Below are positions 1-64,000 of a stretch of 64,000 nucleotides of DNA, in pieces (position 1 is the stretch's first letter; the number at the start of each line of letters is the position of its first letter). The translations under genes and the position numbers were made by a program. Origin of the DNA: Notolepis coatsorum (taxonomy: Eukaryota > Chordata > Actinopteri > Aulopiformes > Paralepididae); NCBI GenBank assembly GCA_963971535.1, contig OZ020591.1, positions 18,400,823 through 18,464,822 of the forward strand, in the 5' to 3' direction. Below the pieces are notes generated by a model, which worked only from the letters and a program-made list of their open reading frames with translations, searched no databases and was not told the origin of the DNA.

Positions 1-241
1 CCTCAAGTCCTATCCGCGCTTAGCAGGCGCCCCGACCGAACTGTAGGAGTCGCTGTTTACAACGACCCGGACCCACCCCGCCAGCTTCTCCCACCCTCTA
101 ATACAGCCAATTGTATTAGTGCAGACGGCCAGCCAAGCTGGTGACAACCCCGGAGCTGTGAGCTGGATTCGAACAGGCGAATCCAGCTCACAGCTCCGGG
201 GTTGGTGACGAACGCAATCTCCGCTCGGCCACCTAACCGCC
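1..241 (-). mobile_element. tRNA-derived SINE (family SINE-A), copy 1, truncated by window edge
   Basis: Antisense copy of the element that is complete at 26577-27066. On the minus strand its 5' head, near 240, carries a Pol III box A-like word (tggccgagcgg) followed by a box B-like word (tgttcgaatcc). The body matches the other two copies. The 3' tail lies beyond base 1, so no target duplication can be seen. It is non-coding and would depend on a LINE for mobility. Confidence 0.75.
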
Positions 242-770
242 TGTAGTACAGAATGCTTTTATACAAAATGCTTCTTTCTGTTACGCTCCAGAGACTGTGC
301 TAGACAAAAATAGATAAAATAAGTGTAGCAAGTATAAAATGGAAGTCAAGTATGTGAACAAAAGTGTTCAGTATATACATATATACAATATACAATGCAG
401 AGTAGAAGTAACTGAGTTACAATACAATATACTATACAGTGCAAAGCAGAAATGGGATGAGGTAGAATTTAGGTACAATTTACAGTAAGGTGTAATGAGG
501 TATGGGTTGTAGTGCAAATTATTTACCAATAAATATAAAGTGTGTTTAGGTGTTCTAAAGTGGGTAAAGTGGGTGCTGCAGTGAGTTGTTTGTTTAAAGG
601 GAGTGTGTGCGTGTGGATGTGTGCTGTGCTTCCATTTGATGGTTGCTACATAGTGTTATTGTCATTTAGCATTCTGATGGCCTGAGGATAGAAGCTTCTT
701 CTGAGTCTCTCTGTGCTTGCCAAGGATAACTTGTATTGATCCCTCACAGGGAAATTCAAGTTTTTTTTTG
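242..770 (-). repeat. Dispersed repeat, inverse copy of 31045-31548
   Basis: About 430 bases (242-670) match the reverse complement of 31045-31548, including the stretch around 'gttacgctccagagactgtgc'. The remainder, with 'gatggcctgaggatagaagc' and a T-rich end near 760-778, looks like the continuation of the same repeat. There is no open frame of note. It may be the 3' untranslated part of a LINE, but I cannot assign a family. Confidence 0.5.
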
Positions 771-1360
771 TTTTTTTTGTGTACATGTTTGTACTTTACC
801 GTCTCCGTGGCCAACTAACTGCGAGCATCTGCAGCGACGTGATTCTGTTCACAATGAAATGTTACATTTCTCCCGATACCGGAAGCTACCGCTGTTGGCT
901 CTATCGTAGCTGTAGCTTCAAGTTTTGTTTTATTTGTCACATACGGTACAAGTATATTACAGTGAAATGCTTGGTTCTGTATGAGCCTCCTGAGATTGTG
1001 CTTCATACAGTAAACATGAACCAAATCAACACAATCTGGACGGAGCTCAACGAGGCGCACAGCGCGGCACCATCTTGTTGACATTCATCGTCAATGAATT
1101 GGGTCATAAAGGAGAAAAGAGCTGCAGACGTAGTACAAGTGTTTTCCTGTTGATCATTTGTTTGTAATGTGTTTTTCAGATCAACATAACATAAGCATAA
1201 TATATCTAAATAACTTAGTTAGTTAACACCTTATTTCACATGTATGTGCACAGAGGTAACTACTAAGACAGACAGATATGACCAAATTGTGACGACCCTC
1301 CCCCACATTGTTTGCTTGCTCTGCTGGTTTCATTGTTTCACAGGATTGGTGGGTGGAGCT
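771..1360. other. Non-coding stretch with a short dispersed repeat
   Basis: Short overlapping frames on both strands show no recognisable domain. A segment at about 955-985 (ttacagtgaaatgcttggtt) recurs at 41580-41600, so part of this stretch is repeat-derived. I see nothing else in it. Confidence 0.4.
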
Positions 1361-1735
1361 GATTGATTGATTGATTGATTGAAAAGTGTATTAACAGATT
1401 GCAGAATGGGTACAGTACAGCTCAATACATACAATTGTTAAGGGGATGCAGACCAGAGAAAGACTTTCGTCTTGTTTACATCAGGGTCCCCCATTTTCAA
1501 TTCATCATAACATATATGACATGCATGACATACAGATAGACAGTACTGCTACATCTATACATTTATGACATATCAGATTTGCAAATACAGTACTGTTTGT
1601 GATACAAAAGTGTCCAGAAAAAGAGTGTATATACATTTGATGTAGAAACTGTACATTGGAGGAGGTTGGGTGGGTGGGGTTGGGTGGGTGGGTGGGGGCT
1701 GTACATTGGAGGTGGCAGAGCTGGGGAGGGTTATC
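1361..1735 (-). mobile_element. 5'-truncated LINE with CAAT-type tail (family LINE-Q), copy 1
   Basis: Antisense 3' end of the non-LTR family that recurs throughout the window. The + strand begins with a (GATT)n tail at 1361-1382, followed by the family 3' UTR with the diagnostic stretch around 'cagggtcccccattttcaat' and a G-rich block that mirrors the C-rich 3' UTR of the 28684 and 37828 copies. No coding part remains. Confidence 0.75.
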
Positions 1736-1738
1736 AGA

Positions 1739-1808
1739 GTGTCCCAGGCCTTTATACATGCAGGCTTCCTTTAGTGTCCCAGGCCTTTATACATTCAGGC
1801 TTCCTTTA
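1739..1808. repeat. 35-bp tandem repeat, left part
   Basis: Two units beginning 'gtgtcccaggcctttatac'. Two more lie at 4556-4625. The Harbinger-like MITE between them appears to have inserted into one tandem array. Confidence 0.7.
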
Positions 1809-2954
1809 GGGTGCTTTCTCACTAGCCATTTTGGGTCGAATCAGCTCCGCTCCGTCCTCGGGTGCGAACTTCCCCCCTCCCTCTCCCCCCTCTAGTTTGT
1901 GTACACACTGCAGTCTTGGTGCGCTCCCGGTTTTGTTTACGGTTTGCGTTTTGAGCGTGTAAGCTTGCCGTAGGCGATGATGTCACGCTCGAACATCAAC
2001 ACAGGAAGAGTTTTAACACACAGTGGTGGAAACTGGATGCTGATATAAATAAACTAATAACCAATAAATATGAAGTTATATTTGAACCTCTGTTGTCAAG
2101 CCTTGTCAATATAACCCACCCCCTTTTCTCACGAATGGAACTGGAGTCCGCTTTGAGCGTTTTCCAGGGTTAACGCTTATTTATTACTAGTTAGCAGCTA
2201 ACATTAGCCCATTGCTCGCATCAATTATATTGCATGTCATTGATCTACCGGTCGATCACGGCCGACTGGTTGGGCACCACTGGTCTATAGAAATAAATGC
2301 ATTCGAACAAGAAACCAATGTATAGTAGACATAGCAATGGCAAAAATAGTTGCAAGGCCTAATGCGTGCCAGGGAAGTCTTTAGCCCCTTCCGTGACTGC
2401 GATGTGCAAGCCAGGGGCTTTATATCTGATATATTTCGGACCCACCCCGAGCTTTTAAGCAGTGCTTGGTGGTCCAAATTAGCCTGGCTACTAGGGCTGC
2501 ACGATTTTGGGAAATAATCTAATTGCGATTATTCTGACGGATATTGCGATTGCGATTTGCGATGCGATTATAACATATTTTTTATTTTTTTTACAAGAAG
2601 AATGTTGCTGCTTTCTGTAGTCGGGTCCCAACTGCAAAATTACTGTATTACCCTGTATTATACACTTTTACTATCATGTAGACTATTCTGCTTTGTGTTT
2701 ACATGTGATGTATTGTATACATGCACATTTATTATGTTCTTGTGTGATGTATCGCACATTTTATTGCTGTGTGATGTATTGCAAATGTTATTGCTGTCAT
2801 CTTGGCCAGGTCGCGTGTATCGCTTCCGCAACGGAATTCGGTTTCCGGGTTCCTCTGATTGGCCGCGACCCCCACGTGACCCGCCCCCCTATCGCGCGGC
2901 AGAGCAAGCGGCCGCGGACTCGCTCGCTTCCTCAATTTATACGCATGGAAGTAT

Positions 2955-3094
2955 TGAATGAATGAGAACTTTATTTAACAGATTGCAGAATGGGTACAAT
3001 ACAGTACGGCTCAATACACACAATTGTTAAGGGGATGCAGACCAGAGAAAGGCGTTTGTCTTGTTTACATCAGGGTCCCCCATTTTCAATTCAT
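2955..3094 (-). mobile_element. LINE-Q 3' tail, copy 2, in left arm of fold-back
   Basis: Short 5'-truncated LINE-Q 3' UTR with an (AATG)n tail, antisense. It is the mirror image of copy 3 in the other arm. Confidence 0.8.
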
Positions 3095-3231
3095 ATAGAA
3101 CGACTACGCCGTAACAAATCATAAAAAAAATATACCGTTAACTGGAATATGTTGTGCCTTTACACATATGTTGGATTATGTAATTGGTTTGTCATGACAA
3201 ACAAATAAAAAAATCATGATTTCCCCGCTGG

Positions 3232-3286
3232 CTACAACAACACACAGTGACTGCATGTAGTCACTGTGTGTTGATGTTGTAGCCAC
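3232..3286. repeat. Short perfect hairpin near the fold-back centre
   Basis: gctacaacaacacacagtga and its reverse complement surround a loop of about six bases (gcatgt). It is a secondary palindrome inside the larger inverted repeat. Confidence 0.7.
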
Positions 3287-3604
3287 CTCCTCCGCGGCAG
3301 GAATACTAAGCTCCCCCTTAAGCTCCAGGAGAGAGGGGAGAGGCTGAAAACCCGCAGTTCTTGCCCACCTGATGGGAGCCGAATCCCCGCATCCGATTTG
3401 TCTGATGAATACCCCCAACTGAGCTCTGGCTCTGACTACATGCAGTCACTGAGTGTTGTTGTAGCCAGCGGGTAAATCACGATTTTTTTTATTTGTTTGT
3501 CATGACAAACCAATTACATAATCCAACATATGTGTAAAGGCACAATATATTCCAGTTAACGGTATATATTTTTTAATGATTTGTTACGGCGTAGTCGTTC
3601 TATA

Positions 3605-3747
3605 TGAATTGAAAATGGGGGACCCTGATGTAAACAAGACAAACGTCTTTCTCTGGTCTGCATCCCCTTAACAATTGTGTGTATTGAGCCGTACTGTATT
3701 GTACCCATTCTGCAATCTGTTAAATAAAGTTTTCATTCATTCATTCA
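3605..3747 (+). mobile_element. LINE-Q 3' tail, copy 3, in right arm of fold-back
   Basis: Sense copy of the same truncated LINE-Q tail, ending in (CATT)n. Its position in the right arm is symmetrical to copy 2. Confidence 0.8.
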
Positions 3748-4555
3748 GTCAATACTTTCATGCGTATAAATTGAGGAAGCGAGCGAGTCCGCGGCCGCTC
3801 GCTCTGCCGCGCGGTGGATAGGGGGGGGTGGGGGTCGCGGCCAATCGGAGCAACCCGGAAACCGAATTCCGTTGCGGAAGCGTTACACGCGGCCAGGTCT
3901 ACCTTGCAAAGGAGATCTTGTATCTCAATGGGACTTCCTGGTTAAATAAAAAATAAATAAAAATAAAAATTGAATTGCAGGCTTGGCGATTTGATAATTG
4001 CATCATTCCAAATCGCGATTTCGATTAAAACACGATTAATCGTGCAGCCCTACTGGCTACTATGGAGCTGCGAGTGACTGCGTATTCAAAAGCCCCTGGC
4101 TTGCACATCGCAGTCACGGAAGGGGCTAGGAAGTCTTGTGCTTGTAACGTGGCTTCATGTTTTCATCCACTGAGCCGTGAGGCTCAACATGCTTGTTTGG
4201 TTGAGGTCTGAAATCGCCAAATTGCCCATAAATATAGTTTTTGTGGGTATTGTCCAGTTGTTGCTGTATGTTTTTATCTGCCCAAAATTCAAGCAAGCAT
4301 GAAAGCATTACAGTAATGACGTTGTGTGTCAGCTAGTTGATACAGCAAGCCTCTTCCGTGTTTTGGTACAAGCTCGTACACCACGCCCCCGCTCCCACTG
4401 GCGCGCACCCGGAACCACCTATTTCAGCGGTCCAGGTTTGGAGCGAATCAGCGTCCCCGGGGACGGGACAGCGTTCTCAGTAGGACGGACACACCCTTTT
4501 CTGGTGTGATCGGGCTGTGATTCGACCCCGAATGGTTAGTGAGAAAGCCCCCTTA

Positions 4556-4625
4556 GTGTCCCAGGCCTTTATACATGCAGGCTTCCTTTAGTGTCCCAGG
4601 CCTTTATACATTCAGGCTTCATTTA
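4556..4625. repeat. 35-bp tandem repeat, right part
   Basis: Two units continuing the array at 1739-1808 on the other side of the Harbinger-like MITE. Confidence 0.7.
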
Positions 4626-4675
4626 GTCTGGGCTTCCTCTCTCCACCTGTTTGGTTATTTTTGTTTGCTTGGAAG

Positions 4676-5560
4676 CAGTGTTAATTTTGGCAGCTATTTA
4701 CATTTTAGTCTTAGTCATGTGTCAAATGCTCCTTTTTTAGTTTTCATCATATTTAGTCACCTTCATTTATTTTTCGTTAGTCAGTTTTAGTCAACTACAG
4801 GTCTGAGCATTTTAGTCAGTTTTAGTCTCGAATTTGTCTTTTTTGTTTTAGTCTAGATTTAGTCGCAGAAAACGGATGACATTTTTGTCTAGTTTTCGTT
4901 AATGAAAAAAAGGCATTTTATTCTCTTGTAATGCAATTCTTTTTTTTTATCCACTTTTTCTCTCATTTTTCTATATTTTCTTCCATCCCAATTTCGTATC
5001 ATCCAATTCAACCCTCCCCTGTCACGAACGCTGTTTCTTTCCTCCCACAAGCCGGCTGCAATGTGGACTAAGTCATACATAGCACAAGTCCCCTCCGGTA
5101 CTTGAGGTAACAGCAGTCTCATCTTTTCACCTGCGCAGCTCGATCTCTCAGTGGCGAGGAGTAACGCGTGGGAGGCTCACGCTGCCCCCGACACTTCCTG
5201 ATTCTACTGCGCAGGCGCACCAACCGACCTGTAGGAGTCGCTGTCCACAACGCCCGATCCCCACCCATCAGTTTCCCACCCCCTAATACGGCCAAACAAT
5301 GTGTATTAGTATGAACGACCAGCTAAACTGAAAGCAATGTGGAGCGCTGGGCTCGAACAGGCGAGCCCAGCGTCTCCGCATTTGTGGCGAGCGCCTTGCC
5401 CACTACGCCACGTAGCCGCCCTTCTTGTAATGCAATTCTATGTACCGCTACAGTCAGTCAAATTCACATTCATTTTTTTTAGATCACGATTCTCTCTCAC
5501 GATTATTTTGTCAATAAAATCATTTATTGCACTCTTTCTTAAACCGACAACATAACATAT
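4676..5560. mobile_element. A+T-rich MITE-like repeat ('ttttagtc' repeats), interrupted by a SINE
   Basis: Begins cagtgttaattttggcagct, which resembles a hAT terminus, and runs through many 'ttttagtc' words to about 4923. It resumes after the SINE at 5440. No matching right end was found, so it is probably truncated. Confidence 0.35.
4941..5422 (-). mobile_element. SINE-A copy 2, complete, 17-bp target duplication
   Basis: Antisense. The tRNA-like head lies near 5420 (minus-strand gggcggctacgtggcgtagt) and the A-rich tail is seen as the T run at 4939-4949. It is flanked by a perfect 17-bp direct repeat tcttgtaatgcaattct (4924-4940 and 5423-5439), proving target-primed insertion. Length is close to the 490 bp of copy 3. 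Confidence 0.85.
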
Positions 5561-5587
5561 CAAAGTGCTTGACTTAAACTTAAACAT

Positions 5588-5878
5588 ACTTACTTACTTC
5601 GGCCCATCGCTCCCAATGGAGCATAGGCCATCTATGACTTTTCTCCATCCAACACGGCTTTGGGCTGTCCTTTCTGCCTCCCCCCAGGTAGTTCCTTGTC
5701 TCTTGAGCTCCGCCTCAGTGGCTCGCCTCCAGGTGTTCTTAGGCCGCCCTCTCTTCCGCTTCCCCTGGGGATTCCAAGTTAGGGCCTGCCGTGTAGTACT
5801 GGTAGCCGGTTTCCTCAAAGTGTGGCCTATCCATCCCCACTTTCGTCTCAGGATCTGCTTCTCCACAAACTTAAACAT
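5588..5878 (-). pseudogene. LINE reverse-transcriptase C-terminus fragment (GRPKNTWRR type)
   Basis: Minus-strand frame of 94 codons with the conserved C-terminal block RKWGWIGHTLRKP ... GKRKRGRPKNTWRR ... WGEAERTAQSR. This block closes the pol protein of a widespread animal LINE clade, probably RTE/CR1-like; the clade is not certain. The fragment ends with a short (GTAA)n tail on the minus strand and is flanked by acttaaacata on both sides (about 5577-5587 and 5868-5878). It is therefore a 5'-truncated insertion. Confidence 0.8.
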
Positions 5879-6039
5879 AACTTGAAAGTGCTTGACTTAA
5901 ACTTAAGTCTCTTGTAACATACAGAATAACTCAAGTCAGAATCGTCATAATTTAAAAAAAGGAAAGTAAAACATTTAAAATAAAAAAAAATTAAAGAAAA
6001 TTATAAAAAAGAATAGTCATAATTTAGAAATGAGATTGC

Positions 6040-6091
6040 ATAGGTCTATGAATCGAGATTGTGTTTTTTTTTTATTAATCGCCCAGCCCTA
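6040..6091. mobile_element. Right end of a hAT MITE (tagggctgggcgatt end)
   Basis: Reads attaatcgcccagccct to 6091, the reverse complement of a common hAT terminus also used by the elements at 44254 and 47824. The left partner was not found. Confidence 0.45.
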
Positions 6092-6464
6092 CTGTAATTG
6101 GGATCATAGATTCATGTAGACGCCCCTCTCCCCACTCCCCCCATAACGTAATGAGTTAAAGATGTAAACAGTTAAAGACCCTCACCAGTCTTAAAATAAC
6201 AAACAGTAAAGTGAACCGAACGTTTCCACAGCCCATGTGAAGCAGACATGACCCCTGGTTGTACAAAAAGAATATATATATATAGAGCATAGAAGTGCTC
6301 CACATATATACACCATAAGACATAATCAAACCACTCATTTATTATATGTTCATTTGTTACGTGTTGGGTGTGTTACGCTGTCGAGACACTGCCTGGCACA
6401 AGCTATAATTGTTATCCACCCAAGGGCTGTCTACTTTAACCAACCTAAAACATGTCAGCCATTG
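6092..6464. other. Unassigned non-coding stretch
   Basis: A+T-rich with a C-rich island near 6123-6140. No repeat family, coding frame or regulatory signal was recognised. The last 8 bases (agccattg) are the expected hAT target site of the next element. Confidence 0.4.
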
Positions 6465-6997
6465 CAGGGCTCCAGACTAACTTTTTTCACCACCGTCCCA
6501 GAACCGTCCCGAAATACAGTTTTTTTTTTTATCAAATTTTTTATTATTACTTGCATGAAACAAGACAACACATTAATCACAATCACAATACACAGAACTT
6601 CACAGGAAAATAACAAAAACAATAATAATACAGAATATAACAATTTATAAATTATAAAGACAAAAAGAAAAGAAAACAGAGTTCAACCTTTTTAAATTCA
6701 AAATTCCAGGGGTACTATCTAATAGATGACCAAATAGCGAAGAACTAGCTAAATAGCTGCCCCCCAATAAAATCCCTAGTTAAATTCAAGACAAGACAGA
6801 CAAGACATTTCCTCCTCCCCCTCCCACGAGACCGCCGGACTCCCCCGAACAAGCACCCCAACCCCGCTCAGCCGCACACGGCGGTCCTAACCTTCTCAGC
6901 TGCTGCGAACCATAGGTCAATCCCAGCCTGCCCCACCCCAATCACCCGCGCCGTGGATATCTCAAGATAAATCACATTTAACAGTGTTAGGGACCAG

Positions 6998-8366
6998 TTA
7001 ATCACTGAGCTTCTCAGGCTCCTTCCATCTCATTGCTATTAGCTTCTTCGCCGCTGTGACGCCCGCTAGGACAACCCTTTTCAGTTGTACGGAAGCGGGT
7101 AGTGTTGTTCTATCATTCAGGAGTAGCGTAACAGCTGTGAATGGGATAGTTAAGCCACACAGATCTGAAAGTTTGTCCGCTATTGACCTCCAGAAGCGGG
7201 CCACTGGTGGGCAATCCCAATACATATGCATATAAGTGCCAGTGGCCTTTTGAGAGCACAAAGTGCACCGAGAGTCGGTTATCAGTCCCATAGCAAATGG
7301 CTTCCTAGGTGTAAGATAGGTCCTATGAATATAATTAAAATGAATTTGCTGGTGATTGGGGTTGCGGGAAGACAATGCCACATTTGCCCAAACATCATCC
7401 CAGTCAAACTCGGGGTCCAACTCCGGGATATCCACACGCCAGATTGTATCCAATGATACATTTTTATACGTGGACTGAATTAAGAGCGTATAAAAGTCTG
7501 AGACAAACCCTCTGGAGGTCATCCTGTCCACTATGAGCCTGAGGAAGGGGTGTGGTTGCAAAGTTTGAGCCCACGGCATGCCATGCGCCCTCAGCGCTGA
7601 CCTTAGTTGAAGGTAAAGAAAGAAGGACTCGCCGGGAAGATCATAAAATTCTCTTAAGTCCTGAAACGCACGGAGGCCGTTCTTATCATAAATATCCTCC
7701 AGAGTATGAACCCCCCTCCTTTGCCATTGAGGAATATTAACCGGCTTGTGCCCAACAAGTAATTGCTGGTTATTAAAAATTGGAGAGTCCAGGTGCCACG
7801 GGCATTTAACCCCACACGACTTCTGTACATTACGCCACGTCTGGATCACGTGAGTTATGATCGGTCCATACCTCAGTTGGCATTTCGAAATAGGGACAGT
7901 GGAGTACACCACATCCTGCAATCTTAGCGGTGAGACCGCCGCCGCTTCTAAGGAGCGCCAAGATGCAGCATCTAGGGTCTAGCCAGCACATCAGAGGTCT
8001 CAGTGAAAAGGACCAGAAATAAAGCTTAAAATCAGGGATTGCAAGGCCCCCATCTTGTTTCCTACGTTGAGTAGTAGCTCTTTTGATTCTCGGGCGTTTG
8101 TTATTCCAGATAAACTTAGATACCATCGATTGTACCTTGCGCCAGTGGTCTATTGGAGGGGGCAGGGGGAGCATTGAGCTAACAAAATGTATCCTAGGCA
8201 GGACGTTCATTTTGATTATGGAAGCTCGGGCTTGTAAGGAGTTAGGAAGGGACGACCATCTGTCTAGATCCTGGCGTATTTTATCATAAGTACCCGTGAA
8301 GTTGAACTTAGTAGTTTGACTCAGCGTGGGGAATATCTCTATGCCTAAGTATTTCAAATGTTCCAC
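6998..8366 (-). pseudogene. L1 ORF2 C-terminal half (broken)
   Basis: Two overlapping minus-strand frames (8366-7830, then 7921-6998). The first carries the thumb-like region (VEHLKYLGIEIFP, then WRKVQSMVSKFIWNNKRPRI). The second carries the C-terminal domain with the Cys/His motif CTLCSQKATGTYMHMYWDC near residue 220 and ends at a stop at 6998. The change of frame between them, near 7830-7920, shows at least one inactivating indel. L1-clade assignment rests on the FIWNNKRPRI and CTLC...H...WDC patterns. Confidence 0.85.
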
Positions 8367-8373
8367 TATGGGG

Positions 8374-9404
8374 TAGTGTTGTCACGATATTGGAATTTCG
8401 ACTTCGATACGATACCTTGAAAAGTATCGATACTTTCGATACCAATTTTTTTTTTTTTTTTATTATAATAATATATATATATATTTTTTAACATTTAGCT
8501 TTTGTTGCTGGTTGATTCTCCTCAGCTTCTCTCTGGTACTATACGAGAAGATAAATACACTTTTAAAACCCTTTGTTTATCTTTAGATCAGAGAGAGAGA
8601 GAGAGAAAGAGAGAGTGGCTGCTGGAGATTTTAGGTCTACTGAGCGCACCTTTCTAGTTATGACCCGAAAACAAGGGTACTTGAGAGAGAGAGAGGGAGA
8701 TTTCTCCGGAGCTATGCTCGGAGCATTTATTAACGTTACATTTTCAACAACATTGCTGCTAATTGGACACTTCATGGAGGCGGGGTAACGTTGTGTCGAG
8801 TTCATGCGTGTACTGGTGTAGGATGGGCTCCGGCTCCGCTCGACCTAACGTTGGAAACGGGGTAGTTGTGTCGAGTTCATGCGTGTACTGGTGTAGGATG
8901 GGCTCCGGCTCCGCTCGACCTAACGTTGGAAACGGGGTAGTTGTGTCGAGTTCATGCGTGTAGTAGTGTAGGATGGGCTCCGGCTCCGCTCGGCCTAACG
9001 TTGGAAACGGGGTAGTTGTGTCGAGTTCATGCGTGTACTGGGGTAGTGGGCTCGGCTTGACGTTACTCCGTTTCCATGAAGTAATAGGTGGCCAGCTAGC
9101 TAGCATTAAGCTAACGGAGGAACGACAGCTAACGTTAGCTAATAATAGCGTTGTTTACAAACTGAAGACAGGGCTGCGCTGTGAGGGGGAGGAGGCTGCA
9201 GCAGCTTGTGTCTGTTGCTCTGAGCGAGGAGGAGGCGGAAGGGCAAGGCTCTGGCAGCGCGTCTGTCTGTCAACAACTTGCGGGAGCAAGCCAGCTGGTA
9301 CCGATACTGCAGAAAGTATCGGTACTTCGGGAAATGAGTATCGAAGCCGTTTTAAATATTCAGTATCGATATGTATCGATACTTCGATATTTTTGACAAC
9401 ACTA
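8374..9404. mobile_element. hAT-type MITE (tagtgttgtca ends) inside the L1
   Basis: Inverted ends tagtgttgtca with neighbouring 'tatcgatact' words on both sides, and a perfect 8-bp target duplication ctatgggg (8366-8373 and 9405-9412). No transposase is present. The interior has a T run, a GA-rich segment and four units of a 75-bp repeat. Confidence 0.88.
8780..9045. repeat. 75-bp tandem repeat, about four units
   Basis: The word gtgtcgagttcatgcgtgta recurs at 8793, 8868, 8943 and 9018, a strict 75-base period. Because 75 is a multiple of 3, long spurious frames arise on both strands; they are not genes. Confidence 0.9.
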
Positions 9405-9412
9405 CTATGGGG

Positions 9413-10440
9413 ATATCAGCTGGTAGTCGCACCGCTTTGGCCAGCTCATTGAGAGGTAGGCAGGCTGTTAATCTTAAAGCCTGACAATTTACCAAAGTCG
9501 TCGATTATTCCCAATAATTTTGTGGCCGACCGGGAAGAGTCATCCATAAAAATCAGGTCATCCGCATAGAGAGCAATTTTGTGTGGTGTATTATTGATCA
9601 TTATGGGGACGATGTCCTCCGATTGCCTAATAAATTGGGCCAATGGTTCGAGGGAAAGCGCGAATAGTCCTGGGCTCAGAGGACAACCCTGTCTAGAAGA
9701 TCTGGAGACTGGGAAAAGTGTGGAACAGTTTTTGCCTGTCAGTATCATTGCCGACGGCGAGGCATACAGAACTTTAATCATATGAATAAAATTCTTTCCA
9801 AGACCCATGACCTCAAGTACCTTCCACAGGTATGACCATTCTAGTCTGTCAAACGCCTTCATGGCATCCAAAGACAGAACTGTGGACGGAGCTGTATTGT
9901 CTTTACTGTTATCGACTACATGCAACAGCCTCCTAAGATTATCTGCAGCCAGGCGCCCCGGGATAAAACCAGTTTGATCGCAGTGTACCAATACCATCAT
10001 AAATCTCTGCAGGCGGCGGGCCAGCACCTTGGCAAACACTTTTAAATCGGCCCTGAGAAGACTCAAGGGCCTATAGCTACCACAATCATTGGGATCTTTG
10101 TCCTTCTTGAGAAGTAAAGAAATCAACGCCATGTTGACATCTCTTGAGAACTCCCCTTGTTCGATAGCGTAATTGATCATATCGAGCATCAATGGACCCA
10201 GTTGGTCCCAGAAAGCTAAATACACCTCGGGTGGAATACCATCCCAGCCTGGTGCCTTACCCCTCTGCATTTCAGCAATCGTCTCCCTTAGTTCCATAAG
10301 AGTGATCGGTTTCCCCAGTTCCTTAGCCTTCTCCTCAGAAATGTGGGGTATCTCAAGCCCGCCAATGAACGATTCAAATTTAGAGTCGTCGAGATTAACC
10401 TCTGAGCTATATAACTGAGTAAAACTCTTTAAAAGTGTCC
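9413..10440 (-). pseudogene. L1 ORF2 reverse-transcriptase half (broken)
   Basis: Minus-strand coding runs from the truncated 5' edge at about 10440 to 9413. Visible RT blocks in order are GKAPGWDGIPPEVY, KDPNDCGSYRPLSLL, QTGFIPGR, LSLDAMKAFDRLEW, SRQGCPLSPGLFAL and the catalytic ALYADDLIFMDD. The frame changes shortly before the hAT MITE (around KIN at 9470), so the protein is dead even apart from the insertion. Upstream endonuclease and ORF1 are absent. Confidence 0.88.
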
Positions 10441-10713
10441 CCCGAAATACATTTTTTTTTAAATATATATAATCTTATCAACAGCGATTTGATCATATGG
10501 GGACATATTTTGTGCTGATAATGGCACAGAGGGTGAGACCAACTGTGTACCGTACCTTTTGATTATTGTAAGCACAAAGATAATAAGCAGCTATAACTAG
10601 AACGTGTCGATAACATACAGTTCCAATAGACTAACATTACACTTCTGTGATTTAAATGTGTCCTTACCTTAGACTCAGGGGTTGTATTGTTGGATGCAGT
10701 TCCCTGTTGGTAA

Positions 10714-10947
10714 TTTTTTTAAATAAATATATATATTATATAATTATACTTAGTTGTAGTTGTATTATCTGCGAGACATCGCCACCATGCAACAAGTCAA
10801 AATGCTCGCTATCTGCAAACAGCTCCACTGTCTGTGTGTATACTCTGCTTTGGTCAAATCACATTCAGCATGCCATCTTTGCAGTGTTGTTCTGAAGCAT
10901 GATAGCTAATTAGCCAATGTTCAGCTGCAAAAACGAATAATGTAAAT
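10714..10947. other. Unassigned A+T-rich spacer
   Basis: Between the truncated hAT-C copy and duplicated block A. No feature recognised. Confidence 0.35.
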
Positions 10948-11135
10948 TATGTTATAAGACATTGATATCAGGAGCTATCTGTAGCTACTGCTAGCCGGCT
11001 AGATGACGTTAGACAATGCATCATGTATTAAATAAAGTGAACTATTTAGTTTACTGGGTCATTTCGTTAAAACAGTGAGCTACCTAGCTAACGGAGGTAT
11101 CATGCTGCCCGATCGATCGGCACGGGGCATCCCTA
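10948..11135. mobile_element. Right part of a hAT MITE (tagggatgcccc end)
   Basis: Ends at 11135 with ggcacggggcatcccta, the reverse complement of the terminus that starts another copy at 13671. The same end is present in block B at about 47457. Confidence 0.55.
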
Positions 11136-11638
11136 TAATTCTTAAACTGAAATGCTCATTTGTTGATATCAGGAGCTATCAGTAGCTAGCCAGTTAGACA
11201 ATGCATCATGTATTAAACTAAAGTGAATAGTTGACTGTGTAGTTTTGTTTAAACGGTAACGTAAATGAACCGTTATGAATATCTGGTTGATTTCAAATAA
11301 GTGGTTAGCTGGCAAACCAGTTATCTGTGCACACCCCCCCCCCCCTTATTACAATCCAAACAAAGTGTATACTCTTCAATAGATTGGTTGAGCATAAGTG
11401 AATATGTTATGACCTAGTGAACGATTGTCTTCCAGGGATGTATTGATACGGGTATTGGGCCATGCCAGGCTAAAACAGGGTAACAGGATTGGGGGGGATT
11501 TCCCCAATGCTAAAATCTGACACTAAGAGAGCATGTGATTTGATTAAACTCCAAGCAGCATTATACCCTGTTTGGCCCATCTTGTACCCCAGCATGTGGG
11601 GAAACTTGGCATGGCCAAACACTTGTCTGACTTGTGAG

Positions 11639-12204
11639 TTAAAGGGATAGTTTGGATTTTTGGACTCTTGTGGTATGAAATACTTGCTAGTAGTATAGTT
11701 GATGCGATGCCATTAGCTTAACTCATTGAGTTCTGGCCTGGTTCTGAGTGAACCGGGAAGCTTCAGACAGGCAGCAAACGAGGTCATGAGACAAAAAAGT
11801 CTTATTCCACCACACAATAACCTGCAGGCAAAAGTTGTAATCATCCACAGCAGAAAACATTTCCTATGCTTCAGAGTGACATGGTGTGTTGAACTAGTCT
11901 CAGTGTGACGTAGTCACTAAATGGTTCAGAGTGACATGATGTGTTGAACTAGTCTCAGTGTGACGTCACTAAATGCTTCAGAGTGACATGGTGTGTTGAA
12001 CTAGTCTTAGTGTGAGGTAGTCACTAAATGCTGGGTCTTGAAGCATAGAAAATGAGGCACGCTGTTTTCTGCTGTGGATGATTAAAACTTCTGCCAGGTC
12101 AGAACTCCGACCACAAGACTGTGTAAACTGAGGGCACTGCATCAACTATACTACTTTAGTATTTCATACCACTTGATGTCCAAAACTCTAAACTATCCCT
12201 TTAA
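11639..12204. mobile_element. TTAA-bounded MITE (ttaaagggatagttt ends)
   Basis: Inverted ends ttaaagggatagttt continue for roughly 85 bases with related sequence, bounded by TTAA at 11639-11642 and 12201-12204. TTAA targets fit piggyBac or Kolobok elements; I cannot choose. The interior has a 55-bp tandem repeat. Confidence 0.75.
11868..12032. repeat. 55-bp tandem repeat, three units
   Basis: Units begin 'ttcagagtgacatggtgtgt'. Block B carries about four units at 47484-47705, so copy number differs between the duplicates. Confidence 0.8.
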
Positions 12205-12362
12205 GGTGACACTTTCATCATCAAGTACCAGTGACAAGACATGTCTAACATACAAAAACAACACTGCCAGCCAAACTTGTCAATCTACAATTACTCTGGG
12301 GAGAGTGAACATTGTACTTTGCAAGACTCTTATTGTTACTGTTTTTTATCTGGTATTTTTAG

Positions 12363-12505
12363 GCAACAGCCCCACTGATATCCAGTACAGTGGAGGAGAT
12401 GGCGTCTTGCAGTCACCCCTCTGTTGGGACTAAAGGAACTATCTGTCTGCTTGGTGGACTGCATTAAAACACCAGGACTTAAAGGAACTGTGAATGAAGG
12501 AGGAG
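12363..12505 (+). pseudogene. Small candidate first coding exon, frame-broken copy (block A)
   Basis: Homologue of the exon at 57909-58053. It has a pyrimidine-rich acceptor ending in ag (12361-12362), an ATG at 12399 in a purine-rich context, and a donor gaggag|gtaag at 12505/12506. Relative to block B it lacks two bases after 'cacccctct', which throws the frame to a stop 22 codons after the ATG. Without the deletion the reading would end in phase 1, which fits the phase of the zinc-finger exon at 24431. It is therefore probably a dead copy of a first exon from a zinc-finger-type gene; the link to that gene is inference. Confidence 0.5.
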
Positions 12506-12914
12506 GTAAGGCTCTAAAGGGTAAATCCATCTTCATGCAAAGACGAGGCGATCGTTCAAACTATATCCCCAATTGTTTTATGCATGTTTTTCCATGATTC
12601 CATTACCATCATTTTCAAGGTGACATAATACTGTGATGAATCTGAAGAAAATCTCCATATTCCAATAAATCTAACTTTATTTTAAACCTCACATGAAATG
12701 CAATTTTTTTTTATTGTATAAGATTTGCATTATATCACCAAAATAAATGGCCCATCAATCATTTCCAGCCATTTCAATTTACAGCCATTTCCAATTCCCC
12801 ATTACTACTAAATGGACCCTTGTCCCATTAAAACATGAGGAAAATGGAAAATGGTCAATAACGCTGGCGCCAGAAAGTAAAGATGGAAAAACAGCGTGGC
12901 AGTCAATGAGTTTA

Positions 12915-13660
12915 GCATAATTTCTATTTCAATCTTTATTTAATCTCGAAAGAACATTTACAATTATGTCGAGAGGTACAATACATAATACAAAAATAAT
13001 ATAGAAACAGAAAAGTAAATCATTTAAACAATTTAAATTAATTAAAACAAATGGTCGGCTATTATAGATTTAAACTGACCAATGGATACTCAAATGTTCA
13101 GTTTAAAGTGCTTTGCAAAAGATGTGTCGGGGGCACAGAAGCTAAAAGCAGATTTTCCTAATTCGGTGCAAACTCTGGGGACCTTAAGTGGCTTTATAGT
13201 AGAAGCAGCAGCATGTCTATAAACTGTGTCCATAATCCAAAACAAATAGCTTCAACAACCCTCCTTCTGCTAAGCGTAGGAACATAGGATTCGTTTCTGT
13301 ACAAAAAGCAGACCTTCTGTCGCAGATTACTTGCAAGGTTATCTACATGGCATTTAAATGTACATTTCTGATCAAGCCAGATGCCAAGGTATTTATATTC
13401 TTTAACTCTAAATAATAGACTCATTCACAGTAGATGCAGTATATGCAAATGTTCACAGATGTTAGATGTTAGAGAAGAGCATGAACTTTGTTTGGTTTGA
13501 GTACCAGTTTAAGATTAACAAGCGTATCCTGCAAAGTATTAAATGAGTTGTACATTTTTAATGGGTAGGAGTTGTACAGAGTCAACAACACAATAGACGA
13601 TAGTGTCATCCGCGTAGAGATGATCCTGACAATATAGGAGACAATATCATTAATATAAAA
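12915..13660 (-). pseudogene. LINE reverse-transcriptase fragment (YADD to thumb), block A copy
   Basis: Antisense pol remnant. Near 13590-13620 the minus strand encodes YADDTIVYCVVDS (catalytic YADD). At 13424-13194 it encodes VKEYKYLGIWLDQKCTFKCH and LRQKVCFLYRN, the usual block after the palm in L2/CR1-like LINEs. Frames change between the two parts. The same fragment is in block B at 58500-59240, so the insertion predates the duplication. Confidence 0.75.
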
Positions 13661-13670
13661 TAGTAGGCGT

Positions 13671-13883
13671 TAGGGATGCCCCGATCATGTTTTTTGCCAC
13701 CAATCACTGATCGTCTATGAGCCATATTGGCCGATACACTGCCGATACCGATAGTTTTTGGTTTTGTTATAGCATCTGGCAGTATTATACTGTAGGTCTA
13801 ACAGAGGCATTCTCAAAGTCCGGACTCCGGACTAAATTATCTAATCTAATCTTAGAAATTAAGTAAAGTGTACTTACTGGGTG
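13671..13883. mobile_element. Left part of a hAT MITE (tagggatgccccgatc end)
   Basis: Begins tagggatgccccgatcatg, a typical fish hAT terminus, with 'gccgatacactgccgatacc' inside. It is cut off by the TTAA MITE boundary; no right end was seen. Also present in block B from 59249. Confidence 0.6.
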
Positions 13884-14838
13884 TTAACACTTTCGCGGCC
13901 ACTGGGGCCCGTCTAATATAATGGTTGAGGGCCAGCTTTTGTAAACAAACGTGTGGCTTTTTGTACAGCTAAATCTATACTTTATAGTATTGCTATCTGT
14001 CCATTCTCATTGTCAATTGAGTGCATAAACCGTCCCTTCAAAATGGCTTAAAGAAAAAAAAAATCATCAATAGGTTCTCATTTTATAGCGCCGTGAATAT
14101 AAGCTTTATAGCGGATTTGGGCTAGTATATTTTCTGGAAGGCTAGTTATATAGCTAATAGCTGCTAATGTTATATCCAATGGCATTTCCGTTTTACAGAT
14201 GCTACAGAAATAACTCAAACTGCATATGATCCGGACGATCCCAAAGCATGTATGCATGAAAGGGGGGGGGAGGCGGGGGACGTCGTTTATTATTATTGAT
14301 TACCAATAACCGTGTTCGTCTAAGTAGCCACATACGCTGGTCGTCTGGTTGAGTATCATAGCAAGCTCTGATCGGGCTGTAATTTACGTGAAAAAGATCT
14401 TACCATGAGCCGGTGGGATCCCCCGAGCATTTCCCTGTTATCGATCGCCATCTGGTAGATCGATATGTCCATTGGCTGATGATAAATCCCCTTATTGCAT
14501 GGTGAAATCTGCGATTCGAAAACGTAATCCAAGCTACAGGCTGGAGATCCAGAATCGTGCTACTCTAATCGCTGTTGAAAGAAAACAAAGAGACTGATCT
14601 GTTCGCCCACAGGGCACATTGCAGTAGCGCGATAGCGCCTCTAAGAGGATCTGGCCGGTATTGCACATTGTCGAATTCATAGAGCAGGGAAGATCTGCAG
14701 TGCCGCTCAGCGACCTTGAACAGGTTATTAAAATGGAATAAAAGCAATAACAACTTCCCACGGATATCTCCGTGATTCTGTCCACAACGCATGGATTCGA
14801 AAGCCGGATATATCCGTGGTCCGTCCCCAATGTGTTAA
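13884..14838. mobile_element. TTAA-bounded MITE (family TTAA-M), copy 1
   Basis: Ends ttaacactttcgcggcc and ttaacacattggggacgg (inverted) with TTAA at 13884-13887 and 14835-14838. Shared termini with the copies at 15627, 17603, 23202 and 41744 define the family. TTAA plus the TTAAC(A/C)C start is piggyBac-like. No transposase. Confidence 0.7.
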
Positions 14839-15175
14839 GCATAACAGCATCTAAGTTAATTTACTTCTGACCATTATAGTCGAAGTATTTTCCTATGAAC
14901 TGAAACTCATAAGATCACATAAGGCTAGCATCATTGGCGTTCAGTTACAGCTACAGTATATTGGCCAACGTTAGCCAGCTACTGCACTACGAACTGCCAG
15001 CCAGCTAGCTGGCTACCCTTAACCCACAATACAACAGCTATCAGCCAGCTACTGCACTACTAACTTCCAGATAGCCAGCTGGCCACCCCCAATCCACAAC
15101 AAAAGTCAGCCAGCCAGCCAACCGTACACAATACAGTCTAAGCCTATCGCATCGATTTGTACAGTTAGTTAGCTA
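14839..15175. other. Spacer with a short tandem duplication
   Basis: 'cagccagctactgcactac' appears twice (about 14975 and 15042) amid agct-rich sequence. Nothing else recognised. Confidence 0.45.
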
Positions 15176-15622
15176 GACTAAACACGTTTCGCAATTATGC
15201 CAACAATGTGGAATGCCCTACCCACAGCCATAAAATAATGTGAATCCCTACCCTCCTTCAAAACCGCTCTCAAAGAGCACCTATGGGAGGCTGTAATTCG
15301 AAACTGGCCCCGGTAAATGTCCAAACCCCCACCCACCCAATGTACAGTTTCTTCCCCCTCGAATGTATATATTTTCTTTTATGATCTCCGTCTCTTAAAC
15401 AGTACTGTATATTTGTATATCTTGTATGTCATAAATGTCTGGATGTAACAGTACTGTATATCTGTATGTCGTGTATGTCATAAATGTCCTGATGAATTGA
15501 AAATGGGGGACCCTGATGTAAACAAGACGAAAGTCTTTCTCTGGTCTGCATCCCCTTAACAATTTGAGCCGTACTGTATTGTACCCATTCTGCAATCCGT
15601 TAATAACATTTTCAATCAATTA
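15176..15622 (+). mobile_element. LINE-Q copy 4 (C-terminal codons, 3' UTR, CAAT tail)
   Basis: Starts with degenerate codons matching LNTFRNYA...MWNALP of the 37828 copy and ends in the family 3' UTR and a short CAAT tail. The 5' part is absent. An internal stop replaces the KAVKE region. Confidence 0.8.
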
Positions 15623-15626
15623 ATCT

Positions 15627-16541
15627 TTAACACTATCTGTGCCAGCAGGGGGCGCACGATTTAGTGCTTGAATGCCCACCATCCACTTCAATGTTAGCGT
15701 TAAAAACGCCTAATCTATATTTTTAATTATGGCTATGTGACTAATCTGCCCGTCGCTTATCAATGACTCGTTTTACAGTCAACATTGTCGAAGCGGATTG
15801 TTTCTTTATCGGTTCATTCTCGTTTTATAGCATCTTGAAAAGCCCTCGTTTTCAAGGAAAAAAGATTCCATGATAAACGGAATATTCTAGAATACACAAA
15901 CGTTCAAATTTTTTGACCTATTTATGAATCGTTTTCAAATAAACGCTAGATTATCGATAGTATGTGTACGTATGCACGCTATAAAGGCGATCTGATATCT
16001 GATATATTTCCTGATCGCTCGCACAGCCGCACAGCCACATCACACATAGGGGAAATGCTTATATCTCCGTGAAAACACGTCTGATTATCCTAAGACTGGT
16101 AAAATAGATTCCTTACCTGAGATCAGATGTTATCCAAAAAGATTATTCCAATTCCTGATCGCCATTCCAAATATCGATCGCTTTTATTGATCCAACGCTA
16201 CATACTGTACATATGTATTCCACGCTGTTCTGAGGGTCCACAATGAATCCGATCGGCTCGGATTACATGCCCGAGAAGTAAAATGTGGATTCCGGATTTT
16301 TCTTTTCTCATCCATTTTCATTGAGTCCATTCCAAAAGGGTGCATTACCATCTGGGAGACGATAGGGGGCAGTTTTTTCACATCTGTGCTCCTACAGGGG
16401 CTGCATACCAACGGTAGACTCGGTTGATGAAATATGAATTCAGATCGCTAATAAAAAAATAAAACTCTAATAATCGTGGTGGGCATTCAGGCATTGGGCT
16501 GATAAAACGTGTTATCACGTTTTGGGCATTCAAAGTGTTAA
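15627..16541. mobile_element. TTAA-M MITE, copy 2
   Basis: TTAA at 15627-15630 and 16538-16541. Ends ttaacactatctgtgccag and, inverted, ttaacactttgaatgccca. It abuts the tail of the LINE-Q insertion. No coding capacity. Confidence 0.7.
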
Positions 16542-16849
16542 TGCAGCAGACAACAAACAAACATGTTTCAGCCCTCTGACCTTCGTCAGTGTTTACACTG
16601 GCTAGGTGGAAAATACACACATATATATGAGAGAGAGAGACAATCATAGTCTCTGTACAGCCCGATCTTCCTTTACAGGTTAAAATATGTAAATAAAGTA
16701 CTTAATTGACGACAGGAAAAAGGTATATAATGTACGTTATGTCAATAAGTAATATATTTATGTATTGTATAAGTAATATTATTTACGTTTTGTATCGGCT
16801 CAAGTAAAAGGAAAAAAGCTAATTGGAAATCAAACTAACAATGCTTGGG
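16542..16849. other. Unassigned non-coding stretch
   Basis: Contains a short (GA)n run near 16628 and A+T-rich DNA. No repeat family or gene recognised. Confidence 0.4.
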
Positions 16850-17335
16850 GTGGGGGGTCGAGAGCCATTAGACCAAGCCACCCATCCTGATACAAACACA
16901 GCAATACTATGATGATGGTGTGGTTTAACGTTAACATAGAAAGTTAGCATTTTCAGCGAGATGGCATTGCTCAAGACCACGAGAAACACTTTTCTGATAG
17001 CCTCGCCCCAACCGTAACCTTAACCACACTGTTACCTTAAACTAACCCTAACATTAACCACACTATTTCCTTAAACTAACCCTAATCTTAACCACACTAT
17101 TACCTTAAACTAACCCTAATCTTAACCACACTATTACCTTAAACTAACCCTAACCTTAACCACACTATTTCCTTAAACTAACCCTTACATTAACCACACT
17201 ATTTCCTTAAACTAACCCTAACCTTAACCACACTATTTCCTTAAACTAACCACAACCGTAACCTTAACTTTCTATCATCATATTATTGCTGTTTGTATCA
17301 GGGTGGGTGGCTTGATCTAGTGCACTCGCCCTCCA
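16850..17335. mobile_element. MITE-like element with inverted ends and a 34-bp tandem repeat core
   Basis: Left 'caagccacccatcctgatac' and right 'gtatcagggtgggtggcttg' are inverted matches that continue for about 50 bases. The core (about 17020-17262) has seven units of 34-35 bp built from 'ccttaaactaaccctaa' and 'ttaaccacactatt'. The target duplication was not resolved. Confidence 0.55.
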
Positions 17336-17602
17336 ATGACAAACATTGTCGTTATTCAATTTAAAGCACTGAAGTTCAAGACGGAACAGAACAGAACCGG
17401 CCGGCAGAAGAAAGAGAAGCCCGGTCTTTCATAATACATTGATATTTCATTTATAGACATTCAAGAACAGCTGATCACATGACAAAGATGACAAGTCTAA
17501 ACAGGCGTGTCATCCCTCAAATCATACAATCTTACATCATCGGACAAAGATCATGGGCTCTTTGACGAGTCCCCCCCCCCCCCCGGTCCTGATGACCTGG
17601 CT
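17336..17602. other. Unassigned spacer ending in a C run
   Basis: Non-coding, with an 'agaacagaaccggccggc' patch and a poly(C) run at 17572-17584. Nothing else seen. Confidence 0.35.
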
Positions 17603-18104
17603 TTAACACCAACTGTGCCAAAAACACTGTCCAGCGTTATTGGCCGCCATGCGTTGTCTGCCAAGATCGCTGTCCAGCGTTTTTGAGATCAATATTTCAT
17701 TTTTTCGCCATGGCATTCATAATTCATATTTATACAACGGCATGCAAATTTCTCGATTCTGATTGGCCATTCACACGTCTTTATTGGTAACAATCCACGG
17801 TCCTGGGCTCAGGACCCGCCCACAACCAAATCACATAACCCTCCCCGGCTCACTCCGGGAGAAAACAGGATCGCGGAGATCAAATGGTTATGTTGAAAGC
17901 ACCATAACGACTAAATATGAAGCGATTCTGTCAAGGGGAATGTGTTAGTATTTTAAACAATGTTGGATGATGTAATTGATGGGTCTTGGCTCAATCTAGA
18001 ACAAAAGAAAAATCGTGGATTGATTGATAGATTAATTGATTGATTTAAATTTCTTCCTTCCTACTTTCTTGCAGCGTTCTCTCTCACACTGTCCGACGCT
18101 GGCG

Positions 18105-18122
18105 TACCCACAAACACACACA

Positions 18123-18181
<59 letters not shown>

Positions 18182-18201
18182 ACACGCACACACACACTGT
18201 G

Positions 18202-18234
<33 letters not shown>

Positions 18235-18248
18235 CACACACACACACT
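18105..18248. repeat. CA/TG microsatellite
   Basis: Imperfect (CA)n of about 140 bases. The Cys/Val-only and His/Thr-only frames across it are artefacts. Confidence 0.95.
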
Positions 18249-18724
18249 CCTGTCTGCAACAGCGGGGGAGTCAGACTGAGAGAGAAGCAGCGCTGTTTTA
18301 AGTGAGCATGGTCTATTGAATTGATTGATTGGTTGATTGCTAATTTTATTACTGTACCCCTGGTTTCCAACTGGTTAAGTTTAGGCTAAAAGAAATAAAT
18401 AAAAAAATAGGGCAAAGAAAACGTTTTAATAAATTTTCAATCAATCATTCCAATAATACACAGTTGGATGTGTTAGTTGGTTGGATGCACTTCAAGCTGC
18501 TTCCACATGAGGCAACTTCTCTCAATCATTCCAATAATACACAGTTGGATGTGTTAGTTTGGTTGGATGCACTTCAAGCTGCTTCCACATGGAGTTGTGG
18601 GAACTACTTTTTCTGGCGGATGGTTTTTTCAATAAATCTTCGATTAATGTGTGTTTATTGTATAGAAATAAGGTTGGATGAATCTGGCAGTTGTATAAAA
18701 GCTTTACACCACGTGCAGTCGTGA

Positions 18725-18820
18725 TTTGTGACCAATAAACCATGCCTAGGGGGGTCTAACGACCCTCGGCTGCGCCTCGGGCCTAACAACCACCCCTAGG
18801 CATGGTTTATTGGTCACAAA
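18725..18820. repeat. Palindrome with about 30-bp arms
   Basis: tgaccaataaaccatgccta at 18729 is mirrored at 18797-18816, with a G+C-rich spacer of about 35 bases. Probably the end of a fold-back type repeat. Confidence 0.8.
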
Positions 18821-19592
18821 CCACTCCTGCGTGTGATGTAATGCTTAAATACACCCCCGACGCTGCAGCTGGACCCTATAGGTGCTCAATACCGCCGCCT
18901 GGTGGATAGTCGGGTGAGTTACACTCGCCAACAGGATGTGCCCGATGTGCATCGATGAAACTCATCCGGCAGTCACATCTCGTTGCGGGACTCCATACAT
19001 AATGGATTGCTTTATAAACTTAATAATCGATATGATTTTGGCGTTTATTGCGACATACAATCCGGAAATGGACCTAGGCGATCGGCGTTGTGTACTTGGG
19101 ATCTTTCACAGCCAGTCTCATTGCCCCACGGTAAGAGGAATATAACGTTATTTTCAACCCAATTGTGCGTTTCCTTGTTTGCAAACCATCTGGTCAATAT
19201 ATCACCTGTAATGGGAAATATTAAAGGACTAAATGATGAGCCGTTTACAAATCATTCTGAGTCATTATTAATAATAATAATAAGAGTTTATTTCACCGTG
19301 GCCACAAATGAAAGGACAGCCTACAGTCAGAGACAACATGTTAACACATTAGCGTCTGGCCATAGACTGACCCAGAACGCTGTTTCAGACATATGTTAAA
19401 TACACAGTTGTCAGTCATAACATAATATCAGATATGATGATGAAGGTAAACAAAAATGGTTCTCAGTCAGTGGGAACAACAACAAAGAAGTTATGGCTGG
19501 GGGATGTCTGAGTGTTCTTAAAGAGACATACACACATTAACCAGTCAAGCTGGCCACACTGAAAGTCACGCTGTATAACATGATGTCTCAAC

Positions 19593-20277
19593 CAGTGATG
19601 CCGGTAACGCGTTACTAAGTAACGCGTTATTGTAATCTGATTACTTTCCCCCGAAAATAGTAATCTAACGCGTTAATCTTTAAAAGCCAGTAATCTGATT
19701 GCAGTTACTTGTCCAAGTGGCTGTGCATTACTATTTCGTTACTATCTCATCATAAATTCATAATGCAGGCGGAATGCAGTATTTTATTTCGTTTTCGACA
19801 GTCAAAAATACATTTTTGAGCTGTTTTTCTTATTTGGGAGTGACGTGGTGTGGCAGTGAAAGGGTTACACAATAATGTGTCCCCGCGGCGTGACTGGACT
19901 CTCTGTCTGTGAGTGACTCTGCTTTGGCCCAATCACATTCCCCATCCACAGTCTGCGAATCAGAGGCAGAGTAGGGCGGGTCTTCACAGCACGTCATGTG
20001 ACATATGCGCCAATCGTGTGACAGCAGGGCTCCGTTGCATTCGTCTGAGAATTCCACCCCAAAACGCTTGTCTAAACGAAGTGAAACCGCAAGAAGACTA
20101 GAGAGACATTTATAAAAACAATTTAATAGTTACAGTTGATATAATTGAATAGTTCAGCCTGCATTTGTTAGATGTGAATGGATACACTGGTTTTGTAAAA
20201 CCACTGGCTGGCTGCTCTAATGCTCTCCCACAGTTCTACAGGTGGGAGAACACGAGTGACAGAGAGAGGGGAGAGAG

Positions 20278-20341
<64 letters not shown>

Positions 20342-20428
20342 GCACACGCACACACGCGCACACACACACACACACACATACACACAGAGAGGGAGAGAAG
20401 GGATTATATTATAATAATAATAATAATA

Positions 20429-20468
<40 letters not shown>

Positions 20469-20542
20469 TAGAGATGTAGGCTGTCTGGGTGGGGTTGGAG
20501 AGAAAGAGGCATGGGGAGGGGGTGAGAGAGAGAGAGAGAGAG

Positions 20543-20581
<39 letters not shown>

Positions 20582-21092
20582 GAGAGAGAGAGAGAGAGAG
20601 AGAGAGAAAAGCTCTTATTTGCCAGATTTACAGTTAATTTACATGTTAAAGAGAGACTGATTGTATGTTTATAGAGAGACATTTATAAAAACAATTTAAT
20701 AGTTACAGTTGATATAATTGAATAGTTCAGCCTGCATTTGTTAGATGTGAATGGATACACTGGTTTTGTAAAACCACTGGCTGGCTGCTCTAATGCTGTG
20801 AGCATCATAGACTGTTGCTTTACCATACTTGATGGTACAGAAGCTGAAGCACTAGTTTAACAATTTACGTTATGTGCAGAGAAACGAGTTAAAAACAATT
20901 TATGCACTTTCAATAAAGCGTTTAAAAAAAACTGTTGGGGGAACGACGACGACTTCGTAACCTAGTTACTTTCAAAGTAACTAAGTTACTCTGATAATCA
21001 AGTAATCAGTAAAGTAACTTGGATTACTTTTTAAAGGAGTAATCAGTAATCAGTAATCGGATTACTTTTACAAGTAATCTGTGGCATCACTG
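19593..21092. mobile_element. hAT MITE (cagtgatgcc ends, gtaacgcgttact repeats)
   Basis: Ends cagtgatgcc and ggcatcactg, with the familiar 'taacgcgttactaagtaacg' subterminal region, and a perfect 8-bp duplication gtctcaac (19585-19592 and 21093-21100). The interior has a 125-bp direct repeat on each side of a block of simple repeats. Confidence 0.88.
20101..20796. repeat. 125-bp direct repeats flanking CA, ATT and GA microsatellites
   Basis: 20101-20224 and 20672-20796 are near-identical (around 'aatttaatagttacagttga'). Between them lie (CA)n at 20281-20388, (TAA/ATT)n at 20410-20466 and (GA)n at 20524-20608. Frames across the microsatellites are not genes. Confidence 0.9.
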
Positions 21093-22007
21093 GTCTCAAC
21101 ACAGATCTATAAGAACATGATAATATATTCCACGACACACCCAACCTACATAAAACATTTACTGATGATCGGCGAATTATAAACGACCCCCCCCCCCCCC
21201 CCAGGGCTCGAGACTAACGATGTCCCGTCGTCCCGGGGACGATCAAATATTGATTTGGGACGAACAGAAATCATTGCCGGGACACAAACGGGACGAAGAG
21301 GATTTTTTTTTTTCACATGAAATGTCAATTAGCCGACTGTCAGTGCGCGCACATATTGCTGTCAAGCGGTGCGTGTCTCGTGCCGACTTAGTTGACAGAG
21401 AGACGGCAACATTATCATGTGGGGTTCACTGAAGTCTAAACGTTGCGTGATTTGCCGAATCCAATGACTATCTCCACCTCCCAACGCAGCGATACGCTAA
21501 TCCAGCATCAAGCTCCCGCCCACCATTCTGATCAGCAAACCACAGGTCGCGCTGCAGCAGCCCCAAATTTATCTCGACATCGAAAAAGAAAGAAGTAAAA
21601 AAAATGCCAGGAACTGGTGATACTTGCTGTGTGCGTGAACATAATCCCTTGGACATGAATTGACGGTACGTTTTTATTGATATATCATTGGGATCCCCCT
21701 CCGAAATTGGTCAACACGTCACCATGCATTTTGGCCGGAGCTTATTAAAAAAGCACGGTGGACACGGTGGACGCGCGGTGGACACCTTACATCTGTGTTT
21801 ATAATGAATGAATGAATGGTAAAATGGATTATATTGAAACATAGTGCGAGCACTCACAACAACTATTCACACAATTTAAAACAGCCCATATTTATTATAG
21901 TTGACAGTCGCACGAGACCACTATACAAGAACCGCGAAAATATCAGAATGTTATAAAAATAAAAAAAACGCTATACTGGCATCCTCTGTGAAGAGAGCAC
22001 CGCAAAT

Positions 22008-22111
22008 ATGCTGCGCTATTTGAAGAGGATAAACACAGCAGAAGAAGATGGAGAACAGACACACAATGACCAACAGGGAACTGCATCCAACAATACAACC
22101 CCTGACTCTAA
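22008..22111 (+). pseudogene. Candidate remnant first exon of a hAT-C transposase
   Basis: An ATG opens 35 codons starting MLRYLKRINTAEEDGEQTHN and reaches a donor-like 'aac|gtaagg' at about 22111. A short basic start followed by an acidic linker resembles first exons of vertebrate-type hAT transposases. The downstream exons are missing, so it would be non-functional. The identification is inference from position and composition only. Confidence 0.35.
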
Positions 22112-22149
22112 CGTAAGGACACATTTAAATAACAGAAGTGTAATGTTAT

Positions 22150-22380
22150 CCACAACGCCCCAACCCTGGACACCTTCAAAACTGCTCTAAAAACACACCT
22201 CTTGACCAAGGCTTTTCCCCATCAGTTAGTTTAGATTAGATTAGGTCCATTATCCATTATCCCTAACATTCCCTCATCCCCTTTTTCCCCCCTATTTCCC
22301 TAGCCCTATTTTTTGTCCTGGTTGTGAAGCGACCTTGGGTTCTATGAAAGGCGCTATATAAATTTGATCTATTATTATTA
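22150..22380 (+). mobile_element. L2-like LINE 3' end in the hAT-C copy
   Basis: Codons for the C-terminal tail (APTLDTFKTALKTHLL) are followed by a 3' UTR ending 'gcgctatataaatttgatct' and an (ATT)n tail, as in fish L2-type LINEs. The copy at 10441-10713 lacks it, confirming an insertion. Confidence 0.75.
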
Positions 22381-23053
22381 TTGGAACTGTATATAGTTAT
22401 CGACACGTTCTAGTTATAGCTGCTTATTATCTTTGTGCTTACAATAATCAAAAGGTACGGTACACAGTTGGTCTCACCCTCTGTGCCATTATCAGCACAA
22501 AATATGTCCCCATATGATCAAATTGACGTTGATATATTATATATATATAAAAAAAATTGGGACGGTTTACATTCACTTTGGGACGGTTAAAACTGTATTT
22601 CGGGACGGTTCTGGGACGGTGGTGAAAAAAGTTAGTCTGGAGCCCTGCCCCCCCCCCCCCCCCCCTTTCCTCTGCGCATGATGAGGCATAATGTATACCG
22701 ATCATATACATTTGAGTTTTTTGGTGTAGCGTGTATGGGGGGGAAACGGCAATCGATAATCTATATAATGCGTTTGGGCCTATAACTAGCGTTTTTGGAA
22801 TTACAGCAGAAAAGATTAAAAACATACTTATATTCTAGAAGGTATTAACACAACAATGTATGAATGAAAAAGTATAACGTTCCCACATCCTGAATGATAG
22901 ATAATCGATGTTGAATGGGCCATAGTAATGTCAATATAGCAATACAATTTTAAAAGTTATAGCCCTGCAAAGAAGGTAAACATCTCCATAGACTTACAGC
23001 GCTGGCAGAGAGGGTACTTTGATGGGTACAAGGGCTGGCACAGAAAGTGTTAA

Positions 23054-23201
23054 TGTTCTGGGTTATGTTATCATGTCCTGCTTTTGTACACATTCTACCT
23101 TCAATATTGTTTGATGAAGATAAACACAAACCTTCCCACAGAGGTCTGTCAACGTTAATGTGTTACAGAGCTCGAAGGAAAGACAGTGTCCTTACACAAC
23201 C
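23054..23201. other. Spacer between two TTAA-M MITEs
   Basis: Short non-coding sequence with no recognised element. Confidence 0.4.
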
Positions 23202-24106
23202 TTAACACATTCCCCGCCATAGGTTATATCCATCAATATAGCCAGTCTGCCAGGCTATAACTTTTTAAATTGTATTGCTATATTGACATTACTATGGCCC
23301 ATTCAACATCGATTATCTATCGTTCCGGATGTGGGAACGTTATACTTTTTTATTCATACATTGTTGTGTTAATACCTTCTAGAATATAAGTATGTTTTAA
23401 ATTTTTTCTGCTGTAATTCCAAAAACGCTAGTTATAGGCCCTGACGCATATTATAGATTATCGATTGGCGTTTCTTTCCCATACACGCTATATTAAGACA
23501 TTCAAATGTATATGATCGGTATACATTATGCTTCATCATGCGTGGAGGAAAGGGGGAGGGGGGGGGTCGTTTATAATTCCTTGATCGTCAGTGACGGCTT
23601 TATGTAGGTTGGGTGGATATATTGATCAGACTGATTGCAAACAAATCTGGTTAAAAATAACGTTAGTGTCCTCTTACCATGCGCCAATGATACTGGAGGA
23701 GAAAGATCCCAATTATTCGACGCCGATCGCCTATATCCATTTCCGGTTTGTATGATCGCAATAAACGCAGAAATCATATCGATTATTGCGTTATGGCAGC
23801 AATCCATATGTACTATAGTGTTTGTCAGGAGTCCCGTAGCGAGATGTGACTGCCGGAGGAATTTCCTCGACGCACCGATGACAACATCCGGTTTTGGCAA
23901 GAGTGTAACTCGCCCGACCATCCACCAGGCGGCGGTATTGAGCCGTTGCAGTTCCATTTAGGGTCCAGCTGCAGCACCAGGGGTGGGTGGATGAATTATG
24001 AATGCCATGGTGAAAAAATTTAATATTGATCTAAAAAACGCTGTACAGCGATCAACGCATGGCGGGCAATAACGCTGGAAAGCGTTTTTGGCGCCCAATG
24101 TGTTAA
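23202..24106 (+). mobile_element. TTAA-M MITE, copy 4, uninterrupted
   Basis: TTAA at 23202-23205 and 24103-24106, ends ttaacacattccccgccat and, inverted, ttaacacattgggcgccaa. At 905 bp it is the reference for dissecting copy 3. It shares 'aaattgtattgctatattga' with copy 3 and a close variant with copy 5 at 41744. Confidence 0.8.
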
Positions 24107-24430
24107 TATCACTGATTTGTAGATCAATAGTAATTATATAATTATGATCTTATGGTATGGAAACTACATTTTCTCCTACAGGAGGAGGATGCTTTATGAC
24201 AACGTGGTAATGGATCAGACCACCTGTAGTCGATACTGATCACATGTAGCTAGTATCAGCCTGATAGCGGTATTGTGTATAGGATCTGTGCATCCCTATA
24301 TATTGGTTCAGCGTGTTCTTACTTTCCTCTTAAGAGTGTAGTGTGAAATATTGGCCTGAGCCTTTGTTACTTTCAAAAGCAATGGTTACAACAAATTACA
24401 TTTAAATGATTGTATGCCCTTCTTTCTAGA
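24107..24430 (+). other. Intron 3' part before the zinc-finger exon, with a hAT MITE end
   Basis: 24200-24298 reads like the right end of a hAT MITE ('gatctgtgcatcccta'). The last bases (tgcccttctttctag) form a pyrimidine-rich splice acceptor. No coding sequence was recognised in between. Confidence 0.5.
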
Positions 24431-26501
24431 CTCCATGGCCTTACAGCTGTTTGTCTGTGAAGAGGAGGTTCCCCCTGAGCAGCAGGAGAGGAGCCCCAGT
24501 CTGGTCCAGGAGGAGCCAGAGCGCCTACAGATTAAAGAGGAACAGGAGGAACTCTGGATCAGTCAGGAGGGAGAGGAGCTTCAAGGTCTGGAGGAGGCTG
24601 ATATCATCAAGTTCACTTTCAACCCTGTCCCTGTGAAGAGTGAAGATGATGAAGAGAAACCTCAGTCCTCACAGCTCAGCCAAACCCAGGACACAGAGCC
24701 CCTCCAGATTAAAGAGGAACAGGAGGAACTGTGGATCAGTCAGGAGGGAGAGGAGCTTCCCGTCTCTGTGAAGAGTGAACATAATGAAGAGAAACCTCAG
24801 TCCTCACAGCTCAGCCAAACCCAGGACACAGAGCTCCTCCAGATTAAAGAGGAACAGGAGGAACTGTGTCAAGATCTAGAGGAGGCTGATGGCTCCAAGA
24901 TGACCTTACAACCTATGAAATGTGAGAATGAAGGTGAGAACACTCTGTCCTCACAACTCAGCCAAAACCGGGACCCAGAGCAGATTAAAGATGAACTAGA
25001 TCAAGGGCTGGAAGAAGCTGATCTCTCCAAGATCACAGTAGACCCAGTGAAATGTGAAGATGGTCACGAGAACGCTCTGTCCTTCCAGCCTCTTCAAACC
25101 CAAAGGGAGAAAAACAGAGAAGCATACTCTTTACCCAGCACCTCAACTGAACACATGAAAACAGAACCTGAAGGAGAGGACTGTGGAGTAGCAGAACTAG
25201 CCAGTAACTTGGATCCAGCTGGTGATTTAGAACCAACTAGAGATAGCCAGCCTCTCTCTTCAGACTGTTCTGGACCTGAGACTGATGACAGTGATGATGA
25301 CAGTTCTGGAGCTGAGACTGATGACGGTGATGAATGGAAGGAGAGTGGAGGTCCAGGTTTGATGGCAGTAAAACAAAAGAAGACACAGAAAATACAAACC
25401 TTGTCTAACAGGTCTGGGTTCAGCAAGAAGAGGGATCTGAATATGCAAATAGAAAATCATACCGGAGTGAAACCATTTGTTTGTTCAGTTTGTGGGAAAG
25501 GGTTCAGTCGGCAAACGCGTCTGAAGACACACATGCAAATTCATACTGGAGAGAAACCATTTGTTTGTTCAGTTTGTGGGCAAGGGTTCAGTACAAAGGG
25601 AAATCTGAAGAGACACATGATAACTCATAATACTAGAGAGAAACCATTTGTTTGTTCAGTTTGTGGGAAAGGGTTCAGTACAAAGGGAAGTCTGAAGACA
25701 CACATGATGATTCATACTGGAGTGAAACCATTTAGTTGTTCAGTTTGTGGGAAAGGGTTCAGGCATAAAGAAACTATGATGATACACACAAGAGGTCATA
25801 CTGGAGAGAAACCATTTAGTTGTTCAGTTTGTGGAAAAGGATTCAATAGGAATGTGTGTCTGAAGAGACACACAAGAACTCATACCGGAGAGAAACCATT
25901 TAATTGTTCCGTTTGTGGGAAAGGGTTCAGTACGACGGGAGATCTGAAGAACCACATTAGAACTCACACTGGAGAGAAACCATTTAGTTGTTCAGTTTGT
26001 GGGAAAGGGTTCAGTCGGCAAACACATCTGAAGACACACATGAGAACTCACACTGGAGAGAAACCATTTAGTTGTTCCGTTTGTGGGAAAGGGTTCAGTA
26101 GGAAGGGAGATCTGAAGTTACACATGAGAATTCATACTGGAGAGAAACAATTTAGCTGTTCAGTTTGTGGGAAAGCATTCAGGCATAAAGAAACTATGAT
26201 GATACACACAAGAGGTCATACTGGAGAGAAACCATTTAGTTGTTCAGTTTGTGGAAAAGGATTCAATAGGAAGGTGTGTCTGAAGAGACACACAAGAACT
26301 CATACCGGAGAGAAACCATTTAATTGTTCCGTTTGTGGGGAAGGGTTCAGTACGACGGGAGATCTGAAGTTACACATGAGAATTCATACTGGAGAGAAAC
26401 AATTTAGCTGTTCAGTTTGTGGGAAAGCGTTCAGGCATAACGGAAATATGAAGATACACACTAGAACTCATACAGGAAAGAAACCATTTAGTTCCGTTTA
26501 A
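24431..26501 (+). CDS. C2H2 zinc-finger protein, terminal exon (12 fingers)
   Basis: Probable sequence-specific DNA-binding nuclear protein. The exon follows a splice acceptor (ttctttctag|actcc) and stays open to TAA at 26499. An in-frame ATG at 24435 or 24414 could also start it, but related fish genes have one or more upstream coding exons, so this is taken as the terminal exon. The N-terminal half is acidic, with three copies of an IKEEQEELW module and VKSE..EEKPQSSQLSQ segments. These resemble the acidic leader of many fish zinc-finger proteins and hold SUMO-type KxE words. The array (about 25475-26475) has 12 C-x2-C-x12-H-x3-H fingers joined by TGEKPF linkers; the linker after finger 2 is longer (NTREKPF). 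Fingers 4-6 and 9-11 are near-duplicates. There is no KRAB or BTB domain in the exon. Its DNA target and regulation are unknown. Confidence 0.9.
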
Positions 26502-26576
26502 GCTGAGAGTAGACTTGAAAAGAATAAAGAGAACCGGTCCCCAAACACAGTTTGCAGTATATTAAATAGAAACCCC
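26502..26576 (+). other. Zinc-finger gene 3' UTR, interrupted by a SINE
   Basis: Contains an aataaa-like word at 26523. The same sequence is found inverted at about 32620-32690, there without the SINE-A insertion. Bases 26564-26576 are the left target duplication of the SINE. Confidence 0.6.
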
Positions 26577-27066
26577 AGGGCGGTCAGGTGGCGTAGCGGA
26601 GATTGCGTTCGTCACCAACACCGGAGACGCTGGATTCGCCTGTTCGAATCCAGCTCACAGCTCAGGCGTTGTTACCAGCTTGGCTGGCCGTTCACACTAA
26701 TACAATTGGCTGTATTAGAGGGTACGAAAGCTGGCGGGGTGGGTCCGGGTCGTTGTAAACAGCGACTCCTACAGTTCGGTCGGGGCGCCTGCTCAGCGCG
26801 GATAGGATCTAAGGGGGGGTAGTGTGATCCTTCCACACGTTACACCCTCTCAGTGAGAGTCCGCGCTGCCAGGTGAAAAGAAGCGGTTGATTGGCTAGAC
26901 GTGTGTCGGAGGAAGCAGGTGATAGCCTCCACTCTCCCAGACCGACTGTGGGGGGTAAGTGCGCAGCGACCAGGAAGGGGATTGGGAATTGGCATAACGA
27001 CTAACATTGGGATGGGAGAAAAGCGGAGGAAAAAGGAGGGGGAAAAAGTTAAAAAAAATAAAAATA
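26577..27066 (+). mobile_element. SINE-A copy 3, complete reference copy, 13-bp target duplication
   Basis: tRNA-related head with a Pol III box A match tggcgtagcgg (26589-26599) and box B match tgttcgaatcc (26641-26651), a unique body, and an A-rich tail ending at 27066. It is flanked by aaatagaaacccc at 26564-26576 and 27067-27079. At 490 bp it is long for a SINE. The inverted paralogue at 32620 shows the empty site. Confidence 0.9.
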
Positions 27067-27079
27067 AAATAGAAACCCC

Positions 27080-27505
27080 ATGTACCTTTTTAGAAGAAGA
27101 ACATGCACACATGCGAGATGGGCGACACATAGGAACACTCACACACGCATGCACTGATGAAATGTCTCTGCACTTTTCCCATCCCGTCATCCTTCCCACC
27201 AAGGGCAGACATGGGCTGTGGCGTGGGCCGCGCCCCGGGACCAATCCAAGTGCTCCTGTCCATCTTCGTCAGGGACGCAACAGCGTTAGCGATCTGTTCT
27301 GCATGTTTTTCCTTTGGGTTTATCTTATCTAGAGGGGAAACCCTTGCGAGCACGGGGAGAACATGCAAACTCCACAGAAAGGCCCTGGAGATACCCCACC
27401 TGGTTACCTGGCAACGCGGCAACCTGGTCCCCAAGCGGGAATTGAACCCAGGACCTTCTAGCTGTGAGGCGACAGTGTTAACCCCTACATCACTGTGCCG
27501 CCCAA
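27080..27505 (-). mobile_element. DANA/HE1-like tRNA SINE (SINE-B), copy 1
   Basis: On the minus strand it starts gggcggcacagtgatgtagg, then tcgcctcacagctagaaggt and a box B word ggttcaattcc, then gagtttgcatgttctccccg. These blocks are shared with the DANA/HE1 SINE group of fishes. It lies in the 3' flank of the zinc-finger gene. A second copy is at 31632-32620 in the inverted paralogous flank. Confidence 0.75.
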
Positions 27506-27514
27506 AAATTCTGT

Positions 27515-27845
27515 TTCTATACTAAGTAGTATACTCAACAGGAACCCCATGTACTTATACTAAGTAGTATACACAATAGGAACCCCATGTACTTATACTA
27601 AGTAGTATACCCAATAGGAACCCCATGTACTTGTACTAAGTAGTATACCCAATAGGAACCCCATGTACTTATACTAAGTAGTATACACAATAGGAACCCC
27701 ATGTACTTATACTAAGTAGTATACCCAATAGGAACCCCATGTACTTATACTAAGCAGTATACCCAATAGGCCATGTACTTATACTAAGCAGTATACCCAA
27801 TAGGAACCCCATGTACTTATACTAAGTAGTATACACAATAGGAAT
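27515..27845. repeat. 38-bp tandem repeat, about nine units
   Basis: Unit built from 'ggaaccccatgtacttatac' and 'taagtagtataccc'. The core gtatactacttagtata (either strand) is nearly self-complementary. One to two units occur inverted at 31553-31618. Confidence 0.9.
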
Positions 27846-28342
27846 CCTTAGGACTTATTTTTGTTTTGTGATTGATTTCCGTTTATCTTCATTCATATCA
27901 AACACAAAGATTCTGTACCTCCTTTTTTGATTCAGTCAATAAAATATATCTCATATGCTTGTTTTGACTCATTCATTATGAGTGTTATAATTTAAAATGC
28001 TGTGTAGCCATTAGGACATGATATTTTACTTAAGTTAAAAGTGGAATACTCTACAGAAAATAGTTGCTAAATGAAATAAAAAGCTCTAGACATTAATGTT
28101 GAGTTTTTCAAATGTATTATTTTGGCACAAACCCGGTGCCATTTAGCTCCATTGTATTGGAGTGACAGCGGACATCTCTACTGCAGTTATGTCGTGTCCT
28201 AGTGGGCTTCACTCATAAGTAGTTCAAGGTATCAGTCAGAAGACTGAGGTGTGACAGCAACAGTGTATTCCTTCAATAACTGTTTGTTTTCTTATACAAA
28301 CAAATTGTCAGATGCAGTCAGGTTCATTCTTATTTTACTAGG
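27846..28342. other. Unassigned non-coding stretch
   Basis: A+T-rich. No gene or known repeat recognised. Confidence 0.35.
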
Positions 28343-29365
28343 TCAGCTGATGATGGACAGATTATGTTACCACGTCCAAAATCAAATGCTTTAAAGAGGA
28401 CTGTTGTTTATTGTGCCATCAATCATTGGAATAACTGCCCACTGAACATAAGTAAATTGAATAGTAAAGTGTCTTTCAAATACCACCTGAGGATGCACTA
28501 CTTAAATATCTGAGCAAAATATTCTGATGTTGATAATGATGTCTACAATGTTTTACTGTTTTTAGATTATCATTGTTAATTGTGATTGTCAAATGTATCT
28601 CATGTTGTTATGTTTTGTTTTCTGTTGTCTTTCTGTGTGGACCCCAGGAAGACTAGCTCGCCACTTCGGTGACAGCTAATGGGCTGTGACATCAATGTGG
28701 AACGCCCTACCCAAAGCTGTAAAGGAATGTGGATCACTACCCACTTTCAAAACCTCTCTCAAGGGACACCTACGGGAGACTGTAATTCAACACTGGCCCC
28801 TGTAAATATCCTAACCCAACCCCCTCCAATGTACAGTCATTTACCTAGTATGGTTTTGTCAATAGTCCAATGTACAATTTTGTTTGTTTGTACAGTGTCT
28901 CCCCCCCCCCCTCAATGTACAGTTTTGCTTGTATATACAGTGTGCCCCCCCCCCCCAACCACCTCCAATGTAGATTACCCAGTATGGTTGTCAATATCCC
29001 AGTGTACCCAACCCCCCCCCCACCCAACCTCCTCCAATGTACAGTTTCTACGTCAAATGTATATACTCCCTTTTCCTGACTCCTTCTGTATCACAAACAG
29101 TACTGTATTTGCAAATCTGATATGTCATAAATGTATAGATGTAGCAGTACTGACTATCTGTATGTCATGTATGTCATATATGTCCAGATGAATTGAAAAT
29201 GGGGGACCCTGATGTAAACAAGACTAAAGTCTTTCTCTGGTCTGCATCCCCTTAACAATTGTGTGTATTGAGCTGTACTGTATTGTACCCATTCTGCAAT
29301 CTGTTAATAAAGTTTTCAATCAATCAATCAATCAATGGGGATCCTTTTAATAACCAACAATAAAC
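28343..29365 (+). mobile_element. LINE C-terminus and 3' UTR, split by LINE-Q
   Basis: The codons (NALKRTVVYCAINHWN, LNSKVSFKYHLRMH, then stop) are followed by the conserved fish LINE 3' UTR words 'gaccccaggaagactagc' and 'acttcggtgacagctaatgg'. The 3' UTR is interrupted after 'gctaatggg' at 28683 and resumes at 29334 with 'aatggggatccttttaataa', as expected of the intact family end. Probably Rex/L2-like; the exact clade is uncertain. Confidence 0.7.
28684..29336 (+). mobile_element. LINE-Q copy 5, nested in another LINE, aatggg target duplication
   Basis: Sense 3' part with codons SMWNALPKAVKECGSLPTF, a C-rich 3' UTR with repeated 'cctccaatgtacag' words, and a CAAT tail. It is flanked by aatggg (28678-28683 and 29334-29339), which lies in the 3' UTR of the surrounding LINE. 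Confidence 0.88.
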
Positions 29366-30374
29366 GATAACTGGTGGCGCCAGAGAGCATCTGACAAAAC
29401 CTCAGAGCCTGTTTCACCACAGAACTGGTGGGTCACGTGCTTGAAGCTCTGATCCCAGGAAGACTTCAGTGTTCAATGTTGAAAGACTGACACATCACAT
29501 TGGACCTGGACTTCAATTTAAAAAAAGAAACTGACTTCCATAATGTTATTACTGTATATATTATATATTATGTTGTATGTATCAATGTTGTAGAATGTGG
29601 CTGCAATATTATCATTCATTGATAATTGTTCCACGGTAACAATTAGGGATAGGAAATGTAGAATAGTAATTTTGTGTTCATGAAGATTTTATATTCATTT
29701 ATTCTCATTTACATTATTGAATTGAAATATTTACACTAATCTAATTTGATTTAATATAAAGATTTTGTTTTTGTTCATATTACCGATGGCTATATTATAT
29801 ATATTATGGCTATATTATTAATTTGTGAGAAATATCTTAATGTTGTGGGTTTAACCTATTAGCCCCTCTCCCCGTAATATAAGGAACGGGAAGTGATTTG
29901 TCAGTAAGAGTTTAGAGACGTAACCTAGGCAGAAAAATGGTTTAATTTAAAACAAATGTCTCATTCTCTGTTGCTACTTTACTGGTTGTTGGACTACCAT
30001 TCCCCCACATAGAGATGAATGTTGGTTTAGTTCCTACACTATATATAATATAATTATTATCTCCATCAGGTCGGTTCTGTCCACCTGTCTATCTCTGTCT
30101 GTTGCTAACCTCACAATAGGGCAGTTTTGGACAAGTTTTTTAGGTTAATTCATTTCAATCATTGAAATGCATATTCAGTATGAAGTTACAGCTTTTCACC
30201 ACAAGAGGGTGATATTACACAGGTTCGCTGGTAATCAGCTCTCTGGCACCTGTTAACAATATATAGACATGCCATAGTGAACCTATTGTCATTGATATAC
30301 ATTACAAATATTTATGAATTAATTATTGACCATTGCAATAAGCCCTGCCCCTTTCATATCTCATGAACCGTTCA
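29366..30374. other. Long unassigned A+T-rich stretch
   Basis: About 1 kb with no coding frame, inverted ends or recognisable repeat. An 'atatattatat' patch lies near 29800. Confidence 0.4.
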
Positions 30375-30545
30375 TTGTACACTGTGGGAGGGGTTAATGA
30401 GTGGTGGGGGCTTCCCCTGGAAGGTTGGTGGTACCGTTCAAAATGGGCGTAAAAGCTGTTCAGCTCATCCGGTAGGGAGGCAGCAATGTTAGCTGTGCTG
30501 TTGGGTTTCGTGTTAAGGTCCGATATTGTGTGTAGTCCCGGCCAC
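30375..30545 (-). pseudogene. LINE pol fragment (SLPDELNSFYAHFE block)
   Basis: Minus-strand codons include GLHTISDLNTKPNSTANIAA and SLPDELNSFYAHFE, the spacer between endonuclease and reverse transcriptase in several fish LINEs. It is short and degenerate, with no RT motifs left. Confidence 0.65.
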
Positions 30546-30589
30546 ACGCCACATAGCTGCTTAGCTCCTTTCCAGGTGTTGGCCGTTCC

Positions 30590-30775
30590 AGGGAAGCCCC
30601 AAGCAGATGGGGCTATCTTAGTGGCCCAACCACATGCGACTGTGGCACAACCCCAGACCATGGAGCACCTCCTTCCATGTCCTCTGTTAGGTGGACCCTG
30701 CACAGCAAAGGACCTAGCACTCTACAACATCAAGGGACAGCCATGTACCAAGCACTGGCTGGACGTTATATAAGC
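30590..30775 (+). pseudogene. LINE pol C-terminal fragment (QTMEHLL block), frameshifted
   Basis: Codons for QTMEHLLPCPLLGGPCTAKD match the closing Cys/His region of LINE polymerases. The preceding CDCG part is in a different frame, so a one-base indel separates them. It lies back to back with the antisense fragment at 30375, suggesting a local inversion. Confidence 0.6.
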
Positions 30776-30946
30776 TGAATAGCTTTGTATATGGACAGGA
30801 AAAGAAGAAGAGCTCCTTTCTGGGTTTGCACTCGTCCATCATGTTCTCATGTCTCAGGCTCTGTCCTGCATGACCTCCCAGTCCGTGTTTTACTCAGGGC
30901 TGACCAGACGGCTTCATTACTTAAGGCAACCATCTTGCGCCTAGCA

Positions 30947-31044
30947 CGCCATAAATGTCTGGATGTAGCAGTACTGTCTATATGTATGTCATGTATGTCA
31001 TTATGTTATGATGAATTGAAAATGGGGGACCCTGATGTAAATGA
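30947..31044 (+). mobile_element. LINE-Q copy 6, 3' UTR piece without tail
   Basis: Matches 'cagtactgtctatctgtatg' through 'aaatgggggaccctgatgta' and stops abruptly. It is joined directly to the repeat at 31045. Confidence 0.7.
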
Positions 31045-31548
31045 ATGAAATGAACACTACACAACAACAACCATCAAACGCACATAGCACACACATCCAC
31101 ACGCACACACTCACTTTAAACAAACACACTGTAGCACCCACTCCACACACTTTATAGCACACACTCACTTTAAACAAACACACTGTAGCACCCACTCCCC
31201 ACACTTTATATTTATTGATAAAGGATTTGCACTACAACTCGTACACCTTACTGTAAATTGTACCTAAATTGTACCTCATCCCATTTCTGCTTTGCACTAT
31301 ATAGTATTGTACATTAGTACACTGCATAGTATTGTATATTATATGGTAACTCAGTTACGTCTATTCTGCATCGAACATTGTACATATGTCTATACTGAAC
31401 ACTGTGACCTCATTTTCTACTTCTAAATTACATGCTATACTATGTTATTTGATACTATCTTGTCTAGCACAGTCTCTGGAGCGTAACAGTAAGAAGCATT
31501 TTGTATGAAAGTATTCTGTACTTCTGTATGACAACTATTAATGAAACT
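31045..31548 (+). repeat. Dispersed repeat, inverse copy of 242-770
   Basis: Carries a 55-60 bp internal duplication ('ctttaaacaaacacactgta' twice) absent from the copy at 242. It contains CA-rich sequence and ends near 'gaaacttggg'. Family unknown. Confidence 0.5.
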
Positions 31549-31631
31549 TGGGGTTCCTGTTGAGTATACTACTTAGTATAAGTACATGGGTTTCCTGTTG
31601 AGTATACTACTTAGTATGGGAAAATAATTTT

Positions 31632-32620
31632 TGGGCAGCATGGTTAGTGGTTAACACTTGTTTGTTTGTTTGTTTGTTTGTTTATTTACACATATAAAAA
31701 CAATTACATATATAATACAATATAATCCACAAGGGATGTGTAGGAGAATTGCCTAAAAACCCTCTAGGGGCTTGCATGTGGCATTCACTAGGAAGCAAAA
31801 TTACATTATATCAAGATAAAATCCCCCCCCCAACAAACAAACACACACAAGCAGGTCTACATAGACACCGAAGCAGGCACCCATGCCATAAGATTTCTGG
31901 TATAGAGAAAACAACTAATGACAGGAAGAATATATAATAAAACTAAAGTACAATAACAAAATACAACAAGCCATCAGACCACAGTTTGTAAATGAAGTCC
32001 ATGTGGGAAATATTGGTGCTCTAGGTCAGATGAGATTTCAGTGCTCTTTTGAATTTCAGAAAAGTAAATTCCAAAATATGTGGAGGCAAAGAGTTCCACA
32101 ACTTTGACCCTCGGTAGAGCAAACAAAACTGAGATTGGGAAGTGCGGAAACGGGGTGGTCTAAGCAAACAGGAACTACGTGTGGGGTAATTATGAATTTG
32201 GTGATTGTGGGCAAACATGTCATGAAAAAACACTGTCGCCTCACAGCTAGAAGGTCCTGGGTTTAATTCCCGCTTGGTGACCAGGTTGCCAGGTACCCAG
32301 GTGGGGTATCTCCCGGGCCTTTCTATATGGAGTTTGCATGTTGTCCCCGTGCTCGCAAGGGTTTCCCCTCCAGATAAGATAAACCCAAAGGAAAAAACAT
32401 GCAGAACAGATCGCTAACGCTGTCGCGTCCCTGACGAAGATGGACAGGAGCACTTGGGATTGGTCCCCGGGCGCGGCCCACGCCACAGCCCATGTCTGCT
32501 CCCGGCTGCCCTTGGGGGGAAGGACGACGGGATGGGAAAAGTGCAGAGACATTTCATCAGTGCATGTGTGTGTGAGTGTTCCTGTGTCTCGCATGTGTGT
32601 GTTCTTCTAAAAAAGTACAT
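31632..32620 (+). mobile_element. DANA/HE1-like SINE (SINE-B), copy 2, split by a LINE
   Basis: The head gggcagcatggttagtggtt (31635) is separated from the rest (cactgtcgcctcacagctag at 32231) by a LINE insertion. The remainder matches copy 1 to about 32620. Confidence 0.75.
31659..32228 (-). mobile_element. 5'-truncated LINE with (AAAC)n tail inserted in SINE-B
   Basis: Flanked by aacact (31653-31658 and 32229-32234). The tail is the (GTTT)n run at 31659-31681 on the + strand. Minus-strand codons at 32233-32021 give the pol C-terminus (NYPTRSSCLLRP, GSKLWNSLPPHI, FKRALKSHL) to a stop. It is truncated immediately upstream of this block. Confidence 0.85.
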
Positions 32621-32686
32621 GGGGTTTCTATTTAATATACTGAAAACTGTGTTTGGGGACCTGTTCTCTTTATTCTTTTCAAGTGT

Positions 32687-33680
32687 TCCACAAGGAAGCA
32701 TACTAGGACCGCTACTATTCATAATTTATGCAAATGACATGTCGTCAGCTTGTGACTGCAACTTGTTCCTGTTTGCGGACGACTCAGCCCTGCTGGTCTC
32801 TGACAAGAACAAGTTACAGGTTGAAAAAGCCCTCAGCTCAGAACTAGGCAAAATCTGCATATGGCTCACCGACAACAAACTATCATTACACATGGGCAAA
32901 ACAGAGTCCATTCTCTTCGGTTCAAATAACAAACTCAGCAAGACCGACGGCTTCTCGGTTACAGTGGGTGACAATATTGTCACAAGGAAAGATGAAATTA
33001 CCTACCTGGGTTCCATCCTAGAGGCTAATCTTTCCTGTGACAAAATGGCATCCAATGTAATAAAAAAAGTCAACCAACGAACTCGATTCTTGTACCGGAT
33101 CTCCTCTCTGGTAAACAAGAATACCCTGAAGACTAACAGGAGCACTCATTCAAGGGTACTACGACTATGCTTCCACCTCATGGTACCAAATCACCTCAAA
33201 AGGCACTAAAAACAAGATTACAAACATCACAAAACAAACTGGTCAGACTACTGCTTAACCTGACTCCTAGAACCCACCTCACCCCTGCCCACTTTGTCGT
33301 CTACTCTAAGCCATCCTAGGTTGTCAGAGTACAGCAACTTGCAATGGGCCTGGTCTACAAGATACACTACACGACCAAGGTACCCATGTACATGTCAAAA
33401 TGCACCTACCCGTCTATTAATCAGAGTTTCCAACGCCCGGCATTGTACTCTTAAACAGTACTGTATATTTGTAGATCTGGTATGTCATAAATGTCTGGAT
33501 GCAACAGTACTGTCTATCTGTATGTCATAAATGTCATTATGAATTGAAAATGGGGGACCCTGATGTAAACAAGACGAAAGGCTTTCTCTGGTCTGCATCC
33601 CCTTAACAATTGTGTGTATTGAGCCGTACTGTAATTGTACCCATTCTGCAATCTGTTAATACAATTTTCAATCAATCAAT
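32687..33680 (+). pseudogene. LINE-Q copy 7: reverse transcriptase with internal damage, 3' UTR and tail
   Basis: Opens in RT block B (VPQGSILGPLLFIIYANDM) and includes the catalytic LFLFADDSALLV (FADD variant) and KTESILFGS, then thumb-like TYLGSILEANLS. The frame breaks near 33130, and the sequence jumps from 'YPSINQSFQ'-type codons (about 33420) straight into the family 3' UTR, so the C-terminal codons are deleted. It ends in CAAT repeats. This is the only LINE-Q copy here with an RT core. Confidence 0.8.
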
Positions 33681-33689
33681 GGGTGCACG

Positions 33690-34541
33690 AAGCTATCATT
33701 TCAATCTATAGTCCTATGTACTGTACATAGCTATTTAATCAGTGATTAGCCTCGCCCTCTAGCTGCATCTTGTGATCAGTGTGGCTGCGGATACCGCCTG
33801 CATCTCAATCCGTTGTACAGTGACAAATTCAGCTTTCCTTAGCTCCAGCTGGTTGTTGATTGCTTTCAGGGCCTTGACTCTGCCATCTAGGTCCCCCTTT
33901 TCTGTCGAGGGGATCCATCTCTCACACGTTGACATGACTCTGAGGGCCTCCCCTATCCGCTTCTCCAAGAGAGCCAGGTGCACCTCGTAGCCCTCCAGGT
34001 TGGCACTTTGAACAGGTAAGCTCTCCGCTTGCTCACATGTCTTTTCTGCTTCCAGGACTGCATCTGTGAGCTCACTTTGGCCATACCTGGCTGGACCACA
34101 GGTTATCTTGGACAATGTCTCTTATCTCTTCAAATGTAGCTTGAGTTCCTTTGGCAGCCCTCTCAATGTCGCCCTCTTGTGGCTCTGTGAGAACTGCTCC
34201 TTCCTCTTCCTTCATGTCAGCCAGCAGTCCAATTCTGTAGTCATCATTGGTTGCAAAAACCTCTCTTAAGCAGTCAGAGAGTTTGGTGAACTCCCCCTTT
34301 AACTCTGCTTCAACCATGCTGCTTGCCCCTCTGATGATGAAGTTGGCCTGTCTGGTGAAGCTGTTTCTTGCAGTGGTTCTCTCTCTTTTGAGCTGCTGAA
34401 CCTTCTTCCCCAGAACCTCTTCTGCCATCTTGACCTCTGGGACATGCACAGCTTCTCCCTCTGCATCAACAACTTTTCTCTGGCCGTCTGAAGCCCTTTA
34501 TCCTCAGATCCAGGCTGCTCCTCATGGTTTTCAACTGTCAA
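33690..34541 (-). pseudogene. BEL/Pao element N-terminal Gag region, inverted and frameshifted
   Basis: Three overlapping minus-strand frames (34541-34299, 34449-34072, 34115-33759) join a helical, charged region. Recognisable parts are TTARNSFTRQANFIIRGA, MVEAELKGEFTKLSD, and NLEGYEVHLALLEKRI, which precede the gag domain in a fish BEL/Pao lineage. Two changes of frame make it non-functional. It points away from the gag piece at 35725, so the element has been rearranged. Assignment is from family memory, moderately sure. Confidence 0.55.
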
Positions 34542-35724
34542 GTTATGTGGTTTTTCCCCCCTTTGGTACCAGTGCTGCCCAAACTTGAAAAACGGCTTGA
34601 AACGTCAACAGAGGACGCTGGGACAACTCGACTCCAATTTTGCAGATTTGAATGACTTCTCATGGTCCAACACATCATCATTCCAAACATGTTGTAGTCA
34701 TTGAAATCATGTTGAAGGTAGCATCATTGAATGTAGCATCATCAAAAGTAGCATCATCGAGAGTAGGTTGAAAACCTTTAAAAAAAAACACAACAATTAG
34801 CCACTCCACAAATAACAAGTTCATGCCAAATAATCAAATACACTTCCTTCAATTTGTAGTATTTTCAGTATATGATTATTTTTCCTTCCAAACACATTTA
34901 ATATTTTTTAGGCTATTTTACAGGCCAAATCAATTTGTTTGCATTTCAATTTAACCAAATTAATTTACCAACCTTCCAAATACATTTTACTTTAAATTTA
35001 AACAGACCAAATCAATTATGTTTGAATTTCATTTAACCAAACAATTGTTACTTGATCACAATGGACCAGATCCAACCCAAAGTACACAAAACAACTTGCC
35101 AAGTGGCATCCCCTCCTATCTAGTTACACCCAAACATTCATTAATTGGAATGATTCCCACAAAATTGCCACCAACCCAGCCCTCCACGGGTACAAATTAT
35201 AGTGATTTAAATGGACAATTACACAACTACAAACATACATACCAACATACCTTCCCCTGCACAATTTTTTTTTCTCTCTGCCTCTCCACTCCAAGATGGC
35301 ATTCACACCTGAATTGCATTGCTGCTCATTACCCCCTGCAGCAATCAACTCCCATCACAGCAGCTCAGGGTTGGCGGCCATCTTGTCATAAATCATACCC
35401 CTTAAAATGTATTAGGAAAAATTAACCCTTCCCACATTGTATATATAAATAATATACAATATAAAACAAACATAAATGTAGACATTGTCTTAACACTGCA
35501 TATGTTGGAGGCACAAGGCCAAAGCAAAGGCAACCTGATGGAGCCAAATACCTCCAGAAGCCCTCAGCACTCGCACGGCCCCAGACTATGATCTCAAATG
35601 CTACAGAGTACCCAGCGCTCACACAGAGACAGAGCACGGTCCCAAAGGCTACAGGGCCTCCATTATCTTTGTATAGAGACATATACAATCTGTTTCCAGG
35701 AACAACAGCAGTGAACAGAACAAC
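34542..35724. other. Non-coding gap between two BEL/Pao pieces
   Basis: Could hold LTR or leader sequence of the rearranged BEL/Pao element, but I found no paired LTR. A short tandem 'gtagcatcat' run lies at 34713-34760, and a 'accaaatcaatt' motif recurs between 34925 and 35015. Confidence 0.35.
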
Positions 35725-36870
35725 ATGATGTCTATTATGCAAAAACAAAACGACATCACTTCCATGTTGGTGCATCAGCAATGCATTGCTTCACTGCCTA
35801 AAAGAGACATCCAACCATTTGAAGGTGACCCTCTGCAGTACCATGGCTTTATGCAGTCCTTTGAACAGACCATAGAAAGGAGGACTGACAATGTTGTTGA
35901 TTGCCTGCACTATTTTGAGCAATGCACCAGGGGGCAGCCTAAACAACTAGTCAGAAGTTGTCAACACATGACTGATGGCACTGGAAATGCTACGGCGAAG
36001 GCTTTACTCCAGGAACACTTTGGAAATGAGCACGTCATAGCATCCGCTTACATGGACAAAATCTTTGCATGGCCAGCTATTAAGTCAGAGGATGGGAAAG
36101 CCTTACAAGCATACAGCCTATTTTTACGCGGATGCTGCAATGCCATGAAAAACGTGTATAACCTATGTGACCTGAACACATCTGCAAACATGCTTGCTGT
36201 CATCAAGAAGTTGCCCTACAAGCTGAGGGACAAGTGGCGAACAGAAGCATGTAACATCCAGGAAAGACATGGCAAACGTGTTATGTTTACTGATATTGTG
36301 ACTTTTGTTGAGCGTGAAGTGAAAATCGCTACAGACCCTGTATTTGGAGACATACAAGATGCTCCAATGATGGGGGATTTCAGGGAAAGTGGCAAAGCTA
36401 GACCTGTGCCTCGACTTCAGGCTAGAGGGAGTAGTTTTGCCACAACGTTCCCCACAATTGAAAGAGATGCTCATTGGGAAAACAGAATTAAGGAAGGATA
36501 TGAGGAGGCTTGCCTTTTCTGCAAAAAGGGTGGACACACACTGGAGTCGTGTACTCTATTGGAGAGGAGAGCTCACAGCGAGAAGATGGAGTTCCTGAAG
36601 GAGAATGGAGTTTGCTTTGGATGCTTGTGCACTGGGCACATCAGCAGAGAGTGCAGGGAACGTCTGTCTTGCAGGACATGTGGCTCACGACACCCCAGCT
36701 TGCTTCACTTCCACTCTAAGGAGAATGGAGATGCAGAGAAAGGCAGGAGCAACTCAGACAGAGCAGTGGACAGAACTCTAGTCGAAATCCATACCAGTGG
36801 CCTTACTGGGGCCGGTGATCAAGATTGCAAGCTTGCCATCGTACCAGTTAAAGTTAAATCAAGCAAAGGT
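35725..36870 (+). pseudogene. BEL/Pao gag fragment with zinc knuckles
   Basis: About 380 codons open with IQPFEGDPLQYHGFMQSFE (DUF1759-type gag core, near residue 30), then LRDKWRTEA, and end with three CCHC-like knuckles (CLFCKKGGHTLESC, CFGCLCTGHISREC, CRTCGSRHPSLLH). Reading continues to VPVKVKSSKG, just before the expected aspartic protease, then runs into an antisense LINE. Protease, RT and integrase are absent. It differs clearly from the BEL/Pao element at 48877. Confidence 0.8.
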
Positions 36871-37827
36871 CAGGTGAATGTCCAGCAGCACAACTTCAAC
36901 TTTATCAACCAGGTCTGTCCTGACAGTAAAATTAATATCATTTCTCACAAAAGCACAGACCCCCCCTCCGTTACGACTGCGATCCTTTCTGACTACAGAG
37001 TAATTGGGTTTTTCCATTTCTTAATCACGGATACTGGGATCAAGCCAGGTCTCTGTAAAACAAATAACTCCCACCTTTGTTTTATAAGCCAGCAGACGAA
37101 TCTCATCGATCTTTGGTGGTAAGCTCCTCACATTCAGGTGCATGAAGTGAAGTCCTTTCGGCCTGAAGACTTCTTCTTGGCTCGAGTTGCTGCTGTAGCC
37201 TGGACTAGGCCTGGTGGTGGAGCTGCTGTAGCCTGGACTAGGCCTGGTGGTGGAGCTGCTGTAGCCTGGACTAGGCCTAGTGGTGGAGCTGCTGCTGTAG
37301 CCTGGACTAGGCCTAGTGGTGGAGCTGCTGCTGTAGCCTGGACTAGGCCTGGTGGTGGAGCTGCTGCTGTAGCCTGGACTAGGCCTGGTGGTGGAGCTGC
37401 TGCTGTAGCCTGGACTAGGCCTGGTGGTGCAGCTGCTGTAGCCTGGACTAGGCCTGGTGGTGGAGCTGCTGCTGTAGCCTGGACTAGGCCTGGTGGTGGA
37501 GCTGCTGCTGTAGCCTGGACTAGGCCTGGTGGTGGAGCTGCTGCTGTAGCCTGGACTAGGCCTGGTGGTGGAGCTGCTGCTGTAGCCTGGACTAGGCCTG
37601 GTGGTGGAGCTGCTGCTGTAGCCTGGACTAGGCCTGGTGGTGGAGCTGCTGCTGTAGCCTGGACTAGGCCTGGTGGTGGAGCTGCTGCTGTAGCCTGGAC
37701 TAGGCCTGGTGGTGGAGCTGTAGCCTGGACTAGGCCTGGTGGTGGAGCTGCTGCTGTAGCCTGGACTAGGCCTGGTGGTGGAGCTGTAGCCTAGACTAGG
37801 CCTGGTGGTGGAGCTGGACATGGTCAG
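36863..37827 (-). pseudogene. LINE 5' segment: apurinic endonuclease start with coding minisatellite, inverted
   Basis: Minus-strand frame with a repeated SSTTRPSPGYS segment, then the endonuclease opening FMHLNVRSLPPKIDEIR and VICFTETWLDPSI. After a stop, more endonuclease-like codons follow (NGGGVCAFVRNDINF). The segment ends at the join with the BEL/Pao gag. Directly beyond 37827 a LINE-Q 3' end runs in the opposite direction. That arrangement fits twin priming, or two unrelated LINE pieces. Confidence 0.65.
37180..37812. repeat. 36/33-bp minisatellite, about 18 units, within a LINE frame
   Basis: Units 'tagcctggactaggcctggt' + 'ggtggagctgctgctg' of 30, 33 or 36 bases, always a multiple of three. 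The minus strand reads SSSTTRPSPGYS repeats that stay open and join the endonuclease codons. Confidence 0.92.
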
Positions 37828-38457
37828 ATCATGTTAAACCCAGATTCGGCTCAAACAAGGGACTAAACACGTTTCGCAATTATGCCACATCAATGTGGAA
37901 CGCCCTACCCAAAGCTGTAAAGGAATGTGAATCACTACCCACTTTCAAAAACACTCTCAAAGAACACCTACAGGAAACTGCTATTCGAAACTGGCCCCTG
38001 TAAATGTCCTAACACAACCCCCTCCAATGTACAGTAAATTACCAATGTACAGTTTTGCTTGTACAGTTGTACAGTGTTCCCCACCCACCCCTCCTACCCA
38101 ACCCCCCCCCCCCCCCCCCCCCCCACCCACCCAACCACCTCCAATGTACAGTCCCCCCCCCCACCCAACCTCCTCCAATGTACAGTTTCTACGTCAAATG
38201 TATATACTCTCTTTTCTGGACTTTTTTCGTATCACAAACAGTACTGTATTTGCAAATCTGGTATGTCATAAATGTATAGATGTAGCAGTACTGTCTATCT
38301 GTATGTCATGTATGTCATATATGTTACGATTAATTGAAAATGGGGGACCCTGATGTAAACAAGACGAAAGTCTTTCTCTGGTCTGCATCCCCTTAACAAT
38401 TGTATGTTTTGAGCTGTACTGTACTGTACCCATTCTGCAATCTGTTAATAAAGTTTT

Positions 38458-38533
<76 letters not shown>
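37828..38533 (+). mobile_element. LINE-Q copy 8 (best C-terminal codons and 3' UTR, long CAAT tail)
   Basis: Codons DHVKPRFGSNKGLNTF, YATSMWNALPKAVKECESLP and FKNTLKEHLQ reach a stop at about 38002. The 3' UTR has a poly(C) block and ends with (CAAT)n of about 18 units, the longest tail here. It serves as the reference for the truncated copies. Confidence 0.9.
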
Positions 38534-40533
38534 GATGAGAGTGCTGTGGGAGATGTCTGCAGAGGGATGTGGATTCTGCACCCAGAACGGAGGAGTCATA
38601 GCGTCATTCTACAAGGGTGGAAATGTGGCATGCAAGGTTGTTCGCCATGACTGTAATTCCCTTATGATTGGGATGAAGCCATCTATCAGCACTGTAGATA
38701 CGGTTAAAAGACTCAGAGCTCCCTCTGAGGCTGGGAATTAGACCAGAAAGAATGCAAACCTTGCCAAGATTTACAATTGTTGCTACTCGGTGTTCAGTAC
38801 AGTGTTCAGTTTAAGTTTTGGTTCCTACCAGTTTTTGGTTCCTACCTAAATGCTGCAGTTTAATGGCGGAACGAATGGTTGAAGCCCACAGTGTCCGGGG
38901 ACGTTTTATGCCGACGCACACGCGTCAAAATCTCCGCGGATTTAAGACATCGTTTCACTTCTTCTTGTAAAGAGATAGTTTCAGTCACAGTCTTCTTGTA
39001 AAGAGATAGCTTCAGTCACAGTCTTCTTGTAAAGAGTTCATAACGTCAAGAAGATGATCCAGTCTCCACAATTTCCTCTCTTATTGCAGCAGCAGTAAGG
39101 TAGGTGTTGGTGTTGTGGTTGTTAGCTATGTGTAGGCCCAAGCCATGTAGCTAAAGTGCTAACTAAATGTTTGCTAAGTGAGTTATTATTACAGAAGGAC
39201 TTACTGTGTTTTGTAGGTTAAGTTAATTTGTTTAACAATATTGCAAACGACATGTGACACTAAGACACAAGTAGAAATAAGATGGATGTATGTTGTTAAT
39301 GTTTGATCTGTGATTTATTGTATTTCAATGTATGTGTTTCACAGTTCTCATCGTCCGGATTTGAAAGAAATCCCACCAGTACTATAAATAACGTGTTGCT
39401 GTCATCAGTGCATAAGAGGGAATTACACTAGGACTGCATAGTCTTTGGTGAGTTTGTCTCGCGATTATGGTGACCAGATCCCAATAAACCAAATGTGGGA
39501 CAAAGGGTATGTTTGTGAGGGACAATGTGGGACATTGTTTACATTCACTCATACATTCTCTTTTTTTTTTAGCTACTGTCTACATTGTTTATAGTCCTGT
39601 ATACTGTCCATTATGTTACTTTATGTTTATAGTGTACTATGTTACTTTATGTTTATAGTGTACTATATATGTTACTTTGTTTATATTAGATCTTGTTCTT
39701 TATATACACTGACTGTGGGAAGGAGGAAATGCAATAACATTTCTCTGTATATCTTGCACATTACGAGAGGTGACAATAAAGCTGACTTTGACTTTTGACT
39801 AACAAAAGTAACTCACCAAAACAACTCGCAAGTCCAGGGATTCACACTGGCACTGCAGTGATGAGAGCAGGAACAGTAATGGCACAATAATAAAGTACAG
39901 AATACAATTATCTTCCACCTGCACTGATTTGTGCGGGGGGTGGTTACCGGTTACGTGAACGGCTACTCGCATCTTATTTATTGTTATCATTCGTTTTCAA
40001 TCTAAACCCTTTGGGATTGCGTTCCCATTTTCAAACTTGGATCAAGCGCTATTCTCTCGTGCTGAGCAGCGGAGATACTGTAACAGCAACGCGTGGAACT
40101 GATCTGATCCATAGCGCGTGTGTATCCCTTGCCTAGTTGCCTGGGTTCGTTCGCCAGGCTTGTAAAACGGATCCTCCACGCGCAACAGCATTGGGACTTG
40201 TTGTCATGTCGCCTGGATGCCCAGGATGCGGTGTCACTCGCGGTCACTCAGATACTAGTAACGTTACGCGACGCATAGAGGTTCTTCACATTGGCTGGGG
40301 GGGGGGGGTGTTAGCGCGGATGACAACCAATCATGCGGGACATGGTCTCAATCTGCATGACGCGTGAAAAGAGACAGAAATTCTGTACAATCACGCGCAA
40401 TGCGTGACGTCTGGTCTGCATCTGACGTCATTTACTCCCACATGCACAATGACTGCATGTGCAGACGGATAGCGCTCCACAATAGTTGGAATATGTTTAA
40501 TTATATCAAGGACCCGGTAAAAACCATTATTAG
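38534..40533. other. Mostly unassigned 2-kb stretch
   Basis: Contains three direct repeats of about 29 bp ('ttcttgtaaagagatag' words, 38961-39030). A repeat-like 3' end at about 39540-39800 closes with 'gaggtgacaataaagctgac', as in several fish LINE/SINE tails. The rest shows no gene. A frame at 38534-38741 has no recognised domain. Confidence 0.4.
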
Positions 40534-41578
40534 CATGCCTTGATGATGTTAAGGCATGGCTGGCATCAAATTGTCTGTCTCAATGACAGTAAAACAGAGG
40601 TCATGGTGTTTGGTCCCAGCAATGGGCATGTGTCTCCTCCCGATGACTTGGGCCCCCTTGGGCTTTTTGTGAAGCCAACTGTCACCAACCTAGGGGTGAA
40701 GTTTGATTGTGACCTAAAATTGGACAAGCAGATCAACGCTGTGGTGGGAAAGAGTTTTTTTCCAACTCGGGAGGCTGTCCAATGTCAAACCTTTTTTATC
40801 CCGTTCTGTTTTTGAGACTGATGTAAACAAGACAAACGTCTTTCTCTGGTCTGCATCCCCTTAACAATTGTGTGTATTGAGCCGTATTGTATTGTACCCA
40901 TTCTGCAATCTGTTAAATAAAGTTTTCATTCATTCATTCATCCATGCTTTTATGACCTCTCGCCTTGATTACTGCAATGCCCTATACGTTGGCGTCAGTC
41001 AGGCCTCCCTCTCTCGTTTGCAGCTGGTTAAGAACGCCGCTGCCCGTCTGCTGACGGGAACACGAAAGCGGGAGCACATTTCCCCTGTGCTGGCTGCCCT
41101 CCACTGGCTTCCTGTGCGTTTTAGAATAGATTTTAAGGTTTTACTGTTTGCTTTTAAATGTTTGAACGGCTTGGCACCAGGGTACCTCTCGGACCTGCTG
41201 GAACCCTATGTTCCCCCAAGGTCCTTCAGGTCCTCTGACCAGCTCCTCTTGGCCGTTCCAAACTCCAGGCTGAAGCTTAGGGGGGACCGTGCTTTCGCTG
41301 TGGCAGCCCCAAAGCTCTGGAATGAGCTGCCACTGCATGTTAGGCAGGCCCCCACTCTGCAGGTGTTCAAATCACGCCTCAAGACACATCTATTTGCTCT
41401 GGCTTTCGGTTTTTAAACAGTTTTGAGACCTGCCTTTTTATGTGACACATTGTACTGTTTTTATTGTGTTTTTATTAAAAATGTTTATGTTGTATGTTTT
41501 ATCTTATGTTGTGGACTTGTACAGCACTTTAGTCAACTTTGTTGTTTTTAAATGTGCTTTATAAATAAAGTGGATTGG
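40534..41578 (+). pseudogene. L2-like LINE polymerase 3' half, split by LINE-Q
   Basis: First part (40534-40815): DDVKAWLASN, KTEVMVFGPS, VTNLGVKFDCDLKLDKQI. Second part (40946-41416): MTSRLDYCNALYVGVS, LQLVKNAAARLLTGTRKREH, ALHWLPVRFRIDFKVLLFAF, SFRSSDQLLLAVPNSRLK and LWNELPLHVRQAPTLQVFKS to a stop at 41416. The 3' UTR ends 'taaataaagtggattggatt'. The central intervening codons are preserved on both sides of the LINE-Q tail. There is a frame error near 40580. The clade is L2/Rex-like. Confidence 0.85.
40821..40941 (+). mobile_element. LINE-Q copy 9, 3' UTR and CATT tail
   Basis: A 120-bp 5'-truncated tail inserted into the pol codons of the L2-like LINE. Confidence 0.85.
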
Positions 41579-41743
41579 ATTACATTACAGTGAAATGCTT
41601 GGTTCTTTCACTGCCCAGCCCAGTCCAGCCCAACCCAGTCCAACCTAGACCAGCCCAACTTTCCCTGCCCAACCCACTCCAGCCCAGCATCTTTCACTGC
41701 CCAGTTCAGCCCAACCCAGTCCAGAATAGTTCCCTCTTTCATG
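41579..41743. repeat. Degenerate 'cccagcccaacccagt' simple repeat
   Basis: C-rich 5- and 10-base words preceded by 'acagtgaaatgcttggttct', shared with 955-985. Confidence 0.6.
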
Positions 41744-42497
41744 TTAACCCTTTCTCTGCCACGCTTATATCCATCTTTATACCGTCCTCTGCCAGCTCTA
41801 TTTGTCTAGAGATATTCCCCTTCTTTGCAGGGCTATAACTTTTTAAATTGTATTGCTAAATTGACATTACTATGGCCCATTCAACGTCAAGTATCTATCG
41901 TTTAGGATGTAGCAACGTTCTACTTTTTCATTCACGTATTCATACTAAAATACGGTCAAGTTTATAAGGTTTATAAGTCCGTGGCCGACGTTAAATCATT
42001 TATTTAGTATGGGTGATATGTTGATCAGAGCAGTGTGTATGTTTAATAATAATCAAACACGCTGAAACTCACCGCAGCTTCCTCTGACCGTTGGGTGATC
42101 AGCGTGGAGCAGAAATATCGCTATTATGGGATGTTGTTATATGCGATCCATTTCCAGGTTGTATAATGCTATATACGTCCAAATCATGTTGTTTATCGAG
42201 TTATTGGCAACGGATCGCTATCCAGTGTGTTGAGCTGGAGTCCCGCTAGCGATAGCGAGTGGCCGGACAAAATATGGGTGAGCACCACTTCCGGCGTGTC
42301 ACTTCCGGTTTGGCGGTCTTGAACTGTTGGAGAGTTGAGACGAGATCAACAGCAAGTCTCAAGTCTCCGTGGGTGAAATATGATTGCCATGACAGATTTT
42401 TTAAATATTGATCTCAAAGACGCTGTAAGACGTCATTGGCAGATTACGCATGGCGGAGAATGACGTGTTAAGTCGTCCGTGGCGATTAAAGGGTTAA
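41744..42497 (+). mobile_element. TTAA-M-related MITE, copy 5 (TTAACCCTTT ends)
   Basis: TTAA at 41744-41747 and 42494-42497; ends ttaaccctttctctgccacg and, inverted, ttaaccctttaatcgccacg. The TTAACCCTTT start is typical of piggyBac-type elements. It shares interior sequence with copies 3 and 4. Confidence 0.8.
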
Positions 42498-42507
42498 TAT
42501 GTGATAT

Positions 42508-43568
42508 TAGAGTTGTTCCGATACCGATACCAGTATCGGAAATGCCGCCGATACTGCCTAAAATGCTGGTATCGGTATCGGCGAGTACACGTAAATTCTA
42601 GCCTCCGATCCCATGATGTAATTTATCTCCTGCCGAGTCCTGCGGAGAGTGAGGATTATAAAATGAACATGTTTTAAAGTGTGATGCTGTGTCATTTTAA
42701 CAGCAGATACACTTTCCTAAATTCCATTGTCCCCGACAGTGCGGTGTGACGGGGAGCTCGGACGGGAATCGGGATGTGTTTGGCTGGTGTTATGATAGCA
42801 TTAGCTGGAAAGATAGCTAGTTGGACCAACATCCGCTTTAACGTTACATCAAATCAGATGATCGCCTGTCCTTTCTCCAGGACCTAACACTGTCCGTGAC
42901 CGTCTATCAACAATAATGCACCCACTGTGAATTGTATTTAAGTTAAGTAGCTACGGACTAGCGTTAGCTGACTATTACTAACGTTATCAAATGTCAATGC
43001 GGGAAGACGAGCTAGGTCAGTTAGCTTAGCTTGATAACGTTACCGTGTCTAAAGTTGGTGCTACTCATAATCCAGCAATAATGGCTGCAGACCTGCAAGC
43101 AAAGTACAGCAAGTGCCAAAGGATAAGAGTCTGAGGCGGAGTTTCAAAAGAGAATGTTGAATATTTATTTTGCATCAAAAATCACAACATGAACGTTCTA
43201 TCTGCCACTAGCTTACAGACTGAATAGGGTATATCTGCAGAGCCACTGAGTAGCGAGTGCAACACCGTTTAATGTCCGTGTGGATCATTGGAGTAGGGTA
43301 TATCTGCAGTGCTGCAGCCCATACTCATTGATTAATGATACTAATACAAATCTATACAATCACCTGTTGAATAAATACCATACGTTCTAGTTATTACTAA
43401 AAAAACAGTATAACAGTATCTTAAAAAAAAAGAAAAAGTATAATTTATATAATTTATTTTTATTTTTTTTATGCACTGGTATCGGATAAATATCGGTATC
43501 GGCCGATACCCAAAGCTTAGGTATCGGAATCGGATCGGAAAGGGAAAAATGGTATCGGAACATCTCTA
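42508..43568. mobile_element. hAT MITE (tagagttgttccgatacc ends)
   Basis: Inverted ends tagag(t/a)tgttccgatacc and a perfect 8-bp duplication tgtgatat (42500-42507 and 43569-43576), immediately beside the TTAA MITE. Interior non-coding. Confidence 0.88.
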
Positions 43569-43599
43569 TGTGATATCCTAATATTTTGAAGAGTAGAGT

Positions 43600-43750
43600 A
43601 ATATCGGTAGGCCGATAATATCGGACATCATTTCTATAGAAATGAAAAAAAAAAGAAAAGAGAAATTGAAAACCGATATTTTCCGATATCACATTTTAAT
43701 GCCGATATCGGCCGATAATATCGGTAGGCCGATAATATCGGACATCCCTA
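43600..43750. mobile_element. hAT MITE fragment (tagggatgtccgatatt end)
   Basis: Right end 'gataatatcggacatcccta'. The same 30 bases also occur at 43602, so the piece may be an internally deleted copy. Confidence 0.5.
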
Positions 43751-44061
43751 GTCGTGACTCATATCCGCTCCGCTCCACAGCACACAGCAGTAGCGTCTCA
43801 GTAGCAGCAGTAGCGTCTGGAACACGCACATTGAAACAGAGCAAGGATAGTGTGCTTATTTCGCCACCCAAAACAAATCCCTGCTGTTTTATTCCGCAAC
43901 GGGTCAAATGCATATAACATGCTTTGCAATCCTCGCCATTCCTTTATGACCACGTCGTGTTTAAGACCGGATTTAACGTTACGTTAGCATAAGCTAACAA
44001 CAAGCTAAAAGCCTAAAACCCTGTTCAGAGCGATAGAGAGAGACAGCAGAGGGGACTGGAA
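43751..44061. other. Unassigned spacer
   Basis: Short frames without domains. Includes 'cagcagtagcgtct' direct repeats at 43786-43818. Confidence 0.35.
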
Positions 44062-44132
44062 GCGTGTATGCTTTCTACAACGCAGTTTAGTTTCCGGGTT
44101 GCTCTGATTGGCCGCTGACCCTACGCTATTAC

Positions 44133-44227
44133 GCTGTTCTGCAAGGAAGTTACGGAGAGCTGTAGAGCGTCAGATAAGGGGGTTATCTGACGCTCTACAG
44201 CTCTCCGTAACTTCCTTGCAGAACAGC
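44133..44227. repeat. 45-bp-arm palindrome in the left arm
   Basis: 'ggaagttacggagagctgta' is mirrored around a G5 loop at 44178-44182. The right arm of the fold-back has only one copy of this sequence, so the palindrome arose after the arms formed. Confidence 0.85.
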
Positions 44228-44253
44228 TGTTCCGTATTTATAATATTGGAAAC

Positions 44254-44935
44254 TAGGGCTGGGTGATATGGAAAAAAATCATATTGCGATAACGATATGA
44301 TAATGTTATCATATTTATCGATATCGATAATTATAATTATAATAAAGTATAATTTTTTTTTTTTTTTTTTTTTAACAACATAATTTATGTATGTTTATTT
44401 TGCAGCAATTCTATGTCATTGCCGCCATCTTTAGTGTTACATCCCCTCACACTCCAGTTCTCAGGCTGCAGCTGGTTTAAAAGCGAAAGTAAATCGGCTT
44501 CTCTGCTGGCTGTGGCTCCAGGGGAGTTGAACAGTTCTGGCTCTGCTAGTTTATTTTCGATCTTTTGGCGCTTTTTTGGTGGACAAACCACCGCACATGT
44601 GCACCGTGACTCGTGACTGGAGTCTAGTTCTGCTAGCACACATAGCCTACTGTGTACAGACGGTTTCAAACTGTATTTTAAATTAGAAAGCAAACAAAAT
44701 AAATGGACAAGAGAAAAATAAATCTCAATTTGGTCAGTATTGTCATTTGGACAAGCAAAGCCATTACTTTAAGTTGCAGGCAAGAAAGACAAGTCTGTCC
44801 ACTGTCTCTGGTTTTAAAACTGCCCTGTTGCAGGTCAGAAAACGATTTTTCGATTTTTTTTTTATTTCGATATTCGATATCGATTATTAAAATATATCGC
44901 GATATTTATCGTTATCGTTATATCGCCCAGCCCTA
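44254..44935. mobile_element. hAT MITE (tagggctgggtgatat ends)
   Basis: Ends tagggctggg and cccagcccta with 8-bp duplication ttggaaac (44246-44253 and 44936-44943). A minus-strand frame of about 100 codons inside (CPPKKRQKIENKLAEPELF) might be a transposase remnant, but I could not confirm it. Confidence 0.88.
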
Positions 44936-45404
44936 TTGGAAACGCCGCGCTGTGATAACAACATTAACGAGCACTGTGATAACAACATTAACGAGACTCT
45001 CGTTGTGTCTATTCTGCTAACGTTAATGCTAACGTTACCTCTGTGTCTATTCTACAACTACAAGCTTTAACGTTACCTAGGCTCTCGTGTCTATCTGCTA
45101 ACGTTCTCGCATCTATCTGCTAACGTTAGCATTAGGTAATAACCAACAATCAAACCAAAACATTGACATCTAACTTATCTCTAGATATTTACTCAACCTC
45201 TAATGTCTAACTATGAACAAACACAACACTCTAACTTACCATCTTTAGATAATAAAGTACTCAACCTCTACTGTCTTTAACTATGAATGAACACAACACA
45301 CTAACTCATCATCTTTATATAATAAAGTACTCAATCTCTACTGTCTTTAACTATGAACAATAAAGGAATATCTTATCTTATCTTTCACTACCACACTACA
45401 GAAG

Positions 45405-45592
45405 GTTAACCTTTCACTACCACACTACAGACTGTTTAGTGAAAGGGTTAACCGTCTAGTGGTTATGAAAGGGTTAACACCTTTGTTGTGTGGCAGTGAA
45501 AGGGTTAACCTGGATTGTCACAGTGAAAGGGTTAACCACTTGGTAGTGAAAGGGTTAACCTGTATTGTCGCAGTGAAAGGGTTAAAGGAATG
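45405..45592. repeat. Cluster of 'agtgaaagggttaa' words
   Basis: At least seven copies of GAAAGGGTTAA or its reverse, most at 25-35-base spacing, in the spacer of the fold-back element. Each looks like a TTAACCCTTTC MITE end. Confidence 0.8.
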
Positions 45593-46315
45593 TTCTGCCA
45601 GCAGGAGCTGCAGCCTCAGTAAGAGACACAGGGACTGTTCTGCAGAGCTGAGTGATGTTTATGGTGGACATTTAGAATATCATATTCTTTCCTTCAGAAA
45701 TGGCTGTACAAGTAGAGGTTGAGTACTTTATTATCTAAAGATGGTAAGTTAGAGTGTTGTGTTTGTTCATAGTTAAAGACGGTAGAGGTTGAGTACTTTA
45801 TTATTATCTAAAGATGGTGAGTTAGAGTGTTGTGTTCATTTATAGTTAGACATTAGAGGTTGAGTAAATATCTAAAGATAAGTTGGATGTCAATGTTTTG
45901 GTTTGATTGTTTGTCGGTTATTACCTAACGCTAACGTTAGCAGATAGACGCGAGAACGTTAGCAGATAGACACGAGAGCCTAGGTAACGTTAAAGCTTGT
46001 AGTTGTAGAATAGACCCAATGAGAGGTAAAGTTAGCATTAACGTTAGCGTTAGCAGAATAGACACAACGAGAGTCTCGTTAATGTTGTTATCACGGCGCT
46101 CGTTAATGTTGTTATCACAGCGCGGTGTTTCCAATATTATAAATACGGAAACAGCTGTTCTGCGAGGAAGTTACGGAGAGCTGTAGAGCGTCAGAAAAGG
46201 GGCGTAATAGCGTAGGGTCACGTGGGGTCAGCGGCCAATCAGAGCAACCCGGAAACTAAACTGCGTTGTAGAAAGCATACACGCGGACTGCGTAGGGGGG
46301 GGGGGGCATTCTCCC

Positions 46316-46449
46316 TTGATTGATTGATTTATTGATAACTTTATTAACAGATTGCAGAATGGGTACAGTACAGCTCAAAACATACAATTGTTAAGGGAAT
46401 GCAGACCAGAGAAAGACTTTCGTATTGTTTACATCAGGGTCCCCCATTG
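46316..46449 (-). mobile_element. LINE-Q copy 10, 3' tail
   Basis: Antisense, (GATT)n at 46316-46332, then the family 3' UTR to 'gtcccccatt'. Confidence 0.8.
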
Positions 46450-47259
46450 AAGTCATCATTCAATTCACCTTCTGTGTGTGTGCGCGCGTTTGAAAAGATC
46501 GGATGAAGTCAGACGAGTATATTTTATTGATACTAAATGTACTGAGGGTGGACGGATAATGTTGATATTTAAACATAAAAAATACAATACATAATAAATG
46601 TATTCATGATCATCATGCAACATAAAACAATTGCAGGAACGGTTTGGGGAGAGGAGTTTTAGGTTGCGTGTTCCAAAAAAAATTACTTAAAGTTTAAAGC
46701 TCAATATATCAAAACGTGGCACTTTATAGTGAACAGGAGGTCTATTTGTATTAAAAACAATATATGTTTTCATTTAAATGTCTGCAAGAACTCAAATCTT
46801 TTTTTTCAAATTATATTTTTGTTACCTTTTTTGAGTTGATCTTTGTTACTGATTGTGTTAAATGGGCTTATGATATCATCTCATATCGATTGCAGGCACC
46901 TGCATTGTATCGTATCGTGGCAGATATCGGCAAATATCGTATCGTTGTCCAAAGAATCGGTATCGTATCGTGATGAAACTGGTGATTCCCACCCCTAGTA
47001 GAGTCCATACACCCAACACCAAATCCCATAATTCCTTACACGTAACGTGTCTGGCTGTGTGACGTCAACTTGTCAGCATGAAAATGACAGCCAAACATGG
47101 CACTGCAACTAAATAACACAAATACAATAGGCATATTTGTGACTGTTACAAATATAACACGTTTTATACTTGTGCTACAAGAATTTGGCCTGTGCTACAA
47201 AACGATCAACCTCTGTAGCACCAGTGCTATGTGCAAAAAAAGTTAACGTACAGCCCTGT
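46450..47259. other. Stretch with two hAT right ends
   Basis: 'caccagtttcatcacgat'-type sequence runs to a terminus 'ttcccacccctag' at about 46998. A second hAT-like end 'gttaacgtacagccctg' lies at 47243-47259, directly before block B. Their left ends were not found. Confidence 0.5.
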
Positions 47260-48876
47260 TATAAGACATTGATATCAGGAGCTATCTGTAGCTACTGCTA
47301 GCCGGCTAGATGACGTTAGATAATGCATCATGTATTAAATAAAGTGAACTATTTAGTTTACTGGGTCATTTCATTAAAACAGTGAGCTAACGTGAGCTAC
47401 CTAGCTAACGGAGGTATCATGCTGCCCGATCGATCGGCACGGGGCATCCCTATCATTCTTAAACTGATGCTGAAATGAAACTAAATGCTTCAGAGTGACA
47501 TGATGTTTTGAACTAGTCTCAGTGTGACGTAGTTACTAAATGGTTCAGAGTGACATGATGTGTTGAACTAGTCTCAGTGTGAGGTAGTCACTAAATGCTT
47601 CAGAGTGATATGATGTGTTGAACTAGTCTCAGTGTGACGTAGTCACTAAATGCTTCAGAGTGACATGATGTGTTGAACTAGTCTCAGTGTGAGGTAGTCA
47701 CTAAATGCTGGGTCTTGAAGCATAGAAAACGAGGCACGATGTTTTCTGCTGTGGATGATTAAAACTTCTGCCAGGTCAGAACTCCGACCACAAGACTCTG
47801 TGTAAACTCGGGGCACTGCATCATAGGGCTGGGCGATATGACCAAAAACGTTATTGCGATAAAATTATAAAATTTTCATATAACTCGATATCGATAATTA
47901 TCGTCGATGTAATGTCTGTCAAGTTTAATTAACTTCTTATGCTGCTGCGAATGTCTCGAGTCGAGTTGATGTCGTCATCAGTCCGCGCACGTTAGCAGTT
48001 AGCCGACAAGCGGAGTATCTCATGACAATGTAATAAATATGACCCTAAAATACTCTCTTCCACCCCAATATATTGAAACGACGTCCACTGTATACCCCAC
48101 ACTACTATAAACGTGGCCTCAGAATTCACGCCACACACATACTCGGCACGTAAATATATAAAACAGCGCCGTGCAAGCTAGTTATCCTAGCCAGCCTGTT
48201 GTTTCTAAGCGGTGTATTCCATGACAATGTACTAAATATGACACTAAAATACTCTCTTCCGCCACAATATATTGAAACGACGTCCACTGTATACCCCACA
48301 CTACTATAAACGTGGCCTCAGAATTCACGCCACACACATTGTTACAAAGGGTCAGATTAAACCGAATATATATATTTATTACTTGAGATACCTTGTATAA
48401 TATTTGTATATCGTCTGATATCCCTTGTATATTCTTTGTATATATACACGGAATATCCCTTTACCTAGGTACAGGCCAGACCTTAATATTCGTTCTCCTA
48501 TTGGACAGCGACCCCTAGGCGCCAACGGCCATACCCCCAATGGCAAGTTCAAAACCACCGCCAAGGCATGTCTCAACATGTCCAGGTTTGCGCAGTAATA
48601 CGAGACAGAACTGAGGTTGGCACTAGATTATTCACCTTACGTATAAATACGTCGCAGGTGGATACAGCAGTAGTCTTATCCTAAAAGTTGAGTACCTAAA
48701 CGTTGAAGCCTTCACCACGATACAACGTGCCGTGAAGTGGGCCTCTTTGCCCCTGAATAGAGCCTTGAGAACCGCGTGCGAATAGATAGCTAAAGTGTCA
48801 GAGTTTAACGCTGTATCGTCGAGTTCGACTTATTCTATTGTGAAGTAATAGTCTATTATTTATAGTGTATCGTGCG

Positions 48877-49626
48877 TGTAGTGAAGCTCTTGTGGTTAGG
48901 AAAGGTAGTCAACAACACGGGGTGTCTAGTCAGGACACGGGAGGCAGGAACGTTCTTTGATGAGTTTTATTATCAATGGTCAGACAGATGATGCACAGGC
49001 GATTTCTACTTCTATTTGTGAGTGTGTGTGTGTGTGGTTCTACATGGGGAGGAAACAAAGACATCAGCGTTACTAGTACTCATTAATCAGTCTGTTATAT
49101 ACTATACAATATACTGTTGCTACAAGTAACATAAACCTCACGAGTGGAATTACCAATGGGGATAAGCAGTGCTTTACCTATACTAGTTACAGGGATAAAC
49201 TGTGCTAAACAGATACTAGATACTATACTCAACAACATAGATTATACCCAATAGGCTAGATTATCACTATAAACATACTGGTAAATTGCTTCCTAAACAG
49301 CTGGTAGAATTATAACATTAGTATAGGCCTTAACCATATAAATCACCAACAATAACTAAGCGTCCTCATCATACACATATTTAACACTTACTTGTGATCA
49401 GGGACGCACACATGAACTGAAGGAATCTCTAAGCCCACTAGTATATATGGATGCTGGCTATCGACAGACATGTCTAGACATGTCTGAGGCATCCTGCTGC
49501 AGAACAGCAGAGCAGCCCCCCACAGCCTTTATGTCTGACTGAGAGGCGTCCCGCTGCAGAGCAGCAGAACAGCAGCACAGCACCCCACAGTCCTTATGTC
49601 TGCCCAGTCCTTGGGCCTTTTGTACA
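48877..49626 (-). repeat. 3' LTR of the BEL/Pao element
   Basis: 750 bp, tgtagtgaag...ttgtaca. Contains a minus-strand aataaa near 48968. It differs from the other LTR by an extra 10-bp unit ('tagacatgtc' at about 49470) and two bases in a GT run. Confidence 0.93.
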
Positions 49627-49650
49627 GCCGCCCCCTAATCCACGGTGTGG
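49627..49650 (-). other. Polypurine tract of the BEL/Pao element
   Basis: The minus strand reads ggattagggggcggc immediately before the 3' LTR; it primes plus-strand synthesis in LTR elements. Confidence 0.75.
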
Positions 49651-49668
49651 ATTAGTTCATGGAAAGGC

Positions 49669-52600
49669 TCAACTGTCTTCCGGAGTCGTTGTCGGGGCGT
49701 CCTCTGGGATGGCTGGTAACTCAATAAGCTTGGCCACTGGTCTGGTGTAGGTCCTATCGTCCACCTGCACCTCTGCAGACCGCACCTTCCCGTCGGCACT
49801 CCTGATGGTCTTCGTGACCCGTCCTACAGGCCACAGTGCTCTAGGTAGCCTCTGGTCAATCACCATCACCACCGTGCCGACAGTGAGGTTCTCTGTGTCC
49901 TTCACCCATTTCTGCCTGGACTGCAAGGAGGGTAGGTAGTTATGCAGGAAGTGGGTCCAGAACTGGTCGGCTAACACCTGACTGTGTCGCCATCTTCTCC
50001 GGCTGAGGATTTCGGATTCAGGGTACACCACTGGAGGGAGTGAGGAGTCGGGCCGCCCCATGAGGAGGTAGTTGGGGGTCACCGCGTCCACGTCGGCTAC
50101 ATCTGTCGACACATATCCCAGCGGCTTGGAGTTGAGGATTCCTTCTACCTCAGTCAGTACTGTCCGCAGGACTTCTTCGGTCACTGTCTGTGCTCCAAGA
50201 GAAACGTAGAGTGCAGCCTTGATGGACTTGACTTCCCGCTCCCAGGCCCCGCCAAAGTGGGGTGCATTTGGGGGGTTGAACTGGAAGCGGATCTGGCGCT
50301 TTGCCAGTTGGGTCTGCAGCTCTTTACCCATGTTCTGGAAACTTGCTCTGAGCTCCGATTCTCCTCCACGGAAGTTGGTCCCACGGTCGGAGAGGAGTTC
50401 GAAGGGGTTTCCTCGTCGTGCCACAAACCTTCTGAGCGACATAAGGAATGAGTCGGTATCCATGTTGTGTAGCACGTCTAGGTGGACACACCTAGTGGTC
50501 ATACACTTGAAAACTATTCCCCATCTTTTCTCAGTACCCCGACCTCGCTTGACCTGAAACGGGCCGAAGCAATCCACTCCTGTTGAGTAGAATGGAGGCT
50601 TCATGAGGCGGAGACGGCATGGGGGCAGATCTGCCATCTTGGGAATAGACGGCTTTGCCCTCCACTTTTGGCACTCCGGGCATAATCGCTGATGGCGGCG
50701 CACTGCTTCACGCCCTCTGAGGATCCAGAACTTGCGCCGGAGTTCAGCAAAGACCCTCTCGGCTCCAGGATGGAGTAGCTTGTTGTCGTACTGTCGTATG
50801 ATGAGCTTAGTGACAGGATGCTTGGGTTCTAGCAGGATCGGGTGCACAGTGTCTTCCTCCAGGCTGGTGGAACGGCGCAACCTACCGCCTACGCGGATAA
50901 GGCCTTTAGGTACATCGTACTCTGGGGCAAGTGCCAGGAGCCTACTGTTTGGTGGAATCACTTTCCCGGTTTGTAGGCACTTGATTTCTTCTGAGAAGCT
51001 ATCACCTTGTGCTCTCTGAAGGATTCTGAGTTCTGCCTCGGCATAGTCGTCCGCACTGGGGGCACTTGACGGAGACGCCGCCCCGTGCAGTGATCTACTT
51101 GTGGCCTCAAGGAGGTCTTCGAAGGTGGAATGGTCTTCTGTGGTTGGGGTCTTTGGAGCTGAAAGGGTTGAAGTGAGGCCACAGAACACAGGCTTCCTTG
51201 TCTCCGTCTCATCCAGAGCTTCTGTGACCGAGGGTCTGAGTGGCCAACCGGTGCGTGGTCGTTGGAGGAAGGCGGGACCATGACTAAACTGATTTGGCTT
51301 GGCTAGGTCAGACACTGTCATTCCTCTGGTGATAGTGTCTGCTGGGTTATTCTTTGTGTCCACGTACCTCCATGACCGGTGGTCGGTCAGTTCTTGTATC
51401 TCAGATACGCGGGTCCCGACGAACACCTTGTATCGGCATGACTCGGACTGTATCCAGGTAAGCACTGTGGTGGAGTCGGACCACAACACCGCCTCTTTCA
51501 ACTTAAGAGTGAGCTCTCTCTGGATCAGTTGGGCAAGTTGGGCTCCTGTCAGAGCGGCACAAAGCTCGAGGCGGGGTATTGACTGTTGTTTTTTCGGTGC
51601 TACTCTAGAGCGAGCTAGCATGAAGGATACGTGGACCTGGCCTTGGAGGTCTTCGCCACGCAGGTAGGCGACTGACCCATAGGCGGACTCGGAAGCATCA
51701 CAGAAGACGTGGAGCTCGAGGGTGAGCGCACTTACGTCGACGTCTGGTGGGAAGTAGCACCGGGAGAGGCTGACTGTTGGGAGCTGTGGGAGCTCTTCTT
51801 CCCATGTGGTCCAGGCTTGCAGGATATCGGCCGGTAAGTGTGGGTCATCCCAGTCGCGGTCTTTGGCCCATAGTTTCTGGACCAAGACTTTGGCCCTTGT
51901 GGTGAAGGGCACGATGCGACCTAGGGGGTCATACTGGCTTGCTAGTATCTTGTAGATGTTTCTCATAGTCGTCTGGCTTGGGGAGACCGGGCGATGTTTG
52001 TAGTGGAGCGTGTCCTCCATGAAGTGCCAACTGAGTCCTAGTGTCATTTCTTGAGCTTCCCCGTGGGTCTGGGAGACCCATCTCTCACTGCTATCTGCCT
52101 TGGCCTCTTTGGGCAGGTTGCCGATCACCTCTGGCTGGTTGCTGGCCCACTGGCGGATCTCGAAGCCGCCTGTGGCTAGGAGGGCTCTCAGCTTGTTCAC
52201 GAGGCTGCTTGCCTCTTCTTTGGTGGGCAGACTCTGCAGACAGTTATCCACATAGAAACACTGTTCTACACTGTGGCGAACATCCTCTTGGCTAGACTCG
52301 ATGACGTGTTTCTGGAGGGCAAAGGTTGCACAGCAGGGGCTGCATGTTGTCCCGAAGGGCAGGACCTCCCACTGGTACACTGATGGAGGTTCGTCTGTCT
52401 TTAGGTTCCTCCAGAGGAACCTCAGTAGGGGCTTGTCTCTGTCCAACAGGCGAACCTGATGGAACATTCCCTTGATGTCCCCACTTATGGCGACTCGATG
52501 CTCTCTGAATCGCAGGAGGACTCCAAGGAGTGAGGGTCCCAGTGTTGGGCCTGGAAGGAGGTAGTTGTTCAGGTTCTGCCCGCCGTACTGGAAACTGCAG

Positions 52601-54024
52601 TTGAAGACAATCCGGTCTTTGCCGTTGTGCCTGACCATGTGATGGGGCAGGAACCATGACTCTTCAGATGCGTCGGCCTGGCTGGGGTTAATCTTGGTGA
52701 TGTACCCAGCTATCTCTAGCTTATTGATCTCCTCTTGGTAGGTAGATGCACGCTGTGGATCTTGAGTTAGCCTCTTCTCTGTGTTCCGCAGGTTCTTCAT
52801 TACAACTTCCTTTGAAACTTGCAGCTTGGGCATGGTTTGGACTCGCAGGAGGGGGGTGGCATACCGCTGCACTCCGTTGACCTCTACACGGGTGGTCTCG
52901 GCCTCCAACAGCTCCGCTGAGTACTTGTCCTGTTTGGATCTGTTCACTAACCTCTCGCTCTTGAAAGGCAGTGTATCCAGCTGCCACAGCCGTTCGACTT
53001 GGCTGAATAGCTCGGCAGCCGGGGAGGGAGCAGCAGTGAAGAAGCACTGGGTGGTCTGAAGCTGTTGCTGCATGTACTTTGCTGGGCCTTGGAGTGTCCA
53101 GCCGAGGTTAGTCTTGACTGCCGCAGGGCCACCGTGGGGGCCCAGATGCACCGGCTCGATCGGTACAATCAGGTTGGCGTGATCAGATCCAATCAGGAGG
53201 GTTGGCTGAGCTCCGTCGATTGGTGGAATCACCAAGCCTCGCAGATGGCGATACTTCTCCTGGAGCTGGGTGACTGGGTAGCTGTACTGAGACAGACCTA
53301 GCTGTTCACCGGTGAAGGCACCTTGAATAGGGAACCTTTTCCTTGGTTCGGATACTGGGGCAATGGCGAAGGAGACACGTGAGCCTGACAGGGTCTTGAC
53401 GTCTTGGCGGATAGTGCGAAGGGTCAAGTCTTCCGCTTGACCCTGTATTCCCAGGTGGCGTGCTGCTGAAGCGAGCAGGATGGTTCTCTCTGAGCCATCA
53501 TCCAGCACTGCGTAGGTGTTGAAGACTCTGTCCATGTAGTGCAGGTTGACTCTGACGATCTTCAGGAGCACTCGGTTGTATCCGTTTGGCTGATCCAGGT
53601 AGTGAGTCTCTGCTGTTGAGGTGATGGTGGGCTCGTTCCCACTCCTCTGGTTAACCTCATGCAGGACGGAGAGGTGTTTGGACTTACAGAGTCGACACGG
53701 CTTCTTCAGGTCGCAGGCAGAGGCTAGGTGAGGACGACCGCATCTCCAACACCTTCTCTTGGCTTTGATCCAGTCCACTATCTCCCCTCTGGTCAGCTTA
53801 GCGAAGCGTTCGCATTGGCTGAGGTAGTGTTCTGACTCGCAGTAGGGGCAGTATATCCTTCCCTTCCCTTGGGTCTGGACAGGTTGATATACCTTGGAGG
53901 GCCTTTCGGGTGGAGGATCTTGGGGGTTGTCTGTACCATGCATCACCGTAGTGACCTTTATCTTGGTGCTGATACTTGGGGTCTCTCCTGTCATTCTCAC
54001 TGTGAGCATGAAGGGAGGGCTCAA
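49669..54024 (-). CDS. BEL/Pao Pol polyprotein (knuckles, protease, RT, RNase H, integrase)
   Basis: 1451 codons without a stop. The order is: CCHC-like knuckles (CPYCESEHYLSQC near residue 59, CWRCGRPHLASAC near 92); aspartic protease motif LDDGSERT near 175; RT with the BEL-type active site YVDN near 590; RNase H-like region with FCDASESAYG; zinc-binding integrase region ending CPECQKW; integrase core with GVDCFGPF near 1148, LSDRGTNF near 1212 and GGAWEREVKS near 1257 (DDE triad positions); C-terminal DUF5641-like tail. The ATG at 54024 is likely not the true start: related elements read through from gag, and here the upstream gag codons (to about 54000) are in another frame. Confidence 0.93.
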   Translation of the reverse strand: MSPPFMLTVRMTGETPSISTKIKVTTVMHGTDNPQDPPPERPSKVYQPVQTQGKGRIYCPYCESEHYLSQCERFAKLTRGEIVDWIKAKRRCWRCGRPHLASACDLKKPCRLCKSKHLSVLHEVNQRSGNEPTITSTAETHYLDQPNGYNRVLLKIVRVNLHYMDRVFNTYAVLDDGSERTILLASAARHLGIQGQAEDLTLRTIRQDVKTLSGSRVSFAIAPVSEPRKRFPIQGAFTGEQLGLSQYSYPVTQLQEKYRHLRGLVIPPIDGAQPTLLIGSDHANLIVPIEPVHLGPHGGPAAVKTNLGWTLQGPAKYMQQQLQTTQCFFTAAPSPAAELFSQVERLWQLDTLPFKSERLVNRSKQDKYSAELLEAETTRVEVNGVQRYATPLLRVQTMPKLQVSKEVVMKNLRNTEKRLTQDPQRASTYQEEINKLEIAGYITKINPSQADASEESWFLPHHMVRHNGKDRIVFNCSFQYGGQNLNNYLLPGPTLGPSLLGVLLRFREHRVAISGDIKGMFHQVRLLDRDKPLLRFLWRNLKTDEPPSVYQWEVLPFGTTCSPCCATFALQKHVIESSQEDVRHSVEQCFYVDNCLQSLPTKEEASSLVNKLRALLATGGFEIRQWASNQPEVIGNLPKEAKADSSERWVSQTHGEAQEMTLGLSWHFMEDTLHYKHRPVSPSQTTMRNIYKILASQYDPLGRIVPFTTRAKVLVQKLWAKDRDWDDPHLPADILQAWTTWEEELPQLPTVSLSRCYFPPDVDVSALTLELHVFCDASESAYGSVAYLRGEDLQGQVHVSFMLARSRVAPKKQQSIPRLELCAALTGAQLAQLIQRELTLKLKEAVLWSDSTTVLTWIQSESCRYKVFVGTRVSEIQELTDHRSWRYVDTKNNPADTITRGMTVSDLAKPNQFSHGPAFLQRPRTGWPLRPSVTEALDETETRKPVFCGLTSTLSAPKTPTTEDHSTFEDLLEATSRSLHGAASPSSAPSADDYAEAELRILQRAQGDSFSEEIKCLQTGKVIPPNSRLLALAPEYDVPKGLIRVGGRLRRSTSLEEDTVHPILLEPKHPVTKLIIRQYDNKLLHPGAERVFAELRRKFWILRGREAVRRHQRLCPECQKWRAKPSIPKMADLPPCRLRLMKPPFYSTGVDCFGPFQVKRGRGTEKRWGIVFKCMTTRCVHLDVLHNMDTDSFLMSLRRFVARRGNPFELLSDRGTNFRGGESELRASFQNMGKELQTQLAKRQIRFQFNPPNAPHFGGAWEREVKSIKAALYVSLGAQTVTEEVLRTVLTEVEGILNSKPLGYVSTDVADVDAVTPNYLLMGRPDSSLPPVVYPESEILSRRRWRHSQVLADQFWTHFLHNYLPSLQSRQKWVKDTENLTVGTVVMVIDQRLPRALWPVGRVTKTIRSADGKVRSAEVQVDDRTYTRPVAKLIELPAIPEDAPTTTPEDS

Positions 54025-54162
54025 TGTCCAGGCATCTGACTTCTACCCTCAGCCACTCTGCGAAGTCGGTGAGGGACAGCTTTGTCTTGTCTGGGTTCTC
54101 CCTGTACTGTTGACGACGGAACCTCTCTTGTTGGTGTTTGGGAAGCCTGTTGAGGAGGCTGG
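54000..54162 (-). pseudogene. BEL/Pao gag 3' segment between LINE insertion and pol
   Basis: Codons LPKHQQERFRRQQYREN and LTDFAEWLRVEVRCLDIE continue gag. They stand in a different frame from pol, which overlaps below 54024. Either a one-base indel or a frameshift signal separates gag and pol; the single copy cannot decide. Confidence 0.75.
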
Positions 54163-54284
54163 TGTAAACAAGACGAAAGTCTTTCTCTGGTCTGCATCCC
54201 CTTAACAATTGTATGTATTGAGATGTACTGTACTGTACCCATTCTGCAATCTGTTAATAAACTTTTCAATCAATCAATCAATCA
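54163..54284 (+). mobile_element. LINE-Q copy 11, tail inserted in BEL/Pao gag
   Basis: A 120-bp 3' UTR with (CAAT)n tail, opposite in strand to gag. It separates the gag codons NVKRL from SLLNRLPKH and introduces a stop. Confidence 0.9.
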
Positions 54285-55835
54285 AAGGCGCTTCACGTTT
54301 GAGCCACAATGGAGTTCCTCGTGACCTTCGCCTTGAAGGGACCTCAGCATCCCGACCAGCGACTGCACTCTGATGGCGAATTCGTCGAGGGCTCTATCGT
54401 CTCGAATGGGTGGTAAGCGTTCCATGTCCTCTATCTCCTTCAGAGCGAACTGGTATGGGCGTCCGTATCGCTCGTCCAGTGCCCTCAGAGCTTCAGAGTA
54501 GGGCATACTTGACTCTGCGTAAGCCAGCACCAGGCGGTGGGCACGCGGCACCTTTATATGCTTCAGCAGAATGGCATACTTGTAGTGCTCGGAATGGGAA
54601 GGATTGAGGAGTGTACTGAGGGAAAGGCGTAGTTCCACGTATTGGGCTCTATCCTCCTTGTTAAAGTCCGGGAATGTTGGACCTTCTATATTGGGGGGTG
54701 CATGCTGGTATACTGTGGAGGGATATGGTGTCGCTATGACTGGGTTCCCTTGGTAGGCGAGGTAGGGCACATACGGAGGTTGGTGTGCTGACTGGTGTGC
54801 AGACTGAGGCAGGTGCTGATGCATGGGTTGCTGCATGACCTGAGGTGTCGCCCAGGTTGGTGGCGGGTAACTCTGCTGAGGCTCATTCCTTTCCTCGTAC
54901 TTGCGGCTAGGCGGAGCCACATTGGATGTGCTTCGTGGGTTCGGGTAGGAGGTCGGTGGCCAGTATGAGGGTCCGCTTCTTGCCAGGCCCTCTGATTGCG
55001 GCGGGTTCTGGGTTGGCCTATTGGGCTGGCTGGGCTGACGAGGGGAGCCTTGGTTATGTTGGTTCTCCTGCTTGCAAGCCTGAAGGCCGTGGGGTACTTC
55101 GATTGCACGTTGGAGGGGGTGAGTGGCTCGGCTGAGAGGTGGGGGAAGTGTCCACTCTGGCTCATGGATACTCAAATCTTCTAGCTGGGCGGTTAGTTCT
55201 GCAGCCATACTTAGGTGATCCTCGTCTGGGGAATAGTGAGGTGCACGGGCAGGGGAGAACTGCGGTTTGCCTACTCTTTCTGGGTGGAGTTGGCGGACTG
55301 GAGTCTGTTGCCGTGATGACCTCCTTGACGACTGAGCTGAGGGTCGGGAGGAATGGTGCTGCAGAACAAGCTCCACTGCAGCTATACTTGGGTGATCCTC
55401 GGCTGGGGAGTAGTGAGGTGCACGGGCAGGGGAGACCTGCGTTTCACCTACTCTTTCTGGGTGGAGTTGGCGAACTGGAGTCTGATGCCGTGATGACCTC
55501 CTTGATGACTGAGCTGAGGATCGGGAGGAATGGTGCTGCAGAACAAGCTCCAAAAGCTCTGTTTGCTTCTGAGCCGTCTCACTCTGTTGCCGCGCAGTCT
55601 CCAGAACTTGGTGCATTATTGTTTCGTGCACATTCTGCATTGGTGGCATGGGGGATGTGCCTCTAGCGGGACTGGGCTGTGCTTTATCCTCTTCATGCCT
55701 GCGCAGCTGCTCTGTGTCACGCTGGCGTGTACTGTCCACTAGGTAATCGTCTAGCCATCTCGGGCGCTGCACGGTGCGTCTGGGGCGCACGGATGGTGAA
55801 GCGGGGAGGCTCATCCCTCCTTGACTGGTTGCCAT
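54285..55835 (-). CDS. BEL/Pao Gag, interrupted at its C-terminus
   Basis: About 517 codons from ATG at 55835. The start MATSQGGMSLPASPSVRPRR is followed by a Gln/Ser/Pro-rich linker with an exact-looking duplication of about 60 residues (ELVLQHHSSR...SSAQSSRRSSR..., residues near 98 and 157). Then comes a DUF1759-type core near residue 395 (GPTFPDFNKEDRAQYVELRL, YGRPYQFALKEIEDMERLPP). The chain runs into the LINE-Q tail. No start other than this ATG is plausible, because the primer-binding site lies 12 bases upstream. Confidence 0.88.
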
Positions 55836-55846
55836 ATCGTTGACTC

Positions 55847-55865
55847 TATCCGGTTCGAAGGACCA
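55847..55865 (-). other. Primer-binding site matching tRNA-Tyr 3' end
   Basis: Two bases inside the 5' LTR, the + strand reads tatccggttcgaaggacca. This equals the 3' end of vertebrate tRNA-Tyr (..ccggctcgaagga plus CCA) except for one base. The match is from known tRNA sequence; no search was run. Confidence 0.8.
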
Positions 55866-55867
55866 TT

Positions 55868-56609
55868 TGTAGTGAAGCTCTTGTGGTTAGGAAAGGTAGT
55901 CAACAACACGGGGTGTCTAGTCAGGACACGGGAGGCAGGAACGTTCTTTGATGAGTTTTATTATCAATGGTCAGACAGATGATGCACAGGCGATTTCTAC
56001 TTCTATTTGTGAGAGTGTGTGTGTGTGTGGTTCTACATGGGGAGGAAACAAAGACATCAGCGTTACTAGTACTCATTAATCAGTCTGTTATATACTATAC
56101 AATATACTGTTGCTACAAGTAACATAAACCTCACGAGTGGAATTACCAATGGGGATAAGCAGTGCTTTACCTATACTAGTTACAGGGATAAACTGTGCTA
56201 AACAGATACTAGATACTATACTCAACAACATAGATTATACCCAATAGGCTAGATTATCACTATAAACATACTGGTAAATTGCTTCCTAAACAGCTGGTAG
56301 AATTATAACATTAGTATAGGCCTTAACCATATAAATCACCAACAATAACTAAGCGTCCTCATCATACACATATTTAACACTTACTTGTGATCAGGGACGC
56401 ACACATGAACTGAAGGAATCTCTAAGCCCACTAGTATATATGGATGCTGGCTATCGACAGACATGTCTGAGGCATCCTGCTGCAGAACAGCAGAGCAGCC
56501 CCCCACAGCCTTTATGTCTGACTGAGAGGCGTCCCGCTGCAGAGCAGCAGAACAGCAGCACAGCACCCCACAGTCCTTATGTCTGCCCAGTCCTTGGGCC
56601 TTTTGTACA
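55868..56609 (-). repeat. 5' LTR of the BEL/Pao element
   Basis: 742 bp with the same termini as the other LTR. The minus-strand promoter would lie here, but no core element is certain. Confidence 0.93.
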
Positions 56610-57908
56610 GTGCGGCTACCGTTCTCCGTGACCATCATTACCACCGGTTCGTCGTATCTCTAGCTAGTGCACTTATCCAGGCTAGGCGGCCTAAACTCGC
56701 GCCACCACCCGAGGAGTCCTAGACGAGAACCGTTGGATATGTACACCGGAGAACCTACACCGGCGAATGCAGAGCCTTTTCCGGCTGGATTATATTGCTT
56801 TGGTACTGTGGCTGCTGGAGCAGAGAACCGTCTACCCCACTGCTGTGTGGGATCTACCCTGTGAGGAGCACCATCGAGCCCGCCTCTAGGACCACAGAGG
56901 CTGGCTAGCTTTCTTCCATGCTGTCGTGCATACTGGAGTATAGCTGTTGCTTTGTCTACGGACCAAGGGATTACTGCACTGGCTCCTGTATCTGGAGCCT
57001 CGTTATTCCGCGTTGATCCAGACTTTGCTCCCGAACATTCCTCTACCCTGCTGGCTTACAACCGGAGGGAACCCCTTAGTGTCTCCAGCTGACTACTAGT
57101 GTGCCTTATGTAATTCTTATGCTACAGGTGGCGTCAGTTATACCCATCTTACTATGCTCATGGACTTACGCTCTTGACTTACTTAAGTGTTCTTCGCCTT
57201 ACAAGCGCAATCATAATTCTCAATCTGTAACCTACCGTTGCTGCTCTAATAATAAATACCTCTAAATAGAACTTTCTTTGTCAAGCCGTATTCTTGTGTG
57301 GGTGTTCACCAGATATACCGTGTACTGTATGGCCAGTAATTAAAGTACATAACTAAGTAGTGGTTTAATGATACCATACTCTCAATACAGTCAGGGAATT
57401 GTACCCCTCAGTTACACACATACTCGGCACGTAAATATATAAAACAGCGCCGTGCAAGCTAATTAGCCTAGCAAGCCTTGTTGTTGAGTCCTACCTCTGG
57501 GTCTCCTTCCGGGTCTCCTTCGCTCTCGGCCATCTCCTTCACTGATTGGTTGTTAGTGCGTGTGCTCATATCCAAGCTTGGAAAATCGATATATCGAAAC
57601 TTTGCGACCACGTTTCATGTTTATTTCGAGGAAATAATTTATCGCGATAGTTATCGTTATCGTTTTATCGCCCAGCCCTACTGCATCAACTATACTACTT
57701 TAGTATTTCATACCACTTGATGTCCAAAACTCTAAACTATCCCTTTAAGGTGACACTTTCATCATCAAGTACCAGTGACAAGACATGTCTAACATAAAAA
57801 AAAAAAAACACTGCCAGCCAAACCTGTCATCTACAATTACTCTGGGGAGAGTGAACATTGTACTTTGCAAGACTCTTATTGTTACTGTTTTTTATCTGGT
57901 ATTTTTAG

Positions 57909-58053
57909 GCCACAGCCCCACTGATATCCAGTACAGTGGAGGAGATGGCGTCTTGCAGTCACCCCTCTCTGTTGGGACTAAAGGAAGTATCTGTCTGCTT
58001 GGTGGACTGCATTAAAACACCAGGACTTAAAGGAACTGTGAATGAAGGAGGAG
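57909..58053 (+). CDS. Small candidate first coding exon, open copy (block B)
   Basis: Acceptor ...tggtatttttag|gccac, ATG at 57945, 36 codons plus one base (phase 1), then donor ggag|gtaagg at 58053/58054. The peptide includes LLGLKEVSVCLVDCIKTPGL and ends in an acidic-looking GTVNEGG. VSVxLVDCxKT is a segment I associate with N-terminal exons of some fish C2H2 zinc-finger proteins; that is memory, not a search. No matching zinc-finger exon lies downstream within the window, so the rest of the gene, if it exists, is beyond 64000. Block A carries a frame-broken copy. Expression is unproven. Confidence 0.45.
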
Positions 58054-58497
58054 GTAAGGCTCTAAAGGGTAAATCCATCTTCAGTGTTCATACAGATGCT
58101 TGAAACAAATCATGCAAAGACAAGGCGATCGTTCAAACTATATCCCCAATTGTTTTATGCATGTTTTTCCATGATTCCATTACCATCATTTTCAAGGTGA
58201 CATAATACTGTGATGAATCTGAAGAAAATCTCCACATTCCAATAAATCTAACTTTATTTTAAACCTCACATGAAATGCAATTTTTTTTATTGTATAAGAT
58301 TTGCATTATATCACCAAAATAAATGGCCCATCAATCATTTACAGCCATTTCAATTTACAGCAATTTCCAATTCCCCATTACTACTAAATGGACCCTTGTC
58401 CCATTAAAACATAAGGAAAATGGAAAGTGGTCAATAACGCTGGCGCCAGAAATTAAAGATGGAAAAACAGCGTGGCAGTCAATGAGTTTAGCATAAT

Positions 58498-59240
58498 TTC
58501 TATTTCAATCTTTATTTAATCTCGAAAGAACATTTACAATTATGTCGAGAGGTACAATACATAATCCAAAAATAATATAGAAACAGAAAAGTAAATCATT
58601 TAAACAATTTAAATTAATTAAAACAAATAGTCGGCTATTATAGATTTAAACTGACCAATGGATACTCAAATGTTCAGTTTAAAGTGCTTTGCAAAAGATG
58701 TGTCGGGGGCACAGAAGCTAAAAGCAGATTTTCCTAATTCAGTGCAAACTCTGGGGACCTTAAGTGGCTTTATAGTAGAAGCAGCAGCATGTCTATAAAC
58801 TGTGTCCATAATCCAAAACAAATAGCTTCAACAACCCTCCTTCTGCTAAGCGTAGGAACATAGGATTAGTTTCTGTACAAAAAGTGGACCTTCTGTCGCA
58901 GATGACTTGCAAGGTTATCTACATGGCATTTAAATGTACATTTCTGATCAAGCCAGATGCCAAGGTATTTATATTCTTTAACTCTAAATAATAGACTCAT
59001 TCACAGTAGATGCAGTATATGCAAATGTTCACAGATGTTAGATGTTAGAGAAGAGCATGAACTTTGTTTGGTTTGAGTACCAGTTTAAGATTAACAAGCG
59101 TATTCTGCAAAGTATTAAATGAGAGTTGTACATTTTTAATGGGTAGGAGTTGTACAGAGTAAACAACACAATAGACGATAGTGTCATCCGCATAGAGATG
59201 ATCCTGACAATATAGGAGACAATATCATTCATATAAAATA
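58498..59240 (-). pseudogene. LINE reverse-transcriptase fragment, block B copy
   Basis: Same fragment as 12915-13660, with extra disabling changes: the YKYLGIWLD block is present near 58985 and the YADD region near 59185 (now MRMTLSS-type frame). Shared ancestry with block A. Confidence 0.7.
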
Positions 59241-59248
59241 TTAGGCAT

Positions 59249-59458
59249 TAGGGATGCCCCGATCACGTTTTTTGCCACCAATCACTGATCGTCTATGAGC
59301 CATATCGGCTGATACACTGCCGATACCGATCGTTTTTGGTTTTGTTATAGCAGCTGGCAGTATTATACTGTAGGTCTAACAGAGGCATTCTCAAAGTCCG
59401 GACTCCGGACTAAATGATCTAATCTAATCTTAGAAATTAAGTAAAGTGTACTTACTGG
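59249..59458. mobile_element. Left part of a hAT MITE (tagggatgccccgatc), block B copy
   Basis: Matches 13671-13880 and is cut by the next hAT insertion. Confidence 0.6.
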
Positions 59459-61071
59459 CAATGTTCCCCCTAAGGTGCGCCCGTGCACGCGCGTGCGCAC
59501 ATGGCCAAATGCTCCCGCGCACATCTGAAATATGTCGCACACAGAAACGTTTGTGTAAAAAAAAGAAAAAAAATGCGTTTGTTTGGATGCACGTAATTCT
59601 CATGTTCTGGGTTGGCTAGCTCTTGGATACCATCCAACCTATTGTGTGGCACCACAGAGAGACGTTTTAGTATCGGCGTCTGTGATTTGCCTAAACGTTT
59701 GGCCCTTCCTCAATCTGCAGCAGCCGACGCGGAAGTGAAAGCGTTAGGGAAAATATACACGCGGACGGGAGAGACGGTAAAATAATAATGACGACTACTA
59801 GTCGGCATCCTAAAAAAAACAAAGCTAACACGACTCACACCGCCGCCACCCAGCAAAAGTAAGGAGGAAAGTGCTCTCTTTTAAGACTGAATGGCTGGCA
59901 CAGTTTGTGCAAATAGACGGACAACATGTGCAACTGGGAGATGTTTTTTCTTTTTCGGAGGAGAAAGGAGTTCTCTGCAAAACATGTTGCGAGGCAAAGG
60001 TTTCAGGTGACTTTTCTGAAGGGAAAAAATGGGACGAATGGAAAATGGACTACCTCAAACGCCACCTTCTGAAAAACGCACCAGAATGCTGCTGGAATTT
60101 TACGGAGACGTAATAGGGTTGGAATCGGTGAGTTGCTGCTGCAGAATGAAGAGGAAAGACGCGACAGGAATGAGCAGTTGCAAAAGAACAGATCTGACAG
60201 CCAGCAAGTGAAAGTGCTCATTGACAATGTACTACTCGGCATACAAATGAACGCATCGATGCTGTCTGTTCAACAGATCCATGATCATGTGGCACAATAT
60301 GTGAGTATCCCAGAACACTGGCGGAGCAAGAACTATGCCTTTTGAGTTTGAAGTCAATCAATGCAATTGTACAGAATGAGACTATGTGCAATATTCAAAA
60401 TGCCCCGTTTCATACTTTGATAGTAGATGAGAGCACAGACATCACAGTGCACAAAATGCTAGTTCTGTATATAAAATACAGGGAGGAAAATGATGTCAAC
60501 TACAAAACTGAGTTTGGTGCCATCATTCAGTTAACGTCATGCACTGCTCCAGCTATTGTTGAGGCCATCACGCAGTTTTATTCCAAACATGAATTAGACA
60601 TGCAGAGAATGGTGATGTTGACCTCTGATGGTGCCTCAGTAATGTTAGGAAAGCACAATGGAGTTGCAGCTATATTGAGACGCCAAATACCACATCTCAC
60701 AGAACAACACACAGAGGACTTGGGCATTGATGATGCTTGGAAACATGTGCCTTTGATGCGAGAAGTGGAAACTCTTCTTAGAAGTGTATACAACATGTTC
60801 TCCCGGTCAGCAGTAAAGAAGGGCAGATTTGAGGAACTAGCAGAGGTCCTTGATGAGGATACACTGTCATTCAGGCCTTTGAATGAAGTGCGATGGCTGT
60901 CACGCAACCAAGCTGTAAATGCTGTTCTGAGAAACTACACTGTTCTTGAAGAATACTGCAGAAGAGTCTGTGATGAAGGAGATCCAGTGGCAAAATACTG
61001 CTACAAAAAGCTGAGTGATCCAAAGTACAAGGTTACACTCACTGCTCTTGGAGATGTTGTTGTGGAAAATG

Positions 61072-61412
61072 TGTATGGGGTGGACTAGTTTAATATAGGT
61101 CAACTAGCAGTGCTGAAAGACGGTCTGGCTGACGTTCTTAAAACAACTTGGACAGATGGACATTTCAGTACGGCACGTTGTGTGCTTGTAATCTCGTACA
61201 TCGTATCGCTTTCATATCTTGTTCTTTTCTCTCTTTCATACATACACAGCACACACACACAGACACAGCACACACACACAGACACACAGACACACACAGT
61301 CGCACAGACATACACACCGACACACACACACACACACACATTCCCTGTGACACAATACACACATACAATACACATACGTCTGTACGCAGACGCACACACA
61401 CACAGACACACA

Positions 61413-61459
<47 letters not shown>

Positions 61460-61836
61460 CTCACTCTCTCTTCAAATGTTCTTAATGTTTTACATCATAT
61501 CGTGTGTGTACATCATATCTTGTTTATCTCTCTTCATGTTCTTAATGTTCTTATCTCTCTCCGATGTTAAATCTACGTATCATCTTAATGTACGTCATGT
61601 CAGATCTGACATGATATGATACGTCATCATATCTGTCATGGGGGGGCAGGACTGAGAGGGGATTTAGGGGACAAGCAGAGGGATTGGGAGTGAGAGTGTT
61701 TTTTGTTCAAGCTGTGGTGATCCTCTGCTCGATCCATAGCTTTTGCTGTTAAGAACTTCTTTTCCTAAATAAATTACCTACTTGTTACAATTGGAAATAT
61801 CGTCTCCTGCTGTGTTAAACAACCATCAGCCACAAC
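61072..61836 (+). mobile_element. Insertion in hAT transposase, probable solo LTR
   Basis: Flanked by aatg (or aatgt) at 61068 and 61837. About 765 bp, starts tgtatggggtgg, contains a CA microsatellite, and has an aataaa at about 61763 followed by a U5-like end '...cagccacaac'. Lack of a clean CA end keeps the LTR call tentative. Confidence 0.45.
61243..61458. repeat. CA microsatellite
   Basis: Imperfect (CA)n/(CACAGA)n; frames across it are artefacts. Confidence 0.95.
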
Positions 61837-62588
61837 AATGTATTGAGCGAGCTGGCACAACTCTGCCTTTCTCTCCAAAAATGTAACCTGACAGTGATGG
61901 AAGGGCATTGCCTTGCAAGAGCCAAGATCGAGAAGCTGCGTTCACAGTACCTGAATGATGCAGGGCCTCATTGGAGTGACCGGGTCAAAGAGGTGATGAG
62001 GGCCTCAGAAGCAGATGGGGATACTATTACCAGGGATATTATCCTGTTTATTCACAGCCTGTGTGATCACCTGGATGCTCGTTTTCCAGTGGAGGGTTTA
62101 AAAGAGTGGTCTGCGTTTGACATTGCAGCATTGAGTCCAGCCAACATCACTTTTGACTACGGAGCATCAGATCTTGCTGTGCTGGCAAAGAAATACCAGG
62201 CCATTCTCCTCCCAGAGTCTATGGATGCCATCAACCGTGAATATGCTGATTTAAAGTACATTGTGAGACACAAACTGAAACAAAATACAATCGGCACATT
62301 CTCACATATATGGTGGCTGCAACACTTAGATGTGAGGAGTTGAGCAACATCTCACAGCTTGTTGACATTTGTGGGACATTTCAAGCGTCCAGTGCAGACT
62401 GTGAAAGAGGGTTTAGCTTGATGAATCGTATCAAAACAACATCAAGAAATCGTCTTGAAGTGGAACATCTAGACGAGTTGATGCGAATCAAGTCAAGGCT
62501 GCAAGCAGACAGAGACGGTGCCACCACCATCAGCCTGGACAAGGTGCACAACCACTGGAGAACTGAGAAGGACAGACTGGAAAGATAA

Positions 62589-62837
62589 GGTAACCTATTA
62601 GTTCCTGATCAGATATGTGCGTGTTATACTGTCTGTCACTCATTAGGAATTATAATCTGAATCATTAAGAGCTTGTTTTTATTAGTTGTAGAACTGCTAA
62701 TATTAACATAATTTTGTTTAGTCATGTTTGTATTTTCTAGACCAAGACAGTTTCAAGACTACAGTATTAACAATCTGACGTTAGAAGATGATTAATTGCT
62801 AATTACTCTATTACTCTATTATTACTATTATATTCTA
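62589..62837. other. Non-coding sequence after the hAT transposase
   Basis: Likely the hAT 3' region; no terminus recognised. Confidence 0.35.
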
Positions 62838-63390
62838 CTCTGTTTCCCAGAAGAAGCGGACCAGACCAGAGGAGAAGTGGCTTCTGCTGACTTTGGATAA
62901 CTTTATTTTCTTTAACTTTATTCTTTAATTTTTTTGAGGAGCAGAGGGTAAACAAGTGACTATTTTCTGATGTGCAGGTGCACACAGACTAACAGAAATG
63001 ACTAAGAGCTAAGAGCCTATAAGACCAGACCAGAGGAGAAGAGCTGCCTTTGGATTATTTTATTTATTATTTTATTTTATTTATTTTTTTTCTGATGTGC
63101 AGTGTTCTGATGTGCAGGTGTTCTGATGTGCAGGTGCACACAGACTAACATAAAGGACTAAGTATGAACTAAGACTAGACCAGAGGAGAAGAGCTGCCTT
63201 TGGATTATTCTATTTCTTATTTTTTGAGGAACAGAGGAGTAAACAAGTGACTCTTTTCTGATGTGCAGGTGTTCTGATGTGCAGTGTTCTGATGTGCAGG
63301 TGTTCTGATGTGCAGTGTGCACACAGACTAACAGAAAGGACTAAGTAAGAACTAAGACCAGACCAGAGGAGTCTGGAAACAAGTGACTTT
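62838..63390. repeat. Tandem repeat, three units of about 170 bp with nested 14-15 bp units
   Basis: Each unit has 'gaccagaccagaggagaag', then 'ttctgatgtgcaggtg' in one to four tandem copies, then 'cacacagactaacagaaa'. Copy number of the small unit rises along the array. Confidence 0.85.
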
Positions 63391-63812
63391 TTTTTAATGA
63401 TGTGTATCTGAATAACAAAGGAGGAATGAATCAGAGGGGAAGGTGAGAGGTTTAGATGGAGAGAGAGAAGAGGGAGGGAGGATGTTGCTCTGTATGGTCA
63501 AATAAATATTTTATTAAGGAATATATGCCTTTTTGTATTATTTCTGTGTATCAGCAATATGTTGGACATTAAAGGTGCCATGCATTATAAATGTCATTTT
63601 TCAGTCTCTAGCATTGTATTATAGTAATAGGAGTTCGTATCAATGTGTTTTTGGGCCTAAATACTATATTGGCGAATTCCTCAGCTACAGCCCATCCCCT
63701 CTTTGCCTCTAGTAAATCAGGTCATGTTGATTTGACGACCTGGTGCACGTCACAGGGCGCTGTGGATAGATGCTCGCCCCCATTCTACCTAGACTAGACA
63801 GCGAGTGAAGCT
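63391..63812. other. Unassigned stretch, possible start of a MITE
   Basis: 'cattaaaggtgccatgcatt' at 63567 resembles a fish MITE start, but no partner is in the window. The rest is unremarkable. Confidence 0.3.
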
Positions 63813-64000
63813 GCGGGGCGAGAGGAAGAGAGAGCCGAGAGGGAGCCGAGAGAAAGGAAGAGAGAGGGAGAGAGAGGGGGCACTTGGGGGGGGGGGGGGG
63901 GGGGGGTCCGCGCGACACACACACACCTCCGAACGGGAGAGTGATAGAAAGAAAAAAAAGAAGAGAGAGGGAGGGAGGGAGAGAGAGGGGGCACTTGGGG
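63813..64000. repeat. GA-rich simple repeat with poly(G) and a direct repeat
   Basis: (GA)n-rich, a G run of about 20 at 63885-63907, and 'gagagggagagagagggggc' repeated at 63855 and 63973. Frames here encode low-complexity Leu/Ser only. Confidence 0.85.

Follow-up and report, generated by a model that had tools for sequence, protein, structure and literature searches.

The 64-kb window analysed here, that is, the whole stretch of DNA under study, contains a nest of four insertions placed one within another at 47824-57680, in which a hAT-type element holds a solo LTR, the LTR holds a BEL/Pao retrotransposon, and the retrotransposon holds the 3' end of a LINE. The best explanation of this arrangement is ordinary sequential transposition into one site, to which we assign a probability of roughly 0.93. 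The order hAT, LTR, BEL and LINE follows from the nesting together with the empty sites detected in relatives. Indeed, rejoining of the flanks at each target duplication, the outcome on which the original prediction had staked its refutation, was borne out at the four inner layers, since flanks joined in this way were recovered in 11/11, 3/3, 19/19 and 19/19 uninterrupted loci, respectively. All searches were performed against the same 3.42-Gb assembly from which the window derives, with 40 candidates scored and 12-30 loci cut out in each case. Regarding the duplications themselves, those proposed for the hAT, LTR and BEL layers were verified in the sequence, and in a chance control exact flanks of 4, 5 and 8 bases were found in 869, 256 and 8 of 200,000 random site pairs of the window. 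Young, high-copy elements are a usual cause of misjoins, which could raise the suspicion that the nest brings together pieces that lie apart in the genome; nevertheless, the four exact target duplications and a window without any N make such an assembly artefact extremely unlikely.

The nest lies within a repeated block. Comparison of the window with itself by BLAST revealed that the block at 10950-13880 (forward strand, without the nest; hereafter copy 1) recurs at 47257-59458 on the same strand with approximately 10 kb of extra DNA (the nest-interrupted copy 2). The K2P distance between the two copies was 0.018 over 1742 sites in the right part and 0.015 over 201 sites in the left part, and reached 0.042 over 271 sites in the core of the MITE, whose tandem units render the alignment uncertain. 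According to the original prediction, this was a gene block duplicated once, whose uninterrupted paralogue would allow the order of events to be fixed and in which every layer could be dated. Copy 1 does hold an empty hAT site, as this version demands, but several results make it very improbable. A first look at the assembly returned 2547 candidates for the block, and the 40 that were scored gave 53 matches; the block thus belongs to a large family spread across the genome, and not to a pair of duplicates. Eleven block loci were cut out of the 40 scored (L054-L064, L059 being copy 1), and in the resulting 12-row tree copy 2, L054, L058, copy 1 and the group L055-L057 emerged from a single open fork. 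The number of sites that differ from copy 2 is 11 of 706 for copy 1, 10 of 738 for L054 and 10 of 719 for L057. Since other block copies equal copy 1 in their closeness to copy 2, the simple two-copy version is refuted, and in this comparison of sequences copy 1 does not stand out as the closest relative of copy 2. Furthermore, an LTR pair suitable for dating is present in the BEL element only, so that the claim of datable layers throughout was overstated, and the left end of the MITE is absent from copy 2.

The best relative of copy 2 among the loci cut out varies along its length, being L057 for the left part (98.6% identity) and L054 for the right part (97.9%), and conversion between block copies may therefore blur the age of the block. 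Four changes in 736 columns are private to copy 2, whose end branch in the 12-row tree measures 0.0070. Genome-wide, copies of the block segment 57681-58680 occur in clusters, as illustrated by five places with 95-98% identity in C29:1.20-1.48 Mb. An exon-like frame with AG/GT borders is open in copy 2 (57909-58053), whereas its counterpart in copy 1 (12363-12505) is 2 bases shorter and has a broken frame; a Pfam search with the frame at 57909-58052 yielded no family.

The outermost layer corresponds to a TTAA MITE. Elements of the piggyBac type are characterised by TTAA ends and terminal inverted repeats, and both features are present in the complete element of copy 1 (11639-12204, forward strand). 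Unlike these elements, the nest holds a remnant only, which extends on the forward strand from a repeat array at 47480-47709 to the right end at 57748 (47480-57748). In copy 2 the left end is missing together with around 0.7 kb; the left terminal motif was found once in the window (11639), and the right motif twice (12193 and 57737). As a consequence, the duplication of the MITE offers no means of excising it from the nest, and the proposal that this layer could be peeled off as the others is not supported. The presence of the MITE in other block copies places it before the remaining layers. It would already have been present in the amplified block family, and its left end was lost in copy 2.

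The hAT-type layer (47824-57680, forward strand) comprises 775 bp of its own sequence, with perfect 15-bp terminal repeats, and is flanked by an exact 8-bp duplication, CTGCATCA, at 47816-47823 and 57681-57688. Non-autonomous hAT-type elements are known for 8-bp target duplications and short terminal inverted repeats. The element shares both features and is assigned to this type on the basis of its duplication length and terminal repeats; it departs from the general description in having an internal 199-bp unit, of which two copies exist here, in the stretches 48008-48339 and 57417-57488 taken together. In some other genome copies this unit matches several times close together. The identity of the element with the other genome places scored was 97-98%. 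In all 11 other block loci, copy 1 included, the two flanks of the element meet with an overlap of exactly 8 bp, and the empty target site predicted in copy 1 was confirmed as a single CTGCATCA at 12137-12144 on the forward strand. The element would have inserted in the MITE in the lineage leading to this one block copy.

Inside the hAT element lies a solo LTR (48340-57416, forward strand) whose own sequence amounts to 1339 bp; it has TG...CA ends and an exact CACAT duplication (48335-48339 and 57417-57421). The arms flanking it are contiguous in the 3 hAT copies fetched out of the 40 scored; of the 8 bases that overlap in these copies, 5 are accounted for by the duplication and 3 by a chance agreement with the end of the LTR. 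Similarly, no interruption is seen in the sister 199-bp unit within this hAT element, with 186 of 199 sites identical (93.5%). This layer consists of a single LTR with its target duplication, yet the family also occurs as pairs around coding DNA. Among 40 scored places, five same-strand pairs were detected 7.8-8.0 kb apart, and the DNA between one such pair contains RVT_1, Peptidase_A17, Integrase_H2C2 and DUF5641 (2 of the 5 pieces searched gave no Pfam family). The reverse transcriptase piece located between these LTRs and its counterpart in the inner BEL element share 71% identity over 168 residues. The LTR pairs, the pol domains and the similarity in reverse transcriptase together indicate that the LTR layer, left unclassified in the original prediction, represents a second, related BEL/Pao family (family B), and hence that, as judged from these similarities, the inner BEL element (family A) inserted in the LTR of a relative. 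Other solo-looking members carry their own exact 5-bp duplication (6 of the 19 other LTR loci). In comparison with these 19 loci, 4 of 1323 columns are private to the nest LTR; L003 and L017, two LTR copies truncated further right, were kept in this alignment, and leaving them out gave 4 of 1328 columns against 17 loci. According to this reading, a family B element would have inserted in the hAT element, and LTR-LTR recombination would have reduced it to a solo LTR, either before or after the insertion of family A.

The family A element (48877-56609, reverse strand, 7733 bp) is bounded by an exact GTGCG duplication (48872-48876 and 56610-56614), and its 3' LTR (48877-49626) and 5' LTR (55868-56609) both lie on the reverse strand. 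The halves of the LTR in which it resides are contiguous, with an exact 5-bp overlap, in 19/19 other LTR loci (40 scored). An open frame of 1457 codons on the reverse strand (49669-54042) contains pol; when searched against Pfam in six pieces, four of them returned a family, namely RVT_1, Peptidase_A17, Integrase_H2C2 and DUF5641, and the match to PF05380, a Pao-type pol domain, reached an E value of 3.1e-48. No match at E 0.01 was obtained between the reverse transcriptase piece and solved structures. The LTR pair with TG...CA ends, the short exact target duplication and these pol domains identify the element as BEL/Pao. With the BEL/Pao retrotransposons described in PMC3118150, whose superfamilies include Dan, Sinbad and Suzu, among others, it shares the Peptidase_A17, RVT_1 and integrase zinc-binding domains, the LTR pair and the 5-bp duplication, but differs in that its gag is broken. 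The gag frame (54282-55886, reverse strand), recognised by frame analysis and by its protein relatives, is cut short by the LINE tail, with a further frame change near 54.0 kb judged by eye; a Pfam search with this frame returned no family. Five relatives of the gag protein were found, the three named ones belonging to the fishes Misgurnus, Cirrhinus and Labeo; the host is likely a ray-finned fish. Two of the related fish proteins (P0001 and P0002) are continuous across the LINE site, whereas P0005 is devoid of that stretch. A 177-bp tandem duplication with 93% identity was also observed within gag (55199-55552). Elsewhere in the window, a second, different gag-like frame (DUF1759) lies at 35677-37122, and an array of tandem repeats comes after it (37184-37816).

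Several data point to the youth of family A. The two LTRs show 0 substitutions over 740 sites and 2 indels amounting together to 12 columns, with a 95% upper bound for divergence of 0.40%. As described in PMC7251063, gene conversion can homogenise LTR pairs and confer apparent youth; in plants, according to the same source, about one fourth of nested elements have LTRs that are more diverged than those of the elements surrounding them. In addition, 7 of 40 scored places (this locus included) are identical to a 411-bp gag query, and the family thus appears to have spread very recently in the genome. Whether the spread is still going on, with family A transposing in the species and both its insertion and that of the LINE polymorphic between individuals as part of an ongoing burst, can be entertained tentatively, at somewhat below even odds.

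The innermost layer is a 126-bp LINE 3' end devoid of reverse transcriptase (54160-54285, forward strand), a putative member of the Q clade according to the original prediction. It is flanked by a 4-bp AGGC duplication at 54156-54159 and 54286-54289, which that prediction did not mention. A 4-bp duplication is weak evidence by itself, and the insertion rests on the empty site in other copies: in 19/19 other BEL loci (40 scored), the gag flanks are contiguous with an exact 4-bp overlap. One of these loci, L080, contains a 33-base LINE-like match elsewhere, not at the gag site. The tail might alternatively have arrived inside the BEL element, being already present in the source copy, in which case there would have been no separate event. 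In favour of this, two changes appeared to be private to the nest tail among 10 window copies (113 columns), a number that seemed high given the youth of the host element. Nevertheless, two other genome copies are identical to the tail over 123 and 120 bp, implying that these changes are not private to the nest copy. Moreover, the LINE occupies this gag site in 0/19 other BEL loci, the gag flanks surround 0/29 other LINE loci, and among the best 40 candidates no other BEL copy was found to share this junction with the LINE. Arrival within BEL, now highly improbable, was accordingly dropped in favour of a separate insertion of the LINE. Another nine copies of the LINE 3' end could be aligned in the window, near 1370, 2953, 3604, 15492, 29188, 33538, 38329, 40818 and 46316. 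Elsewhere in the window, a reverse transcriptase frame (RVT_1) is located at 32418-33206.

In the favoured sequence of successive insertions, the arrival of the hAT element in the MITE and of family B in the hAT element would have been followed by the insertion of family A in the family B LTR and, finally, by that of a 5'-truncated LINE in the gag of family A. The private changes recorded for the block (4/736) and the LTR (4/1323), and the substitutions between the BEL LTRs (0/740), fit this order, as far as sequence counts too few to separate the steps allow; the order is proven by the nesting and not by divergence values.

Such nests are frequent and their formation is well understood, the layers described here belong to known kinds of elements, and both the ordering of nests and the dating of LTR elements within them are established procedures. 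In REANNOTATE (PMC2672092), clusters of nested transposable elements are ordered, complete LTR elements are dated and the ages of surrounding and inner elements are bounded accordingly, with segmental duplications carrying differing inserts named as a case for indirect dating. The present locus resembles the clusters treated there in its order derived from nesting, its LTR dating and its duplications with differing inserts, and differs from them in being a single locus of a probable fish genome and in that the LTR of one BEL family hosts an element of another, related one. No publication describing this locus was found among the matches listed, as judged by title and the beginning of the abstract. 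The nest does not change any general idea, consisting of ordinary transposon stratigraphy and recent BEL activity. It provides a worked case in which four successive insertions are each checked against uninterrupted relatives of the same genome, and points to a BEL/Pao family having been active very recently in a 3.42-Gb genome.

Scans of the 64-kb window with Rfam and for tRNAs returned nothing. Additional features of the window include a C2H2 zinc-finger frame at 24360-26501 and a pair of inverted repeats at 2806-3263 and 3433-3897, which are 92% identical.
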